Shown here in pieces: positions 1-64,000 of a stretch of DNA of 64,000 bases. Below the pieces are notes generated by a model. The model did not search any database, had not been told where the DNA came from, and saw only the letters and a program-made list of their open reading frames with translations. Source of the DNA: a virus; IMG/VR virus record IMGVR_UViG_3300042452_000950, positions 1 to 64,000 of that record, one strand, 5' to 3'. Each line of letters begins with the position of its first letter. Position 1 is the first letter of the stretch. The translations under genes and the position numbers were made by a program.

Positions 1-3000
1 TTTATTTTCCGATCATCGGAATCGTTCTTCTCGTCAACTACTGCCGCTGTTCCGTTCTTAAATAACAATGACGCTAACCGTGTGCTTATGGGTGACAAGC
101 ACATTGAGCAGGCCGTCAATCTTAAAGACCCTGACCGTCCGTTGGTCATGCATGCTCTGTCCGTTCCGGGTAAAGAAAAAATCGGTAAGGGTTACGAAGA
201 GATTTTCAATACCGGATTCCATCAGTATGCCCAAGCGCCGGTGGACGGGAAAGTTACAAAAGTAACTAAAGATGCAATAACGGTCAAGCCGACAAAGGGA
301 GCCGCGGTTGACATTCCAATCCACAACAATTACCCGCTTAACTCAAATGCTTTTTTCACCGATACCCCGCTCGTAAATGTTGGGGATAAGGTTAAGGCAG
401 GACAACAGTTAGCTAACAATAACTTCTTCAAAGACGGCGCGCTGGCTATTGGTAAAAATCTACGTGTCGCTTACACGGCATATAAGGGATACAACTTTGA
501 AGACGGTGTGGTTATTTCAGAAGGTGCCGCCAAGAAACTCACCTCCATTCATAAGCACGAGCTTCGTGTTGAGGTCGATAAGAACGTAAAGGTTGGGGCA
601 GATACTTACGTCGCCCAGTTCCCTGAAGAATTGAAGTACATGTCTGACCGTAAGACCCGTTACGACAACGAAGGGATTATCAAGAAAGGTCAGATGCTGA
701 ATCCCGGAGACATCGCTATTCCGGCTTTCCAGTTAATACCATTACACGCCGAGTTCGACTACTCCCGCTTAGGAAGAAAGTTCCAAAATAGAGCTGTTGA
801 CCTCGCACAACGTTGGGACGGATTAGAGCCCGCAGAAGTTGTGGATGTTGTAAAAACTAAGCAGTTCGTTAAGGTGATTTTACGAACTGAGGAACCGATG
901 AAGATTGGCGACAAGATCTCGGTTCGTCACGGCGCTAAGGGTATTGTTGTGCACATTGTTCCTGATAAGGAGATGTACAAGGACGAGACGGGAAATACCA
1001 TCGACGTATTACTCAATCCTATGGGAGTTCCCGGCCGTGTTAACACCGGCCAACTTTATGAGGCTGCGGCTGGTAAGCTCGCTGACAAAACTGGCAAGCC
1101 GTACTACGTAAAGAACTTCGATCCCAATGTCCCGTCTGTTCTACAAAAACTGAAGGACGATCTAAAATCCGCTAATGTAAAAGATGCGGAAGATATCATT
1201 GACCCTAAGACTGGAGAAAAAATTGAGAATACTCTAGTCGGCTTGACGCACGTTTATAAGTTACGCCACCAGGTAGACACCAAATTCAAGGCGCGCTCAA
1301 CTGTAGATGAAGCCTACACTGTTGACGAGCAGCCAGCTAAGACGACCGATTCGTCAGCCCAGAAGGTTGGCGTTCTTGATACGTTCTCGTTACTGTCGGG
1401 AAATGCCGTCGGTTTCCTCAGCGACGCTTTCGGTATTAAATCTCAGAAGAACGACGACTACTGGATTGCATTACAAAAAGGCCAAATGACGCCACCTCCC
1501 AAGGTGCCTTTCATTACCGAGAAATTTGTCTCGATGTTGCTGGGCGCAGGCATAAACCTACGTCAATCTGGATCTAAGATCACCGCGGCGCCATTAACCG
1601 ACAAAGAGATATTAGGACTATCTAAGGGTGAGATAGATAAGCCATTAGTTGTCAAATCTCTGGACCTAATGCCTGAGAAGGGCGGCTTGTTCGATCCAGT
1701 TAAGACGGGAGGAATCACTGGCAAGTGGTTTAATCACATCCAATTAGCTGAGCCGATCGCCAATCCGTTGATGTTCTCTGCCATAGTATCTGTCGCTAAG
1801 TTACCTACAGCGACCGCTCTAAAAGAAATCATTGCTGGTAACCTTGCTGTCACTGAAACTGGTCAGGTTACCAAAGAATTGGATAAAGGAAAAACATGTG
1901 GTCAGGGTGTTCAAAATCTTCTAAAGAACATCGATGTCGCAACTGAAATGAAGAAAACGGAAGCCGAGACAAAGGTCGCTAAAGGTGATCGGCTTGATAA
2001 GGCTTACAAGAGACTTCGCTATCTCAAGGCTTTAGATAATCTTAAGTTAACACCTTCAGAAGCTTACATAAACAATTATGTCCCGATCATTCCGGCCAGA
2101 TTCCGCCGAGTTGATCCGAGGATGGACGGAACGTTATCGGTAGCTCCTGCCAACCACAGCTACCGCGAGATCATTATGATTAACAACCAGCTTAAGGATC
2201 TTAAGCAGGCCGGTGTTAGTCAGGCCAACCTAAAGAATCTTAACCGAGATCTATATGCGTCCGTCAGTGGACTAACTGGATTGACCTCGCCACTAACACG
2301 AACTGAAGAAGTGGCAGGTTTCCTGGAGCGTGTTGCTGGACCATCTGCGCCGAAGACTGGATTTTTCCAGGCTAGGGTCATGTCACGAGCTCAAGACCTA
2401 TCTGCGCGCTCGACGGTTATCCCAAATCCTAAACTAAATCTTGATCAGATCGGATTGCCGAAAGAAATGGCGATGACGATCTACAAGCCGTTTGTTGTGA
2501 AACGTCTTGTTACCTCAGGTTATGATCCTGTGCGCGCAAGAGATCTAGCAGAAAAACGAGACGATCTAGCGATGCGTATGCTGGAACTTGAAGTGCAAGA
2601 GCGACCAGCGATTATGACGCGTGCTCCGTCGTTGCATAAGTTCAACCTTCAGGCGTTCATTCCAAAACTAATTGACGGTAGGGCGGTCGAGGTGAATCCG
2701 CTAATCGTGGCTGGTTACAACATGGATTTCGACGGCGACACCGCTGGTATCCATGTTCCTGTATCTGAAGAAGCCAGAAGAGAAGCAATTGATAAGATGC
2801 TTCCTAGTAAAAATCTACTGGAAGTACGCCGAGACGCTTTGATGCACGCTCCGTCAAGAGAGACGACCCACGGTATTTATCTAATGACCACACCGAAGGG
2901 TGAGCCAGTTGCCTTCCCTAACAAGGAGGCAGCGATGGCAGCGTATTCTGCGAAGAAAATTAAAGTGAACCAGGCTATCAAGATTGGTACCGCTGTGCAG

Positions 3001-4668
3001 TGTGTGGGACAGTATCTATTTGATTCGCTGTTACCGCAACAACTCAAGGTCGGTGCAGTTCCTGTTAACGCTAAAAAGCTCGACGAGGTACTTTTAAGAG
3101 TTTCTAAGGAACTCAAGTCTGATCAGGCAGCCGACTTAATTTCAAAGGTCAAGGATCTCGGAAACCACTACGTCACTGAGGTAGGTTTCAGCATTTCGTT
3201 GGATGACCTAGAAATTGATCGCAAGAAACGCGATCAGTTGTTGGCGCAAGCTAAGAAAGACATTCCAGTCAAGGGATTCGCTCCTGTCGCGAACAATCTT
3301 GTGAAGGATGTGGCCGGATTAGTAGCGTCACACACTGATAATCGATTTGTTGATCTCGCGTTTGTTTCCGGCGCTCTTGGTAAGCGTGGAGATGTTGCGC
3401 GTCTAGTCGCAACGCCTGTTGCCGTAGAAGACCACAAAGGAAGAGTGGTCCCGATCCTTATCGAGAAATCTTACGCTGAGGGACATGACATCGGATCGTA
3501 CATGGCAGCGACTCCCGGCGCTAGAAAAGGCATGATAGATAAGGGTCTGACCGTAGCCGACACCGGCTACTTCAACCGCCGAGTTGTTAACTCCGCAATT
3601 GAATACAAAGTAATCATGCCCGATTGCGGTACGTCGCTCGGCGTTAAGATGCCGCTAACATCATCAGAAATTTATGACAGATTTGGTGTATCCGCGGAGC
3701 TTAAGGATAAGTTGATCACGCCTGAACTCGCAAGACAATTGCTAGCTAAGGGCAAAACCGATATTGTTGTGCGATCTCCTTTAACATGTCAGGCTGCGGG
3801 TGGAGTATGCGCTAAATGTTTCGGACTTACCGAAAACGGTCAGTTGGCTCCTATCGGTCTTCATATTGGAGCACTAGCAGGTCAAACAGTCGGAGAACGT
3901 GCCACGCAAATCACCCTCAAGAGTTTCCATTCAGGCGGGGCAATCGGAGGCGCGAAGATCGGATTTGATCGTATCTCTGAACTAGTTGAGATGCCGCAGA
4001 ACGTCAAAAATAAAGCCACGCTCGCCTCTGTTGCAGGAAAAATTACTAAGATTGAGCAGTCCCCAACTGGTGGTTGGTATGTAACAGTAGACAAAACTAG
4101 ACACTTCGTTCCCCAAGAGTTGGGACTAGGTGTTAGCTCTGGACAGACTGTTCAAGCAGGAGAGCAGCTGAGCAAGAGCGGATCAATTAAGCCACAAGAA
4201 CTTTTAGAGTACACTGGAAGCGTTAACCGTGTCCGTGATTACCTAGTTGACGAGTTGGCAAAGAATTACAGCAAGGAACAGGGCGCTTACGTCAAACGTA
4301 AACTAATTGAAACGATTGTTAGACCTCTAACCGATAAGGCGACTGTAACTGATCCAGGAGACGCCGGTGCTAAGTTCGGAGTTTACCCCGGAGATCTTCT
4401 CCAGATCAACGCGATCAAGGATATGAACCGCAAATTGCGAGAAACCGGCAAGAAAGAGATTCAGTTCAATCCGACACTTTACGGTATCAACTCTGCTCCG
4501 TTTACAAGCGGTGATTTTGTTGGAATGCTGATTCACGAAAGACTCAAGGACCAACTATCTAAAGCGCCCGCACTCGCGCTTTCGACTGATTTAGAGGTCG
4601 GACATCCAATGGCCAGACTGGCTCTGAAAAACCTTAAGAGCATCGAGGATATCAAGAAAGGTCGTTGA
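1..4668 (+). CDS. Multisubunit RNA polymerase, fused beta-beta' chain (5' partial)
   Basis: Catalytic chain of a bacterial-type DNA-directed RNA polymerase with beta and beta' in one polypeptide. The frame is open from base 1, so the N-terminal part of beta lies outside the window. The beta part shows NNNDANR, YNFEDG, RHGAKG and LNPMGVPGR and ends in GINLR near 1560. Beta' follows within about ten residues (KPLVV, then GLFDPV near 1690). The N-terminal zinc ribbon of beta' is absent: GLFDPV runs almost directly into QLAEPIANP. TRAPSLH, the Mg-binding DFDGD (2725-2739), four cysteines of the second zinc site (codons 3625, 3787, 3808, 3817) and GERATQITLKSFHSGG (trigger-loop region) are all kept, so the chain should be active. 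The stop overlaps the next start (TGATG). Fused chains are known in a few bacteria such as Helicobacter; the phage context is inferred from every neighbour. Confidence 0.95.
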   Translation, partial: FIFRSSESFFSSTTAAVPFLNNNDANRVLMGDKHIEQAVNLKDPDRPLVMHALSVPGKEKIGKGYEEIFNTGFHQYAQAPVDGKVTKVTKDAITVKPTKGAAVDIPIHNNYPLNSNAFFTDTPLVNVGDKVKAGQQLANNNFFKDGALAIGKNLRVAYTAYKGYNFEDGVVISEGAAKKLTSIHKHELRVEVDKNVKVGADTYVAQFPEELKYMSDRKTRYDNEGIIKKGQMLNPGDIAIPAFQLIPLHAEFDYSRLGRKFQNRAVDLAQRWDGLEPAEVVDVVKTKQFVKVILRTEEPMKIGDKISVRHGAKGIVVHIVPDKEMYKDETGNTIDVLLNPMGVPGRVNTGQLYEAAAGKLADKTGKPYYVKNFDPNVPSVLQKLKDDLKSANVKDAEDIIDPKTGEKIENTLVGLTHVYKLRHQVDTKFKARSTVDEAYTVDEQPAKTTDSSAQKVGVLDTFSLLSGNAVGFLSDAFGIKSQKNDDYWIALQKGQMTPPPKVPFITEKFVSMLLGAGINLRQSGSKITAAPLTDKEILGLSKGEIDKPLVVKSLDLMPEKGGLFDPVKTGGITGKWFNHIQLAEPIANPLMFSAIVSVAKLPTATALKEIIAGNLAVTETGQVTKELDKGKTCGQGVQNLLKNIDVATEMKKTEAETKVAKGDRLDKAYKRLRYLKALDNLKLTPSEAYINNYVPIIPARFRRVDPRMDGTLSVAPANHSYREIIMINNQLKDLKQAGVSQANLKNLNRDLYASVSGLTGLTSPLTRTEEVAGFLERVAGPSAPKTGFFQARVMSRAQDLSARSTVIPNPKLNLDQIGLPKEMAMTIYKPFVVKRLVTSGYDPVRARDLAEKRDDLAMRMLELEVQERPAIMTRAPSLHKFNLQAFIPKLIDGRAVEVNPLIVAGYNMDFDGDTAGIHVPVSEEARREAIDKMLPSKNLLEVRRDALMHAPSRETTHGIYLMTTPKGEPVAFPNKEAAMAAYSAKKIKVNQAIKIGTAVQCVGQYLFDSLLPQQLKVGAVPVNAKKLDEVLLRVSKELKSDQAADLISKVKDLGNHYVTEVGFSISLDDLEIDRKKRDQLLAQAKKDIPVKGFAPVANNLVKDVAGLVASHTDNRFVDLAFVSGALGKRGDVARLVATPVAVEDHKGRVVPILIEKSYAEGHDIGSYMAATPGARKGMIDKGLTVADTGYFNRRVVNSAIEYKVIMPDCGTSLGVKMPLTSSEIYDRFGVSAELKDKLITPELARQLLAKGKTDIVVRSPLTCQAAGGVCAKCFGLTENGQLAPIGLHIGALAGQTVGERATQITLKSFHSGGAIGGAKIGFDRISELVEMPQNVKNKATLASVAGKITKIEQSPTGGWYVTVDKTRHFVPQELGLGVSSGQTVQAGEQLSKSGSIKPQELLEYTGSVNRVRDYLVDELAKNYSKEQGAYVKRKLIETIVRPLTDKATVTDPGDAGAKFGVYPGDLLQINAIKDMNRKLRETGKKEIQFNPTLYGINSAPFTSGDFVGMLIHERLKDQLSKAPALALSTDLEVGHPMARLALKNLKSIEDIKKGR

Positions 4669-5747
4669 TGGCCGGTAGCATCCGAGACGCGTTTTCCTCA
4701 TTCAAAGGATCTAGGACCAGTTCTCAGATCACTACGGGGGAAGTGCGCGCGTATGATCCTAGAACAGCACTCTACAAAGTAAAGTTAGACAGCGACCAGT
4801 CCATCAAAATGGCTAGGGCGGTATCCACTGGCGGAGCCATTAGACCCTACACTAATTACTCAAAGGTGGTGATAGTGCAGTGCGGCGTTGCGGGCTGGTT
4901 CATTATGGCTGAATACGTCGCCCCTCAGCCAAACTACGACGTCGCTGCTGCCGGGTTCAACGCACGAACGATTGCGGCTGAACAGACTGATTTTGGAGCA
5001 TTCTCAGAAGTTGATTACCGGTTTGGTGGTGGTCAGGCTAACTTTAGAGAAGTGGACAGTGACGGTCAAATTGCCCCCTCCGCGTTCTCAGGAGGGGCGA
5101 AACTAAGCAACAAGCAGGCAAGGCACGCTGACGAATCCTCTATCCGCATAGAAGACTTTGGAGATATTCTCATAGAGGCGTCCAAGATGGCGTTCATGTG
5201 GCTATCGAAAAAGACCGAGCGTGTCTTTTTAAAGTGCCGAGAATTTGAGCTACGCTCAGTTGGTTATCGATTTAATACAGTCTGCCCCTCTGTCGCTGAG
5301 GAAGATGAGGCCGAAGTAATTAACAAGGTAACCGTTGCCGCTGAAATTTATCCAGACGCGGTAAATTTAAGTCCAGCGGCACGCTGTTACGAGTTCATTA
5401 GTGGGTTCCAGCAGTCGTTTGTTGGAACAATTATTAAGTTAGGTCAAATACTTTCGTTCAAGGCCGACAACACAAACAAGAAAGTGTCGATGGTTCTTGG
5501 AAACGATAAGAAGACTACTGTCAATTTTGATGAGTCGAGTGATTCAATCAAAATTGAAAAAGATGGTCAGGTTATTGAGATGACCCCCACAACATTAGCT
5601 TTTACTCATAAGGGTCAATACATAAAGTTGACGGATGCGGGCCTAGAAATAACAGCTAAAGCCATTCGCATCGATTCGCAGGAACAGACGACAGTCAGCT
5701 CCAGTGGACCGGTAACGCTCGTCGGCACAGTGATCAATATGAATTGA
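4668..5747 (+). CDS. Spike/baseplate-like virion protein
   Basis: 359 residues, starting at the ATG that overlaps the polymerase stop. The N-terminal third (DPRTALYKVKLD, then VVIVQCGVAGWFIMAEY) reads like an OB-fold of the kind found at the base of contractile-tail spikes (gp5/gpV-type). The C-terminal 120 residues are short alternating beta strands (IKIEKDGQVIEMTPTTLAF, LTDAGLEITAKAIRID, then GPVTLVGTVINMN), which resembles the beta-helical end of spike proteins. This is a fold-level inference; I see no catalytic motif. Co-transcription with the polymerase gene is likely because the two genes share a base. Confidence 0.5.
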   Translation: MAGSIRDAFSSFKGSRTSSQITTGEVRAYDPRTALYKVKLDSDQSIKMARAVSTGGAIRPYTNYSKVVIVQCGVAGWFIMAEYVAPQPNYDVAAAGFNARTIAAEQTDFGAFSEVDYRFGGGQANFREVDSDGQIAPSAFSGGAKLSNKQARHADESSIRIEDFGDILIEASKMAFMWLSKKTERVFLKCREFELRSVGYRFNTVCPSVAEEDEAEVINKVTVAAEIYPDAVNLSPAARCYEFISGFQQSFVGTIIKLGQILSFKADNTNKKVSMVLGNDKKTTVNFDESSDSIKIEKDGQVIEMTPTTLAFTHKGQYIKLTDAGLEITAKAIRIDSQEQTTVSSSGPVTLVGTVINMN

Positions 5748-5774
5748 TGATTCTCAGTCAAATAGTGTTATAAT
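5744..5774 (+). promoter_or_regulatory. Sigma-70-like extended -10 promoter
   Basis: TATAAT at 5769-5774 is preceded by TG at 5766-5767 (extended -10), with TTGATG at 5744-5749 as a possible -35 (19-base spacer). It lies in the 47-base gap before the gene at 5795 and would restart transcription towards the terminase. Confidence 0.6.
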
Positions 5775-5794
5775 AGGGTGATTGGATCAAAATC

Positions 5795-6181
5795 ATGACA
5801 AGATACACAGTTGGAAGAATGGTTGTCCCGTCGATGAACCAGCCTCCGTACGCGAGCCCGGGTTCACCGATAAGTTTCAATATTGGCAAGATGCCCGATA
5901 TTGGCCCAACAACGGCCAGTTTAGGTGTCTATTCTGTATCGGTTAAAAACGTGGGCATTACGCCCATCTTCTTCCGCGGAAGAAACGGGACAACACCTAC
6001 CGCAGGACAGTCTCCTTTTACCAGACTGGATATAGGACATACTGGTGTAATCTATTACCAGGGATCTCCCAACAAAGATATCTTTGTGGATCTATTCCAA
6101 TATCCACATGTCCGATACATCAGTTTTGCTGATGGTGCGTATACTAACGATTACCCCGGCCAAGTAGAACTAGACGACTAG
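5795..6181 (+). CDS. Unassigned small protein, probably virion-associated
   Basis: 128 residues, not recognised. It is rich in Pro, Gly and Thr, and the repeated beta-like segments (YSVSVKNVGITPIFFRGRN, IDVGHTG-like IGHTGVIYY, DIFVDLFQYPHVRYISF) suggest a small beta-sandwich, compatible with a tail or decoration component. It lies between the spike-like gene and the 558-residue gene and has its own promoter. The binding site is weak (GGATCA 6 bases before the ATG). No function is claimed. Confidence 0.7.
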   Translation: MTRYTVGRMVVPSMNQPPYASPGSPISFNIGKMPDIGPTTASLGVYSVSVKNVGITPIFFRGRNGTTPTAGQSPFTRLDIGHTGVIYYQGSPNKDIFVDLFQYPHVRYISFADGAYTNDYPGQVELDD

Positions 6182-6194
6182 TCGGAGATAAAAT

Positions 6195-7871
6195 ATGATC
6201 AGAAAATTCAAAGGCGAGTCGTTATTCCTTGAGCGGGAACGTGATTTCTCTAAAACTGCTGCCATCAAGGTTGGAAAAAATCCTGCTGAATGGCCCACAG
6301 AGATAATCGAGATGCTACATGAACAGCATCCGTATTTAGCTGAAAGTAACATCCAGATCAGCATGAAGAAAACTGACGAGGATTCAGGAGCCGGGCTCGG
6401 TAGTATTGTTATTGATGATAAGGCGATGATCCCCCTTGTTATCGAGAATAACAAGGTTGCGTCTTTGGATATGTTCTACGACGGTGATCAGCTCTTCCCG
6501 ATGACTCGGGATAGAATTGAAGCAGTTAGCCGAGGTACTAGCATCGGAAAGCCGGTAACACCTGCCAAGGGAGAAGTTACTGATAGTTCACTCGTCCAAA
6601 GTGTGCATCCTCCGTACGATGGCAAGTACACTTTTGCATCTGATCTTACTTATTCCAAGAAAGACTTTTCAGATGCTATCAGCCGATCGTTCAGCTATCA
6701 AGGCCTAGTTGCCGAACTTTCCAATCCAATCTGGAAAGAAGCGCTAGCGGCTTACATCGGTTCGGATAAGAAGACCGTATCCGAGACTACAAACAAACCT
6801 GCTTTGGTCAAAAAAGCAAGCTCTGTTTACACAGCTCCTAAACACAGTGGTGTCTATGAAGTTGTAACAGAGAAGGGCCCTATGGTCGGTATGTTTGTCA
6901 GCCAACTACAAAAGTTCGCTGAGCATAGTGGGCATAGCGGCTTATTCATCAATACTGCGACAGGGCAGTATTCGAAATTGACAACTGAAGAAGTAGCGGC
7001 GCGTGAAGTAAACCAGTTACCTCAGGTCAAGTTAGCCAACTTATCGGGTAAGGGAGTCTTCGTTGTTCCCGGAGATAAGCACGGCGTAACTGTGACCGAT
7101 CCTATTGAAATCAAATACCGGGACGGTGATCACTACGAGGCCGTCGATGAATACGGAAGAAAGTTCACGCTTTATAAGAGTGCTGAATTTGTCAATATCG
7201 AGGTTGCCGGACGAGTCATTGGTATCCCAGAGCGCTCGGTATTTGTTCCACTGACTGAACAGATTAAGCTTGCCAGCCCAAACTTCCTTGACCGAGGCGG
7301 CAACCGGCTCGAAATTTCGCGGATGGGTGATAAGTACTTTGCCAAAACTGCGGCAGAAATCCCAACTGTGTCCGAGCTTCCTGACGACGGTGCTTACATC
7401 GACGAAATGATCCTGGCTCTTCAGGCCCACTTTAATGTTGCGCCGATCGAGTCTGATTTGCGCAAGTTGGCGAACAAATCTAAGATAAACCTATCTTGGA
7501 CAACCGCTCCTGTAGTTGAAAAGACCGCCGGAAAAACGATTGAGCTATCTCTTACGGAAAAATCAGCGCTAACTAAGGTCGCATCGTACTTCGATGAAAA
7601 GACCTTGCGCATGATTAAGCTCTCTCAAGAGCAAGGTAAGAAAACAGTAGACGCACTTCTCGGACTGAACTTTGTCGGTCCAGAAAACATGCAAAGATTT
7701 GTAGACAAAATTGAAACCATTTCTCAAGCACGGCAGGCTGTGGGCGAGTTACTTCTTGCTTCGAGACTTGGCTTGGATGTTGACCAAATGCCACTTAAGA
7801 CTGCATTCCAAGCACTAGATAAGATCGAGTCCGAGTTACGACAGTTACGTACCATGGAAAGTGCCGTATGA
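6195..7871 (+). CDS. Large unassigned protein of the virion operon
   Basis: 558 residues, ATG preceded by CGGAGA. Not recognised. The middle third is beta-rich (SGVYEVVTEKGPMVGMFVS, GKGVFVVPGDKHGVTV) and the C-terminal 130 residues are helical. At least six K-x-A motifs occur (FSKTAA, VKKASS, LQKFAE, FAKTAA, VEKTAG, LTKVAS), the pattern found through the head-gene block, which suggests a virion or prohead-core protein. It ends 10 bases inside the next gene. It is long enough for a portal, but I see no portal-like features. Confidence 0.75.
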   Translation: MIRKFKGESLFLERERDFSKTAAIKVGKNPAEWPTEIIEMLHEQHPYLAESNIQISMKKTDEDSGAGLGSIVIDDKAMIPLVIENNKVASLDMFYDGDQLFPMTRDRIEAVSRGTSIGKPVTPAKGEVTDSSLVQSVHPPYDGKYTFASDLTYSKKDFSDAISRSFSYQGLVAELSNPIWKEALAAYIGSDKKTVSETTNKPALVKKASSVYTAPKHSGVYEVVTEKGPMVGMFVSQLQKFAEHSGHSGLFINTATGQYSKLTTEEVAAREVNQLPQVKLANLSGKGVFVVPGDKHGVTVTDPIEIKYRDGDHYEAVDEYGRKFTLYKSAEFVNIEVAGRVIGIPERSVFVPLTEQIKLASPNFLDRGGNRLEISRMGDKYFAKTAAEIPTVSELPDDGAYIDEMILALQAHFNVAPIESDLRKLANKSKINLSWTTAPVVEKTAGKTIELSLTEKSALTKVASYFDEKTLRMIKLSQEQGKKTVDALLGLNFVGPENMQRFVDKIETISQARQAVGELLLASRLGLDVDQMPLKTAFQALDKIESELRQLRTMESAV

Positions 7872-8961
7872 AAGGACAGTCTTGGTTGAGCCGGTATATT
7901 CAAGACCGCGCATCGCCAAAGAGTTTAAGATAAATGAGAAAACTCTTAGTTGGTTAGAGCGAACTGGTCGAATCCATATTGAGTGGAGAGCTGAAAACGG
8001 TCTCCTCGTAGCAGAACTATCTGAAGATACTCAAAGAGTTCTCCGGTGTGCTTCGTCGTCTATACCCGCACTAAAAGTTCCTGAAGGACTAACTCTTCTA
8101 CCTTTCCAGCGCTTCTTACATTTACGGTTCTTACAGCTTTCTCTGGAGGAACTATATCAAGAACTGCAGGATAGGAATCTAATCAATCCTAACGTTTTCC
8201 CTTTGAGTCAACTGGAGGCGTTAAGAGAGATGTTCATTGCGGGACTTCCCTTATTGGTTCAGAGGTCCCTCCGCACTGGAATCCGTCCAGAGACCGATGA
8301 AGAAAAGTTGGAACTAGCTACCGTGTTAGACGTCTGCGAGATAGCTGTCGCATATCAACATCCTGAACTTGAGCAGGCTTTCAAATTCATGACAGAGAGT
8401 CCGGTTAAGGACTGTTTAGACTGCGCTTTGAGCACTAAAGCCACACTTGTAGAAGTGCAGACATTCCTAAAAGAAGTTGCGGACTTTCCTATATCGGTCG
8501 AAGGTCTTGCGTTCTATCAATCTGTCTTCCATGATATCTCTCTAGTAAGCCCAGATCAGTTTAAAAAATATCTGAAGCTCATAAAACCATCTCTGCGGGC
8601 TAAAATGGCTTTAGCAGTTAACTGCACGATAGAAGACTTTAGACTCAAGTCAGGATACGAGCGTGACTTCGAGGTTGATCAAGTTCTCAACGCCTTTAAG
8701 GGCGCGCTGACCGATAACCTCATCTCATTGATAAATACGAAAACACCTGACAGCGAAAAGGCGTTCCACTACACGCTTAGAAGTCTCATGATGGTGATTG
8801 ACCGACTTGAGAAAGCGGGTCTAAAAAATAAAGGCTCGAATACAAAGTTATTAGAGTCTCCTGATTTACTAAAATCGATACAATTAGAGCCCCAAGAAAT
8901 GAGTCGGATGGGCATATTTCGAAGTGTCTCCGACACAGACGTGAACGCTAACCTAAGTTGA
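7861..8961 (+). CDS. Unassigned protein upstream of terminase
   Basis: 366 residues from a GTG at 7861. A TTG at 7882 with GAAAGGA before it is an alternative start. The N-terminus contains a helix-turn-helix-like stretch (RIAKEFKINEKTLSWLER), and the rest is mostly helical. Position directly before the large terminase makes a DNA-recognition (small terminase) role possible, but the protein is about twice the usual length of small terminases, so this is only a suggestion. It ends one base before the terminase start. Confidence 0.65.
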   Translation: MPYERTVLVEPVYSRPRIAKEFKINEKTLSWLERTGRIHIEWRAENGLLVAELSEDTQRVLRCASSSIPALKVPEGLTLLPFQRFLHLRFLQLSLEELYQELQDRNLINPNVFPLSQLEALREMFIAGLPLLVQRSLRTGIRPETDEEKLELATVLDVCEIAVAYQHPELEQAFKFMTESPVKDCLDCALSTKATLVEVQTFLKEVADFPISVEGLAFYQSVFHDISLVSPDQFKKYLKLIKPSLRAKMALAVNCTIEDFRLKSGYERDFEVDQVLNAFKGALTDNLISLINTKTPDSEKAFHYTLRSLMMVIDRLEKAGLKNKGSNTKLLESPDLLKSIQLEPQEMSRMGIFRSVSDTDVNANLS

Positions 8962-8962
8962 T

Positions 8963-10798
8963 ATGCTTAATACATTCGGTGGGACGTTAAGTTACTCTAC
9001 GCTAGAGTTATTTGAACAGCTCGTTAAAACTGCTGACCCAGCCCAATTAGACGAGGCGTTTGATTGGGAGGAGTACAATAAGGAAGTAGAGGAACTAGCG
9101 CTTGTCGCGGCAGAGACCGCGCAAAGTACACAGGCAAGGCTTGTTAAAGACGATGAACAGTTAGCGATAACCCACATCTCGAAAATTGTGGGAGGATTCC
9201 TGACAGTAGATGGCCAGCCGTTTTCTTTTGAAGGACGCGAGTACATACGCGGACTGTACGATCTGGTTAAGGAATATCCATCAGGTTGTAGAAATCAGAT
9301 CTGGCACACAGGTCGTCAGGTAGAGAAATCGACTAGCCAGGCAGCTAAATCAATCGCTTTGGGAATAGCTGTTCCTGCTTATAAAACACTGTACATCACG
9401 CCACGGTTTGACCAGGTGACTGTATTTTCGCAGCAGCGCTTCAAACCAATGTGCGAAGATTCTAAAAAAATAGTAGGACGTTGGGTTAAGCCATCTGAGT
9501 GTCTATGGCAAGTAGGCGCCAAGCAATTCGCTAACGGCAGCTTTTACAATTTCAGGTCCTGCTATTTGACCGCAGACAACTCGCGTGGTATTTCGGCCAA
9601 TCACCTATTGATTGACGAAATCCAGGACATCCTCTCAGAAAATATCCCAATCGTTGAACAGTGTCAATCGCACTCAAGTGCAGAACTTCGTTTCAGGACG
9701 TACGCCGGTACGCCGAAAACTAATAGCAACGTCATTACGCGACGATATCAAAACTCTTGTCAATTTGAGTGGCTTAGTAAGTGTGGCGCGTGCAACCATT
9801 GGAACTATCTAGACGAGAACGTAATCGGAGCACAATTTTTTGAGTGTGTACGTTGCCATCGAGAGATCGACCCTAAAAATGGACAATGGGTTCCTGCTCG
9901 GCCAGAGCTCCTCGATAAGTGCTGGGGTTTCCGTATTCCCCAGATTATGGTACCGTTCAAATCTCACAAAGACATCAAAGAGCTCCGAGACGATCCACAG
10001 ACATCTAGACGACAATTCTACAACGAGTGTTTAGGCCTGCCTTATGATGAAGGCGAACTTGTCTTAACTGAGAAAGACATGGTTGAGGCAGCCGCTGAAG
10101 GTGACGGTAATGAGATGTGGAGCGCGGCGCAGTCCTATGGTTTGTTCCGAAGAGGAGTTCCAGTATTCGCCGGCATTGATTATGGAACAGCTGAAGGAAC
10201 AACACCATCTTACACGGTCATAACGATCGGATTCATGAACGCGTACGAGAAGTTCCAGGTTATTTACATGGAGAAACTTCTTGGAGAGAGGGCCAACCTA
10301 GCCAAACAGCCCCACTATCTGAACAGCTTGATGCGAGCGTATGGAGTCAGATGGGTTGGCGCTGACTGGGGATTTGGTGCACCGATTAACCAACGACTGA
10401 TTGAAGAGTTTGGCTGGTCTCGCGCAAATGCGCACCATGTGCTCATGGAGTTCCAGTACGTCAAACAAAAAAACAAAGCCAACTGGAGCAGCAAGGCTTC
10501 TCGTTACATGCTTGATCGTAATCAATCAATGAACGACATGATCGACGCGATTAGGAACAAAAAGATAGTATTCTTCAAATTTGATGAGCTACGTCCATTT
10601 GTCCTAGACTTTACGACTATCTACATCGAATTCGACGATTACCACGGGAACATGCGATACGACCATCAAATGCCAGATGACTGTTTTCATTCTCTGAACT
10701 ACGCGTTCTCGGCAGCTAAACAGTATTACGGTAAACTGACTCCCAAGTTGTTGCCGGATGTTAACGATGAAGAAAATAACGAATACGATATGATGTAA
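8963..10798 (+). CDS. terL: Large terminase subunit (DNA-packaging ATPase/nuclease)
   Basis: 611 residues. It drives genome packaging at the portal and cuts concatemers. Walker A is GRQVEKST (about residues 116-123), Walker B and catalytic acid are LLIDEIQD (about 214-221), and the RNase H-like nuclease domain starts with GIDYGT (about 404) and closes with the acidic MPDDCFHSL near the C-terminus. Between ATPase and nuclease sits a CxxC...CxxC zinc finger (CGACNHW about 274, CVRC about 295), a feature known from gpA-type terminases. Length is normal. The last structural gene before the strand switch at 10.8 kb. Confidence 0.92.
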   Translation: MLNTFGGTLSYSTLELFEQLVKTADPAQLDEAFDWEEYNKEVEELALVAAETAQSTQARLVKDDEQLAITHISKIVGGFLTVDGQPFSFEGREYIRGLYDLVKEYPSGCRNQIWHTGRQVEKSTSQAAKSIALGIAVPAYKTLYITPRFDQVTVFSQQRFKPMCEDSKKIVGRWVKPSECLWQVGAKQFANGSFYNFRSCYLTADNSRGISANHLLIDEIQDILSENIPIVEQCQSHSSAELRFRTYAGTPKTNSNVITRRYQNSCQFEWLSKCGACNHWNYLDENVIGAQFFECVRCHREIDPKNGQWVPARPELLDKCWGFRIPQIMVPFKSHKDIKELRDDPQTSRRQFYNECLGLPYDEGELVLTEKDMVEAAAEGDGNEMWSAAQSYGLFRRGVPVFAGIDYGTAEGTTPSYTVITIGFMNAYEKFQVIYMEKLLGERANLAKQPHYLNSLMRAYGVRWVGADWGFGAPINQRLIEEFGWSRANAHHVLMEFQYVKQKNKANWSSKASRYMLDRNQSMNDMIDAIRNKKIVFFKFDELRPFVLDFTTIYIEFDDYHGNMRYDHQMPDDCFHSLNYAFSAAKQYYGKLTPKLLPDVNDEENNEYDMM

Positions 10799-10815
10799 AA
10801 ATTTAGGTAAAGAAA

Positions 10816-10843
10816 AGAGGCGGAGCCTTGCGGCCCCGCTTCT
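10816..10843 (-). terminator. Terminator with GCAA loop
   Basis: Twelve-base stem (one mismatch) around a TTGC/GCAA loop. Read on the minus strand it ends in TTTTCTTT, so it would stop transcripts of the 10865-11062 gene. It also sits just after the terminase stop and could act weakly in the other direction. Confidence 0.65.
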
Positions 10844-10864
10844 CCTCTGTATACCGATTTTGAT

Positions 10865-11062
10865 TCATTTTTCTCTGCTCCTCGTCTTTTTATACGCCTG
10901 TTCCCAGAACAGGCGGTGTCGCAGTCGGGCCGCGTATTCTACGGCCTCGTCCTCCCAGTGGAAATACGCGGCTCTCCAACCCTGTGGGTCGAGCGCGCGG
11001 TTTACAACAACCCACCACATTCCGCAGGTGGGTTCGCTCATCATGTAGCATTCAATGTCCAT
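10865..11062 (-). CDS. Small unassigned protein
   Basis: 65 residues, aromatic- and Arg-rich (MWWVVVNRALDPQGWRAAYF). Not recognised. It is supported by AGGAGG four bases before the ATG, its own upstream promoter-like element (11126-11164), and a terminator just downstream. It is the last gene of the minus-strand island, and its stand-alone cassette is typical of accessory phage genes. Confidence 0.7.
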   Translation of the reverse strand: MDIECYMMSEPTCGMWWVVVNRALDPQGWRAAYFHWEDEAVEYAARLRHRLFWEQAYKKTRSREK

Positions 11063-11082
11063 AGGCCCTCCTAGACCCGAAC

Positions 11083-11131
11083 ATTATTGAGGACCTCACC
11101 GTACCAACGGGCACGGTTCCTCCTCAATAAT
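11083..11131 (-). promoter_or_regulatory. Leader hairpin overlapping promoter start region
   Basis: Perfect 11-base inverted repeat, ATTATTGAGGA (11083-11093) and TCCTCAATAAT (11121-11131), with an inner ACCGT/ACGGT pair. On the minus strand it begins at the downstream edge of the 11126-11164 promoter and fills most of the leader before the AGGAGG site of the 65-residue gene. It may protect or regulate the message. Confidence 0.55.
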
Positions 11132-11164
11132 CTTATGCCATATTTAGGGCAGTTTTGGCTAAAA
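11126..11164 (-). promoter_or_regulatory. Bipartite promoter-like element, copy 1
   Basis: On the minus strand: CTTTTAGCCAAAACTG, 12 bases, then CATAAGATTATT. The same two blocks with the same gap occur at 13086-13124 and 13151-13190. CATAAGAT sits where a -10 box would, but the upstream block does not resemble TTGACA. The block's TTTT overlaps the T-tract of the preceding terminator. Confidence 0.7.
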
Positions 11165-11191
11165 GGAAAGGACCCTTGCGGGCCCTCTCCT
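11164..11191 (-). terminator. Terminator with GCAA loop
   Basis: Twelve-base stem with G-U pairs around a GCAA loop, followed on the minus strand by TTTT. It ends the 11197-11619 transcript and abuts the next promoter-like element, forming a compact terminator-promoter unit. Confidence 0.75.
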
Positions 11192-11196
11192 AACAA

Positions 11197-11619
11197 CTAC
11201 CGGAGCATGCTGTCCCGGAGAAGATCGAGATCCTTTTGCACCTGAATCTCAAATTTCTTCTCGTGCTCCAGATCCTCTGTCTTCTTCCTTCCGTGCCATT
11301 CAGGCATGCCGTGGGACCGAGAACTCACGGCCCGCTTGATTCGTGCCATCTTCTTGTTGTCTGAGATTTCATCGACAACCTGGCAGAATTTTCTGCCGGA
11401 CAGCGGAATCCAGGTTCCGTAAGCAAGCCTGGCCGCGAGCAGAGTCTCGCGCTTGTTCAGCGGGACCTCATTAACCGACGCCCCGTTGACAATGTCGTCC
11501 CGGCGATCGAGCGGGACCAGATATGCGCAGTCTCGGCGCACCCGGACGACCACCCAGTTTGATGCCCCTTTTGCCAGACGCACCACTTCCGCAATGCGGA
11601 ACTCTCTTTTTGTGCTCAT
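11197..11619 (-). CDS. Unassigned basic protein
   Basis: 140 residues. I use the ATG at 11619, which overlaps the stop of the upstream gene (TAATG), so translation is probably coupled; there is no separate binding site. The first 90 residues are beta-like (EVVRLAKGASNWVVVRVRR), and the C-terminal third is a charged helix (EDLEHEKKFEIQVQKDLDLL). Basic overall, possibly nucleic-acid-binding, but not recognised. Confidence 0.65.
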   Translation of the reverse strand: MSTKREFRIAEVVRLAKGASNWVVVRVRRDCAYLVPLDRRDDIVNGASVNEVPLNKRETLLAARLAYGTWIPLSGRKFCQVVDEISDNKKMARIKRAVSSRSHGMPEWHGRKKTEDLEHEKKFEIQVQKDLDLLRDSMLR

Positions 11620-11936
11620 TAGTTTGTTGAAGGATCTGTTACAACCAGATCCGGTTTGTTGAAGTTGCAGAAACATACATCTTGGAGGATGTAATGAACT
11701 CGATCCAATTTTTCTTGGAGCGGCAGATCTGAGAGCTTATCCCAGACACTTTCGATTAGCCGTCCTGTATACCTACCGCGCAGCCACTCGCTGGCAGCCC
11801 ACGCGTTTTCCATGTCATGGCGAGTCAGCCCGCCATTAGCCATCTCGAAAAAGATTTCTGGAGGACTCAGGAATCCTTCCTTGGATGACCAGTACGCAGC
11901 GGTCACCAAAGTAGAGAACATTTGTTTGTCTAGCAT
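11619..11936 (-). CDS. Small unassigned protein
   Basis: 105 residues from the ATG at 11936, chosen over an upstream in-frame start because AAAGGAGGT lies 6 bases before it. The sequence is a mix of helices (MFSTLVTAAYWSSKEGFLS, GRLIESVWDKLSDLPLQEKL). Not recognised. First gene of a two-gene unit with 11197-11619. Confidence 0.7.
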   Translation of the reverse strand: MLDKQMFSTLVTAAYWSSKEGFLSPPEIFFEMANGGLTRHDMENAWAASEWLRGRYTGRLIESVWDKLSDLPLQEKLDRVHYILQDVCFCNFNKPDLVVTDPSTN

Positions 11937-11974
11937 TGTTTTACCTCCTTTGCTAGTAATTTTCTTATGACATA

Positions 11975-12004
11975 AAAGGAAGGGCCCTTGCGGACCCCTC
12001 CTTT
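11975..12004 (-). terminator. Terminator with GCAA loop
   Basis: Thirteen-base stem with two G-U pairs around GCAA, followed by TTTTATG on the minus strand. It overlaps the stop of the 12004-12252 gene and closes the lysis-like cassette. A CATAAGA box follows at once (11964-11971) and could start the next unit. Confidence 0.75.
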
Positions 12005-12252
12005 CATTTTCCACGGAGCCCCTGGAGCTTAGCTTTTTGCTCCAGGAGTTCTTGGCGATGCGTTGTCACAAATCGCTCAAGGATCTCAAGATCCTCCTCC
12101 ATGTCATTGATCACGCTGAGCGTCTGTTCGACGTCCGCGTATTGCTTCGGGGTGTTGGCCCCGATTACCCATCCTGCGACGCTTGAAACGGTGAACATGA
12201 CCACCATCAATACAAGCATCACGAGAGACAGGAAGCATCCTGCCTTTCTCAT
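12004..12252 (-). CDS. One-TM coiled-coil protein, possible inner-membrane spanin or holin
   Basis: 82 residues from the ATG at 12252, which overlaps the kinase stop (ATGA). One strongly hydrophobic helix (about residues 7-31, LSLVMLVLMVVMFTVSS) is followed by a charged coiled-coil tail (VINDMEEDLEILERFVTTHR). That layout fits an inner-membrane spanin, and a single-TM holin is also possible. The cassette with the secreted lysozyme supports a lysis role, but the sequence alone does not prove it. Confidence 0.5.
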   Translation of the reverse strand: MRKAGCFLSLVMLVLMVVMFTVSSVAGWVIGANTPKQYADVEQTLSVINDMEEDLEILERFVTTHRQELLEQKAKLQGLRGK

Positions 12253-12641
12253 TCTTCCCACCTAGCGCGCATGCGCTCAATAGTGGTCTGGGGAACCGAG
12301 TGTACACTCCCGAACATCCCTTTGCAGGTGATTACCTGAGGAATGATCGAGCGCGCCACGCACGCTTCCATGTACGGAAGCATCTCTTTCTGCGTGGTGA
12401 ACGTGTTGCTCACCACGACAAGGTCTTGCTCACCCGACGAGATATCGTGGGTGAACCGCTCAAGGCACTGGCCGTGGGCCTGTGCCAATAGCGCTCCGTC
12501 GAAGTAGCCCAGCTTCTCAAAGAAGTGGTCAGCTTCGTGATTGATCGCCCGCAGGTTCTCTAGGCGAGCCCCGAGGACAATCCTCTTGCCAAGGGTGGTT
12601 TTACCCGACCCCGGCAAGCCTCTGATGAGCACTACTTGCAT
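12249..12641 (-). CDS. Small P-loop kinase (polynucleotide kinase-like)
   Basis: 130 residues. N-terminal Walker A GLPGSGKTT sits right after the first strand (MQVVLIR), followed by HEADHFF and FDGALLAQAHGQCLERF, a pattern seen in the AAA_33/T4 Pnk-like kinase family (N4BP2 type). It is only the kinase domain, with no phosphatase part. The substrate cannot be told. It overlaps the lysozyme gene upstream by 10 bases and the membrane-protein gene downstream by 4, so it is embedded in the lysis-like operon; why a kinase sits there is unclear. Confidence 0.7.
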   Translation of the reverse strand: MQVVLIRGLPGSGKTTLGKRIVLGARLENLRAINHEADHFFEKLGYFDGALLAQAHGQCLERFTHDISSGEQDLVVVSNTFTTQKEMLPYMEACVARSIIPQVITCKGMFGSVHSVPQTTIERMRARWEE

Positions 12642-13063
12642 GAGTAGAACTCACAGTAGAACTGAGTCACATTCTTGACCCAGTTCTTGTTTAACCCGTT
12701 GGGGTCGTTCTCTGCGCCAACAGGGCAGTAACGATTACCCAAGAAGGTGATGAAGTCCACCTTACGGCCTGACTCCACCCAGCGGTCCCAGTTCTTCTGA
12801 ACTGTCGCCGCACACCATCCCGCCTGTTTGCGGTAGGTGTTGGCCTTGGCATTCAAGATGCCAAACTCTTTCCCGGCTCCACCGTTTTCGGCGTACCGGA
12901 TGGCGGCCACGATAGGCCGCAGAATCTCCCGCAACTCGGGACGAATGTTCTCCCGAATTGCTTCCTCGAAGGCGGCGTCCGCCGCCTTGCCGTCCTTTTT
13001 CTCAATGGGCGACTGCCCAAAGAGAGGGAGGACGAGCATCAAAATCATGAGAACTGTTCTCAT
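12632..13063 (-). CDS. Exported lysozyme/transglycosylase-like endolysin
   Basis: 143 residues from the ATG at 13063 (AAGGAGG 7-8 bases upstream). The N-terminus is a signal peptide (MRTVLMILMLVLPLFGQS). The body resembles the lysozyme-like superfamily: AIRYAENGG carries the likely catalytic Glu, followed by EFGIL, WCAATVQKNWDRW and DFITFLGNRYCPVG...NDPNGLN. Four or more cysteines in the mature part could form disulfides, consistent with export. It would cut peptidoglycan at lysis. The family assignment is by pattern only. Confidence 0.6.
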   Translation of the reverse strand: MRTVLMILMLVLPLFGQSPIEKKDGKAADAAFEEAIRENIRPELREILRPIVAAIRYAENGGAGKEFGILNAKANTYRKQAGWCAATVQKNWDRWVESGRKVDFITFLGNRYCPVGAENDPNGLNKNWVKNVTQFYCEFYSCK

Positions 13064-13085
13064 AATGAGAGCCTCCTTGTCTCTC

Positions 13086-13124
13086 AATTATCTTATGCCA
13101 AAAGCTGGTCAGTTATGGCTAAAA
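13086..13124 (-). promoter_or_regulatory. Bipartite promoter-like element, copy 2
   Basis: Minus strand: CTTTTAGCCATAACTG, 12 bases, CATAAGATAATT, placed 20-odd bases before the AAGGAGG site of the endolysin gene. It is the most gene-proximal of three elements in tandem. Confidence 0.75.
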
Positions 13125-13150
13125 GAACGGCCGTTGAAAACGTTTCTACC

Positions 13151-13190
13151 AATAATCTTATGACACATTTATGCCAGTTTTGGCTAAAAG
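13151..13190 (-). promoter_or_regulatory. Bipartite promoter-like element, copy 3
   Basis: Minus strand: CTTTTAGCCAAAACTG, 12 bases, CATAAGATTATT. It lies 65 bases upstream of copy 2 with no gene between them, so the two would form a tandem promoter. Confidence 0.7.
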
Positions 13191-13215
13191 GGAAGGGGGC
13201 CGAAGGGGCCCGCCT
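13187..13215 (-). terminator. GC-rich hairpin with T-tract, probable terminator
   Basis: On the minus strand GGGCC-CCTTC-GGCCC, then CCTTCCCTTTT. The stem is short, but the position matches the other terminator-promoter junctions of this island. There is no gene upstream of it, only a CATAAGAT-like box at 13231-13242. Confidence 0.45.
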
Positions 13216-13230
13216 CGCTGATCTTGATTC

Positions 13231-13242
13231 AATAATCTTATA
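13231..13242 (-). promoter_or_regulatory. Degenerate promoter-like box
   Basis: TATAAGATTATT on the minus strand matches the downstream block of the bipartite element, but the upstream block is not conserved. A transcript from here would meet the hairpin at 13187-13215 within about 50 bases. Confidence 0.4.
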
Positions 13243-13255
13243 CAACAAATATGAC

Positions 13256-13283
13256 TTGATTGCCCTGCTCCTGATCGTATCCT
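13256..13283 (+). promoter_or_regulatory. Possible sigma-70-like promoter
   Basis: TTGATT (13256-13261), 16 bases, TATCCT (13278-13283), upstream of the first gene of the head block. A small inverted repeat TCCAAT-ACG-ATTGGA follows at 13305-13319. Confidence 0.35.
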
Positions 13284-13331
13284 AAGTAAGATCTAGATTT
13301 TAGGTCCAATACGATTGGATCATAACTGCCC

Positions 13332-14537
13332 ATGAATTTCATCAACTATTATCTGTTCGCTAAACAGGCTGCGGCTGATTTTCTAACAAAGGGTATAGAT
13401 TTGAATGAGTCTATCGCCAAGATTGCAGAAAAGAGCGGGCTGTCACAGGTCCAGATTCAGCGGGTAGTCGAGTTCGCCAATCACGAGACGAACGACAACC
13501 TACGTAAGACGGCAGAAGATAAGACCTTCACGTTCCCCGTAGCATCTTTAGACACAGTTTTATCAAAAATGTCTAAAGTTCCGGATGTTTCTGGAGTAGA
13601 AGTAACTAAGGTAGCCCAACTTGTTCGATCATTCTCGGCTAGTCAGGAAGCTGAAATTGAGAAAAGAGCTTCTGCGATGCTGGCGTCAGACTCGCGCGCG
13701 CAAGAGCTTAAAGTGCGAGAGTATCGCATAGCTTTAGAAAAGGTTGCGCAGCAGTTGACAGTTGTTCAAAAACAACTTAAAGCTGAGTACGCGGGCGTTT
13801 GCCAAGAGCTGCACGATAAGTTAGCTGAGTTCAAACAAGATATCAAAGACTACTTAATCCTCGATGGTGGAGAGTTTTCAGACATTCATAAATACGCAAA
13901 AGCCGTCGATTCCGGTTGGGATAATGGCTGGGACGTAGTTTTTGATAGTATTAAAAAAGACCTGATAAAACTTGGACAGCCGGTTTCCGGAAAATTGCTG
14001 GCCACTAATTTCGGCGAGGCGCACAAACGTTCCGGGTCTGCTGTGCCGGAACCTGCAGTGACGGTCGTTAACGGCCAAACAACTTTGGCCAAAAAAGTCA
14101 AGCAGCTGCACGAGACGATTACGTTAGGCGATCGACTCCAGGATAAACTTCGGGCCATGGATAACTTTAAAGATACTGTGGATGTGGAAGTCAAACGGCT
14201 CAAAACTGACGCAGACTACCAGTCGGCCATCGACGATATCGAAAACAAGACATCGGCAGTGAAGGCGCTTTACACAACACTAACTGCCCCCGATGATGTT
14301 CATTCTAAATCTACCTTGTCTAAGCTGGGTGAAAACGGTGAGGGCAACCCAGAAAAAAAATCTGGGGCGGGCGTTAAGGCCCGCGCTCTGATGGGCCTCG
14401 GTGCAGGACACGTGCTTCATAGCATGCACCGCGGCGTAGTTTCAGCAGCGGCTGAAAATCTTTTACAGCCTAATGTTCCTTCAGCATTTGATCCTACTAA
14501 ACAACTCGATCCCTATCTTCGCGGATCCCGTAAATAG
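13332..14537 (+). CDS. Unassigned helical protein, probable prohead core or virion protein
   Basis: 401 residues, mainly helical and charged. Not recognised. It carries six K-x-A motifs in its first 140 residues (FAKQAA, IAKIAE, LRKTAE, VTKVAQ, IEKRAS, LEKVAQ). The C-terminal 70 residues hold a short Gly/Ala-rich segment (ALMGLGAGHVLHSM). First gene after the strand switch and upstream of the protease and capsid genes, so a head-assembly role is likely. The binding site is poor. Confidence 0.75.
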   Translation: MNFINYYLFAKQAAADFLTKGIDLNESIAKIAEKSGLSQVQIQRVVEFANHETNDNLRKTAEDKTFTFPVASLDTVLSKMSKVPDVSGVEVTKVAQLVRSFSASQEAEIEKRASAMLASDSRAQELKVREYRIALEKVAQQLTVVQKQLKAEYAGVCQELHDKLAEFKQDIKDYLILDGGEFSDIHKYAKAVDSGWDNGWDVVFDSIKKDLIKLGQPVSGKLLATNFGEAHKRSGSAVPEPAVTVVNGQTTLAKKVKQLHETITLGDRLQDKLRAMDNFKDTVDVEVKRLKTDADYQSAIDDIENKTSAVKALYTTLTAPDDVHSKSTLSKLGENGEGNPEKKSGAGVKARALMGLGAGHVLHSMHRGVVSAAAENLLQPNVPSAFDPTKQLDPYLRGSRK

Positions 14538-14558
14538 TTAACAACAATCGAGGAAAGT

Positions 14559-15212
14559 ATGACTATTCTTGACAGCTACTCCGGAGTCTACGGCGGTTAT
14601 CTAACGCCCGAAGAGCGCAAAGAACTTGGAAAATTTGCGGCCGATCTACTACAGGCTAAAGTTACAAAAGATAGCGCTAAAATTGAGGCGCTGTTAAAAG
14701 AGGCCTCACTAACATTAACCGAAAATTATTCAGATTTTGAGGCCTTTGTTGGTTTGGTTGGCTGGCTAGAAAAACACGCGGCCGATGTACCCAAAGATAA
14801 AAAGGCAAATATTTCCAATATTCTGCAAGCTATAAGCGCGACAATGGCACTGGCTCCGGCTGTTTATGCTGGAGCAAAGTGGGCTGGTCGTAAGATGCAG
14901 TTAAACAAATCAAAAGAGCAAATTCTTCGCGACAATCCTGCCCTAAGAAACGAACCGAAATTCGATCAATATTTTGATATGATCGCGAGCTTCTCGCCAG
15001 AAGTTGCAGCTCAGCCAATACTCGCGGGCAACGTGCTAGAAAACATTAGAAGACTCGGACCTGCGGCTGTAACTCCTCAAATGATTAATGATTTGCTGGG
15101 ACTACAAGGTCGCCTAAGCCCAAGCGCTGGAGAAATGCTCGGAACAATTTCTAGCAGCGTCGGGAAAGCCTCTGACATTGGCGTGCAGGCGCTCAAACCT
15201 AGCAAATCCTGA
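14559..15212 (+). CDS. Unassigned helical protein of the head block
   Basis: 217 residues, ATG preceded by GAGGAAAG. Helical, with K-x-A motifs LGKFAAD, LLKEASL and LEKHAAD in the first 75 residues and an Ala-rich hydrophobic stretch (ISATMALAPAVYAGAKWAG) around residues 90-110. It resembles the preceding 401-residue protein in style but not obviously in sequence. Not recognised. Confidence 0.75.
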   Translation: MTILDSYSGVYGGYLTPEERKELGKFAADLLQAKVTKDSAKIEALLKEASLTLTENYSDFEAFVGLVGWLEKHAADVPKDKKANISNILQAISATMALAPAVYAGAKWAGRKMQLNKSKEQILRDNPALRNEPKFDQYFDMIASFSPEVAAQPILAGNVLENIRRLGPAAVTPQMINDLLGLQGRLSPSAGEMLGTISSSVGKASDIGVQALKPSKS

Positions 15213-15219
15213 GAGCTCT

Positions 15220-15465
15220 GTGCAACCTTACCTAGAAACACAGCCGCACTACCAGTCAGACCGTCAGGTTATGACGCACTCCGGATTTGACGGAGGAAAT
15301 CCTCGGATCGATAACAAGATCGCGGATAGAGCTAGGAATGAAGCCCGAAAAGTCCAGCAGGGTTACAATAAAGAAGGTATTCCCGGTCAGTTAATTGCAA
15401 CTGCCGAGAGCGCGTCCGATCCATTTTTTAGTGCATTCCTGAGCGAGATATTAAGAAATGTTTGA
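15220..15465 (+). CDS. Small unassigned protein
   Basis: 81 residues from a GTG at 15220, eight bases after the previous stop. An earlier in-frame start would overlap the upstream gene. Polar and Gln/Asn-rich at the N-terminus (PYLETQPHYQSDRQ), helical later (DRARNEARKVQQGYNKEG). It overlaps the protease start by 8 bases. Not recognised. Confidence 0.6.
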   Translation: MQPYLETQPHYQSDRQVMTHSGFDGGNPRIDNKIADRARNEARKVQQGYNKEGIPGQLIATAESASDPFFSAFLSEILRNV

Positions 15466-16825
15466 AAAATTCTTTGAGTGTGGTGCCTATGACAACTGGG
15501 GTGAGGTATACACCCACATTCATGGTCCAACTATGGACAAGGTCGCCTCTCAGAGTTGCATTCCTGCGTCATTACTAACTGTTATCGAAAAATTGCAGCC
15601 ACGAGCAGAGGGCCGTTACATCCTTCTCAACGCCCTGGGTGCTTACGAATATTGGTCGAGCAACAATAACGGAGACGCCTTTCCGGAGTGGAGCCTCAAA
15701 TCGATGGTTCCACCACCTTCGGTGCAAAGGATTATTGATACCAAGGTTAAAGAGCGTTTGCCGTCTTTCATGGTTCCGCCCTGCACGGAGTATGGAACTG
15801 GCTCGTTTGTTCAGCACGCCAAAGTTTATCAACACCACGTTAACAAAGATCCTTTAATTGCTTGCGGCGATGTTGTAGCGGCAGCCTACAACGATCTCAT
15901 GCACCGGACGGAGCTGATCGTCTTCGTTTACCAGCAACGTGCCCCAGATATTGTAAAACAGATTGATGATGGTATTCCGATCCCCTTTTCGATGGGCGCG
16001 AAACTGCCGTTCGACGTCTGCTCAATCTGCTCAAACGTTGCACGCAATAGGGCAGAATACTGCGACCACCTTAAAAATGAGCTTCGGCAGTTCTATCCTG
16101 ACGGTCGAAAGGTTTTCTCATATAACTATTTCCCACGATTCTTCGACATCTCAAAAGTGTCCGTGCCTGCAGACAAGAGTGCGTGGATGCTCAAAAAGAT
16201 TGCCTCAGCTGAATCAGCAGCGCCTATTCAAAAGGCTGCTCAGATTGAGAAGCGGACAATCACCACAGAGCAACAAGATCTCGGCAGTGCGCCAGTTAAT
16301 CCAAAACTGATCAATTTTATTCGAAACAGCGGGTGGGACGGCGCGTGCAGCGACGAGCCGCTCGATCCTCAGCTAGCTTTGCTCAAAAATCAGTACAGTG
16401 TTAAGGATATCTTGTCCTCAATGCTTACTTTAGGGATGTTGCCGTCGTCATCTGAGATAAATACCTTAACAAATGGTGACGATAGTGCGCTTCCCAGCAG
16501 CCTCGATGTTGTCAATCCAAATCGCAGGCTTATAATGATTTTGAGCAAACACGTTCCAAGTCGCTCTTTGCTTGACCCTTATTTCACTAAGCGTGCTGCT
16601 TATGGAAAGAAGGGCCCAAAGTCTAGTAAGGCACATAAAAAATTTGCCAGCTTGCTAACCAAAGTAAATTATCGTGATTTAGTCAATACAATGGAGCACA
16701 ACCCATCGGTTGCGCTATCATTGAATAGTGACGCTCTGGGGTTAGCACTCTTTAAGAGCGCAAGCACAAAGGAACCTTGTTGGTTACCTTTTATAGTTTG
16801 TTGTTCTATCTACACGGAGTCATAA
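15458..16825 (+). CDS. Putative prohead maturation protease
   Basis: 455 residues. The N-terminal 245 residues resemble head-maturation proteases of large phages: SSNNNGDAFPEW near the start, KVYQHHVNKDPL with a candidate catalytic His, MHRTELIVFV, PIPFSMGAKLPFDVCSICS with a candidate Ser, EYCDHL, then FFDISKVSVPADKSAWMLKK. Two CxxC/C-H groups (CSIC, YCDH) suggest a zinc site. Right after this domain come KKIASAES, IQKAAQ and IEKR, so the tail may be an assembly or self-processing region. It lies upstream of scaffold-like, decoration and capsid genes, the normal order. The protease call is by motif pattern, not alignment. Confidence 0.6.
   Translation: MFEKFFECGAYDNWGEVYTHIHGPTMDKVASQSCIPASLLTVIEKLQPRAEGRYILLNALGAYEYWSSNNNGDAFPEWSLKSMVPPPSVQRIIDTKVKERLPSFMVPPCTEYGTGSFVQHAKVYQHHVNKDPLIACGDVVAAAYNDLMHRTELIVFVYQQRAPDIVKQIDDGIPIPFSMGAKLPFDVCSICSNVARNRAEYCDHLKNELRQFYPDGRKVFSYNYFPRFFDISKVSVPADKSAWMLKKIASAESAAPIQKAAQIEKRTITTEQQDLGSAPVNPKLINFIRNSGWDGACSDEPLDPQLALLKNQYSVKDILSSMLTLGMLPSSSEINTLTNGDDSALPSSLDVVNPNRRLIMILSKHVPSRSLLDPYFTKRAAYGKKGPKSSKAHKKFASLLTKVNYRDLVNTMEHNPSVALSLNSDALGLALFKSASTKEPCWLPFIVCCSIYTES
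16768..16791 (+). terminator. Hairpin at the end of the protease gene, possible attenuator
   Basis: AAAGGAACC and GGTTACCTTT pair with one bulged base around TTGTT, followed by a short T-run and TATAG. It overlaps the last codons of the protease gene and could lower read-through into the downstream small genes. Confidence 0.35.
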
Positions 16826-16827
16826 TT

Positions 16828-17229
16828 ATGAACATCGAGGACCTCTTCGCAACTGTTTCAACGCAGCTGAGAGGCAACTCTGAGGCCGCCAACGCAGATG
16901 TCGAAAAGACAGCCTCGGATGCGTCTGTTGGTTACGCTGATTCAAAGGATGAAAATATGAACAAGATCGCAAGTGAACTTTATGCCGGTGGCCAAATCAT
17001 GGCCGAAGGCTTTATCGACCGTTTCATCGAAAAATTGGCCGGATCTGGCGTACCAGCAGCAGGCGCGGGCATCAATGCTCCTCGTAGCGGTTGGGAATCG
17101 ATCGCCAAGAAGGTCGAAAACATGCACAACCGTCCTCCAATGATGGGTGGCGGTAGTCTGTCAGCCGAACAGGCTGGCGCACTTAGCGGCGCCAAAGGCG
17201 TCGTTAATCCAGCTAAACCCCTAGTCTGA
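16828..17229 (+). CDS. Small scaffold- or core-like protein
   Basis: 134 residues from the ATG at 16828 (GGAG eight bases upstream), two bases after the protease stop. It contains VEKTASD, MNKIASE and IEKLAGS. The C-terminal half is Gly/Pro-rich (AGSGVPAAGAGINAPRSG, then MMGGGS). Not recognised; location and motif suggest a prohead-core component. Confidence 0.7.
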   Translation: MNIEDLFATVSTQLRGNSEAANADVEKTASDASVGYADSKDENMNKIASELYAGGQIMAEGFIDRFIEKLAGSGVPAAGAGINAPRSGWESIAKKVENMHNRPPMMGGGSLSAEQAGALSGAKGVVNPAKPLV

Positions 17230-17250
17230 TAACCTACGTAGGAGAATTTT

Positions 17251-17658
17251 ATGGCATCTTTAACTGAAACGTTTGAAATGATCAAGCAGGCCGAATACGA
17301 CGCCAAGCTTGAGACCCTCCAGGAAGCTTGGGCTAATGACGAAGTTCGTCAGGGCATGCTCAGCGAAGCGCTCGACATGATCAAGGTCGCGCAGGATCAG
17401 GGCGAACTGCCCGAAATGGATCCCGCTCAGATTCTTGACTACGGCGTCGCTCTCGTTGAAGAGGCTCTCTCCGAAGATTCGGAAGATGGCGTTGAGAAGC
17501 TCGCTGAAGAGGACGTCGCTGAACTCGGCTTCCTCGCCGGTCAGGTCCTTGCCGAAAACGGCATCGACGCCGAAGAGCTCTCGAAGCTCGCTGAAGAAGA
17601 CGCTGAAGAGCTCGGCCGCATGGTTGCCCATGAAGTCGCCGAACTCCTCGCCGAGTGA
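17251..17658 (+). CDS. Acidic helical protein, candidate scaffold
   Basis: 135 residues, preceded by AGGAGAATTTT. Very acidic and Leu/Ala-rich, with repeats of EKLAEEDVAELG and SKLAEEDAEELG and four K-x-A motifs. Codons are strongly biased to C-ending forms, as in the capsid gene, which suggests high expression. Acidic helical proteins between protease and capsid genes are often scaffolds; that is inference. Long antisense frames here follow from the codon bias and are not genes. Confidence 0.75.
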   Translation: MASLTETFEMIKQAEYDAKLETLQEAWANDEVRQGMLSEALDMIKVAQDQGELPEMDPAQILDYGVALVEEALSEDSEDGVEKLAEEDVAELGFLAGQVLAENGIDAEELSKLAEEDAEELGRMVAHEVAELLAE

Positions 17659-17686
17659 TTTTGTAATTCATTAAAGGAGGCGACCG

Positions 17687-17905
17687 ATGCTATTTTCAGA
17701 GCTTGAACAATTAATCAAGAACGCGACGGACCAGGCCCACGGGAACCAGAGCGCTGAAGTAGAAAAGGTCGCCTCTTCCTCTGAAGGTGAAGTCGATTCG
17801 CTAATTTCTGAAATTGATCAGGAGTTAGCGAATCAAAATACGCTTGAGAAGCGTGCCAGCAAAGTGGCTCTGGCAAAACTGATCGCTGCTATAGATATTC
17901 TTTAA
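17687..17905 (+). CDS. Small core-like protein
   Basis: 72 residues, AAAGGAGG seven to eight bases upstream of the ATG. It carries VEKVASSS and LEKRASKVA, 33 residues apart. Acidic middle, hydrophobic C-terminus (VALAKLIAAIDIL). Not recognised. Confidence 0.7.
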   Translation: MLFSELEQLIKNATDQAHGNQSAEVEKVASSSEGEVDSLISEIDQELANQNTLEKRASKVALAKLIAAIDIL

Positions 17906-17912
17906 ATAACTC

Positions 17913-18281
17913 ATGGGTCTGAGAAAATCAGCCGAGCTGCTCGCAAAATCAAAAGAAGCTCTTGTAAAGCTAAAAACAGAGCTGAGCGATACTCACGAAA
18001 AGGTCGCCAGTCTTCAAGCTGAACAAGATCTTCTTATTGGTGTTATGGGATTAGTTCAGGATGGTCAAATCGACCCAGCCGACATATTAACTAAATTAGC
18101 TGAGTTTAAAGAAGACCCAACGAAATTGCTGTTTATGCAGCAGGCCTCGTCAATGGGTCTTCAAAAACAAGCGTTCACTTTAGGTCAGGTAACCGAGCTA
18201 GGACCTAGTTCAGAAGAACTTCCAAGCGGCTCCTCGGAGGAGAAGTTTGCAGCTCGGGTCAAAAATCTTTTTAACTCGTAA
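17913..18281 (+). CDS. Small coiled-coil protein of the head block
   Basis: 122 residues starting eight bases after the previous stop. The first 50 residues form a heptad-like helix (LLAKSKEALVKLKTELSDTH). K-x-A motifs: LRKSAE, HEKVAS, LTKLAE, LQKQAF. The tail is Ser/Gly/Glu-rich. A scaffold or core role is plausible by position; not recognised. Confidence 0.7.
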   Translation: MGLRKSAELLAKSKEALVKLKTELSDTHEKVASLQAEQDLLIGVMGLVQDGQIDPADILTKLAEFKEDPTKLLFMQQASSMGLQKQAFTLGQVTELGPSSEELPSGSSEEKFAARVKNLFNS

Positions 18282-18293
18282 TGAGGTTATTCC

Positions 18294-18812
18294 ATGGCAC
18301 GTAAATCACAAACGCTGGTTTCGGTTAACTCGAAGCTCTCAGCGGTAAACATCATGACTGTTCCGATCGACGGCAGCGCAAGCTTCGCCGCTGGTCAGCC
18401 GATTAAGCTTGACACGACGACCGGTAAGGCTGCCGCGATCGCTTCTTCGGATTCGCCCGCCCAGACAAACCCACCCGCGGTTTTCATTAACTGGTTCGCC
18501 TCGTCACGCTCGGACGTCTCGTTCATTCAGGGCGACGCGTTCGACGATACGGCACCCGATGTTCACATCGATGGCGGCGGTCTCGCCTGCATCGTCGGTA
18601 ACGTTGTCGACGTCGGTCTACCCGCGTCGCTCTGGGCCGCTAACCAGCTTCCAACGGTAGGCAGCGTCGTAAAGGTAGTCGGTGCCACGCCGACCAAGTT
18701 CGCCGTCGATACTAACCCGGTTGTTGGTTCGGCTTACTACGGTAAGGTCTACCGCCACTACAATGGTCGCGCTTACTTCCTCTTCTCGTCGATGCCTATC
18801 TGCATCACCTGA
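18294..18812 (+). CDS. Probable head decoration protein
   Basis: 172 residues, beta-rich with many Gly, Ala and Val residues (VDVGLPASLWAANQLPTVG, KVYRHYNGRAYFLFSSMP). It sits immediately upstream of the major capsid gene and shares its strong codon bias, as expected for an abundant capsid-surface or stabilising protein. I recognise no family motif, so the call rests on position, composition and codon use. Confidence 0.5.
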   Translation: MARKSQTLVSVNSKLSAVNIMTVPIDGSASFAAGQPIKLDTTTGKAAAIASSDSPAQTNPPAVFINWFASSRSDVSFIQGDAFDDTAPDVHIDGGGLACIVGNVVDVGLPASLWAANQLPTVGSVVKVVGATPTKFAVDTNPVVGSAYYGKVYRHYNGRAYFLFSSMPICIT

Positions 18813-18829
18813 TAAGTAATTAACAAATA

Positions 18830-18880
18830 TGGGAGAGTCGTCAGGATGGCGGCTCTCCCAGTCACTAAGGTTTTATTTTT
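18830..18880 (+). terminator. Hairpin with T-rich tail between decoration and capsid genes
   Basis: TGGGAGAG (18830-18837) pairs with CTCTCCCA (18853-18860), followed by TTTTATTTTT at 18871-18880. It could be a partial terminator or a stabilising 3' end, with a processed capsid message beginning downstream. Confidence 0.5.
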
Positions 18881-18901
18881 GGACATCAAAAAGGATTGAA
18901 C

Positions 18902-20179
18902 ATGGCAGTTAACATTAATGCTAATGAAATTAATCAGCTTTTTGGTGAAGCCCTGAACCGTGGTGGCGAAGCTCTTGAGAAGGTCGGTGAGGTCACTGGT
19001 CTTTACATTCAGGACAAGCTTCGCGAGAATTCATTCTGCGGAAAGATTCTCCCACCTCAGACTGTCACCGAAGCCGAACTAACCCGTAACGTAAACGATG
19101 AAGGTCTAGTCTACATCGACGACATCGAACCGGACTCACTCGCCATGCGCGTGAACTTCCGTGGCGAGCCTGAGAAGACCTACATCGAAGGCAAGCGTTA
19201 CGAAATCCGCATGAGCACGATTTCTTCGGACAAGTTCCAGAAGTCGGAGCAGGAACTCCGTTCCTACCGCATGCCGATCACGAAGATCATCGAGCAGAAC
19301 ACCGTTAAGGACATTCAGGAGCAGAAGGACAAGACCTTCATGCAACACGTCCGCGCCGGTCTCGTGCTCGCCACCCGCCGTCGTATGAACGACCTCGTTG
19401 ACCGCGGTTTAGTTCGTAACGGTAACCAAGGTGGTACGATCGCTGTGCCGGATAGCTTAAGCGGTACGACAAACAAGAACTTTGGTACGCCTACCCAGTT
19501 CGCTGCTTACCTATACACTCGCCGCATAGAAGCCGGCTACGGTATTGACTCCAACGGTGCTTGGGACGGTGCTTCAGGTGACCCGGCCAACATCGTGGAC
19601 GCCAATTACTCCAACATCATTCTCTCGACAGAGACGAGCTTCACCCGCACGGTTCTCCGTGATGCGGTCAAGGTTCAGGCTGCTCGTGAGATGAAGTGCC
19701 GTTGCTTCCTAATGCACGAGTACGACTGGACCGATACGGTCGGTTGGCTCGACTCGGAAGCCGGTCTCCAGATCACTGGCGAGATCGTTCGCGATGGTTA
19801 CAAGTACACCACTGTCGGTGGCTACACCTTCGTGACGACCGTCCGTGATAACCCCGACATCGTCGAGCCCGGCCAGATCTACACCTTCCCAGCACCCGAG
19901 TTCCTCGGTCGCCACCTTTCGCTGGAAGGCGTCAAGTTCTGGATCAACAAGACGGGTCGCTTCATTGAGATGGAAGCTTGGGAAGAGTGCGGAATTGGCT
20001 TTGGCAACGTCAAGGGCCTCGGCCTCATCCTTCTGAGCGGCGCTGGCGTAACGCTGCCAAAGATCTTCCAAGACGAAGCAGGCGTTGCAATTACTGACGG
20101 CAGCTCTGGAACCTTCCGGTTCACAAACCTACCGCTAGCATCTGGCGGTGACGTGCCAACCACCACGCCGATCAGCTAA
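18902..20179 (+). CDS. Major capsid protein (HK97-fold)
   Basis: 425 residues. I use the ATG at 18902 (AAGGA upstream) rather than a TTG six bases earlier. Helical N-terminal region, an E-loop-like stretch (TYIEGKRYEIRMSTISSDKF), a long spine-type helix region (ITKIIEQNTVKDIQEQKDK) and an A-domain-like end. It has the strongest codon bias of the window and a strong terminator directly behind. Order protease, small acidic proteins, decoration, this gene supports the call. LEKVGEVTG near residue 30 could mark a cleaved propeptide. Confidence 0.75.
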   Translation: MAVNINANEINQLFGEALNRGGEALEKVGEVTGLYIQDKLRENSFCGKILPPQTVTEAELTRNVNDEGLVYIDDIEPDSLAMRVNFRGEPEKTYIEGKRYEIRMSTISSDKFQKSEQELRSYRMPITKIIEQNTVKDIQEQKDKTFMQHVRAGLVLATRRRMNDLVDRGLVRNGNQGGTIAVPDSLSGTTNKNFGTPTQFAAYLYTRRIEAGYGIDSNGAWDGASGDPANIVDANYSNIILSTETSFTRTVLRDAVKVQAAREMKCRCFLMHEYDWTDTVGWLDSEAGLQITGEIVRDGYKYTTVGGYTFVTTVRDNPDIVEPGQIYTFPAPEFLGRHLSLEGVKFWINKTGRFIEMEAWEECGIGFGNVKGLGLILLSGAGVTLPKIFQDEAGVAITDGSSGTFRFTNLPLASGGDVPTTTPIS

Positions 20180-20201
20180 GTCACGTACCTGTCTGATCTA
20201 A

Positions 20202-20242
20202 AAAGATACCTCGGTATAATCTACCGGGGTATCTTTCATTTT
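20202..20242 (+). terminator. Strong rho-independent terminator after the capsid gene
   Basis: Fifteen-base stem (AAAGATACCTCGGTA with its partner at 20222-20236, one G-U pair), loop TAATC, then CATTTT. Confidence 0.9.
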
Positions 20243-20254
20243 AGGAGTCGATAA

Positions 20255-20737
20255 ATGGTTTTGAAAAAAGTTTTTTGGTTTGGAACAGTCTCATTAAAGG
20301 TATTCAGAGGGCTTGAGCCTGGTCGCGGCCGCGTCGTCGACGCTAGAACAATTACCCCAGCGATTATGAACCAATTTGGAAATCAGCTTATCATCGCTGA
20401 CGCTGCAGGAGAAGAAGTTGAGCATGTCGGAAAAAACGTGAGCCAGATTCGGGCAAAATCGCTATTTCCAGGTCTCGATTTCTCATCCGTTGCCGCTCCT
20501 AAAGTAGAAGAACCCGTTGCCCAGATTCCTGAGGAACCGGTCGAGGAAGTAGTAGCGCCAGAAATTGAAGAATTGGCGGTATTCGAGGCGCAGCAGTTAC
20601 CGCCAGTTATTGAACCTTCAGTATCTGAGCAAACCGCCGAAGAAAAAGTAAAATCTAAGAAGGGGCGCAAGTCTAAAATTGAGCAGCCTTCAGATATTTT
20701 AAGCAATGACGGAACAACAGATATCTCAGTCGAATAA
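20255..20737 (+). CDS. Unassigned protein with acidic tail
   Basis: 160 residues, AGGAG ten bases before the ATG. The first 70 residues are a compact beta-like domain (KKVFWFGTVSLKVFRG, NQFGNQLIIADAAGEE). The rest is a low-complexity Glu/Pro/Val tail ending in Lys-rich KVKSKKGRKSK. Such tails are often flexible linkers on virion proteins. Not recognised. It overlaps the next gene by 32 bases. Confidence 0.7.
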   Translation: MVLKKVFWFGTVSLKVFRGLEPGRGRVVDARTITPAIMNQFGNQLIIADAAGEEVEHVGKNVSQIRAKSLFPGLDFSSVAAPKVEEPVAQIPEEPVEEVVAPEIEELAVFEAQQLPPVIEPSVSEQTAEEKVKSKKGRKSKIEQPSDILSNDGTTDISVE

Positions 20738-21236
20738 TCCTATCGGCGTGCCTCTGATCCTGATTCGTCAGGTGCGCGCCTTTGTACAGGATTATGCGCA
20801 GGTCAATGAGCTTTTTGATGGACAAGAATCCACCGATGAGCTCATTGGCCGTTGTCTTGTCGACACAATTGATGACTGGAACTATACTCCACCACTAATT
20901 GGGGTTAATTACTCTTTAGCGCAACTAATTGAGTTACCAGCATTAGGCGCTATCCGCAAGAATGTCGTAGATATGGCCGCTGCTAGGTTGTTGCGCATCC
21001 TAGTTATAAAACATGCCCGTCAAGACATTCCCTATACAGCAGGCAACGTAAATATTCAACCCCACTCAATCTGGCGCAACCTTGAAGGAATTATTGCGCA
21101 GATGGAGGCTAAGTACGAAAACTTTAAGCTACGTTACAAGTCGGCACAGAACGTCACTGGCGGTTACCGTGCAACAATGACCGAGCTTTATGACGGGTAC
21201 GATTACGGATACGACGGGACTGTGGAAGAGTACTAA
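20706..21236 (+). CDS. Probable head-completion or neck protein
   Basis: 176 residues, mostly helical (LIGRCLVDTIDDWNYTPPLI, LGAIRKNVVDMAAARLLRIL) with a Tyr/Asp-rich C-terminus (YDGYDYGYDGTVEEY). Position just after the capsid gene and size fit an adaptor or head-completion protein, but no motif confirms it. Confidence 0.45.
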   Translation: MTEQQISQSNNPIGVPLILIRQVRAFVQDYAQVNELFDGQESTDELIGRCLVDTIDDWNYTPPLIGVNYSLAQLIELPALGAIRKNVVDMAAARLLRILVIKHARQDIPYTAGNVNIQPHSIWRNLEGIIAQMEAKYENFKLRYKSAQNVTGGYRATMTELYDGYDYGYDGTVEEY

Positions 21237-21730
21237 TGACAAAAGAGCAGGAAGCATTCATGCGCGGCTACCTAGCGGCGCTACGCGAAAAAAATGATCC
21301 AAGTTTACTGGATCAGCAAGTAACGTCTTACAAGGCCATTCGGTCTGGAGAAGAACTTCCAGCTAACCTAGTCGCCAACCCAGAACTAATTGGCAATCGT
21401 GCCGTTGAAGGATTCAAGAGTGGATTCTTACAGAGCGTTATTTGGGCGATATTAGGCGCTGTGGCAGGATTAGGAGTAGGATCTACCGTAGGCATTCCGA
21501 TGCAAGGAGCCGCTGCAGGCGGAGCATTGGGGTCCGCTTTAGGTTATCCTATAGGTAACACTGTCGGTCAGTTGGGAGCTGATAGACGGTTCTTAGCACA
21601 AAGAGGACTAGAAGCTTCTAGACCTCTTCCTTTAAAGGAGGCGCTGTTGCACCCCGCGATGAGTGCGGCAGCTCCAATATCATCGTTTACACGAATTAGG
21701 AGAATGCAAAGCAATGGATCACGTATCTAA
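21236..21730 (+). CDS. Glycine-zipper protein
   Basis: 164 residues. A hydrophobic Gly/Ala-rich segment (about residues 67-110: LGAVAGLGVGSTVGIPMQGA and after) has the spaced-glycine pattern of glycine-zipper membrane helices. The N-terminal 60 residues are polar and helical. Its start shares one base with the previous stop. A membrane-inserting or internal virion role is possible. The next gene also has this segment type. Confidence 0.65.
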   Translation: MTKEQEAFMRGYLAALREKNDPSLLDQQVTSYKAIRSGEELPANLVANPELIGNRAVEGFKSGFLQSVIWAILGAVAGLGVGSTVGIPMQGAAAGGALGSALGYPIGNTVGQLGADRRFLAQRGLEASRPLPLKEALLHPAMSAAAPISSFTRIRRMQSNGSRI

Positions 21731-22043
21731 AAGAATAGTTGATGAGCTAGTAAAAGTCGCGTCAAAATATCGCGATGAGACTGACGCAGAGCGTGAAGAA
21801 CGCGTTACCAAGAGTAGCCGCAAACTCGGCCGCGCCGCCGGTGCGTTGGCTGGAATGGGGGCTGGCGGGTATTTAGGATTAAAATCTAAGCATCCTGCAG
21901 GCATTCCGCTGGGCATGATTCTAGGCGGTGCGACCGGTAGAGCTCTCGGCGGTAGAATCGGTCAATACAGCGCGGAGGCCAGACTTGGTGCAAAGGAGCT
22001 GAGCACTGAGCGCCGCAAGAAGAAGCGCGGATTCTTCGGTTAA
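21714..22043 (+). CDS. Small basic glycine-zipper protein
   Basis: 109 residues from the ATG at 21714 (AGGAGA upstream). Charged helix with LVKVASKY, then a Gly-rich segment (AAGALAGMGAGGYLGLK, GIPLGMILGGATGRALGG) and a basic tail (ERRKKKRGFFG). It is similar in design to the preceding gene, and 27239-27634 is a third of the same kind. Not recognised. Confidence 0.65.
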   Translation: MDHVSKRIVDELVKVASKYRDETDAEREERVTKSSRKLGRAAGALAGMGAGGYLGLKSKHPAGIPLGMILGGATGRALGGRIGQYSAEARLGAKELSTERRKKKRGFFG

Positions 22044-22051
22044 GCTAAATC

Positions 22052-22930
22052 ATGACCGAAAGTTCTGTCAAGTTCGGTCAGATTATAGTTGCCCAACAGA
22101 CTACTGATTCGCAAGTAATCGGCTGGCAAATATTAGGCATTGGCGCTCCGATGACGGGCGCCATTGTCCGCATTTACCGGTCATATGTAGAAAACACTGG
22201 ATACGAACTGATCGCATCAGTCCCTGCAACTTCTCTAGTTTACAGAGATGAAACAGTAAACCTGTCCGATCGCTGGAGAATACCTTTCTACAAACTGGAG
22301 GTTGTCGACGGTCTCGGTTACACGAGGATGAGTGCGCCAGTTCGTGTCAGTGGTGAGCAGCTGGCCCCTGGAATAGACCTAGTTCGGGCAACTATAACCC
22401 TTCTTAGACTAGGTGGAAATCCCATCTTGGTATACCAGCGTAAATTCGATACCACCGAACGGTGCTCAAACTGCTGGGATCCGAAGTTACGCCAGGTGAC
22501 GATTTCTAACTGTGAGGTATGTTACAATACAGGCTACAGTGGGGGCTATCACCTACCAGTTCTGACGCTAGCTATCATTATTCCAGAAATGAAAGTGGAC
22601 ATTCCGGGAGACACTCCGCGTCAACAGAGCGCAACGGAATCTACAATGTCCAATTATCCGTTGATGCGTCCGAGAGACTTAATTTACGAGATTAATACGG
22701 GGCGTCGATTTAGGGTTGTAGCCGTTCGAACAGCTGAAAAGCATCGAATGCTCATAAACCAGACACTGCAGTTAGAGGTTTTAAACCCTAGCGATGTTGA
22801 GCATCGTATCCCTGTACCAGACATTTCAACGCTTACACCGGTTATAACTAGAGCGAGGGCTACCCATCGGGAAATGCTCCGCGATAATTTTTCACCCTCA
22901 AACGAGGCATTTAAAACAATCTACATTTGA
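22052..22930 (+). CDS. Zinc-ribbon-containing neck/tail protein
   Basis: 292 residues. N-terminal beta-sandwich-like part of about 110 residues, then a CSNCWD...CEVCYNTGYSGGYH four-cysteine zinc site in the middle, then another beta-rich part (LIYEINTGRRFRVVAVRTA). It lies between head-completion and tail genes. The call as a connector protein is positional; the zinc site is directly visible. Confidence 0.5.
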   Translation: MTESSVKFGQIIVAQQTTDSQVIGWQILGIGAPMTGAIVRIYRSYVENTGYELIASVPATSLVYRDETVNLSDRWRIPFYKLEVVDGLGYTRMSAPVRVSGEQLAPGIDLVRATITLLRLGGNPILVYQRKFDTTERCSNCWDPKLRQVTISNCEVCYNTGYSGGYHLPVLTLAIIIPEMKVDIPGDTPRQQSATESTMSNYPLMRPRDLIYEINTGRRFRVVAVRTAEKHRMLINQTLQLEVLNPSDVEHRIPVPDISTLTPVITRARATHREMLRDNFSPSNEAFKTIYI

Positions 22931-22954
22931 ACAAATCATATGTAGTCGCATAAT
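22927..22954 (+). promoter_or_regulatory. Sigma-70-like promoter
   Basis: TTGAAC (22927-22932), 16 bases, CATAAT (22949-22954), followed by AAGGAG before the ATG at 22972. It lies in the 41-base gap after the zinc-ribbon gene. Confidence 0.5.
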
Positions 22955-22971
22955 TTTACAAGGAGATCTTT

Positions 22972-23202
22972 ATGGCAGTTTCATCAGAATCACGTTTTTT
23001 CCAATCAATGGCAGCAATCATTGGCTATCAGCCTGAGATTGAAAAGCAGGCTAGCGACTCAGTAGATCCGATGGAGAAGATCGCTTCGATGTCGATAGAT
23101 CAAATTATGGAAGACGACAACTTCCTCCGCGGTATTGAAGATCGTTTCGCCGCACGCGCCCACGAGATTGATGCAGCTATCACTGCATACATGATGCAAT
23201 AA
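22972..23202 (+). CDS. Small unassigned virion-block protein
   Basis: 76 residues, ACAAGGAGA upstream. It contains IEKQASDS and MEKIASMS 15 residues apart and an otherwise helical acidic sequence. Not recognised. Its stop shares a base with the next start. Confidence 0.7.
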   Translation: MAVSSESRFFQSMAAIIGYQPEIEKQASDSVDPMEKIASMSIDQIMEDDNFLRGIEDRFAARAHEIDAAITAYMMQ

Positions 23203-23987
23203 TGTCTTTTGGACCGGACTTCGGTGACTTAGTCACTCCCACGCTTAATCCGCTAATATATCCTCGGCGGATTTTGATCGAAGTTCTTGAAAACTTTTTT
23301 TCGCAGGAACAATTAATCACACCCGACGGTATCACGGCTAATCCCTTCAAATATGTTCCTGAAGGCGATGAACCTGATAGAAGAAGTAGATTGATTATAG
23401 CGGACAGCTATAGTCAAGAACTATCTAGAAAAGATGTGCGGCCAACAGTTCTCATAGGACGGGGTCCACTAAATTTCACCGGCGGGACAATTAATTCAAG
23501 ACGCGACAATTTTCTGATTCATCAGTTACCGTCTGGATCGCCTGCGATTGGATTTGAGTCTCGGTCTAAAAGTAATTTCTCAGATATGGTTGCAATGCCT
23601 ATCTCGATCAACTGCTACGCCAGAAATGTGGCGGAAGTCGAGCAGTTGGCCTGGCTAGTTGCAGGTGTTCTCAAGTTTTTTAAACAGCAGATACGAGATG
23701 GGGCGCGTATCCACAAAATTGATAGTCCGTCGATTAGCGCCGCAAACCCGTTTAAATCCGATAGCAGTATTGATCTGTTCGTAATTAACATCACACTAAT
23801 GATGTACCAGACAATTGTTTGGGTGATGCAGAGTACGGCTACAACAGGAGCAATCAGAAACGGGCTTACGAATTTCTCTGGCAGCGATTATCCAAAGGTG
23901 TGGGGAAATCCAATTGGAATTGACGCCATACCACTGGAAATCAGTGACAGTCCTAGCCTGATTGCAAGATGGTTGAGTCCTGGTTAA
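23202..23987 (+). CDS. Probable tail-completion protein
   Basis: 261 residues, alpha/beta, with no motif I recognise. Central PISINCYARNVAEVEQLAW and a hydrophobic FVINITLMMYQTIVWVM stretch. It directly precedes the tail sheath gene, where tail terminator or connector proteins are usual. Function is inferred from order only. Confidence 0.45.
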   Translation: MSFGPDFGDLVTPTLNPLIYPRRILIEVLENFFSQEQLITPDGITANPFKYVPEGDEPDRRSRLIIADSYSQELSRKDVRPTVLIGRGPLNFTGGTINSRRDNFLIHQLPSGSPAIGFESRSKSNFSDMVAMPISINCYARNVAEVEQLAWLVAGVLKFFKQQIRDGARIHKIDSPSISAANPFKSDSSIDLFVINITLMMYQTIVWVMQSTATTGAIRNGLTNFSGSDYPKVWGNPIGIDAIPLEISDSPSLIARWLSPG

Positions 23988-24003
23988 ATAGAAGGTAACT
24001 AAT

Positions 24004-27000
24004 ATGACTGGTAATAACTTACGTCCCGATATCAGAATCACGCAAGTATTCACCCCGCAGGCCCCCGTCGTACTGCCCGCGGACCTTCCCGTTGTTCTCC
24101 TCGGACTTAATAGAAAGTTTAACGTCCGTGTGCCGGTTGGGTCAAGCAGCTGGGCCGGAAGCGACGTGTCTTCATGGGAGGAATCGTTCCCGGTGACCGG
24201 AGCAGGTGCTTTCCTTGGAGGCACCGTTGATCCAACTACCGCGGTGAAAAGACTGCAGCCAAAAGTTCATATTTCTGGAACTTACGGCATCGCTCAAATA
24301 CAAGACGTTACGTTTGATCTAGCTGCGACGCCCCCGACGTTCACTGTCGCTGCAGGCGCTGACGCAGAATTTTTAATGACGACCGGCGTTAGCGGTACGT
24401 ACGCGGTTAATTCCTCATCGCCGTCTGTCGGAACGTTTGCTGATGATGATGGAGACTTTATCGGTGACAAAGTAAGAGCCGGAGACAAAATCTACGTTGG
24501 TGGTGTGGCTACTTACGAAGTAATCACCGGCGGGCTCGTATCTGATACAGAGCTCCTTGTTACGAGAATTGATAAAGGTCCAAGCACCGCAGGCAACACC
24601 GAGACCACTAAGTTTGTCCTGACCCCGGAAGACTCAAACGACGTTCGTCGACTTATTGTCAACAGTACATCATTCTCCGAGGCCGGTGGTTTCGTTGCCA
24701 ACGGCGTTCGCACCAATGACCTTGTTCGTATAGACCACTGGGATACAGAAGTCGGTGGCTCCGGTGCTACATTCACCTACGTTGGAGAGAGTGAAGGGAC
24801 TACGGTTAATAGCCAGGTCGTTCTTTCTGACGAGCGCGTGATCACCTATCCAACCTCTGAACAAGCGCGTGCATGGAATAACAGCACCCAGGTCGGCGGT
24901 GTGACATTCCTGCTTAATGACCTTAATGAGTTCTACCCAGCGTTCTACAACGCCAGCTCACCAAGTAGCTCGGTAACGACACAGATCGTAAAGGACTACG
25001 TATCTACGCCGCTTCTCCCTGAGGCGGATGAAGACGTTGGCGGGGTGTTCAAATCGTATGACTACGCAAGACGCCGTAGTCCGTCGGCGACCGGTTCGTT
25101 TACCGCAGAAGTAGACGGCCTACGCACGTTTACTGACAGTCAGGCAAAACTGTCTGGTCTTCAGATCAATGACCACGTCGCGGTCAAAGACACCGACGGA
25201 ATCTACCGCCCAGTATTCGTTGTGACCGCGAGCCCTGTAAGCGGCTCGATGGAAGTCGAGCAGTTCACGGAATCTCTGATCAACGTCAACTTCTCGGCCT
25301 CGAACGTCGAGTATGTCATCCTCAACCCAGGAGCTCCGTATGCGCAATTCCTGGGTGCGGGTGTAGGCAAGACTGCTGATCATATCGTAAACATCGACGG
25401 AAACTCTGCCCCGACAATCGGCTCCTACACCTTAAGTGGTGATGAGCGTAAGTTTACCGCAGGTGGCGCCTCGTTCAGCACGAGCACCGTAAGCGAGGGA
25501 GATCTAATTTTCTCTGACTCAGGTATCCTTGCTTACGTTGTGACCTTCGCCCCATCTCCGTCAGCCGCAGGCACATCACTAGCGGTTAAACTTCACGACT
25601 ACTCTGGTTTCGTACTTGGCAGCGGCGACACGGTATCCCCGTTCGGATACTCGATTCGCCAGGATGGTAATCGCGCAGACTTCCGTGTCCGCCGCGTAGT
25701 TAGCTCAACTGAACTAGAGCTGGCCGCGCTTACCACCACGCCTAACGTAATCCCAGGGACAAAGCTTGTTAAGGGCGGAATTTACTTCCAAACGCCGATC
25801 AACGCGGTCGCGAATACGTACGGCTCTAACCCAGCTCTCGTAATCGCCCCAGATTCATCGTCGTCCTTGTCGTACGAAGTGAAGAAAACGATTTCGGGAG
25901 CCGATCTATCTGGCCAGTTGTTACTTTCGTACTCTGAGGTACGTAACGACCAGCCGACCATGATCGAGGTAAACTCGTCGAACTACGAAGATCAACTCGG
26001 CCCAGCAGTCCCTGACAACCCGCTGTCACTGGCGGCCCAGATTGCTACTGCTAACACCGATACGGCAGTAATGGCGATGCAGGTTGCCACTGACGATGTT
26101 AGCGGATGGACGGACGCACTAGATGCAATCAAAGTTGATACGATTTACTCAGTTGTCCCGCTAACGCAGGATCCAGCTATCTTAACACTTGCAGCTACTC
26201 ACGTTAACACTGAGTCGCAGCCAGATAACAAGAGAGAGCGTATCCTCTATCAAAGCGCGCTGTTCCCAAGATCGACTACCGTCTTTACTAGAAATCAAGA
26301 AGAAATTACTATAGAGCGAGACGGAGCCGGTGTTACCACTCTCAAGATTGTTGGAGAAGACTTTAGCACCGTCATCTCGTCTACGAACGTGGTCACTGGA
26401 ACAGCATTCAACGGTACCGAGGAGATCGAGTTTTCGGGAACTGTTCAGGACGTTGATTACACAGGTGATACAGAATTAGTAGTTCTACTCACTACTTCCA
26501 CGATCGCTGTCAGCACGGCTGCTCTATCAGTAGTCACACTTGAGATCAACACCAGACTACTGACCGACGCACAGCTACGTGATTCGGTGGCAGATTACGC
26601 CACAAATATGGCGAACCGCCGTATCCGTAACCTTTACCCGGATAACATCACGGTAAACTTTACGGACACGACCGATGCGACCAACGGCATCTACAGCAGC
26701 GGAGAAGTTACAGCTTACGCAGCTGGTGGTTTCTATCTGTGCGCAATGGAAGCAGCTAAGCGGGCGAACTACGGGCCAGCTAAGCCACTAACAAGAACGC
26801 CAGGTGCGGGAATCAATACGATCGTTGATCCGTTCGTTAAGAAGCCCGCTTTCCAGGATACCATGATTAACGCAGGTATCTACTACATGGAGCAGCCTAG
26901 CGGAGCAGGTACTGCGGTTCAGGCCATCAGGGCTTTGAGCACTGATACGACCGACCTTGTCTTTGCTGAGGACAGTGTGACGACCCAGATTGATAACTTT

Positions 27001-27246
27001 GCAAGACTGCTGCGTCGCCAGCTTAGACCACTGGTTGGTCCATACATCTTAGATGAGGCGTTCTTCACATTGATCAGCACCCAGCAGCAGGCTGTAATTA
27101 ACTTACTGTTAGCGAATAAGCACATGAAGACAGTAAAGCTCAACAGCATCTCTGAAGATCCGGACGTAGCTGATACGTTCCGCATGAACTACACCGTCCA
27201 GCCTTTCTACTCTGGAGCAAGAGGAGATATCACGATTTATGTATAA
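24004..27246 (+). CDS. Contractile tail sheath protein
   Basis: 1080 residues, larger than most sheaths (roughly 400-700). The N-terminus (RPDIRITQVFTPQAPVVLPA, then PVVLLGLN) has the sheath handshake and first-domain pattern. The C-terminal 250 residues are typical of the conserved sheath core: RRIRNLYPDNITVNF, GGFYLCAMEAAKRANYGPA, QDTMINAGIYYMEQ, DNFARLLRRQLRPLVGPYI and the final YTVQPFYSGARGDITIYV. The beta-rich middle (about residues 90-650) looks like inserted surface domains. Codons are biased as in other abundant virion proteins. This gene makes the phage a myovirus. Confidence 0.85.
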   Translation: MTGNNLRPDIRITQVFTPQAPVVLPADLPVVLLGLNRKFNVRVPVGSSSWAGSDVSSWEESFPVTGAGAFLGGTVDPTTAVKRLQPKVHISGTYGIAQIQDVTFDLAATPPTFTVAAGADAEFLMTTGVSGTYAVNSSSPSVGTFADDDGDFIGDKVRAGDKIYVGGVATYEVITGGLVSDTELLVTRIDKGPSTAGNTETTKFVLTPEDSNDVRRLIVNSTSFSEAGGFVANGVRTNDLVRIDHWDTEVGGSGATFTYVGESEGTTVNSQVVLSDERVITYPTSEQARAWNNSTQVGGVTFLLNDLNEFYPAFYNASSPSSSVTTQIVKDYVSTPLLPEADEDVGGVFKSYDYARRRSPSATGSFTAEVDGLRTFTDSQAKLSGLQINDHVAVKDTDGIYRPVFVVTASPVSGSMEVEQFTESLINVNFSASNVEYVILNPGAPYAQFLGAGVGKTADHIVNIDGNSAPTIGSYTLSGDERKFTAGGASFSTSTVSEGDLIFSDSGILAYVVTFAPSPSAAGTSLAVKLHDYSGFVLGSGDTVSPFGYSIRQDGNRADFRVRRVVSSTELELAALTTTPNVIPGTKLVKGGIYFQTPINAVANTYGSNPALVIAPDSSSSLSYEVKKTISGADLSGQLLLSYSEVRNDQPTMIEVNSSNYEDQLGPAVPDNPLSLAAQIATANTDTAVMAMQVATDDVSGWTDALDAIKVDTIYSVVPLTQDPAILTLAATHVNTESQPDNKRERILYQSALFPRSTTVFTRNQEEITIERDGAGVTTLKIVGEDFSTVISSTNVVTGTAFNGTEEIEFSGTVQDVDYTGDTELVVLLTTSTIAVSTAALSVVTLEINTRLLTDAQLRDSVADYATNMANRRIRNLYPDNITVNFTDTTDATNGIYSSGEVTAYAAGGFYLCAMEAAKRANYGPAKPLTRTPGAGINTIVDPFVKKPAFQDTMINAGIYYMEQPSGAGTAVQAIRALSTDTTDLVFAEDSVTTQIDNFARLLRRQLRPLVGPYILDEAFFTLISTQQQAVINLLLANKHMKTVKLNSISEDPDVADTFRMNYTVQPFYSGARGDITIYV

Positions 27247-27634
27247 AGCAATGACAAAAATTGCCGAAGGACTGTCAAAGACAGCCTTCGGAATTAGAAG
27301 AGGCGCGATGTACGGCGCGTTAGGTGGCGCAATGCTCGGGGCAGCCAGAAAAGCTACGGATCCTAACTATGAAGGTCCTGGAATACTTTCGTCAGCTGCC
27401 AGTGGTGCAGCATTTGGAGGACTGACCGGAGGAGCACTAAAGCACACTAGAGTTGGACGAGAAGCTAAGGTTGGTGTCGGGCGCTTGTTTAGAGGTAAGT
27501 CAGCGTACCCTGGTGCTACACCAACCCCAGCGCAAGTCCCCGCGCCGCCCACAGCGCCCGGCGCAGCGCCGACGCGCTCGCGCAGAACACAAAACCGCCC
27601 CGGCGCCGTGACAGCACGGAACGTACCCCGCTAG
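27239..27634 (+). CDS. Glycine-zipper protein with Pro/Arg-rich tail
   Basis: 131 residues, start inside the last codons of the sheath gene (8-base overlap). MTKIAEGLSKTAFG at the N-terminus, then Gly/Ala zipper segments (MYGALGGAMLGAA, SGAAFGGLTGGA), then a low-complexity Pro/Ala/Arg tail. The last 110 bases are far richer in GC than the surroundings. Not recognised. Third protein of this design in the window. Confidence 0.65.
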   Translation: MYKAMTKIAEGLSKTAFGIRRGAMYGALGGAMLGAARKATDPNYEGPGILSSAASGAAFGGLTGGALKHTRVGREAKVGVGRLFRGKSAYPGATPTPAQVPAPPTAPGAAPTRSRRTQNRPGAVTARNVPR

Positions 27635-27681
27635 CAACGACTGGCGCTTTCAGCGAAAAGCGGATTAAATAAGGAGTTTAT

Positions 27682-28395
27682 ATGGCTAATTACTTAGACT
27701 GGAACTGGGCTGGAGAACACGTCCAGAGTGAAGTGAAGAACGGTGAGTATCTCTCATCAGAATCAACCTTACTCCTAGCGGGCCCATCTCGGTTTGTTCA
27801 CCTCAACACAGCAGGCGGACTTACTAACTCTATTGTTCCGCTCGGACTCATTTCAAATATGAGCATGTCGCAGCAGCGCGGCGTTCAACGTTTGTATGAG
27901 ATCGGATCTAAGAGAGCGTACTTTGTCCCAGGAAGAATGTTCGCAAACTTCAACATGGGTCGCATTATGTTCTACGGGCCGTCACTGATGCGTATGCTTT
28001 ATGCACTCGCACCTGTTGGCCTAAACTCTGAGTTAGGACCTTTCGGAGCTCCGCTAGCTACGGGCGCCGCACAGCCGCAAACGCCTCCGGATTATCAAGC
28101 CCTCTTCCCAAATACCACGCTCGCGTCCGCCCCAGGATTTGGTGGAACCGGTACAGGGAATGATATTGAGAACAGAGACTTCTTTATCAACCTGGGTTCT
28201 GAACTGTTTAACGTTCCTTTTGGACTGATTGTTGTCTTCAAAGACACGAGAAACCGTCCTTATGGCGCGACATACTTAGAAGAATGTTATCTAGAAACTC
28301 ACGGAATGAGTCTAGATTCTGGCTCAATTGTGATTGGTGAGCAGGTATCAGGTCAGTTCGATACCTTGACACCAATTCAGCTAGTTACTGCCTAA
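27682..28395 (+). CDS. Probable tail tube protein
   Basis: 237 residues, AAGGAG upstream. Beta-rich (VQRLYEIGSKRAYFVPGRMF, ELFNVPFGLIVVFKDTRN, SLDSGSIVIGEQVSGQF). Placed directly after the sheath with only the small zipper gene between, as expected for the tube. Somewhat longer than many tube proteins. No decisive motif; a baseplate-hub or tube-initiator protein would also fit. Confidence 0.5.
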   Translation: MANYLDWNWAGEHVQSEVKNGEYLSSESTLLLAGPSRFVHLNTAGGLTNSIVPLGLISNMSMSQQRGVQRLYEIGSKRAYFVPGRMFANFNMGRIMFYGPSLMRMLYALAPVGLNSELGPFGAPLATGAAQPQTPPDYQALFPNTTLASAPGFGGTGTGNDIENRDFFINLGSELFNVPFGLIVVFKDTRNRPYGATYLEECYLETHGMSLDSGSIVIGEQVSGQFDTLTPIQLVTA

Positions 28396-28410
28396 AATTA
28401 AAGTCATCCT

Positions 28411-28440
28411 AAATAACTAGGGCAGGAGCCCTAGTTATTT
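28411..28440. terminator. Bidirectional terminator between converging operons
   Basis: Perfect 13-base stem AAATAACTAGGGC with a four-base loop, T-rich on both sides. It ends the head-tail operon and the replication operon and overlaps the sigma gene's stop. Confidence 0.9.
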
Positions 28441-29279
28441 TGATTCCGAAATACTGACTCAGATTCAAGCGACTTCATTTTTCTCCACAACATTCGTAAT
28501 CCGGAGTTTTCTAGTTGGCGAATACGCTCTCGGGTGTAGCCGTAAAATTTAGCTAGATCGTCGTACGTCTCAGAAGTTTCATATCCAAGCCCGTAGTGTC
28601 TACGAATGATATCTTCTAATTCCGGGGGAAGTTCATTCAGAGCCGCCTCTAGCTGTTCGTAAGTTTCGCTAGAAATCAGGGACTGAATACCTGCGGCCTC
28701 GTCATCTATGAGAAGGGGATCGTTGTTCAGTACACCGGCTTCCGATGCTGACTCGATCTTTTCTAAAGGTATGATTTGTTTATCTGCGTCATGCAGGAAT
28801 GTAGCTACGGTCTCTCCATCCCAATTAAGCGCACCGAACACTTCTTCCTGCGAAGGAATATGTCCTAAGTCTTCCTTAAGTTTGTTAAACATCGATCGAA
28901 ATTTAACATGCAAGGATTTATGCTGGTGTGCCTTAGGCTGGATGCTGATAATGGTTTTTCGGATCTTCGCTTGAATCCACCAGACAGCATAAGTAGAGAA
29001 CCGGTTGTTCTTCTCAACCTTAAAATCATCAATAGCTTTTAAAAGGCCGAGTGTTCCGGCGGAAACAAGATCCATCGCCTTAGCATCGTTTGAGTCGACA
29101 AACCGTAGAACACAGCTAAGAACAAGGCGCATGTTGTGCACGATAAACTTGTTTTTAGCCGCTTCGTCTCCTGCCTTAATTCTCAGGAGAAGTTGCCGTT
29201 CTTCCTCAGCATTAAAGAGACCCTTGTCGCGGAACTCCTCGTAATAGCGCTGAAAATCGGTTTTGTCTTTATTACTCAT
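28431..29279 (-). CDS. Sigma-70 family RNA polymerase sigma factor
   Basis: 282 residues. Region 1.2/2: EERQLLLRIKAGDEAAKNKF, DLVSAGTLGLLKAIDDF and RFSTYAVWWIQAKIRKTI (about residues 22-112). Region 3 about 120-160 (GHIPSQEEV). Region 4 about 210-275 with ELPPELEDIIRRHYGLG and the DNA-reading helix YTRERIRQLENSGLRMLW. This is a full group 2/3-type sigma, not an ECF type. It would direct core polymerase to phage promoters. It is the last gene of the replication operon and overlaps the gene before it by 4 bases. Confidence 0.93.
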   Translation of the reverse strand: MSNKDKTDFQRYYEEFRDKGLFNAEEERQLLLRIKAGDEAAKNKFIVHNMRLVLSCVLRFVDSNDAKAMDLVSAGTLGLLKAIDDFKVEKNNRFSTYAVWWIQAKIRKTIISIQPKAHQHKSLHVKFRSMFNKLKEDLGHIPSQEEVFGALNWDGETVATFLHDADKQIIPLEKIESASEAGVLNNDPLLIDDEAAGIQSLISSETYEQLEAALNELPPELEDIIRRHYGLGYETSETYDDLAKFYGYTRERIRQLENSGLRMLWRKMKSLESESVFRNQNN

Positions 29280-29683
29280 GCTCTGAATGTGTCCTTAATT
29301 TGCTGGATGATCTGAGATCGGATGAGAGGTGCCTGCATAACTGGGACTTCAAAATAGATAAAGTCCCAACAGTTCCTAAATTCAGGGTTTGCGCTACCTG
29401 ATGCAGACGCCGTCTTAATATTAAGACGAGAGACTAGGTCGTAAAGCGACTTACCGACGGTCTGCATATCACTTATCGAGATATGTCGGAAGTGAAATAT
29501 AATCTTAGCGGTTGACGCATATGTAGTATCGATAGCATGCTCGATGATCATTTGCGGACTCTTAGGTGTCGCAAAAAGCATCGTCTCGTATTTAACGGGT
29601 GTAACGCCGGAAGGAACCATGCTCTTCACAGCGTCAATTGTTTCTTTCCAGTCGTTTTTCTTAGGTAGCGGAGTTTCGGTCAT
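29276..29683 (-). CDS. Unassigned protein next to sigma
   Basis: 135 residues, alpha/beta (STAKIIFHFRHISISDMQTV, NCWDFIYFEVPVMQAPLI). Not recognised. It overlaps its neighbours by 4 and 23 bases, so it is co-translated with the sigma factor. A sigma partner or regulator is conceivable from position alone. Confidence 0.65.
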   Translation of the reverse strand: MTETPLPKKNDWKETIDAVKSMVPSGVTPVKYETMLFATPKSPQMIIEHAIDTTYASTAKIIFHFRHISISDMQTVGKSLYDLVSRLNIKTASASGSANPEFRNCWDFIYFEVPVMQAPLIRSQIIQQIKDTFRA

Positions 29684-30083
29684 TTATGGCCTCGTTTAGC
29701 GTTTCTATCAGGTCTTGTCCATTTTTGAAAAACTCGATCCAAAAATGTGTTGGATTTGAGTTTAATTGTATTAGACAGCAGAGACCCACCAAGTATCCAG
29801 AGCCTCCATATCGATAACCCTGTGTCTTGAAATGAATACCGTGTTTCCATGCAATATCATAGAGCGACGTATACCATTTTTTTGGAAGTCTCGTGCGAAT
29901 TGGTGGAGTGTCATACCAATTTTCGTTACTCAGGGTATAGCATACTATCTTATCCCATCCCAACTCTTTTTCCGATTTTCGGACAAAAAATCGTAAAATT
30001 TCAGGAATCGATCTATTCGATCCTCGGACAATCTGTCTTAAGGCCAGAGTTATTGTTGGCGTCGTGCAGACCTTGACCAGCAT
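29661..30083 (-). CDS. Unassigned protein
   Basis: 140 residues from the ATG at 30083. A longer start at 30143 would overlap the zinc-ribbon gene by 131 bases, so the shorter form is preferred although it still overlaps by 71. Features: RQIVRGSNRSIPEIL, WYDTPPIRTRLPKKWYTSLY, RYGGSGYLVGLCC. Not recognised; the start is uncertain. Confidence 0.55.
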   Translation of the reverse strand: MLVKVCTTPTITLALRQIVRGSNRSIPEILRFFVRKSEKELGWDKIVCYTLSNENWYDTPPIRTRLPKKWYTSLYDIAWKHGIHFKTQGYRYGGSGYLVGLCCLIQLNSNPTHFWIEFFKNGQDLIETLNEAINDRNSAT

Positions 30084-30228
30084 CCCCTGGGAATGAAGTT
30101 TTAACAACTGTCTCCCAAGTTGCCCCGCATTGGTCACAGACATATTGAAATAGTCCCACTTCTCTTACAGCCTCTATATGGTTATTAGGACAAGCAATCA
30201 CCGTATATTTGACTAGTTCTTCGGACAT
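30013..30228 (-). CDS. Small zinc-ribbon protein
   Basis: 71 residues from the ATG at 30228, overlapping the RuvC-like gene by 16 bases. The core is VIACPNNHIE...YVCDQCGATWETV, with C-x4-H then C-x2-C as a plausible zinc-binding set. Such single-ribbon proteins are common in phage replication operons; the target is unknown. Confidence 0.6.
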   Translation of the reverse strand: MSEELVKYTVIACPNNHIEAVREVGLFQYVCDQCGATWETVVKTSFPGDAGQGLHDANNNSGLKTDCPRIE

Positions 30229-30734
30229 GTTGAAAGTGCTACCCATCCTAAAGCTATGGCATCCGAGATATCGTGATGGCTTTTTAGAAGTCCCGCCTCA
30301 AATCCTAGGCGAGTGAGATCCGCCTTAAACTTTAAATTGATAATTTTTCGGGTCTCGTCTTTTTTATCTCTTTTAGCTTTGTTTTCAATTCTTGCGCGAA
30401 CAGTGCTCGCAGTAATTAGTATAGGATCAAATCCAGCCATTGCAGCCGTCATCTGAGCAACCCCAATTGACATGGCTACCTTTGTCAGGGCACCGAAATT
30501 TGGAGCTCCCATATTAAATTTAAGATCTTCAATGGCGACGTGAGTTGGTGAGTGCTTTTTGATTAAATCAAGTATTTGTCTGTGAAAATCAAAGAAGCGG
30601 GTAGCCATGCTGTCGTCGGAGTCCAGCTTAATTGTTCCTGCCGCAGCAAGAATGGGGGGATCCACATCGTTTTGTGTTATTACACTAAATCCACAAACAC
30701 GAGTAGCACAATCAAGGGACAGGATGGACAGCAT
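30213..30734 (-). CDS. ruvC: RuvC-like Holliday junction resolvase
   Basis: 173 residues, RNase H fold. LSLDCATRVCGFSVI carries the first catalytic Asp, VAIEDLKFNMG the Glu, and HHDISDAIALGW the C-terminal acidic pair. Full RuvC length. It would cut branched recombination or replication intermediates before packaging. Part of the overlapping minus-strand operon. Confidence 0.85.
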   Translation of the reverse strand: MLSILSLDCATRVCGFSVITQNDVDPPILAAAGTIKLDSDDSMATRFFDFHRQILDLIKKHSPTHVAIEDLKFNMGAPNFGALTKVAMSIGVAQMTAAMAGFDPILITASTVRARIENKAKRDKKDETRKIINLKFKADLTRLGFEAGLLKSHHDISDAIALGWVALSTCPKN

Positions 30735-30740
30735 GGCTAT

Positions 30741-31112
30741 TTAATTCTTCTTACGCTTAGAGGGAGGAGTATTTTTGGGAAGGTCTTTCGGGACTTCCGG
30801 AATACCTTCAAATTTTGAAGAAAATAGTCGGCTTAGCGCATCGACCACATCTCTCGCGCAGATTTCATCAGCACGTTTATTGGGGAAAAACACACGCGGA
30901 AGAATGAGTTCAATCGGCTCGTTCGCCGGCGTGAGCGGCGGTGTCCACATTTGTGGCTCATTACCTCCGCTGTCATTAGCGACCTGACTGATCTGGGCAA
31001 AGGAGAACCAGCCTTTGGTGCTGATTTGATCTCCTTTGATGATAATCGAGTCGGGGATGAAGGTCCAGAACTTGATGTCATCTAAAGAACTTATGTTAGA
31101 GTTTTGCTTCAT
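30741..31112 (-). CDS. Unassigned protein
   Basis: 123 residues, overlapping the upstream gene by 17 bases. FWTFIPDSIIIKGDQ, a Pro-rich middle (MWTPPLTPANEPIELILPRV) and a Lys-rich end (PPSKRKKN). Not recognised. Confidence 0.65.
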   Translation of the reverse strand: MKQNSNISSLDDIKFWTFIPDSIIIKGDQISTKGWFSFAQISQVANDSGGNEPQMWTPPLTPANEPIELILPRVFFPNKRADEICARDVVDALSRLFSSKFEGIPEVPKDLPKNTPPSKRKKN

Positions 31113-32406
31113 AAGCTAGTCCGATCACCCATTTGGCGACTGCATTTACTAACTGACGCTGGCTAGCGTGTTCAGTCTTCATTTGTTTGACTCGCTGGTT
31201 GTACCCGTCTTCGGAAATCACCTTACGGACGATCAACTCTTTAGCTAGCTTCTTAATGATATCGGCTTTTGACTGCGAGTCGATAAGATCGAGATCGGTC
31301 TTATATAGTTTCTGAACATATTCGGAGGTTGTATTCGCGGTGTCGCTGACTTCCGCCGTGTTCTGCGGAGCTTCTTCAGTGTCCGCTGCCTCTACCTTCG
31401 GTGAATTAGCGGTGCCTTTGAGCGAGGCACTCACCGTCAAAGGATACTTACGGTAGTTCTTACCGAGAATTTCTTCCGCCTCTTCATCAGACGAGGCGAG
31501 GACATGGACGATCTCCTTCTTACCGCCAACTTCCTTTACGCCCTGGTAAACGCTGTGCGCGACGTCGACCCCGAGAGAGTCGTACGAGTACTGTTCAGCG
31601 TCGGGAGCGAGGAACACGACAGTAAGACCAGGCACGATCGACTCTGCCGCTCTCTTAAGGTTGGCAAGTCCAGCGGCCTTAGCTGCCTCCATCTCATTTG
31701 ATGTGATTCGGGCGAACAGATGCTCCATTGCCATGACATAATGAGAACTCTGTTCTTCGAGTCCTGTGGCAGTCGCGACTACATCGTGGTAGCTCATGAC
31801 TGCCTCAACCTTATCGTTAGGAACCTGCATCTTCATAACGACAAAGTCTTTCTTAGCGGCTTCTTTCTCTGAGAGGCCCATGAGACGGCGGACACGACTT
31901 TCAATGTCCTTATCTCTGAGAGACTCCGCCCCGGCTGCCTTGATATAGGGAAGCCATTCGTACACGTTGTCGCTGGTGATAACCCCGGCCTTAATTGCCG
32001 GGCGGAGGAGTCGGAACTTGCTCCAGCTAATTCTGTTCTCTCCGCCGAGAAGCGTGACAGGGAGTCCGAGGTCAATAAAATGCCCCCACGCCTGCACGAG
32101 TCCACTAGCCTTGCTTCGACTGATCTTGATTTCAGCCTCAACATAGTCGTCGAACGTCGCGTAATGTTTATCTAGGAAGCCGCGGTTACCGCGCAACGTG
32201 TATAGCACGAAGCTGAGCTCCGCTTCGCTCGCATCTTTAGTCGACGCCAGCACCTTGGCCTTGGCTTCGAATGTCTCAAAATTTCCCTCGATTTCAAAGG
32301 GAGCTTCCCCTTGTTCGAGAGTCATTTTTCTACCGAGTTCTAAGCGGGCGCGCGCAGCCTTCGCTGCCTCACGTTCCGCTTTAGGAGTATTGCTGAGTTC
32401 AGACAT
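31096..32406 (-). CDS. Unassigned 436-residue operon protein
   Basis: Helical, charged protein. The N-terminal third has a possible helix-turn-helix (YVEAEIKISRSKASGLVQAW), followed by a hydrophobic core with ISWSKFRLLRPAIKAG. An acidic Thr/Glu linker separates a C-terminal helical region (DIIKKLAKELIVRKV). Codon use is more GC-biased than in neighbours. A DNA-binding role is possible but unproven. Starts inside the last codons of the nuclease gene. Confidence 0.65.
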   Translation of the reverse strand: MSELSNTPKAEREAAKAARARLELGRKMTLEQGEAPFEIEGNFETFEAKAKVLASTKDASEAELSFVLYTLRGNRGFLDKHYATFDDYVEAEIKISRSKASGLVQAWGHFIDLGLPVTLLGGENRISWSKFRLLRPAIKAGVITSDNVYEWLPYIKAAGAESLRDKDIESRVRRLMGLSEKEAAKKDFVVMKMQVPNDKVEAVMSYHDVVATATGLEEQSSHYVMAMEHLFARITSNEMEAAKAAGLANLKRAAESIVPGLTVVFLAPDAEQYSYDSLGVDVAHSVYQGVKEVGGKKEIVHVLASSDEEAEEILGKNYRKYPLTVSASLKGTANSPKVEAADTEEAPQNTAEVSDTANTTSEYVQKLYKTDLDLIDSQSKADIIKKLAKELIVRKVISEDGYNQRVKQMKTEHASQRQLVNAVAKWVIGLAYEAKL

Positions 32407-33409
32407 TGGTTACTTTCTTTGTTTTATAAGGAAAACAGTGAAGACGGAAGGGGCATTCTTTTGCGTAAGTGTCGTTACGATCGCGGCATTTTTTCTGCCC
32501 CGCGAGCGGTTGATTACGTTCAACCAGCTCGTTAATCGTATCGATCTTGTCTCTAGCAAAGACGTAGGCGTTAGGATTCGGCTTTACCCGAAAACTTCTT
32601 GTCTTGTACGTGTCGCGTGAGACATAGGTAACAATATAGCCGCCACACTTGTCGGGGTCAAGGCCCCAATCTTTAGCATAGCGATTAATTATGATAGTAG
32701 TATAGAGCGAGGCCTGATCCAAGTGATGAGCAAACGGCAAGAAATTATGCGCTTCCTCAAGTAGAATCTTGCCATCTTTCTTGACTCTTTTCACATTGTT
32801 TAGGATATCATCGGCTGTGCTTTTCAGTTCCAGAATAAACCATTTTCCATCATTAATGATGATTCCGTCAACGCGACCGCTGATGTTTGTGCTCGGATCA
32901 TAGATCTTTAGCTCCTTGTATTCCCATGGCATTTGATCCGATAATAGCACATCAAAACACGAGAGTCGTGTAGTCTCCTCAGGGGAGGCAAGAATCGAGC
33001 CGACGGTTACGACGTTACGGCAGCGGAACTCTGGGATACGGCCGATGGTTTCTTTACGACAATGCTTGCAGACCCAAGAACCGAAGAGGTTATTCGAGTA
33101 TGAGAGCACTTTAGACTGCATCCACTCGTGCGTACCGTTACCCGCCTCCATGATTCGGAGTTTATCAGCGTCCAGAGTCGGCTCTTCCCACTCCGGAAGG
33201 GTGCGCTTAAACGCCTCCTTTACCATACATCCGTTGATGATACTGGAGGGATGAAAGCTGGTGGGCTTTTTGGATTTGGTTCTTTGCTTACGAAGCACCG
33301 AGGAAGTGATTATTTCATCAATTGTAGCAGCTTCTACGGTCGGCTGCGAGAACGCTGTGGGAATCTGAGAAATAAAATCTGTCAGATTAGTGGTATCAAC
33401 CAATCCATT
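32399..33409 (-). CDS. Cas4/RecB-like PD-(D/E)XK nuclease with iron-sulfur cysteines
   Basis: About 336 residues from the ATG at 33409; an upstream ATG at 33451 adds 14 residues. The nuclease core is visible as SGRVDGIIIN...WFILELKST (D...E-x-K). A C-terminal cluster KKCRDRNDTYAKECPFRLHC together with an earlier Cys (NGCMVKEAF) matches the four-Cys iron-sulfur layout of Cas4/AddB-type nucleases. An internal CKHC plus later Cys suggests another metal site. Probably processes DNA ends in recombination with the RecA and helicase encoded upstream. No cas genes are nearby. Confidence 0.75.
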   Translation of the reverse strand, partial: NGLVDTTNLTDFISQIPTAFSQPTVEAATIDEIITSSVLRKQRTKSKKPTSFHPSSIINGCMVKEAFKRTLPEWEEPTLDADKLRIMEAGNGTHEWMQSKVLSYSNNLFGSWVCKHCRKETIGRIPEFRCRNVVTVGSILASPEETTRLSCFDVLLSDQMPWEYKELKIYDPSTNISGRVDGIIINDGKWFILELKSTADDILNNVKRVKKDGKILLEEAHNFLPFAHHLDQASLYTTIIINRYAKDWGLDPDKCGGYIVTYVSRDTYKTRSFRVKPNPNAYVFARDKIDTINELVERNQPLAGQKKCRDRNDTYAKECPFRLHCFPYKTKKVTNV

Positions 33410-34199
33410 CATTAATTTTTCTTGCGGCTGCTTTTGTTGTTTGGTCTGCATCGAGTTCGGAGGTGTTTAGAACATGGTATCTAGGTATTCTCGACATTAG
33501 CGCTAATCGACTACGTTCGTTGAGCGTTTCGTAGAACCGGTTAGACAGCTCCCTTGGTTTGTTATTCTCCTGTACGAAGTTAAAGTACTGGTCTCGCGAC
33601 ATTCCAAATATCTGAGGAACTAGGCGGTAACAACCAAGTATTTGTTTTGTGTTACTGTCGTAGTGACAATCTTTTTCGTGTCTGGATGTGGCTACAGATT
33701 CGGTAGAATCTAAGATCACGCATCCCGCATTCCAATCTTCTGATATCAGCGAGCTGTACGAATTCCAGATATTTTGGATTAGGTGCAGCTTCATAGGAAC
33801 AAGCGCTTGATACACAAATGTTGAGATGATGGAGCGATCCTTTAAAACAAGGATTTTCTTGTTCGTCCCCGCTAACTGCGCAGATAGTTTTCTGACAAAA
33901 TCACATGACTGGGCCATACAGGCAATCATAATAGCAATGCTTGCCTCGCTACACGGCGAAGACGTAACATACAGTTCTTCGAACGGGATGTCAATAGTTG
34001 ATTTAATTTTTTCTAGGTCTGGCTGAACGATCTCCGCCTTTTTTGCAATATCTCTCAGACCTCTTATTAGCTTATTCGGTTCGGCGATGGGTATTACGAC
34101 CCATCCTTCAGACGAGAACTTAGCGGCTAAGTTTCTGACAAGCGTCGTTTTACCGGTGCCGTCAGATCCTTCGATTATGATACTTTTAATTTTGGTCAT
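33396..34199 (-). CDS. tmk: Thymidylate kinase-like enzyme
   Basis: 267 residues. EGSDGTGKTTL is the P-loop of dTMP kinases, and KDRSIISTFVYQAL matches the DR-S...S-YQ nucleoside-binding motif. It would phosphorylate dTMP to dTDP, feeding DNA synthesis with the reductase encoded at 56-58 kb. Slightly longer than bacterial Tmk (about 210), with a longer middle section. Overlaps neighbours at both ends. Confidence 0.8.
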   Translation of the reverse strand: MTKIKSIIIEGSDGTGKTTLVRNLAAKFSSEGWVVIPIAEPNKLIRGLRDIAKKAEIVQPDLEKIKSTIDIPFEELYVTSSPCSEASIAIMIACMAQSCDFVRKLSAQLAGTNKKILVLKDRSIISTFVYQALVPMKLHLIQNIWNSYSSLISEDWNAGCVILDSTESVATSRHEKDCHYDSNTKQILGCYRLVPQIFGMSRDQYFNFVQENNKPRELSNRFYETLNERSRLALMSRIPRYHVLNTSELDADQTTKAAARKINEWIG

Positions 34200-34677
34200 T
34201 ACTATCGCCCTCTAATGCGCGCTTCAAATCAATGAAATCTCTTTCTGTAATTACAGATGTCATATGTCCTGACCAGTCGATATCAAGGCTTCTTGTAGTT
34301 AGCATTTCAGCCAGATCTTCAGTAGTAAACGACATCGATTTACTATTTGTGACAGTTCTGTCAGTCCGAGCTTTACGAACGTCATTATCCACCATGTCCA
34401 GTATCCAGGAAGGAACATGGTAAAATCGGCATCTTCCTATGGTATAACTTACGGCAAAGTACGGTTTATTAGTTATTTTTGACTGGTAGTCCGCTTTTTC
34501 AAAATTATGTAATTTTAAGACAATCCGATTTTGTCTGGTGGATTTATCTTCTACATGCCAGTTTCGATCTCCGTTATCTCCTTTAAATATCTTGCCGCAA
34601 CCGGACCCAGGATTTCTCTTGAGTCCGGTCACGAGCTCGATATCTGCCTCACTCTTCCTCGATTGACTCCGGTTCAT
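34186..34677 (-). CDS. Hjc/RecU-like PD-(D/E)XK resolvase
   Basis: 163 residues from the ATG at 34677, chosen because GGGGAGAG lies just upstream and because longer forms would overlap RecA by 160 bases. The motif string NPGSGCGKIFKGD...WHVEDKST...ADYQSKITNKPYFAV follows the archaeal-type Hjc and phage resolvase pattern (G-S-G, D, E-D-K). It may cut Holliday junctions. The window thus has two unrelated resolvase types. Confidence 0.65.
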   Translation of the reverse strand: MNRSQSRKSEADIELVTGLKRNPGSGCGKIFKGDNGDRNWHVEDKSTRQNRIVLKLHNFEKADYQSKITNKPYFAVSYTIGRCRFYHVPSWILDMVDNDVRKARTDRTVTNSKSMSFTTEDLAEMLTTRSLDIDWSGHMTSVITERDFIDLKRALEGDSNDQN

Positions 34678-36118
34678 CGCTCTCCCCAGTGGCGTCAAGG
34701 TCGAGCTCTTCTCCGGCATCGAATCCTGAAGCTTCTTCTGTAACTTCATTGACTGCGTGGTTTGGTTGGGCATGCGTTTGAACAGATCGCCCAACTTGCT
34801 TTGATGCTTCATTGATTAGCTCCAGGATCGGCTCATCTTTAAACGGACAATAGCTGTATGTATCTGCCTTGAGGTGTTGTCTCATTTGAGGAGAAAACTT
34901 CATGGCGAATATTGGGAATCTAAGCATGTATCCGATGTCCGGTCTGCTTAGAAATAGTTGAATCTCTTTGGCTGTGGAGAAGGTTCGGCCAAGGACATGG
35001 TATCCCTTGCTGTCTTTATGGAACCAGCGCTTATCTCCGAGACCCTCCCCAATCTCTTTGACGTAAGACCAGAGTTTAGCGCCTTCATCTGTATCACCCG
35101 CGCTATAGTCTACACGACTAACTGACATTGGCTTTAGATATACTCGATATCTAGCTTCCGCGCCGACGTCTCCACTGAATTTATCTTTCTTAACTTTAAC
35201 GGTTGTTTCGCCATAGGCCTTGATGCCCTTGAAACCTCCGGTCTCGTCAGAATAATTGGTGGTCAGATGTAGAGATTGAACCGACATGTACGCCGGAGAG
35301 AGGCCGCCAGCTGCGGTGCGGGGATCGGCCATTGGACTGATTCCCCCGATCTTCATACGATACTGATTAGGATACACCATGGTGGGACAGGTGCCGTAAT
35401 TGATCCAGCATTTAGCCAAACCAGAAGTGATGCCCGCCATCAGTTTGCTAATTGCCCGTGCCCGAGTTCCTGGTTGGTCTTTGCCTTGTGACGACTCTCT
35501 CGACATGAGCGCTGCCAGTGAGTCGCAGATAACAAAATCTGCAGCACCCTCTGACACGAGCTGCGTCGCCACAACCGTAAGCTGATCCAGATTCTCTAGG
35601 CGGATAACAACAAACTTTGAGTTAGGAGAAACCTTTACTCCAGGAGTTATCTCGGCATAACTGGAAAGATCTTCAGAACCGAGCTGAACACCCCAAGCGG
35701 ATGCCCAGGCCGGGTCGAATTCTCCTTCCATATCAATATAGACAGCAGTCATGCCGTCGTTTTTCCCACACTTGCACGTGGTGATTATCTCTCCTGTCCG
35801 ATCATTAGTGAACGGGATAATCGGAGTAATACACTGGCGACATGTCCGCTGAGCGGCCCCAACCAACATGTAAGACAGAAGCGTCTTACCCGCGGAAGGG
35901 TCACCTAATAGTTGTAGTCGAGATCCAAATCCGAGTTTAAGGATCAGGTCGACCTCGATCAGGCCGGTGAATATCAGATTTTTATTAAACTCGGCGATAT
36001 CCGCAGTTGCTCTTAACTTACCGTCGGTATTGGCAAGTAGGAGCTGAGCCTTAGACAGGCTGTCCGCCAAAGTAGGACGATGGCCATCTATCGGTTTATC
36101 TTGCTTTTTCGGTCTCAT
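34649..36118 (-). CDS. RecA/UvsX-like recombinase with zinc-like insertion
   Basis: 489 residues from the ATG at 36118 (GGAG six bases upstream). Walker A GDPSAGKT (about residues 71-78), YIDMEGEFD, DFVICDSLAALMS (Walker B) and a loop region with the long GGLSPAYMSVQSLHL part. Between Walker A and the conserved Glu is a segment with CRQC (about 93) and CKCG (about 115) that could bind zinc; standard RecA lacks this. The C-terminal tail is very acidic. Mediates strand exchange in replication and repair. Confidence 0.85.
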   Translation of the reverse strand: MRPKKQDKPIDGHRPTLADSLSKAQLLLANTDGKLRATADIAEFNKNLIFTGLIEVDLILKLGFGSRLQLLGDPSAGKTLLSYMLVGAAQRTCRQCITPIIPFTNDRTGEIITTCKCGKNDGMTAVYIDMEGEFDPAWASAWGVQLGSEDLSSYAEITPGVKVSPNSKFVVIRLENLDQLTVVATQLVSEGAADFVICDSLAALMSRESSQGKDQPGTRARAISKLMAGITSGLAKCWINYGTCPTMVYPNQYRMKIGGISPMADPRTAAGGLSPAYMSVQSLHLTTNYSDETGGFKGIKAYGETTVKVKKDKFSGDVGAEARYRVYLKPMSVSRVDYSAGDTDEGAKLWSYVKEIGEGLGDKRWFHKDSKGYHVLGRTFSTAKEIQLFLSRPDIGYMLRFPIFAMKFSPQMRQHLKADTYSYCPFKDEPILELINEASKQVGRSVQTHAQPNHAVNEVTEEASGFDAGEELDLDATGESDEPESIEEE

Positions 36119-36446
36119 CGCCATCTCCAAAATAAGGACGCTGACCTTGCTTTACCAACACTTCGTTGATAATACCACGCTGGAAATTGACAGCACGGTC
36201 GAGGTACTTAGAAACGAATTCTTCAAACTTATTGGGGTCGCCGGGACCCTTCAAGAACAGGCCGACTTCCATAGAGGAGTAGCGGCCAAAAACTTCGGGG
36301 ACGCGCATGGAGACATTGAATCCGATCTCTCCATTGGACGCCGAAGGTGTGGGGTCGATAACCTTATTCTCTGTGCGGAGAACTTCGGTAGTCTCGCCTT
36401 CTTCTTTCTTTACTTGTATTTGAGCAGTAACAGGGTTAGTTGTCAT
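36096..36446 (-). CDS. Unassigned small protein between helicase and RecA
   Basis: 116 residues. Beta-like core NGEIGFNVSMRVPEVFGRYS and MEVGLFLKGPGDPNKFEEF, then a helix. Overlaps both neighbours, so tightly co-expressed with RecA. Possibly a recombination mediator by position. Not recognised. Confidence 0.65.
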   Translation of the reverse strand: MTTNPVTAQIQVKKEEGETTEVLRTENKVIDPTPSASNGEIGFNVSMRVPEVFGRYSSMEVGLFLKGPGDPNKFEEFVSKYLDRAVNFQRGIINEVLVKQGQRPYFGDGDETEKAR

Positions 36447-37917
36447 AGTTGGTTCTTTCTACAGCATACCGGATAGTATTTCCAGCCTGCTTGTAAGTTT
36501 TTATGCGTTTGTTTAGAAGACCTCTGAAAATGTCAACATTAGGGACACTGAAGTCAATAATGACAGGGATAGGTTTATTAGCGGCAAAACGCTCGACCCG
36601 ACCCTTAGCTTGCCGCACATCGGAGATTGGTGTAGCTAGTATAGCCGTGTCTTTATGAGGAACATCTAGCGCTTTGTTTGCAATGCCGTAGGTGCAGAAC
36701 GTAATCTGGCGGCTCATTGCCTCATCCCGTTTGGCCTTGTCTGATTTTTTCGATGAGCCCATATAAATACCGCAGACCTGCTCCCCAAATTCAGCACATG
36801 CCCATTGGTAGAGTTCTTTAAGGTGCTCTCTCAGATGCGAGAACACCATCACTTGTCGACGTTTCTTTTGCATAGTGACAATCACCTGCTTAAGAACTTG
36901 TGAGAACTCTTCAGATTTAGCAAACTCCTTGATAAGATCGACCAAGATCATTCTATCTGTCGGAGGAAGTCGCCCTCCGCAATCTGGATATAAATGATAT
37001 AGGTGACATTGCAGGCATTTATTTTCCCATGTAGATCTCTTTTCGCGTTTACACCACCATACACGGTAGCGATTTATGGAGTCTGCAAATCCCGGTACAG
37101 GAATAATCCGTACCTCACCGAGATTTGACGCGGCAGAGACATCAATAACCGCATCTCCTAATATCGAGTTAAATACCCAGGTTAGTTTGTCCTTTCGCTC
37201 TGGGGTAGCCGTAAGAGCTAGGGAATACCCGAAATGGATATTGGCTATTGAGCCCGCAAAGCAGGGCGCTGAAAATACGTGAGCTTCGTCGACAACCAGG
37301 ATTGTACAGGCTAGCTGATCGTCCAGCCAGTCACGGCGCATTAGCGACTGCGCTAACACTATTTTAAAGAGCGACGTATCTTTTCGGCAGTTGTCGATGT
37401 CTTCAAATTCGCCGCCAAAAATCTTACAGCTGGACTCTGGAAGAAACTGCTCTACCCGCTCTTTCCACTGTTTAGCGATATTATTTTGATCCACTAATAT
37501 TACAACACATTCAGGCTCCCATTTAGACACTGCGTTAAGTGCCATGACGGTTTTGCCTGTACCGCAGTCCGCACGTAATAGAGCACCGGACTTAATCGTC
37601 CATGTCTGTAGAAGTTTGTCAACAGCGTCTGCCTGGTAATCCTTGAGTGGGAAGGCGTCGTTCCATTTTAGTATTTTTCCCCAACCAACCCTGGCGGCTG
37701 GGTACTTAAACGGCTCGGTGACTCCAACCGCAGATAGAAATTTAGGAATCAGTACATAGCGCTTAGTGGCGTTTTCTTTATATACGGGAAAGACTGTTCC
37801 AGATTCATTGTCAGCCCGCGCGGTCAATTTATCTTGAAGAGGTTTAGACCTCAAGAAGTCGTCATAATGATCACCACTAAGTTTGAGTAACCCAACGTTT
37901 TCAATCATTGGGAACAC
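36436..37917 (-). CDS. SF2 DEAH-type helicase (UvsW-like)
   Basis: 493 residues. Q-like LKDYQADAV, motif I ADCGTGKTVM, motif II VVDEAHVF, motif III LALTATP, then after a cysteine-bearing insert (CLQCHLYHLYPDCGG) the second RecA lobe with VMVFSHLREHL, ITFCTYGIANKALD and QAKGRVERF (motif VI). Branch-migrating helicases of this type process recombination intermediates in large phages. The inserted four-Cys/His segment between the lobes is unusual. Confidence 0.85.
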   Translation of the reverse strand: MFPMIENVGLLKLSGDHYDDFLRSKPLQDKLTARADNESGTVFPVYKENATKRYVLIPKFLSAVGVTEPFKYPAARVGWGKILKWNDAFPLKDYQADAVDKLLQTWTIKSGALLRADCGTGKTVMALNAVSKWEPECVVILVDQNNIAKQWKERVEQFLPESSCKIFGGEFEDIDNCRKDTSLFKIVLAQSLMRRDWLDDQLACTILVVDEAHVFSAPCFAGSIANIHFGYSLALTATPERKDKLTWVFNSILGDAVIDVSAASNLGEVRIIPVPGFADSINRYRVWWCKREKRSTWENKCLQCHLYHLYPDCGGRLPPTDRMILVDLIKEFAKSEEFSQVLKQVIVTMQKKRRQVMVFSHLREHLKELYQWACAEFGEQVCGIYMGSSKKSDKAKRDEAMSRQITFCTYGIANKALDVPHKDTAILATPISDVRQAKGRVERFAANKPIPVIIDFSVPNVDIFRGLLNKRIKTYKQAGNTIRYAVERTNYDN

Positions 37918-38335
37918 CTTCCGATCCGACTACATCCTGAAATTTATGATTCTGAGAAATCAGTGATAATAGAGGAATATTCCTAGATTTTAACCAGTGC
38001 CATCGAATGGCGGACGAGTCAATAGCACTGGTTTTATGAAACATAACATCGTCAATTGTGGCGCCAGTTTCGAATACAAAAGAGTCGATAAATCGATCTG
38101 TTGCATCCGGCGTCCTATTGGAAGGGATTTCCATTGCAACGTCCGGTTCTGTGAGCCTGGTAATCAATATTCGGTCACTGGGGACTCGCGGCGGAATAAC
38201 GAATATCTTATTTTTGTAAGAGACAGCACAATTACTTTCAAGTGCTCGACGAATGACGAGTTTCAATAATGCCATCTCTATATCAGCGGCATGAATTAGG
38301 CATGCCTTTACTTTTTGACCAAAATATGACGTCAT
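37901..38335 (-). CDS. Unassigned protein
   Basis: 144 residues from the ATG at 38335 (AAAGGAG eight bases upstream), one base after the polymerase stop. Mixed alpha/beta (ALLKLVIRRALESNCAVSY, KIFVIPPRVPSDRILITRL). Not recognised. Overlaps the helicase gene by 17 bases. Confidence 0.65.
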   Translation of the reverse strand: MTSYFGQKVKACLIHAADIEMALLKLVIRRALESNCAVSYKNKIFVIPPRVPSDRILITRLTEPDVAMEIPSNRTPDATDRFIDSFVFETGATIDDVMFHKTSAIDSSAIRWHWLKSRNIPLLSLISQNHKFQDVVGSEGVPND

Positions 38336-38336
38336 C

Positions 38337-40802
38337 TTAAATCTCCTTTGTTTGTTTTTCGGCGAGCTCTTCTTCACGTGTGATTACACGCGTCAATTTC
38401 TCAGTTCTAATAATTGGGCCGTTGTCGGGAACAATAGTTCGAGCAAAGGCTTTTTGTTGTGGCGTAAGATGTGCACAGGCACTCTTAGTACCGATTTTCA
38501 TGGTCTTATCTTCCTGGATATGCATCCATTCGGCCCAATTAGTTTCATTGAATACTCTCGGTATCCCGTCAACTTCGGCGTAAAACACCCCAACTTCAGG
38601 AATTGCCTCGTTGTTATTGTCCGCCCAGCACGCGCACACTCTAGCACTGGCTAGTAGCGGAACGCGTACAGAGAACCACGGATATTCCATGATGTATTTT
38701 ATGAGGACGGCTACCTCTGCAGAAAATCTTTTAGGGCATCTAGCGACAAGTTCGTCGTGTACCTGCAGCAACAGAGCAAAGCCTGGATATCTCGGCTTAA
38801 GAATCCTGTTGATAACGTAGATGCATGCCTTTAAGAGATCTGCGCCAGATCCCTGGATCTTAGCATTTAGAATCTTTCCAGCAGCCACCTTTTCGTCTCT
38901 AAAGTGTCTATGTCGTCCAGATATAGTCGGAAACTCGCGTTGGTCCTCTAAGAACCATCTTGTTCTAAGGGCTTCCATGGTAGCTGGGATTCTTGGATAT
39001 GTCTTAAAGAATCCGTCCTTATATTGTTGAGCTTTCTGAATATCATATTGAAATGTGCCAGGAATAAACAATTTGACCTGTCGGGCAAACTTTTCAGCGC
39101 CCATCCCATAGTTGAATCCGAAGTTGACGTTTTTCGCCAACTTTCTTGGGACATTGAGAGCTGCGGTTGTCTTGGCGTGAATATCACCGATAAAGAAAGT
39201 CATGTCCTCATATTGGACACCCTCGTTATACACACGCAGAAGCTCTGTATCTCTGGAGAAGTGAGCGAGTAAACGAAGCTCAATCTGAGACTGGTCAGCA
39301 ATAATTAGATCATATCCTTCAGGAGCTAATTCATCCGGGGGCGGGGCAACGAATAATTTACGTAACTGCGATCCTAACTTACGAATACGCTCGTCATAAT
39401 TGTTATCTTTCGCCCTAGACGGGATATTCTGCAGGTTGGGTCCAGCGCTGCTAAATCGGCCGGTATCCGTCCCCGTCGTGTTGAATCTCGTGTGCAATTT
39501 TCCATCACCGGCCTGCTCCAATTTCTCTCCAATCCCGACGATATATGTATCGTACAGTTTACGAACTGTGCGGTAATCGAGGATTGCCTGACCGATGGGA
39601 TGATCCAATCTCTCAAGAACGTCCTTATCCGACGCCAGATACTTTTCAATTATCTCTGGCGTCAGCGTTTCGGGCCGATCTAGATCGAGATTAATCATAT
39701 TATCAATAACATATTTCTGACCCGCCGGTGTCAACTTAGGCCACCACGATTTATTAACGAACTGGTACTTAGGAGGTAAGACGCCCAGGACATTAAAGAT
39801 GACATGGCTAACCTGTTGCGGACTATCAGGATTAAATTCCATTTTCGCCAGGTTATAAATATTGGCTTGGAATTCATTCACAAGAGGCTCGACTTTTTGT
39901 TTAAGTTTTTCGAGTTCCATCTGAATGGCGGCTTTGTGAACAGCCATCTCAACAGAAATCCACTTCATGTTGACTCGATGAGCCACCATGCGCATCAATT
40001 TGCCGTATAAACGGAGAAGCCATTTCGCGTCATCTCTGGCATACTCGCGCATTTCGATTTCTGCCAGCATCTCGTGCTTCTGTTTCTTAAGTTCGAGATC
40101 GAGTAATTTATTTTTAACGAATGCGGCGTACTCATTCTTTTGATCATCGCTAAAAAGATTGGCTAACTCTTCTTCAGTCTTTTGCGCGATTACCTTCTTC
40201 TTCACGTCGGGATTCATTGCATCAAGATCCTGTTTTATAAGTTTCTTGATGGCAGATCTCTTAACCGGGGCATCCGTATAAGAAGGATACGGCCGAGCTT
40301 TCTCCCAGTTTTCAATATTACTATTCAGTACCGCCTTATCTTCCTTGAGCATAGCAATAGTTTGCTGTGTTTGAGAAGTTTGGCTAACTTCTTTATACGT
40401 GACCATTTTGTGTTTGAAGTGCTGGAGCACTAAAGGCTTCAAACCGTGGTCGTTCTCCTCATCTAGTAGCCACGACAGCACAAGCGTATCGATTTGCTGA
40501 CAAGCTATCTCATCAAATCGAATCCACTTGTTATAGTGCAGCGCTTGGCCGTCGTAAGGCCAGTAATGAACAACAGCTACATAGGCAGAGTTCTTCAACA
40601 GATTAACTAGAACGTCTCTAGTTTCGTCTGTAGCGCCTAGGCAGATGCTCGCACCTTTGGCAGCAAGAGCCACGTGGGTGATCCTAGCTAGTCTAGGATT
40701 TTTAGCGTCACTAGGATCACCCGTTGTGGACTCCGCTTCCAGGTCGAAGGCAAATACCTTATGCTTGGCAATTAATGCCAAGACGTCTTGAAGCGTGTCC
40801 AA
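38337..40802 (-). CDS. Family A DNA polymerase with 3'-5' exonuclease
   Basis: 821 residues. The exonuclease domain starts with VFAFDLEAEST (about residues 16-26), then HYWPYDGQALHYN, QIDTLVLSWLLDE and EYARDDAKW. Polymerase motifs: TGTDTGRFSSAGPNLQNIPS, motif A IADQSQIELRLLAH (about 500), motif B RKLAKNVNFGFNYG (about 552-565) and motif C LQVHDELV (about 678). There is no 5' nuclease domain. A long charged helical insert (about residues 140-260) separates the exonuclease motifs. The replicative polymerase of this phage. Confidence 0.93.
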   Translation of the reverse strand: MDTLQDVLALIAKHKVFAFDLEAESTTGDPSDAKNPRLARITHVALAAKGASICLGATDETRDVLVNLLKNSAYVAVVHYWPYDGQALHYNKWIRFDEIACQQIDTLVLSWLLDEENDHGLKPLVLQHFKHKMVTYKEVSQTSQTQQTIAMLKEDKAVLNSNIENWEKARPYPSYTDAPVKRSAIKKLIKQDLDAMNPDVKKKVIAQKTEEELANLFSDDQKNEYAAFVKNKLLDLELKKQKHEMLAEIEMREYARDDAKWLLRLYGKLMRMVAHRVNMKWISVEMAVHKAAIQMELEKLKQKVEPLVNEFQANIYNLAKMEFNPDSPQQVSHVIFNVLGVLPPKYQFVNKSWWPKLTPAGQKYVIDNMINLDLDRPETLTPEIIEKYLASDKDVLERLDHPIGQAILDYRTVRKLYDTYIVGIGEKLEQAGDGKLHTRFNTTGTDTGRFSSAGPNLQNIPSRAKDNNYDERIRKLGSQLRKLFVAPPPDELAPEGYDLIIADQSQIELRLLAHFSRDTELLRVYNEGVQYEDMTFFIGDIHAKTTAALNVPRKLAKNVNFGFNYGMGAEKFARQVKLFIPGTFQYDIQKAQQYKDGFFKTYPRIPATMEALRTRWFLEDQREFPTISGRHRHFRDEKVAAGKILNAKIQGSGADLLKACIYVINRILKPRYPGFALLLQVHDELVARCPKRFSAEVAVLIKYIMEYPWFSVRVPLLASARVCACWADNNNEAIPEVGVFYAEVDGIPRVFNETNWAEWMHIQEDKTMKIGTKSACAHLTPQQKAFARTIVPDNGPIIRTEKLTRVITREEELAEKQTKEI

Positions 40803-40806
40803 TTAG

Positions 40807-41745
40807 TTAGTTCTCTAGATTAAACTCATCCCCATCAGGGATGTCTTCGAGCGATTCCAAAGAGCCCTTAGCAGCGTCGATTTTCAACGGCGCCTTAGGC
40901 TCTTCTTCAATCACATCGGTCGGCTTAATTGCAGGCTTTTCGTTGAGAATTTTAGCCATCTTTGCGGCGTCATAAATCAAAGCGCCCGAAGGTTTCGGGA
41001 ACTTGGCTGCCACGTTTTTGTGCTGACGCAGCAAGGCAATTGCCTGAGCATCAGTCAAAATGGGGAAACCTTTATTGATATCGATGCGGGAAAGCTGATC
41101 TGCCACGTCCGGAAGATCTGCCATAATATCAGCAAGGCTCGTGTGCTTGCGATAGGTCCAACTATCGCCGATGCGCGGCGCCTTATCATTATTAGAACGC
41201 TGCACGCTGAACATAGCATACTGCATATCTTTGCCAGTAATCTCAGAAACAGCGGTGAGCTGTTCAATGACATTACCAGAGGAAGGAATGTAGATCGATT
41301 TAACGGACATTTTGACTTCTGTCCCATCCTTGCGCTTGAAGGGCGTCAGATCGAGGATCTTGGCTACCCACATCAGCCGCGGCTTACGTCCCAGGGCTTC
41401 TTCGATGAGACAGCTGTCGCGACCCTGCATCATTTTAATTTCACCGTCCGCCGATACATCGACAGCTGTCATGGACCGAACATAATCCGTCCCAGGGTAG
41501 TGACCCTTCGGGCCGCTAACGGCCGCGAACGCCAGCTCATGGACAAACAGCGGTTGAACATCCGTGAGGAAAACAACACCTGTTTTAGCTCCTGAGGCGA
41601 TCTTGAACGGGAAGCCGCCTCGGTGCTTCCACATCTCGGCCCACACATTACTATCCTGATTCTTGTTGACGTACTCGGTATTGCGCAGATTTTTGAAGGC
41701 GCGGAGGTTGCCAACGGGCGGGCGGTTGTCGTCTAAAAGACCCAT
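40807..41745 (-). CDS. Probable single-stranded DNA-binding protein
   Basis: 312 residues. The central 150 residues are beta-rich with many aromatics and basics (YVRSMTAVDVSADGEIKMM, LMWVAKILDLTPFKRKDG, MQYAMFSVQRSNNDKAPRIG), as in OB-fold phage SSBs. The C-terminus is an acidic tail (LEDIPDGDEFNLEN) typical of SSBs that recruit partners. Placed between primase and polymerase genes and codon-biased, as for an abundant protein. Assignment by fold style and context. Confidence 0.65.
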   Translation of the reverse strand: MGLLDDNRPPVGNLRAFKNLRNTEYVNKNQDSNVWAEMWKHRGGFPFKIASGAKTGVVFLTDVQPLFVHELAFAAVSGPKGHYPGTDYVRSMTAVDVSADGEIKMMQGRDSCLIEEALGRKPRLMWVAKILDLTPFKRKDGTEVKMSVKSIYIPSSGNVIEQLTAVSEITGKDMQYAMFSVQRSNNDKAPRIGDSWTYRKHTSLADIMADLPDVADQLSRIDINKGFPILTDAQAIALLRQHKNVAAKFPKPSGALIYDAAKMAKILNEKPAIKPTDVIEEEPKAPLKIDAAKGSLESLEDIPDGDEFNLEN

Positions 41746-41748
41746 GTT

Positions 41749-42741
41749 TTATCCTTTTGTTAACTTTGTGAGTTGTTGAGTTGTCAGATTTTTGGGATCA
41801 CAATCTGGTATTACATTTTTGGATTCGATTCCATATTTCGATAGGGCTGTCTGGATTCTTGAGACGGCGCGCTGTCCTTCTGGATCCGGATCCAGCATAA
41901 GAATAACCTGCTGTATTCCGGATTCCAGTAGCCTGAGAGCTTTATTTTCACTCAAAAAGAGACCCATTAGCGCAGCAGCTCTAAACCCTTCTTGGGCAAT
42001 ATGTAAGGCGTCTAGCGGACCTTCAACTAAAATCAGGGTCTGGTCTTTCCTGGTATCGAGCATTTGTTCTCCAAATAAATAGCCGCTGCCTTCGAAAGGC
42101 ATCACCGCGTAGTATTTGGAAAAGCCGTCAGGTGGGTCGATGTACCTGCCTTGAGCGCCGACACACACGTACCTGTCATTTATTTTAGTGAATACTGGCA
42201 GGACTAGGACGTCATGGGGAACCCTTTTAATATCTTTTTGATTCGGTAATATTAGCTCGGTTCCTTTGGGTATAAAACCACAGCCAAACTTAATGGCTGT
42301 CAATAATCTTATGCCCTTTTTTGATAGGAAATTTGCGATACGCTCGTCAGCCGATTCTGTAAGTTTATACTGCTTAACGAGTTGTGAATAGTCAATACGG
42401 TTACGGTATAATTTAGGACCAGGTTTGGTCTCTATTTTTTTAAGGGTTTTGTTCTGCTCCAGTTGTTGCGCTTGGAGGGCTAGGGCGGCAAAACCTCCTA
42501 CCGCTGTATTGAGTTCAAACAGCATATTAACAAATGGCTTTTTGTACCCACAGGAAAAGCAGGTAACAAAGGAGTCGTCATTTCCGTGACTGATCGTCAT
42601 GGATGGTCGACTATCCTTTCCGTTAACGTGCCTGATGGGGGCGACAAGACAAGTGAGACTTAAATGATTACTTCCGGAATTACTTATTCGACCGATTCCA
42701 TCAATCTGTTCTAAGAGGTTACGAAGGTCGTGTTCTTGCAT
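41749..42741 (-). CDS. DNA primase (zinc and TOPRIM domains)
   Basis: 330 residues. An N-terminal CHC2-like zinc module (TCLVAPIRH...CFSCGYK) and a C-terminal TOPRIM domain with LILVEGPLDALHIA (catalytic Glu) and VILMLDPDPEG (DxD). Between them lies a short helical RNA-polymerase-like part. No helicase domain; the DnaB-like helicase is encoded separately at 58 kb. First gene of the long minus-strand replication operon. Confidence 0.85.
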   Translation of the reverse strand: MQEHDLRNLLEQIDGIGRISNSGSNHLSLTCLVAPIRHVNGKDSRPSMTISHGNDDSFVTCFSCGYKKPFVNMLFELNTAVGGFAALALQAQQLEQNKTLKKIETKPGPKLYRNRIDYSQLVKQYKLTESADERIANFLSKKGIRLLTAIKFGCGFIPKGTELILPNQKDIKRVPHDVLVLPVFTKINDRYVCVGAQGRYIDPPDGFSKYYAVMPFEGSGYLFGEQMLDTRKDQTLILVEGPLDALHIAQEGFRAAALMGLFLSENKALRLLESGIQQVILMLDPDPEGQRAVSRIQTALSKYGIESKNVIPDCDPKNLTTQQLTKLTKG

Positions 42742-42782
42742 TGTGATGGTTTGGTTAGCTGCAAAACCTATACTTTATCAAT
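42742..42782. promoter_or_regulatory. Divergent start region between replication and fibre operons
   Basis: The 41-base gap must hold or adjoin start signals for both operons. TATACT at 42769-42774 on the plus strand lies only nine bases before the fibre ATG, and no ribosome binding site is present, so the plus transcript could be leaderless. Neither strand shows a convincing -35 box. Confidence 0.35.
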
Positions 42783-45038
42783 ATGCCGAGAAAGATAAAT
42801 AGACGAGGACAACCGCCGGGTCAAGAGGTCACAAGCGGACAGAGTGGCCTGCTTCCAGGCTATTTATTTGATAAGGTTGTCAGTATACCTGACCAGTACC
42901 TAACACTGGGCTCAGAATTACCTTCTGGGCTGTTAATCGGAGGTACCGGAAGTGTCGGAAACTCTGGAAAAGCGGCACCGCTGGATCACGTTCATACCGT
43001 AAGCCACGGAAACCTGATTGGAGGAACGCTGCACGCACTCGCTACCATGATAACTCCAGGTTTCATGAGTGCGGAGGATAAATACAGATTAGATACGTTA
43101 TGGAATAGTCCTTCTGGTGGCGGAGGTGGAGGAACCTCGGCGACATTTATTTGGCACGAATCTCCGGTAGGCACTAGGAACGGTGTAAACGCAGTATTTA
43201 CCTTAGCCCAGTCTCCTGATCCTGCAAGCAGTTTAACGCTTTTTAGAAACGGTCTTTTACTGCGGCCAGGTTCCCCGTACGACTTCTTGTTATCTGGTAA
43301 TACGGTCACGTTTAATTCGCCGTCGATCCCTATCAGTCCAGATATCCTCAGAGCAAACTATCAAATCAGTGATGTATCTCCGGCTGCCCTTGATCACGGA
43401 ACTTTAACGGGGTTGGCAGACGACGACCACCTTCAATACCTAACATCACCTAGAGCCAGTACTTGGCTGGCCACCAAGACAACCACAAACCTTACCGAAG
43501 GTTCAAATCTATATTTTACTAACGAGCGGGCCCAGGACGCTGTTGGCAACATTTTGACGAACTCGTCTACGATAAGTTGGACGTACAACGACGGCCTCGG
43601 AACCATATCTGCGGCAGTAATCGCTGGTGGTGTTTCTCACGCGTCCTTAGCGAGCCTTACCTCAGGTGATCCGCATACACAGTACCAGTTACGTTCTGAA
43701 AAGAACGCTAATAGTGGTTACGCTGGGCTAACATCTCTCGGGCTGCTGTCTCCCTCAAGAATTCCAGCGATGCCACTTTCGTTCTTAAGTGACGTATCTC
43801 CTGGAATACCTCTAAATGGTTACGTATTAACGTACAACGCTAGCAGCGGTCAGTGGCAGTCGCAATCCCCTACTGGTGGCGGTGGCGGGGGTGTGACCGA
43901 TCACGGGGCTCTAACTGGGTTGACCGATGACGACCACCCGCAGTATCTAACCTCACCAAGAGCAAATACGTGGCTCGCCACAAAGACCACATCAAATCTG
44001 ACCGAGGGATCTGGACTCTACTACACGGACGAAAGAGTCCAGGATGCTGTGGGGGCGATGGTTTCACCGTCGTCGACCATTCGGTGGTCTTACAATGACG
44101 CAGCTGGCAAGATCCAGGCTTTCATATCGCCAGCGAACATCTCTCACGCCTCGCTATCAAACCTAACCGTCGGGGATCCACACACTCAGTATCTTCTTGA
44201 GTCAGCGGTAAGCGCCTTAATTTTTAGTCCTGGTCAGATATCTCCTCAGGGTTCCGGATCAGGATTTGATGCAGACACTGTAGACGGTTACCAGGCATCC
44301 GCGTTCGCCTTGTCTGGCCACGTACACACCTTAGCGCAGCTAACTGACGTTTCACCTGGAACTCCGACAAACGGCCAGGTCTTAACTTACAACTTCTCTA
44401 GCGGCCAATGGCAAAGCCAGTCTCCTGCTACCGGAGGGGTCTCTGACCACGGATCCCTTACAGGTCTCGGTGACGATGATCACACTCAGTATCAACTAAG
44501 ATCAGAAAAGAACACAACCAACGGGTACGCCGGTCTAGATTCTTCCGGGCTGCTCTCGCCGTCCAGGATACCGTCATTTTCTATAGGGAACCTGTCTGAT
44601 GTATCTCCAACAACGCCCACCAATAACCAGATTTTGGCGTATCATTCGGCGTCCGGTCAATGGCGTAACCAATCCCCAACAGCTACTGAGGATATAATTA
44701 GTTGCTATATTGATGCTTCGCCAGATCTGATAGCTGTCGGAAAAAAGGCCTACAAATTAATGCCTTATAACTGCTCAGTAACCGGCTGGTACGTTGTGGC
44801 CTCGACAACTGGAACTATCGCATGGGATGTTAAAAGGACATCATTTGCGTCGTATCCATCGACAGTATCAATTGTGAACGGAAACAGCCCAATACTTTCT
44901 TCTCAATCAAAAAATTCTTATACAACAATTTCAAGCTGGTCTCCGATCTCTGCCGGGGATGTGCTCGATTTCTTCATAAGCAGTAACAGCGACATTACTA
45001 ACTCAGGACTATTCCTCAAGATCAGGAGAACCTCGTGA
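42783..45038 (+). CDS. Tail fibre protein with repeats
   Basis: 751 residues. LDHVHTVSHGNLIGGTLHAL near the N-terminus and SALSGHVHTLAQL-like segments (FALSGHVHTLAQLTDV) are typical of fibre shafts. It holds about two copies of the module found in the 1775-residue protein: DHGxLTGLxDDDH, YLTSPRA, NLTEGSxLY(Y/F)T(D/N)ER, SHASL, GDPHTQY, LSDVSPG. The C-terminal 110 residues are non-repetitive (ISCYIDASPDLIAVGKKAYK) and may bind a receptor or the next fibre part. No binding site is visible before the ATG. Confidence 0.8.
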   Translation: MPRKINRRGQPPGQEVTSGQSGLLPGYLFDKVVSIPDQYLTLGSELPSGLLIGGTGSVGNSGKAAPLDHVHTVSHGNLIGGTLHALATMITPGFMSAEDKYRLDTLWNSPSGGGGGGTSATFIWHESPVGTRNGVNAVFTLAQSPDPASSLTLFRNGLLLRPGSPYDFLLSGNTVTFNSPSIPISPDILRANYQISDVSPAALDHGTLTGLADDDHLQYLTSPRASTWLATKTTTNLTEGSNLYFTNERAQDAVGNILTNSSTISWTYNDGLGTISAAVIAGGVSHASLASLTSGDPHTQYQLRSEKNANSGYAGLTSLGLLSPSRIPAMPLSFLSDVSPGIPLNGYVLTYNASSGQWQSQSPTGGGGGGVTDHGALTGLTDDDHPQYLTSPRANTWLATKTTSNLTEGSGLYYTDERVQDAVGAMVSPSSTIRWSYNDAAGKIQAFISPANISHASLSNLTVGDPHTQYLLESAVSALIFSPGQISPQGSGSGFDADTVDGYQASAFALSGHVHTLAQLTDVSPGTPTNGQVLTYNFSSGQWQSQSPATGGVSDHGSLTGLGDDDHTQYQLRSEKNTTNGYAGLDSSGLLSPSRIPSFSIGNLSDVSPTTPTNNQILAYHSASGQWRNQSPTATEDIISCYIDASPDLIAVGKKAYKLMPYNCSVTGWYVVASTTGTIAWDVKRTSFASYPSTVSIVNGNSPILSSQSKNSYTTISSWSPISAGDVLDFFISSNSDITNSGLFLKIRRTS
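43390..44660 (+). repeat. Fibre module repeats in the 751-residue protein
   Basis: Three DHGxLTGL units (starts near 43393, 43897 and 44445), two of which carry the ER-QDAVG segment. They are related to the longer array at 48.9-52.4 kb, with high protein but low DNA identity. Confidence 0.8.
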
Positions 45039-47449
45039 AATCTGCCGTAGAACACCACTTCACTGGAACAACAGAACCGCTTACAGGTACTTACAACTCC
45101 TCTAAGACGATGCTCGGATCGCTGCTGCGCCAGGCAACCGGAGCAACCGCTGAGGATAAGTTTATATCCACCAAAGCCTCTGTGATGCTCAACATTCCAG
45201 AAGTTATGATCGGATCGCAGCATATGCCGCACGTGTACAAGTGGTCAGATAATATCTATTGGATATTTGCCACGTCGTCGGCGACAGCTTCTGCCACTCG
45301 TACGATAACCTTAACAGAATTTAATTCTAACGCCGGAACACTCAGTTACCGAGGCTTTATCACCCTTTCAGGTACGACCATCTCTACAAGCAAGACCGCC
45401 CGTGGTCTGCGCGCGTTTGTCTATGAACATACCACGGGAACAGTCTCTACAAGTGGCGCTTCGACCACTATTACTGGATCAAGTACGCAGTTCCAAGCGG
45501 AAAGGATTGCAGTTGGCGCCCGCATTGGATTTGGAACAACAGATCCGACGGCTGTAACGACGTGGTATGACATAACTGCCATAGCTAGCAATACGTCCTT
45601 AACGATAAACGCGCCGGTCACACTATCAGGTGGAACGTCCTACGTAATTGAGGAAATTAGAATAACGCTACTAGTCACGAACGCAACTGCGATTAACGGA
45701 GGGATCCACCTTATTAAAGGGTTGAACTACGGCACATTTATTAGCGGCGGTACAACAATACCAGAGGCGACTACAGTAGACAATATTAGAGCGTCATATC
45801 TGTTGAAAGACCCTGTGTTCGCTGGTTCTCAGACAGCGACTGTGACGATGACAATCGCAACGCCATGTGTCGTAACGTTAAACAGCCACGGATTGATTGA
45901 AGGCGATACTATCGTACTTACTACCACTGGTGCGCTGCCCACTGGTCTGACAGCTTCCGCAACTACCGCGACCCTTTATTTTGTTAGAAACCCGACAACT
46001 AACACGTTCAACCTCTCGACTACTAGAACGGGTGCACTTGTAAACACATCAGGATCCCAGTCAGGTACGCACACTATCCACCACTACCCAAGTATGAACG
46101 GGGGAGGAATAGCCGCCGAAGATTTTGTTAGCAACACTGACCACTCTTTATATTTGGTAGGAGTTATTGGTGCTACGGAAGGAGTCATTCTGGAGTACAA
46201 CATGCGCGCATCGCTGACCGTCGGCGCATATGGATCCGTTCCCAACATTACAGCTGGCGTTACTCCTAGCGCGTTTGTTTTACGAACTGGAACGGTGACC
46301 ACGGTACAGCTAACACAAAACAACGGAGCACGTGTGTTTTCAGTCTCTCACGGAGCGGCCTCCGGTGTGAATAGCCTATACTTTACGGGAACTACTAGAA
46401 TTTACCGTGCGGCGGTGTCTGGCATCACTTCTGGAAGTACGACCTTTCTTTCGGACGCGGGTATGTTGGAGGTTCCTCCGGGAGCAACAGTCACGTACAC
46501 TGCTCAATCTACGATGTCGCAACTGGATTACTCGTCAATGGTTGACCGCATATTTATCTCTAACTCCGGCGGACGATTTGGAATATACGTAGCACCGTAC
46601 AACACCGCCGGTGATCAATTTGAGAAACTCATGGGAGCTAACCTTAACAGACTCAAGTTAACAACCACACCATCCGGTGCGTCGGACGGCCTATTCCCAA
46701 CAACGGTTGTAACCATGTGGACAGAAGATGGGTGGATGTTCACCATCCCCTCCACGACAACTACAGGTCAAAACTGGTTGTTGGTTTGGCCCTTCGGAGC
46801 GGATGCGTTTTATAACAGCGACAGCGACCAGCACGTGATTACGCCAAAACTGGCAACAACTGATGCAAGTAAACTATACCACGTGTACGTCGACCACCAG
46901 GAGTACGCGGGCACATACGGACTAGGGTTCCCAGTAGAGAGTTATAAAATTTGGTACAGGACTACGGGAATTGATGATGATTCCGGGGCTTGGACAGCGG
47001 TCGGTCTTGGAGCCGACCTCACGGGCGTCACTCCAAGCGACTACATTCAGTTTAAGATTGCTTTTGATATTATGGGAGAAATCTGCGCCCCAACGAGAAT
47101 CTATTCAATCTGCTGCACATACGAGGACTCTTCACAAGATTCGCACTACCAACCGTCACTTTCTAAATCGTCGACGGCCAGCAAGATCTTTGCTTGGAAG
47201 CAGGTGGTGGCATGGGGAAGCAATATTCCAAACCTTCGTGTCAGACTGTATGACGCCAGCACTGAAGTGGAACTACTTAACGACACGGTGACGCTGTCTT
47301 CCTACGGTACGTGGCAATACTCTACCGACGGCACTACTTGGAACTCTTGGAGCTCATCTGCCGACGCGGTAGGTAATTTTATCAGATATACCGCGAGCGG
47401 CTTCGGATACAGCGGAGTGACTGTACGAGTACTACTAACACAGGCATAA
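45035..47449 (+). CDS. Large fibre-region protein, probable distal tail fibre
   Basis: 804 residues, start overlapping the previous stop by 4 bases. Ser/Thr/Gly-rich and beta throughout, with sections such as TVSTSGASTTITGSSTQFQA and VTLNSHGLIEGDTIVLTTTG that resemble Ig-like or beta-helical adhesin domains. The C-terminus (TYEDSSQDSHYQPSLSKSS and following) looks like a globular jelly-roll domain. No repeats of the neighbouring type. Probably a receptor-contacting fibre or baseplate-wedge part; exact role not known. Confidence 0.6.
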   Translation: MKSAVEHHFTGTTEPLTGTYNSSKTMLGSLLRQATGATAEDKFISTKASVMLNIPEVMIGSQHMPHVYKWSDNIYWIFATSSATASATRTITLTEFNSNAGTLSYRGFITLSGTTISTSKTARGLRAFVYEHTTGTVSTSGASTTITGSSTQFQAERIAVGARIGFGTTDPTAVTTWYDITAIASNTSLTINAPVTLSGGTSYVIEEIRITLLVTNATAINGGIHLIKGLNYGTFISGGTTIPEATTVDNIRASYLLKDPVFAGSQTATVTMTIATPCVVTLNSHGLIEGDTIVLTTTGALPTGLTASATTATLYFVRNPTTNTFNLSTTRTGALVNTSGSQSGTHTIHHYPSMNGGGIAAEDFVSNTDHSLYLVGVIGATEGVILEYNMRASLTVGAYGSVPNITAGVTPSAFVLRTGTVTTVQLTQNNGARVFSVSHGAASGVNSLYFTGTTRIYRAAVSGITSGSTTFLSDAGMLEVPPGATVTYTAQSTMSQLDYSSMVDRIFISNSGGRFGIYVAPYNTAGDQFEKLMGANLNRLKLTTTPSGASDGLFPTTVVTMWTEDGWMFTIPSTTTTGQNWLLVWPFGADAFYNSDSDQHVITPKLATTDASKLYHVYVDHQEYAGTYGLGFPVESYKIWYRTTGIDDDSGAWTAVGLGADLTGVTPSDYIQFKIAFDIMGEICAPTRIYSICCTYEDSSQDSHYQPSLSKSSTASKIFAWKQVVAWGSNIPNLRVRLYDASTEVELLNDTVTLSSYGTWQYSTDGTTWNSWSSSADAVGNFIRYTASGFGYSGVTVRVLLTQA

Positions 47450-47450
47450 T

Positions 47451-47591
47451 ATGGACGACATTTTATTTGTTTGCAAGTTTTTCTTCCTGGATATGCCTGT
47501 TCAGGGTCCTGGAAGTGTTGCCAGAATAGAAGCTCCCACTTCGCTGTTTGTTTTGAGAATAGCGCTTCCAGAGCGGATCAGTATTTCTTAA
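47451..47591 (+). CDS. Small ORF between fibre genes
   Basis: 46 residues (MDDILFVCKFFFLDMP...), ATG one base after the previous stop and TAA 12 bases before the next gene's start. It fills the gap exactly, which supports a real gene, but there is only a weak AGG-type binding site and no recognisable motif. Confidence 0.45.
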   Translation: MDDILFVCKFFFLDMPVQGPGSVARIEAPTSLFVLRIALPERISIS

Positions 47592-47603
47592 TAGGAGCAA
47601 TCT

Positions 47604-50600
47604 GTGGCCAGACTTAATATTCAATCACCTGATATTGGAACTGGAATAGTAACCAGTCAAAAGCTGGCTAATACAGGAGTAGTCGCCGGAACTTACAGCC
47701 TTCCGACATTAACAGTTAATGCAAAAGGACAGCTTACCAGCATTAACTCAGGAGCATTCTCTCCAGGAATGCTGTCACCGACAGGATCTGGCTCGGGTCT
47801 AGATGCCGACCTTCTAGATGGATATCACGCATCCGCTTTCGCTCTTGCAGGCCACAGCCACGCTCTGAATGATTTAACTGACGTAGTCACTCCGTCACCT
47901 AAAAATGGACAATTATTAGAATTCGATGGCACCAACTGGGTAAATGCAGTCCGTCCATCAAACGAGCCGATCGGACACGAAGACTTCACTGAGAGTACGA
48001 TATCCTTTGACGAGAGCACTCGTATATTCTCAATTGCTCCAGTTGGTGTATCTCACACGGTGTGGTGTGTTGGTATTCGATATATAAAGACAACAACTGA
48101 AACGGTTACCATACCGGACACTACTGCTCTCTACTATATCTATTACTCGTCTTCTGGAGTTTTATCATATAAGACAAGTTTCTTCACCTGGGATCAGGAA
48201 GCTCCTGTAGCATACATTTACTGGAACGCCGACGATAATCGGGCGTACTATCTAGCAGATGAGCGTCACGGGGTAACGCTGGATTGGGCCACACACGAGT
48301 ACCTACACAGAACGCGTGGAGCTGCTTACGCTAGTGGGTTTGGGGTAAACAACTACACAACGACAGGCAACGGTAGCCTCGATTCACATGCTCAGATTGA
48401 TCTGGCTGACGGAACGTTCTTCGACGAAGATCTTCAAATCGATATTGTTCACGCCGCTTCTCCTGTAGTAAATACTTGGCAACAGCATCTACAAGGTCAC
48501 GGTCGGTTTCCGATCTTTTATAGAACTGGTAACGTCTGGAAAAGGACATCTCCGACCAATTTCCCCATTTATTATACTACGGCGGCTAATTACAACCTGA
48601 ACTCTGCGGGTCACTGGTCGCCCGTTACTCTAGCGAACAATAGGTATGGAATCTCGTGGTTAGTTGCCACAAACAACCTTACGTATCCCGCTATGGTTAT
48701 TTTAGGTCAGGCGGAATACACAAACGAGGCGGGTTACGCGGCAGCAAACTGGAGTGATTTGGATCTCTCCGGATTTCCGTCGGTGGAATTCAGACCGCTC
48801 CACAAGATTGTTTACCAAACTAGCACTTCGTACGCGAACACACCGAAATCGAGATTTGTTCACGTTTACGATCTTCGGTCAATCCTTCCAACTGGTGGCG
48901 TAACTTCTTTACCAGTTACTGACCACGGGGCTTTAACTGGACTAGGGGATGATGATCACCTTCAGTATCTAACATCTCCGAGAGCTAACACATGGCTGGG
49001 AACTAAGTCTATCGGAGCCTTGTCCGACGTATCTCCGTCGACACCGCTAGACGGCCAGGCGCTCATTTATCACTCAGCCAGCGGACAGTGGAGAAATTCT
49101 ACTCTTCCTTCCGGTGTTACTGACCACGGTTTGCTGACCGGACTTAGTGACGACGATCACTTACAGTATTTAACGTCTCCGCGTGCTGATACTTGGCTAT
49201 CAACTAAAACCACGACCAACCTGCTCGAAGGTACAAATCTGTACTACACAGACGAGCGGGCACAAGACGCGTTTGGGGGAATGGTATCTCCGTCCTCCAC
49301 CATTAAATGGTCGTATAACGACGTTGCCGGAAAAATCACCGCGTCAGTATCTCCAGCAGGAATATCGCACTCGTCGTTAGCAGACCTAACTACAGGAGAT
49401 CCACATACACAGTACCAGATTGAGTCAGAAAAGAACTCCGCGAACGGGTACATGGGACTTGATTCCGGTGGTAGAGCGTCTCCGACTAGGTTAGGTTCAG
49501 GTACGCCAACATCGTCAGTTTGGTTACGTGGAGACGGTGTTTGGTCAACGGTTCCGTATTCTCCTGCCGACGCAATCACGGTCGATGCTACCGCAGTAAA
49601 GAATCCAAACTTTGAATCGACTCCAGGAACAGCTCCTCTAAATGCTGTTTTGGTGACTTGGGGAATTGATAACGGCGTAAGCCCTGTGGACGTCTACGGG
49701 TACGTGACGTACTCAGGTTTAAACACTTGGCTCGGAACCCGTACCACAACTAACTTAACTGAAGGAACTAACCTCTATTATACGGATGAGAGGGCTCAGG
49801 ATGCTTTTGGCGCAATGGTATCTCCATCTAGCACTATAAGATGGACTTATAATGATGCGGCTGGAAAGATTCAGGCTTTTGTTTCCCCAGCAAATATTTC
49901 TCATGCCGATCTAGCGAACCTGACATCCGGAGATCCGCATACTCAGTACCAGCTAAAATCTCAAAAGAACGTGGCGAATGGCTACGCGGGGCTCGACGCA
50001 AGTGGGCTGGTTTCTCCTGTCCGTATTCCAGCGATGCCGCTGTCTTTCCTAAGCGATGTCTCGCCAGGAACTCCGACAAATGGACAAGTTCTAACTTATC
50101 ACACCACTTCTGGTCAGTGGCGCAGCACGTCTCCGACTGTGTACGTTACAGATCACGGCGCACTGACCGGATTGGCCGATGATGATCATACTCAGTATCT
50201 CACTTCTCCGAGAGCTAATACTTGGTTAGCTACAAAAACTACCACGAACCTACTTGAAGGTTCTAACCTGTATTACACGGACGAGAGGGTTCAGGATGCG
50301 GTCGGGGCAATGGTGTCGCCATCCAGTACCGTGCGGTGGACGTACAACGACGCGGCAGGAAAAATTCAGGCGTTCGTCTCTCCGGCAAATATCGATCACG
50401 GTGCATTAGGCGGCCTTACTGATGACGATCACCTACAGTACCTAACATCTCCTAGGGCCAACACCTGGTTAGCAACTAAGACCACGACCAATCTAACCGA
50501 AGGTTCTAATCTCTACTACACCGATGAAAGAGCGCAGGACGCTTTTGGTGGGATGGTCTCGCCCTCGTCAACTATAAAGTGGTCGTACAACGACGTCGCT

Positions 50601-52931
50601 GGGAAAATAACAGCGTCAGTATCTCCAGCGGGTATCTCTCACGCATCTTTAGCTGATCTTACTTCTGGAGATCCGCACACCCAGTACCAGCTAAAATCTG
50701 AAAAGAATACGGCTAATGGCTACGCAGGATTAAACTCTTCAGGATTATTGTCTCCTAGCCGAATTCCCGCGATGCCCTTGTCATTCTTGAGCGACGTTTC
50801 GCCAAGCAGTGTGACAAATGGACAGGTTTTGACTTACCATTCGGCAAGCGGCCAATGGAGAAACTCCTCTCCTAGCGTGGTAATAACAGATCACGGGCTG
50901 CTTACCGGCCTAGCTGACGACGACCACACGCAGTATTTGACCTCTCCCCGCGCGAATACGTGGCTGGCTACAAAGACCACGGACAACCTAACGCAAGGAT
51001 CAACCAATCTTTATTTCACAGACGAGCGCGCACAGGATGCTGTTGGAAACATCCTAACTAATACGTCCACCATAAAATGGACCTATAACGATGGATCAAA
51101 TATTATCTCGGCTGACGTATCTCCAGCTGGTATTTCACACGCCTCGTTAGCCAACCTAACGACTGGGGATCCGCACACCCAATATCAATTAGAGTCTGAG
51201 AAGAACGTGGCCAATGGGTATGCTGGCCTTAATAGTTCAGGACTTCTGTCGCCAAGCAGAATTCCTGCCATGCCGCTCTCGTTCCTTAGTGATGTATCTC
51301 CAAGCAGCGTAACTAATGGACAAGTTCTCACATATCACGCAGCAAGTACTCAGTGGAGAAACACGTCGCCCAGCACTGTAATAACAGATCACGGACTTTT
51401 GACGGGGCTTGTGGACGATGATCACCTACAATATTTAACGTCGCCTCGTGCTAATACTTGGTTAGCCACAAAAACTACCACAAATCTTACCGAGGGTAGC
51501 AACCTCTACTACACAGATGAACGGGCACAGGATGCTGTTGGCGGAATGGTGTCCCCGTCATCTACCATAAAGTGGACATACAACGATGTTGCTGGAAAGA
51601 TAATTGCTCAGGTATCTCCAGCCGGTATTTCCCACGCATCTTTAGCTAACCTAACCACAGGTGATCCGCATACCCAGTATCAACTCAAATCTGAAAAGAA
51701 CGCTGTTAACGGCTACGCCGGTTTGAATTCCTCCGGATTACTGTCCCCAAGCAGAATCCCGGCGATGCCGCTCTCGTTTTTAAGTGATGTGTCGCCGTCT
51801 TCTTCAACAAATGGACAAGTACTAACTTATCACTCTGCTAGCGGGCAGTGGAGAAACCAGTCTCCAACCGTGTATGTGACAGATCACGGAAATCTGACGG
51901 GATTAGCAGATGATGATCACCTGCAGTATCTGACATCGCCGCGGGCAAATACATGGTTGGCAACCAAGACCACCACGAACTTAACTGAAGGAACTAATCT
52001 TTACTACACGGATGAGCGAGTTCAGGACGCTGTCGGAGCGATGGTCTCGCCGTCCACAACAATAAGGTGGACATATAACGACACCGCGGGGAAGATCCAA
52101 GCCTTCGTATCTCCGGCTAACATTTCCCACGCCTCGTTAGCAAACTTAACCACGGGCGATCCACATACCCAGTACCAACTTAAGTCTGAAAAGAATTCTG
52201 CCAACGGTTACGCCGGTCTTAACGCGTCTGGTCTGCTATCGCCCAGCCGTATACCGGCGATGCCTCTGTCGTTCTTGAGCGATGTTTCCCCAACGGCGCC
52301 AACTAATGGCCAGGTGTTAACCTACCATTCTGCCTCTAGTCAGTGGCGTAACCAGTCACCTACGGGTGGCGGAGTAACTGATCACAGTGCGCTAACAGGA
52401 CTGGGAAATGACGATCACACTCAATACGCTTTACTGGACGGCACACGTCCATTTGATAATAGCGGCTTAAAAATATGGGACTCTATTACAACTTATTCAC
52501 TTACTTTCACAAATAATTCAGCACAGTCTACAGATCATTTTATTTATTTAGATACTACTAGTCCAGTAATCAACGTAACACTTAGAGGCGATTTAACGGT
52601 ATCCGCCCTAGGGGCGCAGGTCAGCGGAAACAACAACGGCGACGTGACATTAGCCGGGTCGTATGACTATATCACCTTAGCTAACCAGGTGATCACGCGT
52701 GGCCAAATTGATCTGACAACAGACGTTACTGGTGATCTTCCATTCTCAAATATTACACCGGCTACATCACCTAGTGTTTTATTAGGAAGAGGATCAGCGA
52801 GTTCAGGGGACTTCCAGCAGATTACACTTGGTTCTGGTTTGACCATGACCGGTACTACGTTATCCTCGTCGGGTGGAAGTGGGACTAGTTTTGCTACGGT
52901 AATGGCGATTAACAGTTTTGGAGGTTTCTAG
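47604..52931 (+). CDS. Giant repeat-built tail fibre protein
   Basis: 1775 residues from a GTG with AGGAG six bases upstream. The N-terminal 100 residues include a fibre motif (DADLLDGYHASAFALAGHSH) shared with the 751-residue protein. Residues about 100-430 form a unique domain (DFTESTISFDESTRIFSIAP and beyond). From about 435 to 1600 there are repeats: TDHGxLTGLxDDDHxQYLTS, PRANTWLATKTT, NLTEGxNLYYTDER, SPSSTI-W-YND, SHASLANLT, GDPHTQYQL, IPAMPLSFLSDVSP, NGQVLTYHSASGQWR. The last 170 residues are non-repetitive (ISFDGTxxY-like strands, QITLGSGLTMTGTTLSSSGG). A long trimeric shaft is likely. Confidence 0.8.
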   Translation: MARLNIQSPDIGTGIVTSQKLANTGVVAGTYSLPTLTVNAKGQLTSINSGAFSPGMLSPTGSGSGLDADLLDGYHASAFALAGHSHALNDLTDVVTPSPKNGQLLEFDGTNWVNAVRPSNEPIGHEDFTESTISFDESTRIFSIAPVGVSHTVWCVGIRYIKTTTETVTIPDTTALYYIYYSSSGVLSYKTSFFTWDQEAPVAYIYWNADDNRAYYLADERHGVTLDWATHEYLHRTRGAAYASGFGVNNYTTTGNGSLDSHAQIDLADGTFFDEDLQIDIVHAASPVVNTWQQHLQGHGRFPIFYRTGNVWKRTSPTNFPIYYTTAANYNLNSAGHWSPVTLANNRYGISWLVATNNLTYPAMVILGQAEYTNEAGYAAANWSDLDLSGFPSVEFRPLHKIVYQTSTSYANTPKSRFVHVYDLRSILPTGGVTSLPVTDHGALTGLGDDDHLQYLTSPRANTWLGTKSIGALSDVSPSTPLDGQALIYHSASGQWRNSTLPSGVTDHGLLTGLSDDDHLQYLTSPRADTWLSTKTTTNLLEGTNLYYTDERAQDAFGGMVSPSSTIKWSYNDVAGKITASVSPAGISHSSLADLTTGDPHTQYQIESEKNSANGYMGLDSGGRASPTRLGSGTPTSSVWLRGDGVWSTVPYSPADAITVDATAVKNPNFESTPGTAPLNAVLVTWGIDNGVSPVDVYGYVTYSGLNTWLGTRTTTNLTEGTNLYYTDERAQDAFGAMVSPSSTIRWTYNDAAGKIQAFVSPANISHADLANLTSGDPHTQYQLKSQKNVANGYAGLDASGLVSPVRIPAMPLSFLSDVSPGTPTNGQVLTYHTTSGQWRSTSPTVYVTDHGALTGLADDDHTQYLTSPRANTWLATKTTTNLLEGSNLYYTDERVQDAVGAMVSPSSTVRWTYNDAAGKIQAFVSPANIDHGALGGLTDDDHLQYLTSPRANTWLATKTTTNLTEGSNLYYTDERAQDAFGGMVSPSSTIKWSYNDVAGKITASVSPAGISHASLADLTSGDPHTQYQLKSEKNTANGYAGLNSSGLLSPSRIPAMPLSFLSDVSPSSVTNGQVLTYHSASGQWRNSSPSVVITDHGLLTGLADDDHTQYLTSPRANTWLATKTTDNLTQGSTNLYFTDERAQDAVGNILTNTSTIKWTYNDGSNIISADVSPAGISHASLANLTTGDPHTQYQLESEKNVANGYAGLNSSGLLSPSRIPAMPLSFLSDVSPSSVTNGQVLTYHAASTQWRNTSPSTVITDHGLLTGLVDDDHLQYLTSPRANTWLATKTTTNLTEGSNLYYTDERAQDAVGGMVSPSSTIKWTYNDVAGKIIAQVSPAGISHASLANLTTGDPHTQYQLKSEKNAVNGYAGLNSSGLLSPSRIPAMPLSFLSDVSPSSSTNGQVLTYHSASGQWRNQSPTVYVTDHGNLTGLADDDHLQYLTSPRANTWLATKTTTNLTEGTNLYYTDERVQDAVGAMVSPSTTIRWTYNDTAGKIQAFVSPANISHASLANLTTGDPHTQYQLKSEKNSANGYAGLNASGLLSPSRIPAMPLSFLSDVSPTAPTNGQVLTYHSASSQWRNQSPTGGGVTDHSALTGLGNDDHTQYALLDGTRPFDNSGLKIWDSITTYSLTFTNNSAQSTDHFIYLDTTSPVINVTLRGDLTVSALGAQVSGNNNGDVTLAGSYDYITLANQVITRGQIDLTTDVTGDLPFSNITPATSPSVLLGRGSASSGDFQQITLGSGLTMTGTTLSSSGGSGTSFATVMAINSFGGF
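48915..52400 (+). repeat. Long-period repeat array in fibre gene
   Basis: GATCAC-centred unit starts in the last part are at 50889, 51387, 51882 and 52380, so the periods are 498, 495 and 498 bases (166, 165, 166 residues). Earlier units are irregular or shortened, one being only about 245 bases. There are seven YTDER/FTDER segments in the protein. The DNA of different units differs at most third codon positions. Confidence 0.9.
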
Positions 52932-52933
52932 TA

Positions 52934-54127
52934 ATGGCTATAACGCTCGATGCGACTACACACAGTTTAGAAATTACCACAAGTGCTGCTGTGAGCATGC
53001 ACTGGAACACTGCCTGGGTTGATGCTACCGCGTCAGCATTTACACCTGGAAGTAATCAAGGAACTATTAGCACTGCTACTACTACAGCGATAGTGGCCGC
53101 TCCTTCGCCGTCTACACAGCGCGGTGTAAAATTTATTAGTGTGTACAACAATGGAGTATCATCTCCTCAGACTGTAACAGTCAAAAAGGATGTTTCCGCG
53201 ACTGAATACACCTTATTTAAAACAACGATTCTTCCTGGGGAATCTCTTCAGTATTCTGACAACTCTGGGTGGGGGACTTTTGACGGTGTTGGTAGAAGAA
53301 GGGCGATTGCGCCAGAGCTGTCTACTGTTGGTGCGACAACGAGTCGAAGCTACTACAAAGTTGGTAGCACTAGTTACGGAGCAAACGTTTGGTATTGTTT
53401 CGCTAAAGACGCCGGAATGCCGGGAGCCTGGGCTCCAGGGACACCTGGCGTTGGTGGTAGGGCAACCGACGGAACGACCTCGGCGGACAACGGATGTTTT
53501 ATTATTCCAAGCTCATCAGCTTCTCAGTACATAACACAGGCAAACTTACACACCAGTTCCGCGGCGGCGTATACTCTGTGGGATATTCTTTTAGTCAATT
53601 CTGGTATGAACCAGACGCAGACAACATCTCAAACACTTAATACCGTAACGCTTCCTGCAAGAGACAATAACGGAACCACATCCGGTGAAGGATGTTACGC
53701 TGGACTTCTGTTTACAAGCGGAGGTACACACAGTGTTAATCCCTCTGCCACAATTACCTACACTAATTCCGCTGGAACCGGATCTAGAACAGGCACATTG
53801 ACAGCAATCGCTGGTGAGCAAATAGGCTCTAACCAAGTCGCTGGATCAGTAATTTTCTTTAAATTAGCCAACGGAGATAAGGGAGTACAATCAGTACAGT
53901 CAATAACACTCGCAGTATCTCTAGGAACTGCTGTGGCGTCTCTAATTATAGCTAGGCCGATTCTATCATTTGCGGGCGCGAGTAACTATTACACTTTAGT
54001 CAGGCAGTATGCCGATGGAAATCCTGGAATCAGAATCTTCAGTGGCTCCTGCCTACATGTTTTTATGCGTCCGAGCTCTAACCTGCAGTCCACCATATAC
54101 GGACAATTGATGATTTCCGAGAGATGA
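52934..54127 (+). CDS. Fibre-associated protein, first of a tandem pair
   Basis: 397 residues. N-terminal TTHSLEITTSAAVSMHWNT, then VTVKKDVSATEYTLFKTTIL and GESLQYSDNSGW, then DNNGTTSGEGCYAGLLFTSG and ARPILSF. Its neighbour (54124-55311) has the same blocks in the same order (SHSLELQTSG, LTVKKDVSGSET, DESLLYSAERGW, DNNGTSNGEGCYAGLL, IIARPV), so the two arose by duplication. Probably tail tip or receptor-binding subunits. Not recognised as a known family. Confidence 0.65.
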   Translation: MAITLDATTHSLEITTSAAVSMHWNTAWVDATASAFTPGSNQGTISTATTTAIVAAPSPSTQRGVKFISVYNNGVSSPQTVTVKKDVSATEYTLFKTTILPGESLQYSDNSGWGTFDGVGRRRAIAPELSTVGATTSRSYYKVGSTSYGANVWYCFAKDAGMPGAWAPGTPGVGGRATDGTTSADNGCFIIPSSSASQYITQANLHTSSAAAYTLWDILLVNSGMNQTQTTSQTLNTVTLPARDNNGTTSGEGCYAGLLFTSGGTHSVNPSATITYTNSAGTGSRTGTLTAIAGEQIGSNQVAGSVIFFKLANGDKGVQSVQSITLAVSLGTAVASLIIARPILSFAGASNYYTLVRQYADGNPGIRIFSGSCLHVFMRPSSNLQSTIYGQLMISER

Positions 54128-55311
54128 TTCAACTTACTAATACTTCTCACTCTCTTGAACTTCAAACAAGCGGCTCCAGTACAATAAACTGGTCTTGCTA
54201 CTACGTAGATATCGGAGCAGCTAGCACAACGCCAGGAAGCGCCCAAGGGTCGGTTGCATCGGCAACTACCACAACCATAGCCTCGGCTCCCGGAGCCAGC
54301 ACGACCAGATTGATAAAAAATATTATGGCTGTTAATACTGGTACGGCTTCCCAGACATTAACAGTCAAAAAAGATGTTAGCGGATCTGAAACAATAATTC
54401 TAAAGGCGACTATTAATAAAGACGAGTCGTTACTCTATTCGGCAGAACGAGGCTGGACTAGATACGATAGTGCTGGAAATGAAATTATCGATCTCGCTCA
54501 AAGAGATATAGCGGTAGATTTTTCATCTTCGTATAGAAAAACGGGCACAACGCCAGAGGCGGGTGCGACCTGGTATACACACGCTAAAGATACACCGGTG
54601 TGGTCACCGTTTACAAGCTCAACAGCAGGGCGAGCGACAGATGGAAGAACTTCGCCTGATTGGGCCGGGTGCTTGAGGCTATATTCACCGGCGAACACCT
54701 GGTATCTCAACGAGGTGGAGTTTTCTACGACGTTTAGAGGTGCCTACTCGTTCTGGGATATATTGTGGGCCAACGGGGGCATAGTTGTAACTACGACAAC
54801 TCAACAGATAATGAATAGCCCTATCACCGTTAACCTTCCACCTCGTGACAACAACGGAACATCAAATGGAGAAGGGTGCTACGCTGGATTATTAATTCTT
54901 ACGGCCACGACGAACGCATCAGCAATCTCTAACTCAACCATACGCTACACCAGCGCGGCAAACTCACCTAATAAAGTTGGAACCTTCAGCGCTATAACCG
55001 GTGATAGAATTGCGCCAACATTTGTCGCCGGATCGGTAGTCTGGTTTAAATTGGCTGCGGGAGATACCGGAGTCCGATCCATACAAGCGCTTACACTGAA
55101 TACAAGCTTAGGCGGTGGCCGTGTTGCGTTAATCATCGCTCGGCCAGTAACAGGAACCATCACCTACCAATATAACCCTTTTAATGTCAGCACAGGTTTC
55201 GATTTTCCAGGAATTAAGGTGTTCGCTGGATCTAATATGCACATGTTTTCAATTTACGAGTCAGCTATTAATAGCACTGTTTCCGCTGTAGTCAAATTTT
55301 TTGATGTGTGA
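54124..55311 (+). CDS. Fibre-associated protein, second of a tandem pair
   Basis: 395 residues, start overlapping the previous stop by 4 bases. Paralogue of 52934-54127, with the shared blocks listed there; the N-terminal and central parts match best, and the C-terminal 60 residues have diverged (FNVSTGFDFPGIKVFAGSNM). Last gene of the fibre operon. Confidence 0.65.
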   Translation: MIQLTNTSHSLELQTSGSSTINWSCYYVDIGAASTTPGSAQGSVASATTTTIASAPGASTTRLIKNIMAVNTGTASQTLTVKKDVSGSETIILKATINKDESLLYSAERGWTRYDSAGNEIIDLAQRDIAVDFSSSYRKTGTTPEAGATWYTHAKDTPVWSPFTSSTAGRATDGRTSPDWAGCLRLYSPANTWYLNEVEFSTTFRGAYSFWDILWANGGIVVTTTTQQIMNSPITVNLPPRDNNGTSNGEGCYAGLLILTATTNASAISNSTIRYTSAANSPNKVGTFSAITGDRIAPTFVAGSVVWFKLAAGDTGVRSIQALTLNTSLGGGRVALIIARPVTGTITYQYNPFNVSTGFDFPGIKVFAGSNMHMFSIYESAINSTVSAVVKFFDV

Positions 55312-55342
55312 TCTTTTAAGCTGTTCCAGGCTCTGATCACAC
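55306..55342. terminator. Possible terminator between converging genes
   Basis: Eight-base inverted repeat GTGTGATC/GATCACAC with a 21-base spacer, filling the whole gap between two converging genes. The loop is long and there is no clear T-run, so support is limited. Confidence 0.4.
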
Positions 55343-56065
55343 CTACGATATGGCCGACGCTTTTCGTATTGATACCGGGGGACGGTCGGAGTAAATCAGG
55401 CACATCCGATAGAACCAGCCACCGCTATGGGCCGGAGGAAATTTTCTGATGGCTCTCGAACCATAGCAAAGGATTTCTCCGTCAATCTGAACTTTTAACT
55501 GCGGCGGTTGCCAGATTTGTCTATCTTCAATAACACTATTAATCGATGTCATGACTCTATCTTCAGGCTGATCAAGATCGAGTACCATTGACGTAGGCTC
55601 ATCTATAAAAACGGGATGGTGCACACCGTCGACCTCTGAACTAGTGACGGCGTCGAAGTATCGGAACATTTTATAGAGATGGTATAGCTCTTTGAATTTA
55701 TCTTTATCCGCTTTGGAGAAAAGTCGATCCGGTGTGTGCCACCTTATATTTCCGAATAGGTGTCCCGATGAGAAGTAACCAGCAATAATCGTGACGCTTG
55801 CATGTAATTGTTTCGATCTTACCGCATCAGATTGTTCTAGAGCAATATAAGTAGAGTCTTTTAAAACTTCAGAGAGGAGGTGTCTTGTTATGACACCCCC
55901 TCTTTTTACAGCGTCTTCGTAAGAAATACCATGAAGAGTAGGCTCGGTCTTAATAGCGTTCATACCGAACTTCGGCACAAACGTTACCCGACGAACGTCG
56001 GTTTTAAATTTGATCGAGCTCTCCATGAAATCACTTAATAGGGCAAGCCCCGCCTTCACATTCAA
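55343..56065 (-). CDS. Unassigned protein downstream of ribonucleotide reductase
   Basis: 240 residues from the ATG at 56065, supported by AAAGGA nine bases upstream; a second ATG at 56026 just after the reductase stop is the alternative. Features: RRVTFVPKFGMNAIKT, ASVTIIAGYFSSGHLFGNIR and DRQIWQPPQLKVQIDGE. Not recognised. Overlap with the reductase suggests translational coupling. Confidence 0.65.
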   Translation of the reverse strand: MNVKAGLALLSDFMESSIKFKTDVRRVTFVPKFGMNAIKTEPTLHGISYEDAVKRGGVITRHLLSEVLKDSTYIALEQSDAVRSKQLHASVTIIAGYFSSGHLFGNIRWHTPDRLFSKADKDKFKELYHLYKMFRYFDAVTSSEVDGVHHPVFIDEPTSMVLDLDQPEDRVMTSINSVIEDRQIWQPPQLKVQIDGEILCYGSRAIRKFPPAHSGGWFYRMCLIYSDRPPVSIRKASAIS

Positions 56066-58004
56066 AACTATCCTTTAACTCTACATGAGTAGTTAATCCT
56101 GCTGTGATGGGCTTAATCTTCGCGGCCATGGTCTCGAATTGCTCCTTCGTGATCTCTTCGTAAGGAGCCTGAGCAAATCCGTGGTCCGAGTGGAGCAGGA
56201 ACGAGATCGCTTTAATCGATGTGTTAAAGTTAGCTTTCAACCAATCTTTTATCTGATCAAGTTCCTCGTACTTATAGTAGACAGTACAGGAAACACTGTT
56301 ATCAGACCAATGCGTCTGCAGGAATTTGACCGTTTCGAGCATCTCGATCGCCGTAACCTCTTTCGCTGTCTTTCCGCTACGAGACCGGACAGGGAAACTG
56401 ACCACCATAGTATCGTGATCCTTTGAACCGTCGAGTCGGAGCACCGGCTCAACGTGATGACCCGTGTTTCTGCAGAGCGCGACTAACGGATCGTTTGCAG
56501 CCATGCGCACACGACGGATATAGAACGGTGCGTAGTCAGGGTGGGCGCCAGGAGCGACACCTGACAGGAGTGACAGTGTTCCGGACGGCTTGATTGTTGT
56601 TAGTTTGATCGAGGGATTGATCTGCTTGCCGTGAATCTGAGACAGCGTCTTAGAGAATTCTACGTCGGTCTGCTCAAGATGCTGATAGACAACATCAAGA
56701 GCCTGCTCATTAACAAATGACGGGCGCTGATACCATCCGGTAATTCCTTGACCGAGACGACGGTTCTTTTCTAAGATCTTATTGGCTTCGGGCCAGTGGT
56801 GCGGAACTGTGGTAATGATCTTCTGTACCTTATACAAAAGTTCAGCTACCTCTTTAAATTCAGCGATATCGCGGATGTTCGGCAAGTGAATTTCGGCGAG
56901 ATTGCAGCTTTCTTTATCTTCTAATGTAATCTCCGCGCACGGGTTAGTTCCCATGACGTCCGGATCGATCCTGTGGAGATCTTTGAGACGGCCCTTCTGG
57001 CGGCAAAGCTTAAGGTTCATCAATCCGTAAGGCTCACCCTCCTTCGGCATATACCCATTCCAGAACTCGTCAGGAATGTTGTCGAACGAGTTAGCAACAA
57101 TCGTATTATTGCTCTTGTCTCTCCACGACGGAATAGCTCCCGTGGACCACCGCTTGGCACGGAGGAAGTTGAAATCATCCGGATCTCCAAGAGCCAGCTC
57201 CGCAGAACGGCGGACGTTACCAGCTACAACGATTGATCCTATGATGTTAGCAATGTCGAGCACATCAATAGGTCGCAGACGCTTCATCGTGCGGCTCTTA
57301 AAGATTTTGCAGATGTCTTCTAACCCAGAGCACAGGTCTTCGGGGCCGCTAGCTACCCCACCGAATCCTTTGATAGGCGTCCCTTTTCCGCGCACACATA
57401 TAGTTGAATACGAGAAGGACTTACCCGTCTCGAAGAACGATTCTAAAGTTCTTGCTAGGAGTTCTACCCAGCCCTCACGTGAGTCCGGAACAATGAAATC
57501 GGCGTCGCTTGTATCCTGACGGGTAATATTGACGCCCCGCTTGATGATGGGAAGTTGATATACGTGTTCTTTCTGAATGTTAAAGCCGACACCACCTCCT
57601 AGCATCAACATTTCAAAAAGGAAACAGAACGCCGACGGCTTATCAAAGGTGACGAAGTAGCAGTTATTAAGACTGGCAGATCCAATACGATCGACGGTTT
57701 TGGATCCGAGTTGCCAGAAGGCTCTTCCAGATACGGTTCCTTTTAGGTTGAAGATATGGTCATAGAGACGCATACCCTCGTCAATCGTCATAGCTCCGCG
57801 AGATAGCTTTAACACAGCGTTAACAACGCGCTCGCAGGTTTCCCACATCTCCTCAGTTCTGTCTTGTCCTTCAACTTTGCGGGAATACGTACGCTTGTAG
57901 ACAATATACCCGACGGGGCCCCAGGGAACTGAAAGATTGCGGTAGGCCTCCACAAAAGCCTTGGGCAATTGCGGAACGGAATTGATAACTTCAGTAGTCT
58001 GCAT
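56031..58004 (-). CDS. nrdJ: Class II (adenosylcobalamin-dependent) ribonucleotide reductase
   Basis: 657 residues, single chain. It reduces ribonucleoside triphosphates to deoxy forms using B12. NNCYFV, GGGVGFNIQ, the catalytic-loop NPCAEITLEDKESCNLAEI (NPCAE near 56934-56950) and TTIKPSGTLSLLSGVAPGAH are typical of the monomeric RTPR branch. The C-terminus ECEGGACPIK carries the two cysteines that exchange with thioredoxin-type reductants. No separate small subunit or activase is needed. Has its own promoter and a terminator just upstream. Confidence 0.92.
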   Translation of the reverse strand: MQTTEVINSVPQLPKAFVEAYRNLSVPWGPVGYIVYKRTYSRKVEGQDRTEEMWETCERVVNAVLKLSRGAMTIDEGMRLYDHIFNLKGTVSGRAFWQLGSKTVDRIGSASLNNCYFVTFDKPSAFCFLFEMLMLGGGVGFNIQKEHVYQLPIIKRGVNITRQDTSDADFIVPDSREGWVELLARTLESFFETGKSFSYSTICVRGKGTPIKGFGGVASGPEDLCSGLEDICKIFKSRTMKRLRPIDVLDIANIIGSIVVAGNVRRSAELALGDPDDFNFLRAKRWSTGAIPSWRDKSNNTIVANSFDNIPDEFWNGYMPKEGEPYGLMNLKLCRQKGRLKDLHRIDPDVMGTNPCAEITLEDKESCNLAEIHLPNIRDIAEFKEVAELLYKVQKIITTVPHHWPEANKILEKNRRLGQGITGWYQRPSFVNEQALDVVYQHLEQTDVEFSKTLSQIHGKQINPSIKLTTIKPSGTLSLLSGVAPGAHPDYAPFYIRRVRMAANDPLVALCRNTGHHVEPVLRLDGSKDHDTMVVSFPVRSRSGKTAKEVTAIEMLETVKFLQTHWSDNSVSCTVYYKYEELDQIKDWLKANFNTSIKAISFLLHSDHGFAQAPYEEITKEQFETMAAKIKPITAGLTTHVELKDSFECEGGACPIK

Positions 58005-58037
58005 GAAATAGTTCCTTGTAAAAATGTTGGTTCCCTT

Positions 58038-58065
58038 ATTTTAGCATGACTTGTTGTCCCTACAA
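58038..58065 (-). promoter_or_regulatory. Extended -10 promoter of the reductase gene
   Basis: Minus strand TTGTAG, 16 bases, TAAAAT preceded by TGC (TGCTAAAAT). It lies 34 bases before the reductase ATG, directly after a terminator. Confidence 0.6.
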
Positions 58066-58087
58066 CTACCTTATTAAAAAAATAAAT

Positions 58088-58128
58088 GGTAGCGGAATAC
58101 GACACAACAAGTGACGCATCCCGCTACC
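58088..58128 (-). terminator. Terminator between helicase operon and reductase
   Basis: GGTAGCGG/CCGCTACC stem with further G-U and A-T pairs, followed on the minus strand by ATTTATTTTTTT (58074-58087). Confidence 0.8.
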
Positions 58129-58155
58129 TCCAAACCATTCCCAATAGTCTTATGA

Positions 58156-59520
58156 CTAATAATCGCCGTCTTCTGCGGCCTCCAGATCTTCGGTTCGACC
58201 AATCTGATCAAACTTCATCTCGTGATAGTCCCAGTTAAACCTATAAGGATTACCGGGAGTACCGTCACGAACCTTCATCGAAGTGATGTCGATCTGCTTG
58301 GCTTTACGCAGAGCCGGAGGTTGAAACAAGCCGATAATGTTGTTTGAGTCTTGGCCGATGCTCATAGAGAAGGCGATGTCATCGGTCGAGGATGTATGAA
58401 TATTTTTAGATCCTTGTTTGAATTGCGTGGCAAGCATGTAATGCCTGTCGGTTAGAAGAGTGTGAAGACGCATCTGCTGCATATTAGCCTCGACACGTTC
58501 CCAGCGCTTCTCTCCGGGACCTTGCATGTAATAGAATCCGTCAATGACCACGAGTGAGGCCCCGAAGTCGTCCGCCTGCGCCCTAATCTGTTCCGGTGTT
58601 CCTGCGGTATCGGGGCCGACGATGCGAATGTTATCGCCGACCACGACCCCGTAGTCGTTAGGAACTGTCAGCAGATCGATTCCTTTATTGTAGGCTGCAC
58701 GTTCTTCTGGAGATATTTTTCCAGACCTGAGTCTGTTAAAGCTGACTCTCGTGTAGAGAGATGCCAGGCGTCTTGAAATATCTAGAACAGGCATTTCACA
58801 GCTAACTACAAGAACCTTAGTTTGTAATTCTTTCTTGCGAGCGTCAGTGAGCGGAATAATATCCTGAGGTCGATGAACAATAAAAGGATCTCCGCTAGCA
58901 GCAGAAATCGCAGATAGAAGTACGAACCAGGTTTTCCCTACACCGGTCTTTGCTAGAACACCCGTAATTTGGGCAGGCTGCCATCCAAGTAGTTCCTCAT
59001 AAAGGAAATAAAACGGAATAGGAATTCCAGCGGCCTCGCCAGCGATCACCTTATCGAGATCGTCCCTGAGCAGAGGAACCATCTCTGACAAGGTGGCTAC
59101 ACGTCCGCTGGACCTCGTATACTTTGAATGCATCTTGCGGAGAGCCTCGTCCATAAACTGGAGCAGTGGCTTTCCGTCCGGAGTGCTTTCGTATTCTTTT
59201 GCCAAATCATTAGAGAACGCCTGTATATCTACCCTAATGGAGCGGCTTACAACCTCGTCGTATAGAGACTGAAGCGGGGCTCTAGGAATTTTTGAATTGA
59301 ACAGCACTTCCTTAGGAAGCTGTTCAAATCTCTGGAGTACCATTTTGTGATCAGGAATCTGCTTGTATTTATTCCTGTATTCAACAATGTACTCTACAAC
59401 GTCTTTATAGGGCTCGGAAAAGACAGTTGGAGTCAGCCCTTGTTTGAGAAGCTGGTTAACCTCTCCAGCATCGGCTGTGACTAACTTAGTTAGAAACAGC
59501 GGCTCAATCCGTTCCATCAT
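58156..59520 (-). CDS. DnaB-like replicative helicase
   Basis: 454 residues. N-terminal helical region, then a RecA-type core: Walker A TGVLAKTGVGKTWF, KVLVVSCEMP (motif 1a, as in DnaB and gp41), SLVVIDGFYYMQGP (Walker B), ATQFKQGSKN in the motif 3 position (usually S/T-Q-x-x-R). Loads on the lagging strand and works with the primase at 42 kb. The tail is acidic (EDLEAAEDGDY). Overlaps the upstream gene by 4 bases. Confidence 0.8.
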   Translation of the reverse strand: MMERIEPLFLTKLVTADAGEVNQLLKQGLTPTVFSEPYKDVVEYIVEYRNKYKQIPDHKMVLQRFEQLPKEVLFNSKIPRAPLQSLYDEVVSRSIRVDIQAFSNDLAKEYESTPDGKPLLQFMDEALRKMHSKYTRSSGRVATLSEMVPLLRDDLDKVIAGEAAGIPIPFYFLYEELLGWQPAQITGVLAKTGVGKTWFVLLSAISAASGDPFIVHRPQDIIPLTDARKKELQTKVLVVSCEMPVLDISRRLASLYTRVSFNRLRSGKISPEERAAYNKGIDLLTVPNDYGVVVGDNIRIVGPDTAGTPEQIRAQADDFGASLVVIDGFYYMQGPGEKRWERVEANMQQMRLHTLLTDRHYMLATQFKQGSKNIHTSSTDDIAFSMSIGQDSNNIIGLFQPPALRKAKQIDITSMKVRDGTPGNPYRFNWDYHEMKFDQIGRTEDLEAAEDGDY

Positions 59521-60047
59521 GACTTGAGGGCGTCTTCCAGTTGTTTGTACTGAATAATCGAGGGTAATGTGTCGTGATTAGGTCCGATAACGATTGTGAT
59601 ATTGCGATGTCGCTGTTGACGACTATTGATGATCTTATCCAACTCAGCTCTATGATTACGACAGATTGCTTCTGAGGTATTGTCTGGGATATTTGAAATG
59701 ATCAATACATCTGCGGTTTTGTAACTGGTGAAGATGTCAGTTTCTGTCCAATTACACATGGCAACTTCTCTACCAGGGTTCCTTGGAAACTTTGTGCCAT
59801 CACACCACATGGCGATATCAGCATAGTTGCTAAATGCTTTGACAATCGAAGCTACCTGCTTGATGTCTCTCATGCTATCGATATTGAAAATAGGGATATC
59901 TTTCGCAATCATATATGGAGTTTTTACCAGCTCGATCGGAGCGCACTTAGCGATCAGCTCAATTATCTTTGGCTGAAATCCTGTATCAGTGTTATCGAGC
60001 CAATCCTTAATGGATCTCGACTCGTGAATCGGTTTATCCCATATCAT
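59517..60047 (-). CDS. Possible helicase loader (degenerate AAA+)
   Basis: 176 residues just upstream of and overlapping the helicase. The second half (DVLIISNIPDNTSEAICRNH and ELDKIINSRQQRHRNITIVI) follows the Walker B, sensor and arginine pattern of DnaC/IstB-type ATPases, but there is no Walker A P-loop. A nucleotide-independent loader or remnant is one reading. The call is an inference from gene order and this weak resemblance. Confidence 0.45.
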   Translation of the reverse strand: MIWDKPIHESRSIKDWLDNTDTGFQPKIIELIAKCAPIELVKTPYMIAKDIPIFNIDSMRDIKQVASIVKAFSNYADIAMWCDGTKFPRNPGREVAMCNWTETDIFTSYKTADVLIISNIPDNTSEAICRNHRAELDKIINSRQQRHRNITIVIGPNHDTLPSIIQYKQLEDALKS

Positions 60048-61072
60048 CGGAACTTGTTTTGTTGAAGGATGTGAGGGTAATTCTCCAGCAGGGCGCTGCT
60101 AGAGATCCGGATGAATTTAGCTCGATTTTTAAACTCTTCTAGGGTTGTAGCACCGACATAGGACATAGACGAGCGAATTCCCTCGAAAATTTCTCGGAAT
60201 ACACGAGAAGTACTTCCTACTTCTTGGGTAGTGACCATCGTAGTAATGCCTTCATCGTTAGCAAACTTGCCTTTAAACGCTTCTTGCGCGGCCTTGCTTG
60301 CCATGCCTCGGTATGTAGATATTCCCATTCCATACCCATCGGTAAAGTCCGTTCCGGCAAACATAGAACCCGTCATGACGGCCTTAACGTTAGGAAGTGC
60401 TAGAGCCTTGGCGATATCTCCAGTGTGCTTAAATCCACCATCTGCAATGATCTGAACGCCAACTTCTGAGCAAAGACTGAGTGCAGAGAACTGCGGCATT
60501 CCGACGCCTGTTTTAAGCCTGGTAGTGCAGACAGATCCGGCTCCGATGCCAACTTTGATAATATGCGCTCCCCACTCATGTAATCTGGATACAGCTTCAG
60601 GTGTGCACACATTACCGGCGATGACTCGGCATCCAGGATACTCATCTCGGATATACCAAATGGTCTCCTTCATATTCACTGAGTCGCCGTGAGCGATATC
60701 AATACACATACCACAGTTTAATTTTCCAAGCATGTCGATGCGTTCTCTATCCTGGTGAATAACTCCCACTGAAAAGAACGACTCATCAGACCATGTATCG
60801 ACTACAGCTTTTTTCATTTGCTCAACCGATAGATATCGGTGAAGAATACCGATGCCGATCTTTTCCATAGTAACGTATTTAACCATGGCTACCCCACTGA
60901 TGGTATCCATGTTGGCAGGGATGACCGGTTTTGTTTTGATATAACCGAGATCGCCAAAATCGAATTTAGTTTCTATTGAAACATCAGATCTTGATCTGAC
61001 TGCTGAATGTGCGGGAACAATCAGGACATCATCAAACGTTAGATAATTGATAGCCGGGTTGTACAGGTCCAT
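60044..61072 (-). CDS. guaC: GMP reductase
   Basis: 342 residues, TIM-barrel of the IMPDH/GMPR family without CBS domains. FDDVLIVPAHS, PANMDTISG, DIAHGDS, GIGAGSVCTTRLKTGVGMPQ (catalytic Cys with the TxxKTGVG form of GMP reductases), IIADGGF, GSMFAG and YVGATTLEEFKNRAKFIRI at the C-terminus. IMPDH's Arg-Tyr flap is not seen. It would convert GMP to IMP with NADPH, shifting purines towards adenine nucleotides. TTTTGGAG gives a clear binding site. Confidence 0.8.
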   Translation of the reverse strand: MDLYNPAINYLTFDDVLIVPAHSAVRSRSDVSIETKFDFGDLGYIKTKPVIPANMDTISGVAMVKYVTMEKIGIGILHRYLSVEQMKKAVVDTWSDESFFSVGVIHQDRERIDMLGKLNCGMCIDIAHGDSVNMKETIWYIRDEYPGCRVIAGNVCTPEAVSRLHEWGAHIIKVGIGAGSVCTTRLKTGVGMPQFSALSLCSEVGVQIIADGGFKHTGDIAKALALPNVKAVMTGSMFAGTDFTDGYGMGISTYRGMASKAAQEAFKGKFANDEGITTMVTTQEVGSTSRVFREIFEGIRSSMSYVGATTLEEFKNRAKFIRISSSALLENYPHILQQNKFR

Positions 61073-61083
61073 GGTGTTTCTCC

Positions 61084-61117
61084 AAAAGAAAGGGCCGCAC
61101 CCAAATAGATGCGGCCC
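61084..61117 (-). terminator. Terminator/attenuator upstream of guaC
   Basis: GGGCCGCA (61092-61099) pairs with TGCGGCCC (61110-61117), followed on the minus strand by TTTCTTTT, which runs straight into the guaC binding site. Confidence 0.8.
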
Positions 61118-61142
61118 AATACCAACATTTCAGAATTTAGAA

Positions 61143-62297
61143 CTATTTAACCAACTCAAGCTTAGGGGCCTGTGCGGCCTCAGTCGGCGGATGAGCCTGG
61201 GCAAAAATTTGCTCGACGTATTCACGCACCTTGAGGTCGGGAAGACCGAGGTGATCTTCAAACACGCCATAGATGCTGAGCTGGACCTCTTTATTCTGAG
61301 TCACGCCCACGCGCCAGTTCTTAGCACCGAGAAGGAGCTTATTGTCCTTACCGACCATGGCAATGCTGATAGTGAATCCGTATGTGGGCTGATTCTTTTG
61401 ACCATCTTGCTCCATATCAATAATGGAGCCGTTGGTGTTGAGTAGCCCGAATTGATAAAGTATGAGATACTTGGCGCCCAACCGCATCACTTCGCGAGCG
61501 AGCGTCTGAGTACGCTGTTGATCGCTCTGTGCTTCCGAGATGTTAAGCACCAGCGTCTCATTATTTCCAACTAGAACGGCAACCATGGGGAAAGGCCACA
61601 TTCCATTTTGCAGCATCTCCACCCGTCCAGGAGTATTTAACACATTAGCGAGACCGTGCATAATGACACTGTCAAGATCGGTGTGCTCGATCTTTTCCCA
61701 TTTGAATTCAGTTTTATCTTCTGCGAAATTTAGAGGGAAGACAGTGCCATCGGTCTTGGTACTGACGTAGGGCATGCCCATCAGCGGCCAATTCTGCGGC
61801 TTAAACTTGATCTTTGCCTTATTTTCGGGCCTGATTTCTCGACTGATAATAGAATTGATAATTGTTAATGAATCTTCGATCTGCTTTGCATACTGAGAAT
61901 GCAGCTTTGCGATATCGGTAGTAATAACTACCGGTTCATTTTGTGTCAACGCTCGGACGTAGACTCCCTTAGCCGACCCTTCGGACACAATGCGAAGAGG
62001 AAGAAGTCCGCCGAGACGTACGACAATATCCGACATCAGCTTCGACGCGTAGAAGCTATACGACTTCATATCCTGATCATATTGATAATATTGCGAAGCC
62101 AGCTTTTCGTTGAAGGCCTCGGTCTCGTTGTAGAGCGCGGTCATTAGAGCTGTCCGTTGTGTCGCTGTGCTGTTCATGAGCTCAACGATACGATCGAACT
62201 CGTGCTGCTCGCTCTCCGTTAGTTGGACCTGCTGTCCAACGGTATAGGTTTTATTCTGGATTGAAAAAGTATTAGGATTGAGTGCGGTGGTTAGCAT
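61143..62297 (-). CDS. Unassigned 384-residue protein
   Basis: Helical N-terminal half (SEQHEFDRIVELMNSTATQR, LYNETEAFNEKLASQYYQY) and a beta-rich C-terminal half (FPMVAVLVGNNETLVLNISE, YGFTISIAMVGKDNKLLLG). Codons are strongly biased, suggesting high expression. Not recognised. Stands alone between a promoter gap and the guaC attenuator. Confidence 0.7.
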   Translation of the reverse strand: MLTTALNPNTFSIQNKTYTVGQQVQLTESEQHEFDRIVELMNSTATQRTALMTALYNETEAFNEKLASQYYQYDQDMKSYSFYASKLMSDIVVRLGGLLPLRIVSEGSAKGVYVRALTQNEPVVITTDIAKLHSQYAKQIEDSLTIINSIISREIRPENKAKIKFKPQNWPLMGMPYVSTKTDGTVFPLNFAEDKTEFKWEKIEHTDLDSVIMHGLANVLNTPGRVEMLQNGMWPFPMVAVLVGNNETLVLNISEAQSDQQRTQTLAREVMRLGAKYLILYQFGLLNTNGSIIDMEQDGQKNQPTYGFTISIAMVGKDNKLLLGAKNWRVGVTQNKEVQLSIYGVFEDHLGLPDLKVREYVEQIFAQAHPPTEAAQAPKLELVK

Positions 62298-62363
62298 AAC
62301 TAAGATTCCAAAATGGTGTGGTGATATTAGTCTAAATCGCAGTCCGGCTAGTTGGTAGAATTT
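62298..62363 (-). promoter_or_regulatory. Intergenic start region, possible promoter
   Basis: Minus strand TAGCCGGACTGC followed by TAATAT nine bases later. The first block loosely resembles the TAGCCAAAACTG block of the island promoters, but spacing and -10 do not match. A promoter is likely here; its type is unclear. Confidence 0.3.

Positions 62364-64000: not shown

Follow-up and report, generated by a model that had tools for sequence, protein, structure and literature searches.

A single-chain beta-beta' RNA polymerase in a phage lineage: a candidate virion-delivered, sigma-dependent early enzyme

Introduction

The assembly of bacterial RNA polymerase begins with the alpha dimer. In RpoB-RpoC proteins of the Helicobacter/Wolbachia type, the C-terminus of beta is joined to the N-terminus of beta' in a chain of about 2,900 aa that keeps the first beta' zinc ribbon (ZBD1) and belongs to the bacterial clade. 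Among phages, beta and beta' subunits have been described in the mReC lineage, for which the motif NADxDGD was used as a filter (Weinheimer & Aylward 2020, PMC7481178). The main text of that paper mentions fusion for crAssphage alone (PMC7481178); an earlier notice of the fusion reported here is possible.

Other phage polymerases are more distant. The phiKZ and AR9 enzymes consist of four or more chains, have no sigma homologue and exist in a virion-borne version. According to reviews, phiKZ-type enzymes have neither alpha nor omega and form no stable complex with those of the host (PMC7598289 among them). In gp66 of crAss-like phages and in gp96/gp64 of P23-45, both barrels are in one chain, and P23-45 gp96 is a virion protein; these enzymes and YonO are extremely divergent, and the vRNAP of P23-45 has no clamp and is joined to the tape measure protein.

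The cultured Salmonella phage Arash has myovirus morphology (PMC10585845). Mass spectrometry of its virions placed gp206, which the authors name simply subunit beta, first with 3,516 spectra and 128 unique peptides, along with 1,210 spectra for gp216 and 467 for the sigma factor gp10 (PMC10585845). The preparation contained 116 proteins, clearly non-structural ones among them, and the authors raise early transcription and carry-over alike (PMC10585845).

Here we analyzed positions 1 to 64,000 of the IMG/VR virus record IMGVR_UViG_3300042452_000950. This stretch, the window, starts at the first base of a 66,456 bp fragment. A preliminary description had seen in its first gene a phage-encoded, cellular-like beta-beta' fusion, which it regarded as an unusual case and perhaps a captured cellular enzyme in a myovirus.

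Results

A fused beta-beta' chain at the start of the contig

The polymerase frame is open over 1,555 aa; its 5' end is cut by the contig start with no stop there, and the next frame downstream has a four-base overlap with its stop codon (Table 1). Pfam domains follow one another in this one chain in the order Rpb2_6 (aa 82-446, E 2.4e-54), Rpb1_1 (a match under the curated cut-off), Rpb1_2, Rpb1_3 and Rpb1_5, so that beta domains precede beta' domains in a single open frame, as the preliminary description had it. The N-terminal part absent from the window amounts to about 475 aa and is in frame in relatives. The 5' end of the window gene was not recovered, and one related locus (L008) likewise begins within the gene. 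The contig's right-hand terminus (L002 3040-3457; about 66.0-66.5 kb of the record) consists of a low-complexity repeat, which may be the cause of the assembly stop.

Table 1 Features of the window discussed in the text
Feature	Position	Strand	Evidence
Single-chain beta-beta' RNA polymerase, C-terminal 1,555 aa of about 2,030	1..4668	+	ORF and Pfam
Beta part, from about the E. coli beta R678 region to the beta C-terminus	1..1569	+	Pfam, alignment
Beta-beta' junction, aa 518-531	1552..1593	+	Alignment, predicted structure
Place of the absent first beta' zinc ribbon: GLFDPVKTGGITGKWFNHIQL	1684..1746	+	Alignment, model
Catalytic motif MDFDGD	2722..2739	+	Alignment, model
Second zinc site, four cysteines equivalent to E. 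coli C814, C888, C895 and C898	3616..3819	+	Alignment, model
Trigger-loop N-terminal segment TQITLKSFHSGG, with Q929 and H936 equivalents	3904..3939	+	Alignment, model
Homologue of Arash virion protein gp218	6195..7871	+	Comparison with Arash
Terminase large subunit, homologue of Arash gp1	8963..10798	+	PF05876, Arash comparison
Promoter-like motif KCATAAGAYNATTG	11125..11138	-	Motif scan
Promoter-like motif KCATAAGAYNATTG	13085..13098	-	Motif scan
Promoter-like motif KCATAAGAYNATTG	13150..13163	-	Motif scan
Homologue of Arash virion protein gp222	15458..16825	+	Comparison with Arash
Major capsid protein, homologue of Arash gp226	18896..20179	+	Comparison with Arash
Sigma-70 type factor, regions 2 and 4	28431..29279	-	Pfam, Arash comparison
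KCATAAGAYNATTG copy inside primase gene	42301..42314	-	Motif scan
Promoter-like motif upstream of ribonucleotide reductase gene	58142..58155	-	Motif scan

The structure of the junction was predicted with AlphaFold2 in a model built from 34 sequences that covers window residues 231-939 (mean pLDDT 87.2, pTM 0.78). In the model, the last beta strand, INLRQS (aa 518-523, nt 1552-1569), leads through a predicted hairpin turn of two residues, Gly-Ser (nt 1570-1575), into the first beta' strand, KITAAP (aa 526-531, nt 1576-1593), and the pLDDT of this hairpin block is 84-95. The junction had been placed near 1560-1590 from the sequence, which is where it lies. The structures nearest to the model are bacterial beta' chains (E 2e-32), with the best viral entry in BFVD behind them (E 1e-27).

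The residues of the window polymerase were compared in an alignment with E. coli, 12 other bacteria, 24 fused relatives and four Arash-type relatives. Equivalents of beta R678, E813/D814, K1065, K1073 and R1106, of beta' R425 and of the trigger-loop residues Q929 and H936 are kept, as are the catalytic Asp triad and the cysteines of the second zinc site (nt 3616-3633 and 3781-3819); the trigger-loop sequence TQITLKSFH starts at nt 3904. All these residues are practically invariant in the 24 fused relatives, and the Asp triad, both catalytic lysines, the NTP-binding arginine, the second zinc site and the trigger-loop histidine do not vary in the whole set compared. The functional roles named (catalytic lysines, NTP-binding arginine, rifampicin pocket, sigma-2 contacts) are those of the E. 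coli residues. The ZBD1 cysteines (E. coli beta' C70/C72/C85/C88), on the other hand, have no counterpart in the window, in any of the 24 fused relatives or in any of the four Arash-type ones, all of which show a gap there, and a short GG-containing turn stands where the first zinc ribbon would be. The reported deletion of this ribbon, with DFDGD, the second zinc site and the trigger-loop region intact, is thus borne out and extends to all relatives compared.

The rifampicin-pocket region is missing from the window and was compared in the relatives that cover it, where S531 is changed to T and H526, Q513 and I572 are replaced in most. Given this altered pocket, the fused polymerases are predicted from sequence to be rifampicin resistant. 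The clamp residues R275 and E295, which contact sigma region 2 in bacteria, have also diverged in the relatives.

The fusion is the rule in a large phage clade

Searching viral sequences with an alignment of relatives yielded 79 loci, drawn from the 80 top-ranked among at least 493 matches. As such a search favors full-length matches, we added a scan of viral contigs for DNA encoding the active-site NADFDGD plus preceding residues. Its 80 loci comprised 47 with a fused frame, 24 that were undecided, their frame running beyond the retrieved sequence, and nine that appeared unfused. Eight of these nine had low scores (about 50-310), and where both of their chains are visible, these are separate as in YerA41/Carin-5. 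The ninth, L223, is a fused gene whose frame is broken by one TGA codon in the junction. This TGA (around 1027-1031) takes the place of the conserved Trp in the motif NDEYW, shortly before beta ends; we treated it as a mutation or sequencing error, though it may also reflect recoding. Among the fetched IMG/VR loci there were 82 complete fused frames of 2,016-2,953 aa, mostly 2,020-2,200, a count that takes in some contigs twice. The gene in relatives is therefore open over its full length, the TGA of L223 excepted, and a layout first taken for an isolated case is shared by dozens of viral contigs.

Several of the fused genes carry intein-like insertions at conserved motifs (TPEG, DFDGD, trigger-loop FH). 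The insertion sites are near profile positions 776-788 in L003, L016 and L026, near 395 in L010, L031 and L033, near 1381-1387 in L014 and L017, and near 1775 in L017; some insertions match LAGLIDADG_3, Hom_end or Intein_splicing.

Trees were built to place these enzymes relative to bacteria. FastTree, run on 98 phage rows and 39 bacteria, split phages (0.98) from bacteria (1.0). IQ-TREE under LG+G4 and LG+C20 PMSF supported the fused-plus-Arash group at 99, the fused group at 98-99 and bacteria at 99-100; the trees, which cover phages and bacteria, set the phage clade apart from bacteria only. The unfused YerA41/Carin-5 enzymes changed position between the IQ-TREE models. The fused enzymes of Helicobacter anseris and of a Bryobacterales genome fell inside bacteria and have ZBD1, by which, on sequence grounds, the phage and bacterial beta-beta' fusions arose independently.

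Cultured relatives carry a re-cut chain

In Arash gp206 (1,525 aa) and in Vibrio phage D69, one chain comprises beta and the N-terminal portion of beta', and the remainder of beta' is encoded by a second gene (Arash gp216). These phages and Vibrio phages D148 and D181 share with the window the fused junction and the absence of ZBD1; they differ from it in that beta' is broken into a second gene. The break is at E. coli beta' ~552-558, after the active-site barrel. In phiKZ/AR9, too, beta' is split after the barrel domain, and phiKZ-type and cyanobacterial enzymes are broken in the same general region (PMC7598289), the start of AR9 beta'C being placed only approximately in our comparison. In a sister group, a second chain break occurs at profile ~1090, with the pieces in order and the beta-beta' joint still fused. 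The two polymerase genes are about 4.7 kb apart in Arash, with mostly opposite-strand genes between them (L018 11058-15827), and only about 0.6 kb apart in D69.

One further fused polymerase of 2,329 aa, also without ZBD1 (L222 1904-8890, reverse complement), fell outside the fused-plus-Arash clade in one tree with a support of 0.74. Because this support is just 0.74, we only lean toward an order in which the fused chain came first and was re-cut later in one sublineage with the beta-beta' joint kept.

A phage sigma factor is present and alpha and omega are not found

The sigma factor that the preliminary description had located at 28431 is a phage sigma with regions 2 and 4, and its similarity to the Arash virion sigma gp10 is weak (24%, E 1e-4 to 2e-7). 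Sigma70 region 2 was matched in 14/20 related records, the window included; most of the six without a match are fragments. Alpha (PF01193) and omega (PF01192) gave no match over the cut-off in the 20 records, two of them complete, while the controls were positive. This agrees with the earlier suggestion that the enzyme has lost these partners. Since most of the 20 records are fragments, the absence can be taken as firm for Arash and D69 alone, and substitutes too divergent for Pfam may exist.

Structural neighbors link the window to Arash virions

The structural genes of the window have homologues in Arash, for the most part in a matching order and with products detected in the Arash virion. 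The polymerase gene adjoins the portal gene in Arash and stands among structural genes in the window. Calculated per residue, the Arash spectra are 2.31 for gp206, 2.00 for gp216, 2.00 for sigma, 1.51 for the portal and 4.34 for the capsid; by this crude measure, the data fit near-equal amounts of gp206, gp216 and sigma in the virion. The tail sheath model PF04984 had no match within the window, and the label of myovirus given to it earlier was not confirmed. An unexpected gene for a phage encodes a full-length IMP dehydrogenase/GMP reductase domain (PF00478, E 4.8e-70; 60044-61072, minus strand) near genes for a DnaB-like helicase and ribonucleotide reductase.

A promoter-like motif

A de novo motif search of the window alone gave too weak a signal, and the motif was derived from the nearest relative, G001, and then tested in the window. 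In G001, the sequence CATAAGAY is conspicuous in front of genes and is preceded, about 16-17 nt away, by an A-rich element. The window contains KCATAAGAYNATTG five times as an exact match, always on the minus strand, vs 0 expected from shuffles. For the copy within the primase gene, the match may arise by chance from the coding sequence. A cluster of CATAAGAY-N-ATTG (11125-13243, minus strand; three exact and one or two near copies) precedes short minus-strand genes. The bipartite layout is of the kind a sigma factor would read, which makes the motif a candidate promoter; its reader may be this polymerase or the host polymerase with the phage sigma.

Comparison with described polymerases

The window enzyme resembles mReC in several ways. 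Its beta and beta' parts are alignable with those of cells and recognized by profiles of the cellular subunits (Pfam here, not COG), its clade is separate from bacteria, 65/90 relatives carry NADxDGD, and L245, inside the clade, shares metagenome 3300017989 with two mReC examples. It differs in its own motif, NMDFDGD instead of NADxDGD, and in its terminase, which matches PF05876 (GpA-type) instead of PF03237. In the 20 related records, the PF03237 cut-off was passed in five, and the capsid model PF07068 matched none, with the control equally silent; the window capsid is without a Pfam match, Gp23 included. The fused clade probably overlaps the published mReC lineage.

The absence of alpha and omega is shared with phiKZ/AR9 and, as far as examined, with Arash and D69. 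Judged by sequence, the window polymerase is of none of the phiKZ/AR9, crAss-like and P23-45 kinds: in contrast to the far more divergent phiKZ/AR9 chains it is a single frame accompanied by a sigma gene, and unlike crAss-like, YonO and P23-45 enzymes it is recognized by cellular profiles. As far as the main texts of the literature show, what is new is the lineage-wide single chain, the constant loss of ZBD1, the sigma without alpha or omega and the series of re-cut chains.

Discussion

We propose that the window polymerase is a virion-delivered, sigma-dependent early polymerase reduced to beta-beta' and sigma, and we put the probability of this at about 0.68. In the proposed mechanism, the last strand of beta is joined to the first strand of beta' by the two-residue hairpin turn in a chain of ~2,030 residues, which would probably take over the assembly role of the alpha dimer and omega and would fold as a bacterial-type core, with no alpha dimer needed to unite beta and beta'. 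The phage sigma would bind this core and direct it to phage-specific promoters. The complex would be packed in the particle, enter with the DNA, be the first to act and transcribe the early genes, steps read across from Arash and from other virion polymerases (PMC10770324). The sequences establish the fusion, the catalytic residues, the lost zinc ribbon, the spread through a separate clade and the sigma gene; packaging, early timing, partnership with sigma, promoter identity and rifampicin resistance are inferred, a virion-borne form being on record in this group for Arash alone. Because Arash virions hold a similar enzyme and their own sigma, these phages probably bring their own transcription machine.

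The enzyme might instead be made after infection, as is the nvRNAP of phiKZ/AR9, and serve middle or late transcription; carry-over would then explain why Arash particles contain it. The many non-structural proteins in the Arash preparation and the carry-over option named by its authors speak for such an enzyme, as does the motif upstream of metabolic genes such as that for ribonucleotide reductase. The per-residue spectra of gp206, gp216 and sigma nevertheless exceed those of the portal, the gene stands next to the portal gene or among structural genes, and the Rpb1_5 model shows no second polymerase in the window record, itself a fragment; we consider a non-virion enzyme unlikely, if the most serious competitor. 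A hybrid holoenzyme, in which alpha, omega and/or sigma from the host join the fused core, appears improbable. It would agree with the lack of phage alpha and omega matches and with a modelled fold close to bacterial beta', but the sigma-2 contacts R275 and E295 are not conserved in the clade, most of these phages have a sigma of their own, and the reviews cited above report no stable binding of host alpha or omega by phiKZ-type enzymes.

We give almost no credence to a recent capture of a bacterial fused rpoB-rpoC of the Helicobacter/Wolbachia type, or to a chimeric contig. Bacterial fusions of like layout exist (L175, L127), yet those of Helicobacter and Bryobacterales differ in ZBD1 and placement, and the window gene lies inside the phage clade with 98-100 support, in no bacterial genome and surrounded by phage genes. 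Both were rejected on the trees and the phage neighborhood, and a captured cellular enzyme as an isolated event does not describe a gene that belongs to a large phage clade.

Returning to the virion-delivered early polymerase, a broader claim would be that it is the smallest sigma-dependent polymerase of the cellular type known so far, a fused chain plus sigma without alpha and omega that is delivered in the virion, in which fusion replaces alpha-guided assembly and which one sublineage has re-cut while keeping the joint. We see the chances of this claim as evenly balanced.

A lineage-wide fusion with sigma and without alpha or omega puts the question of what a minimal sigma-dependent two-barrel polymerase needs within reach of direct tests, with the cultured phage Arash at hand. 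The occurrence of chains that are fused, cut once and cut twice indicates that subunit borders are fluid in this ancient enzyme. If it is injected, the polymerase would be a cellular-like addition to the virion polymerases, beside the very divergent enzymes of crAss-like phages and P23-45.
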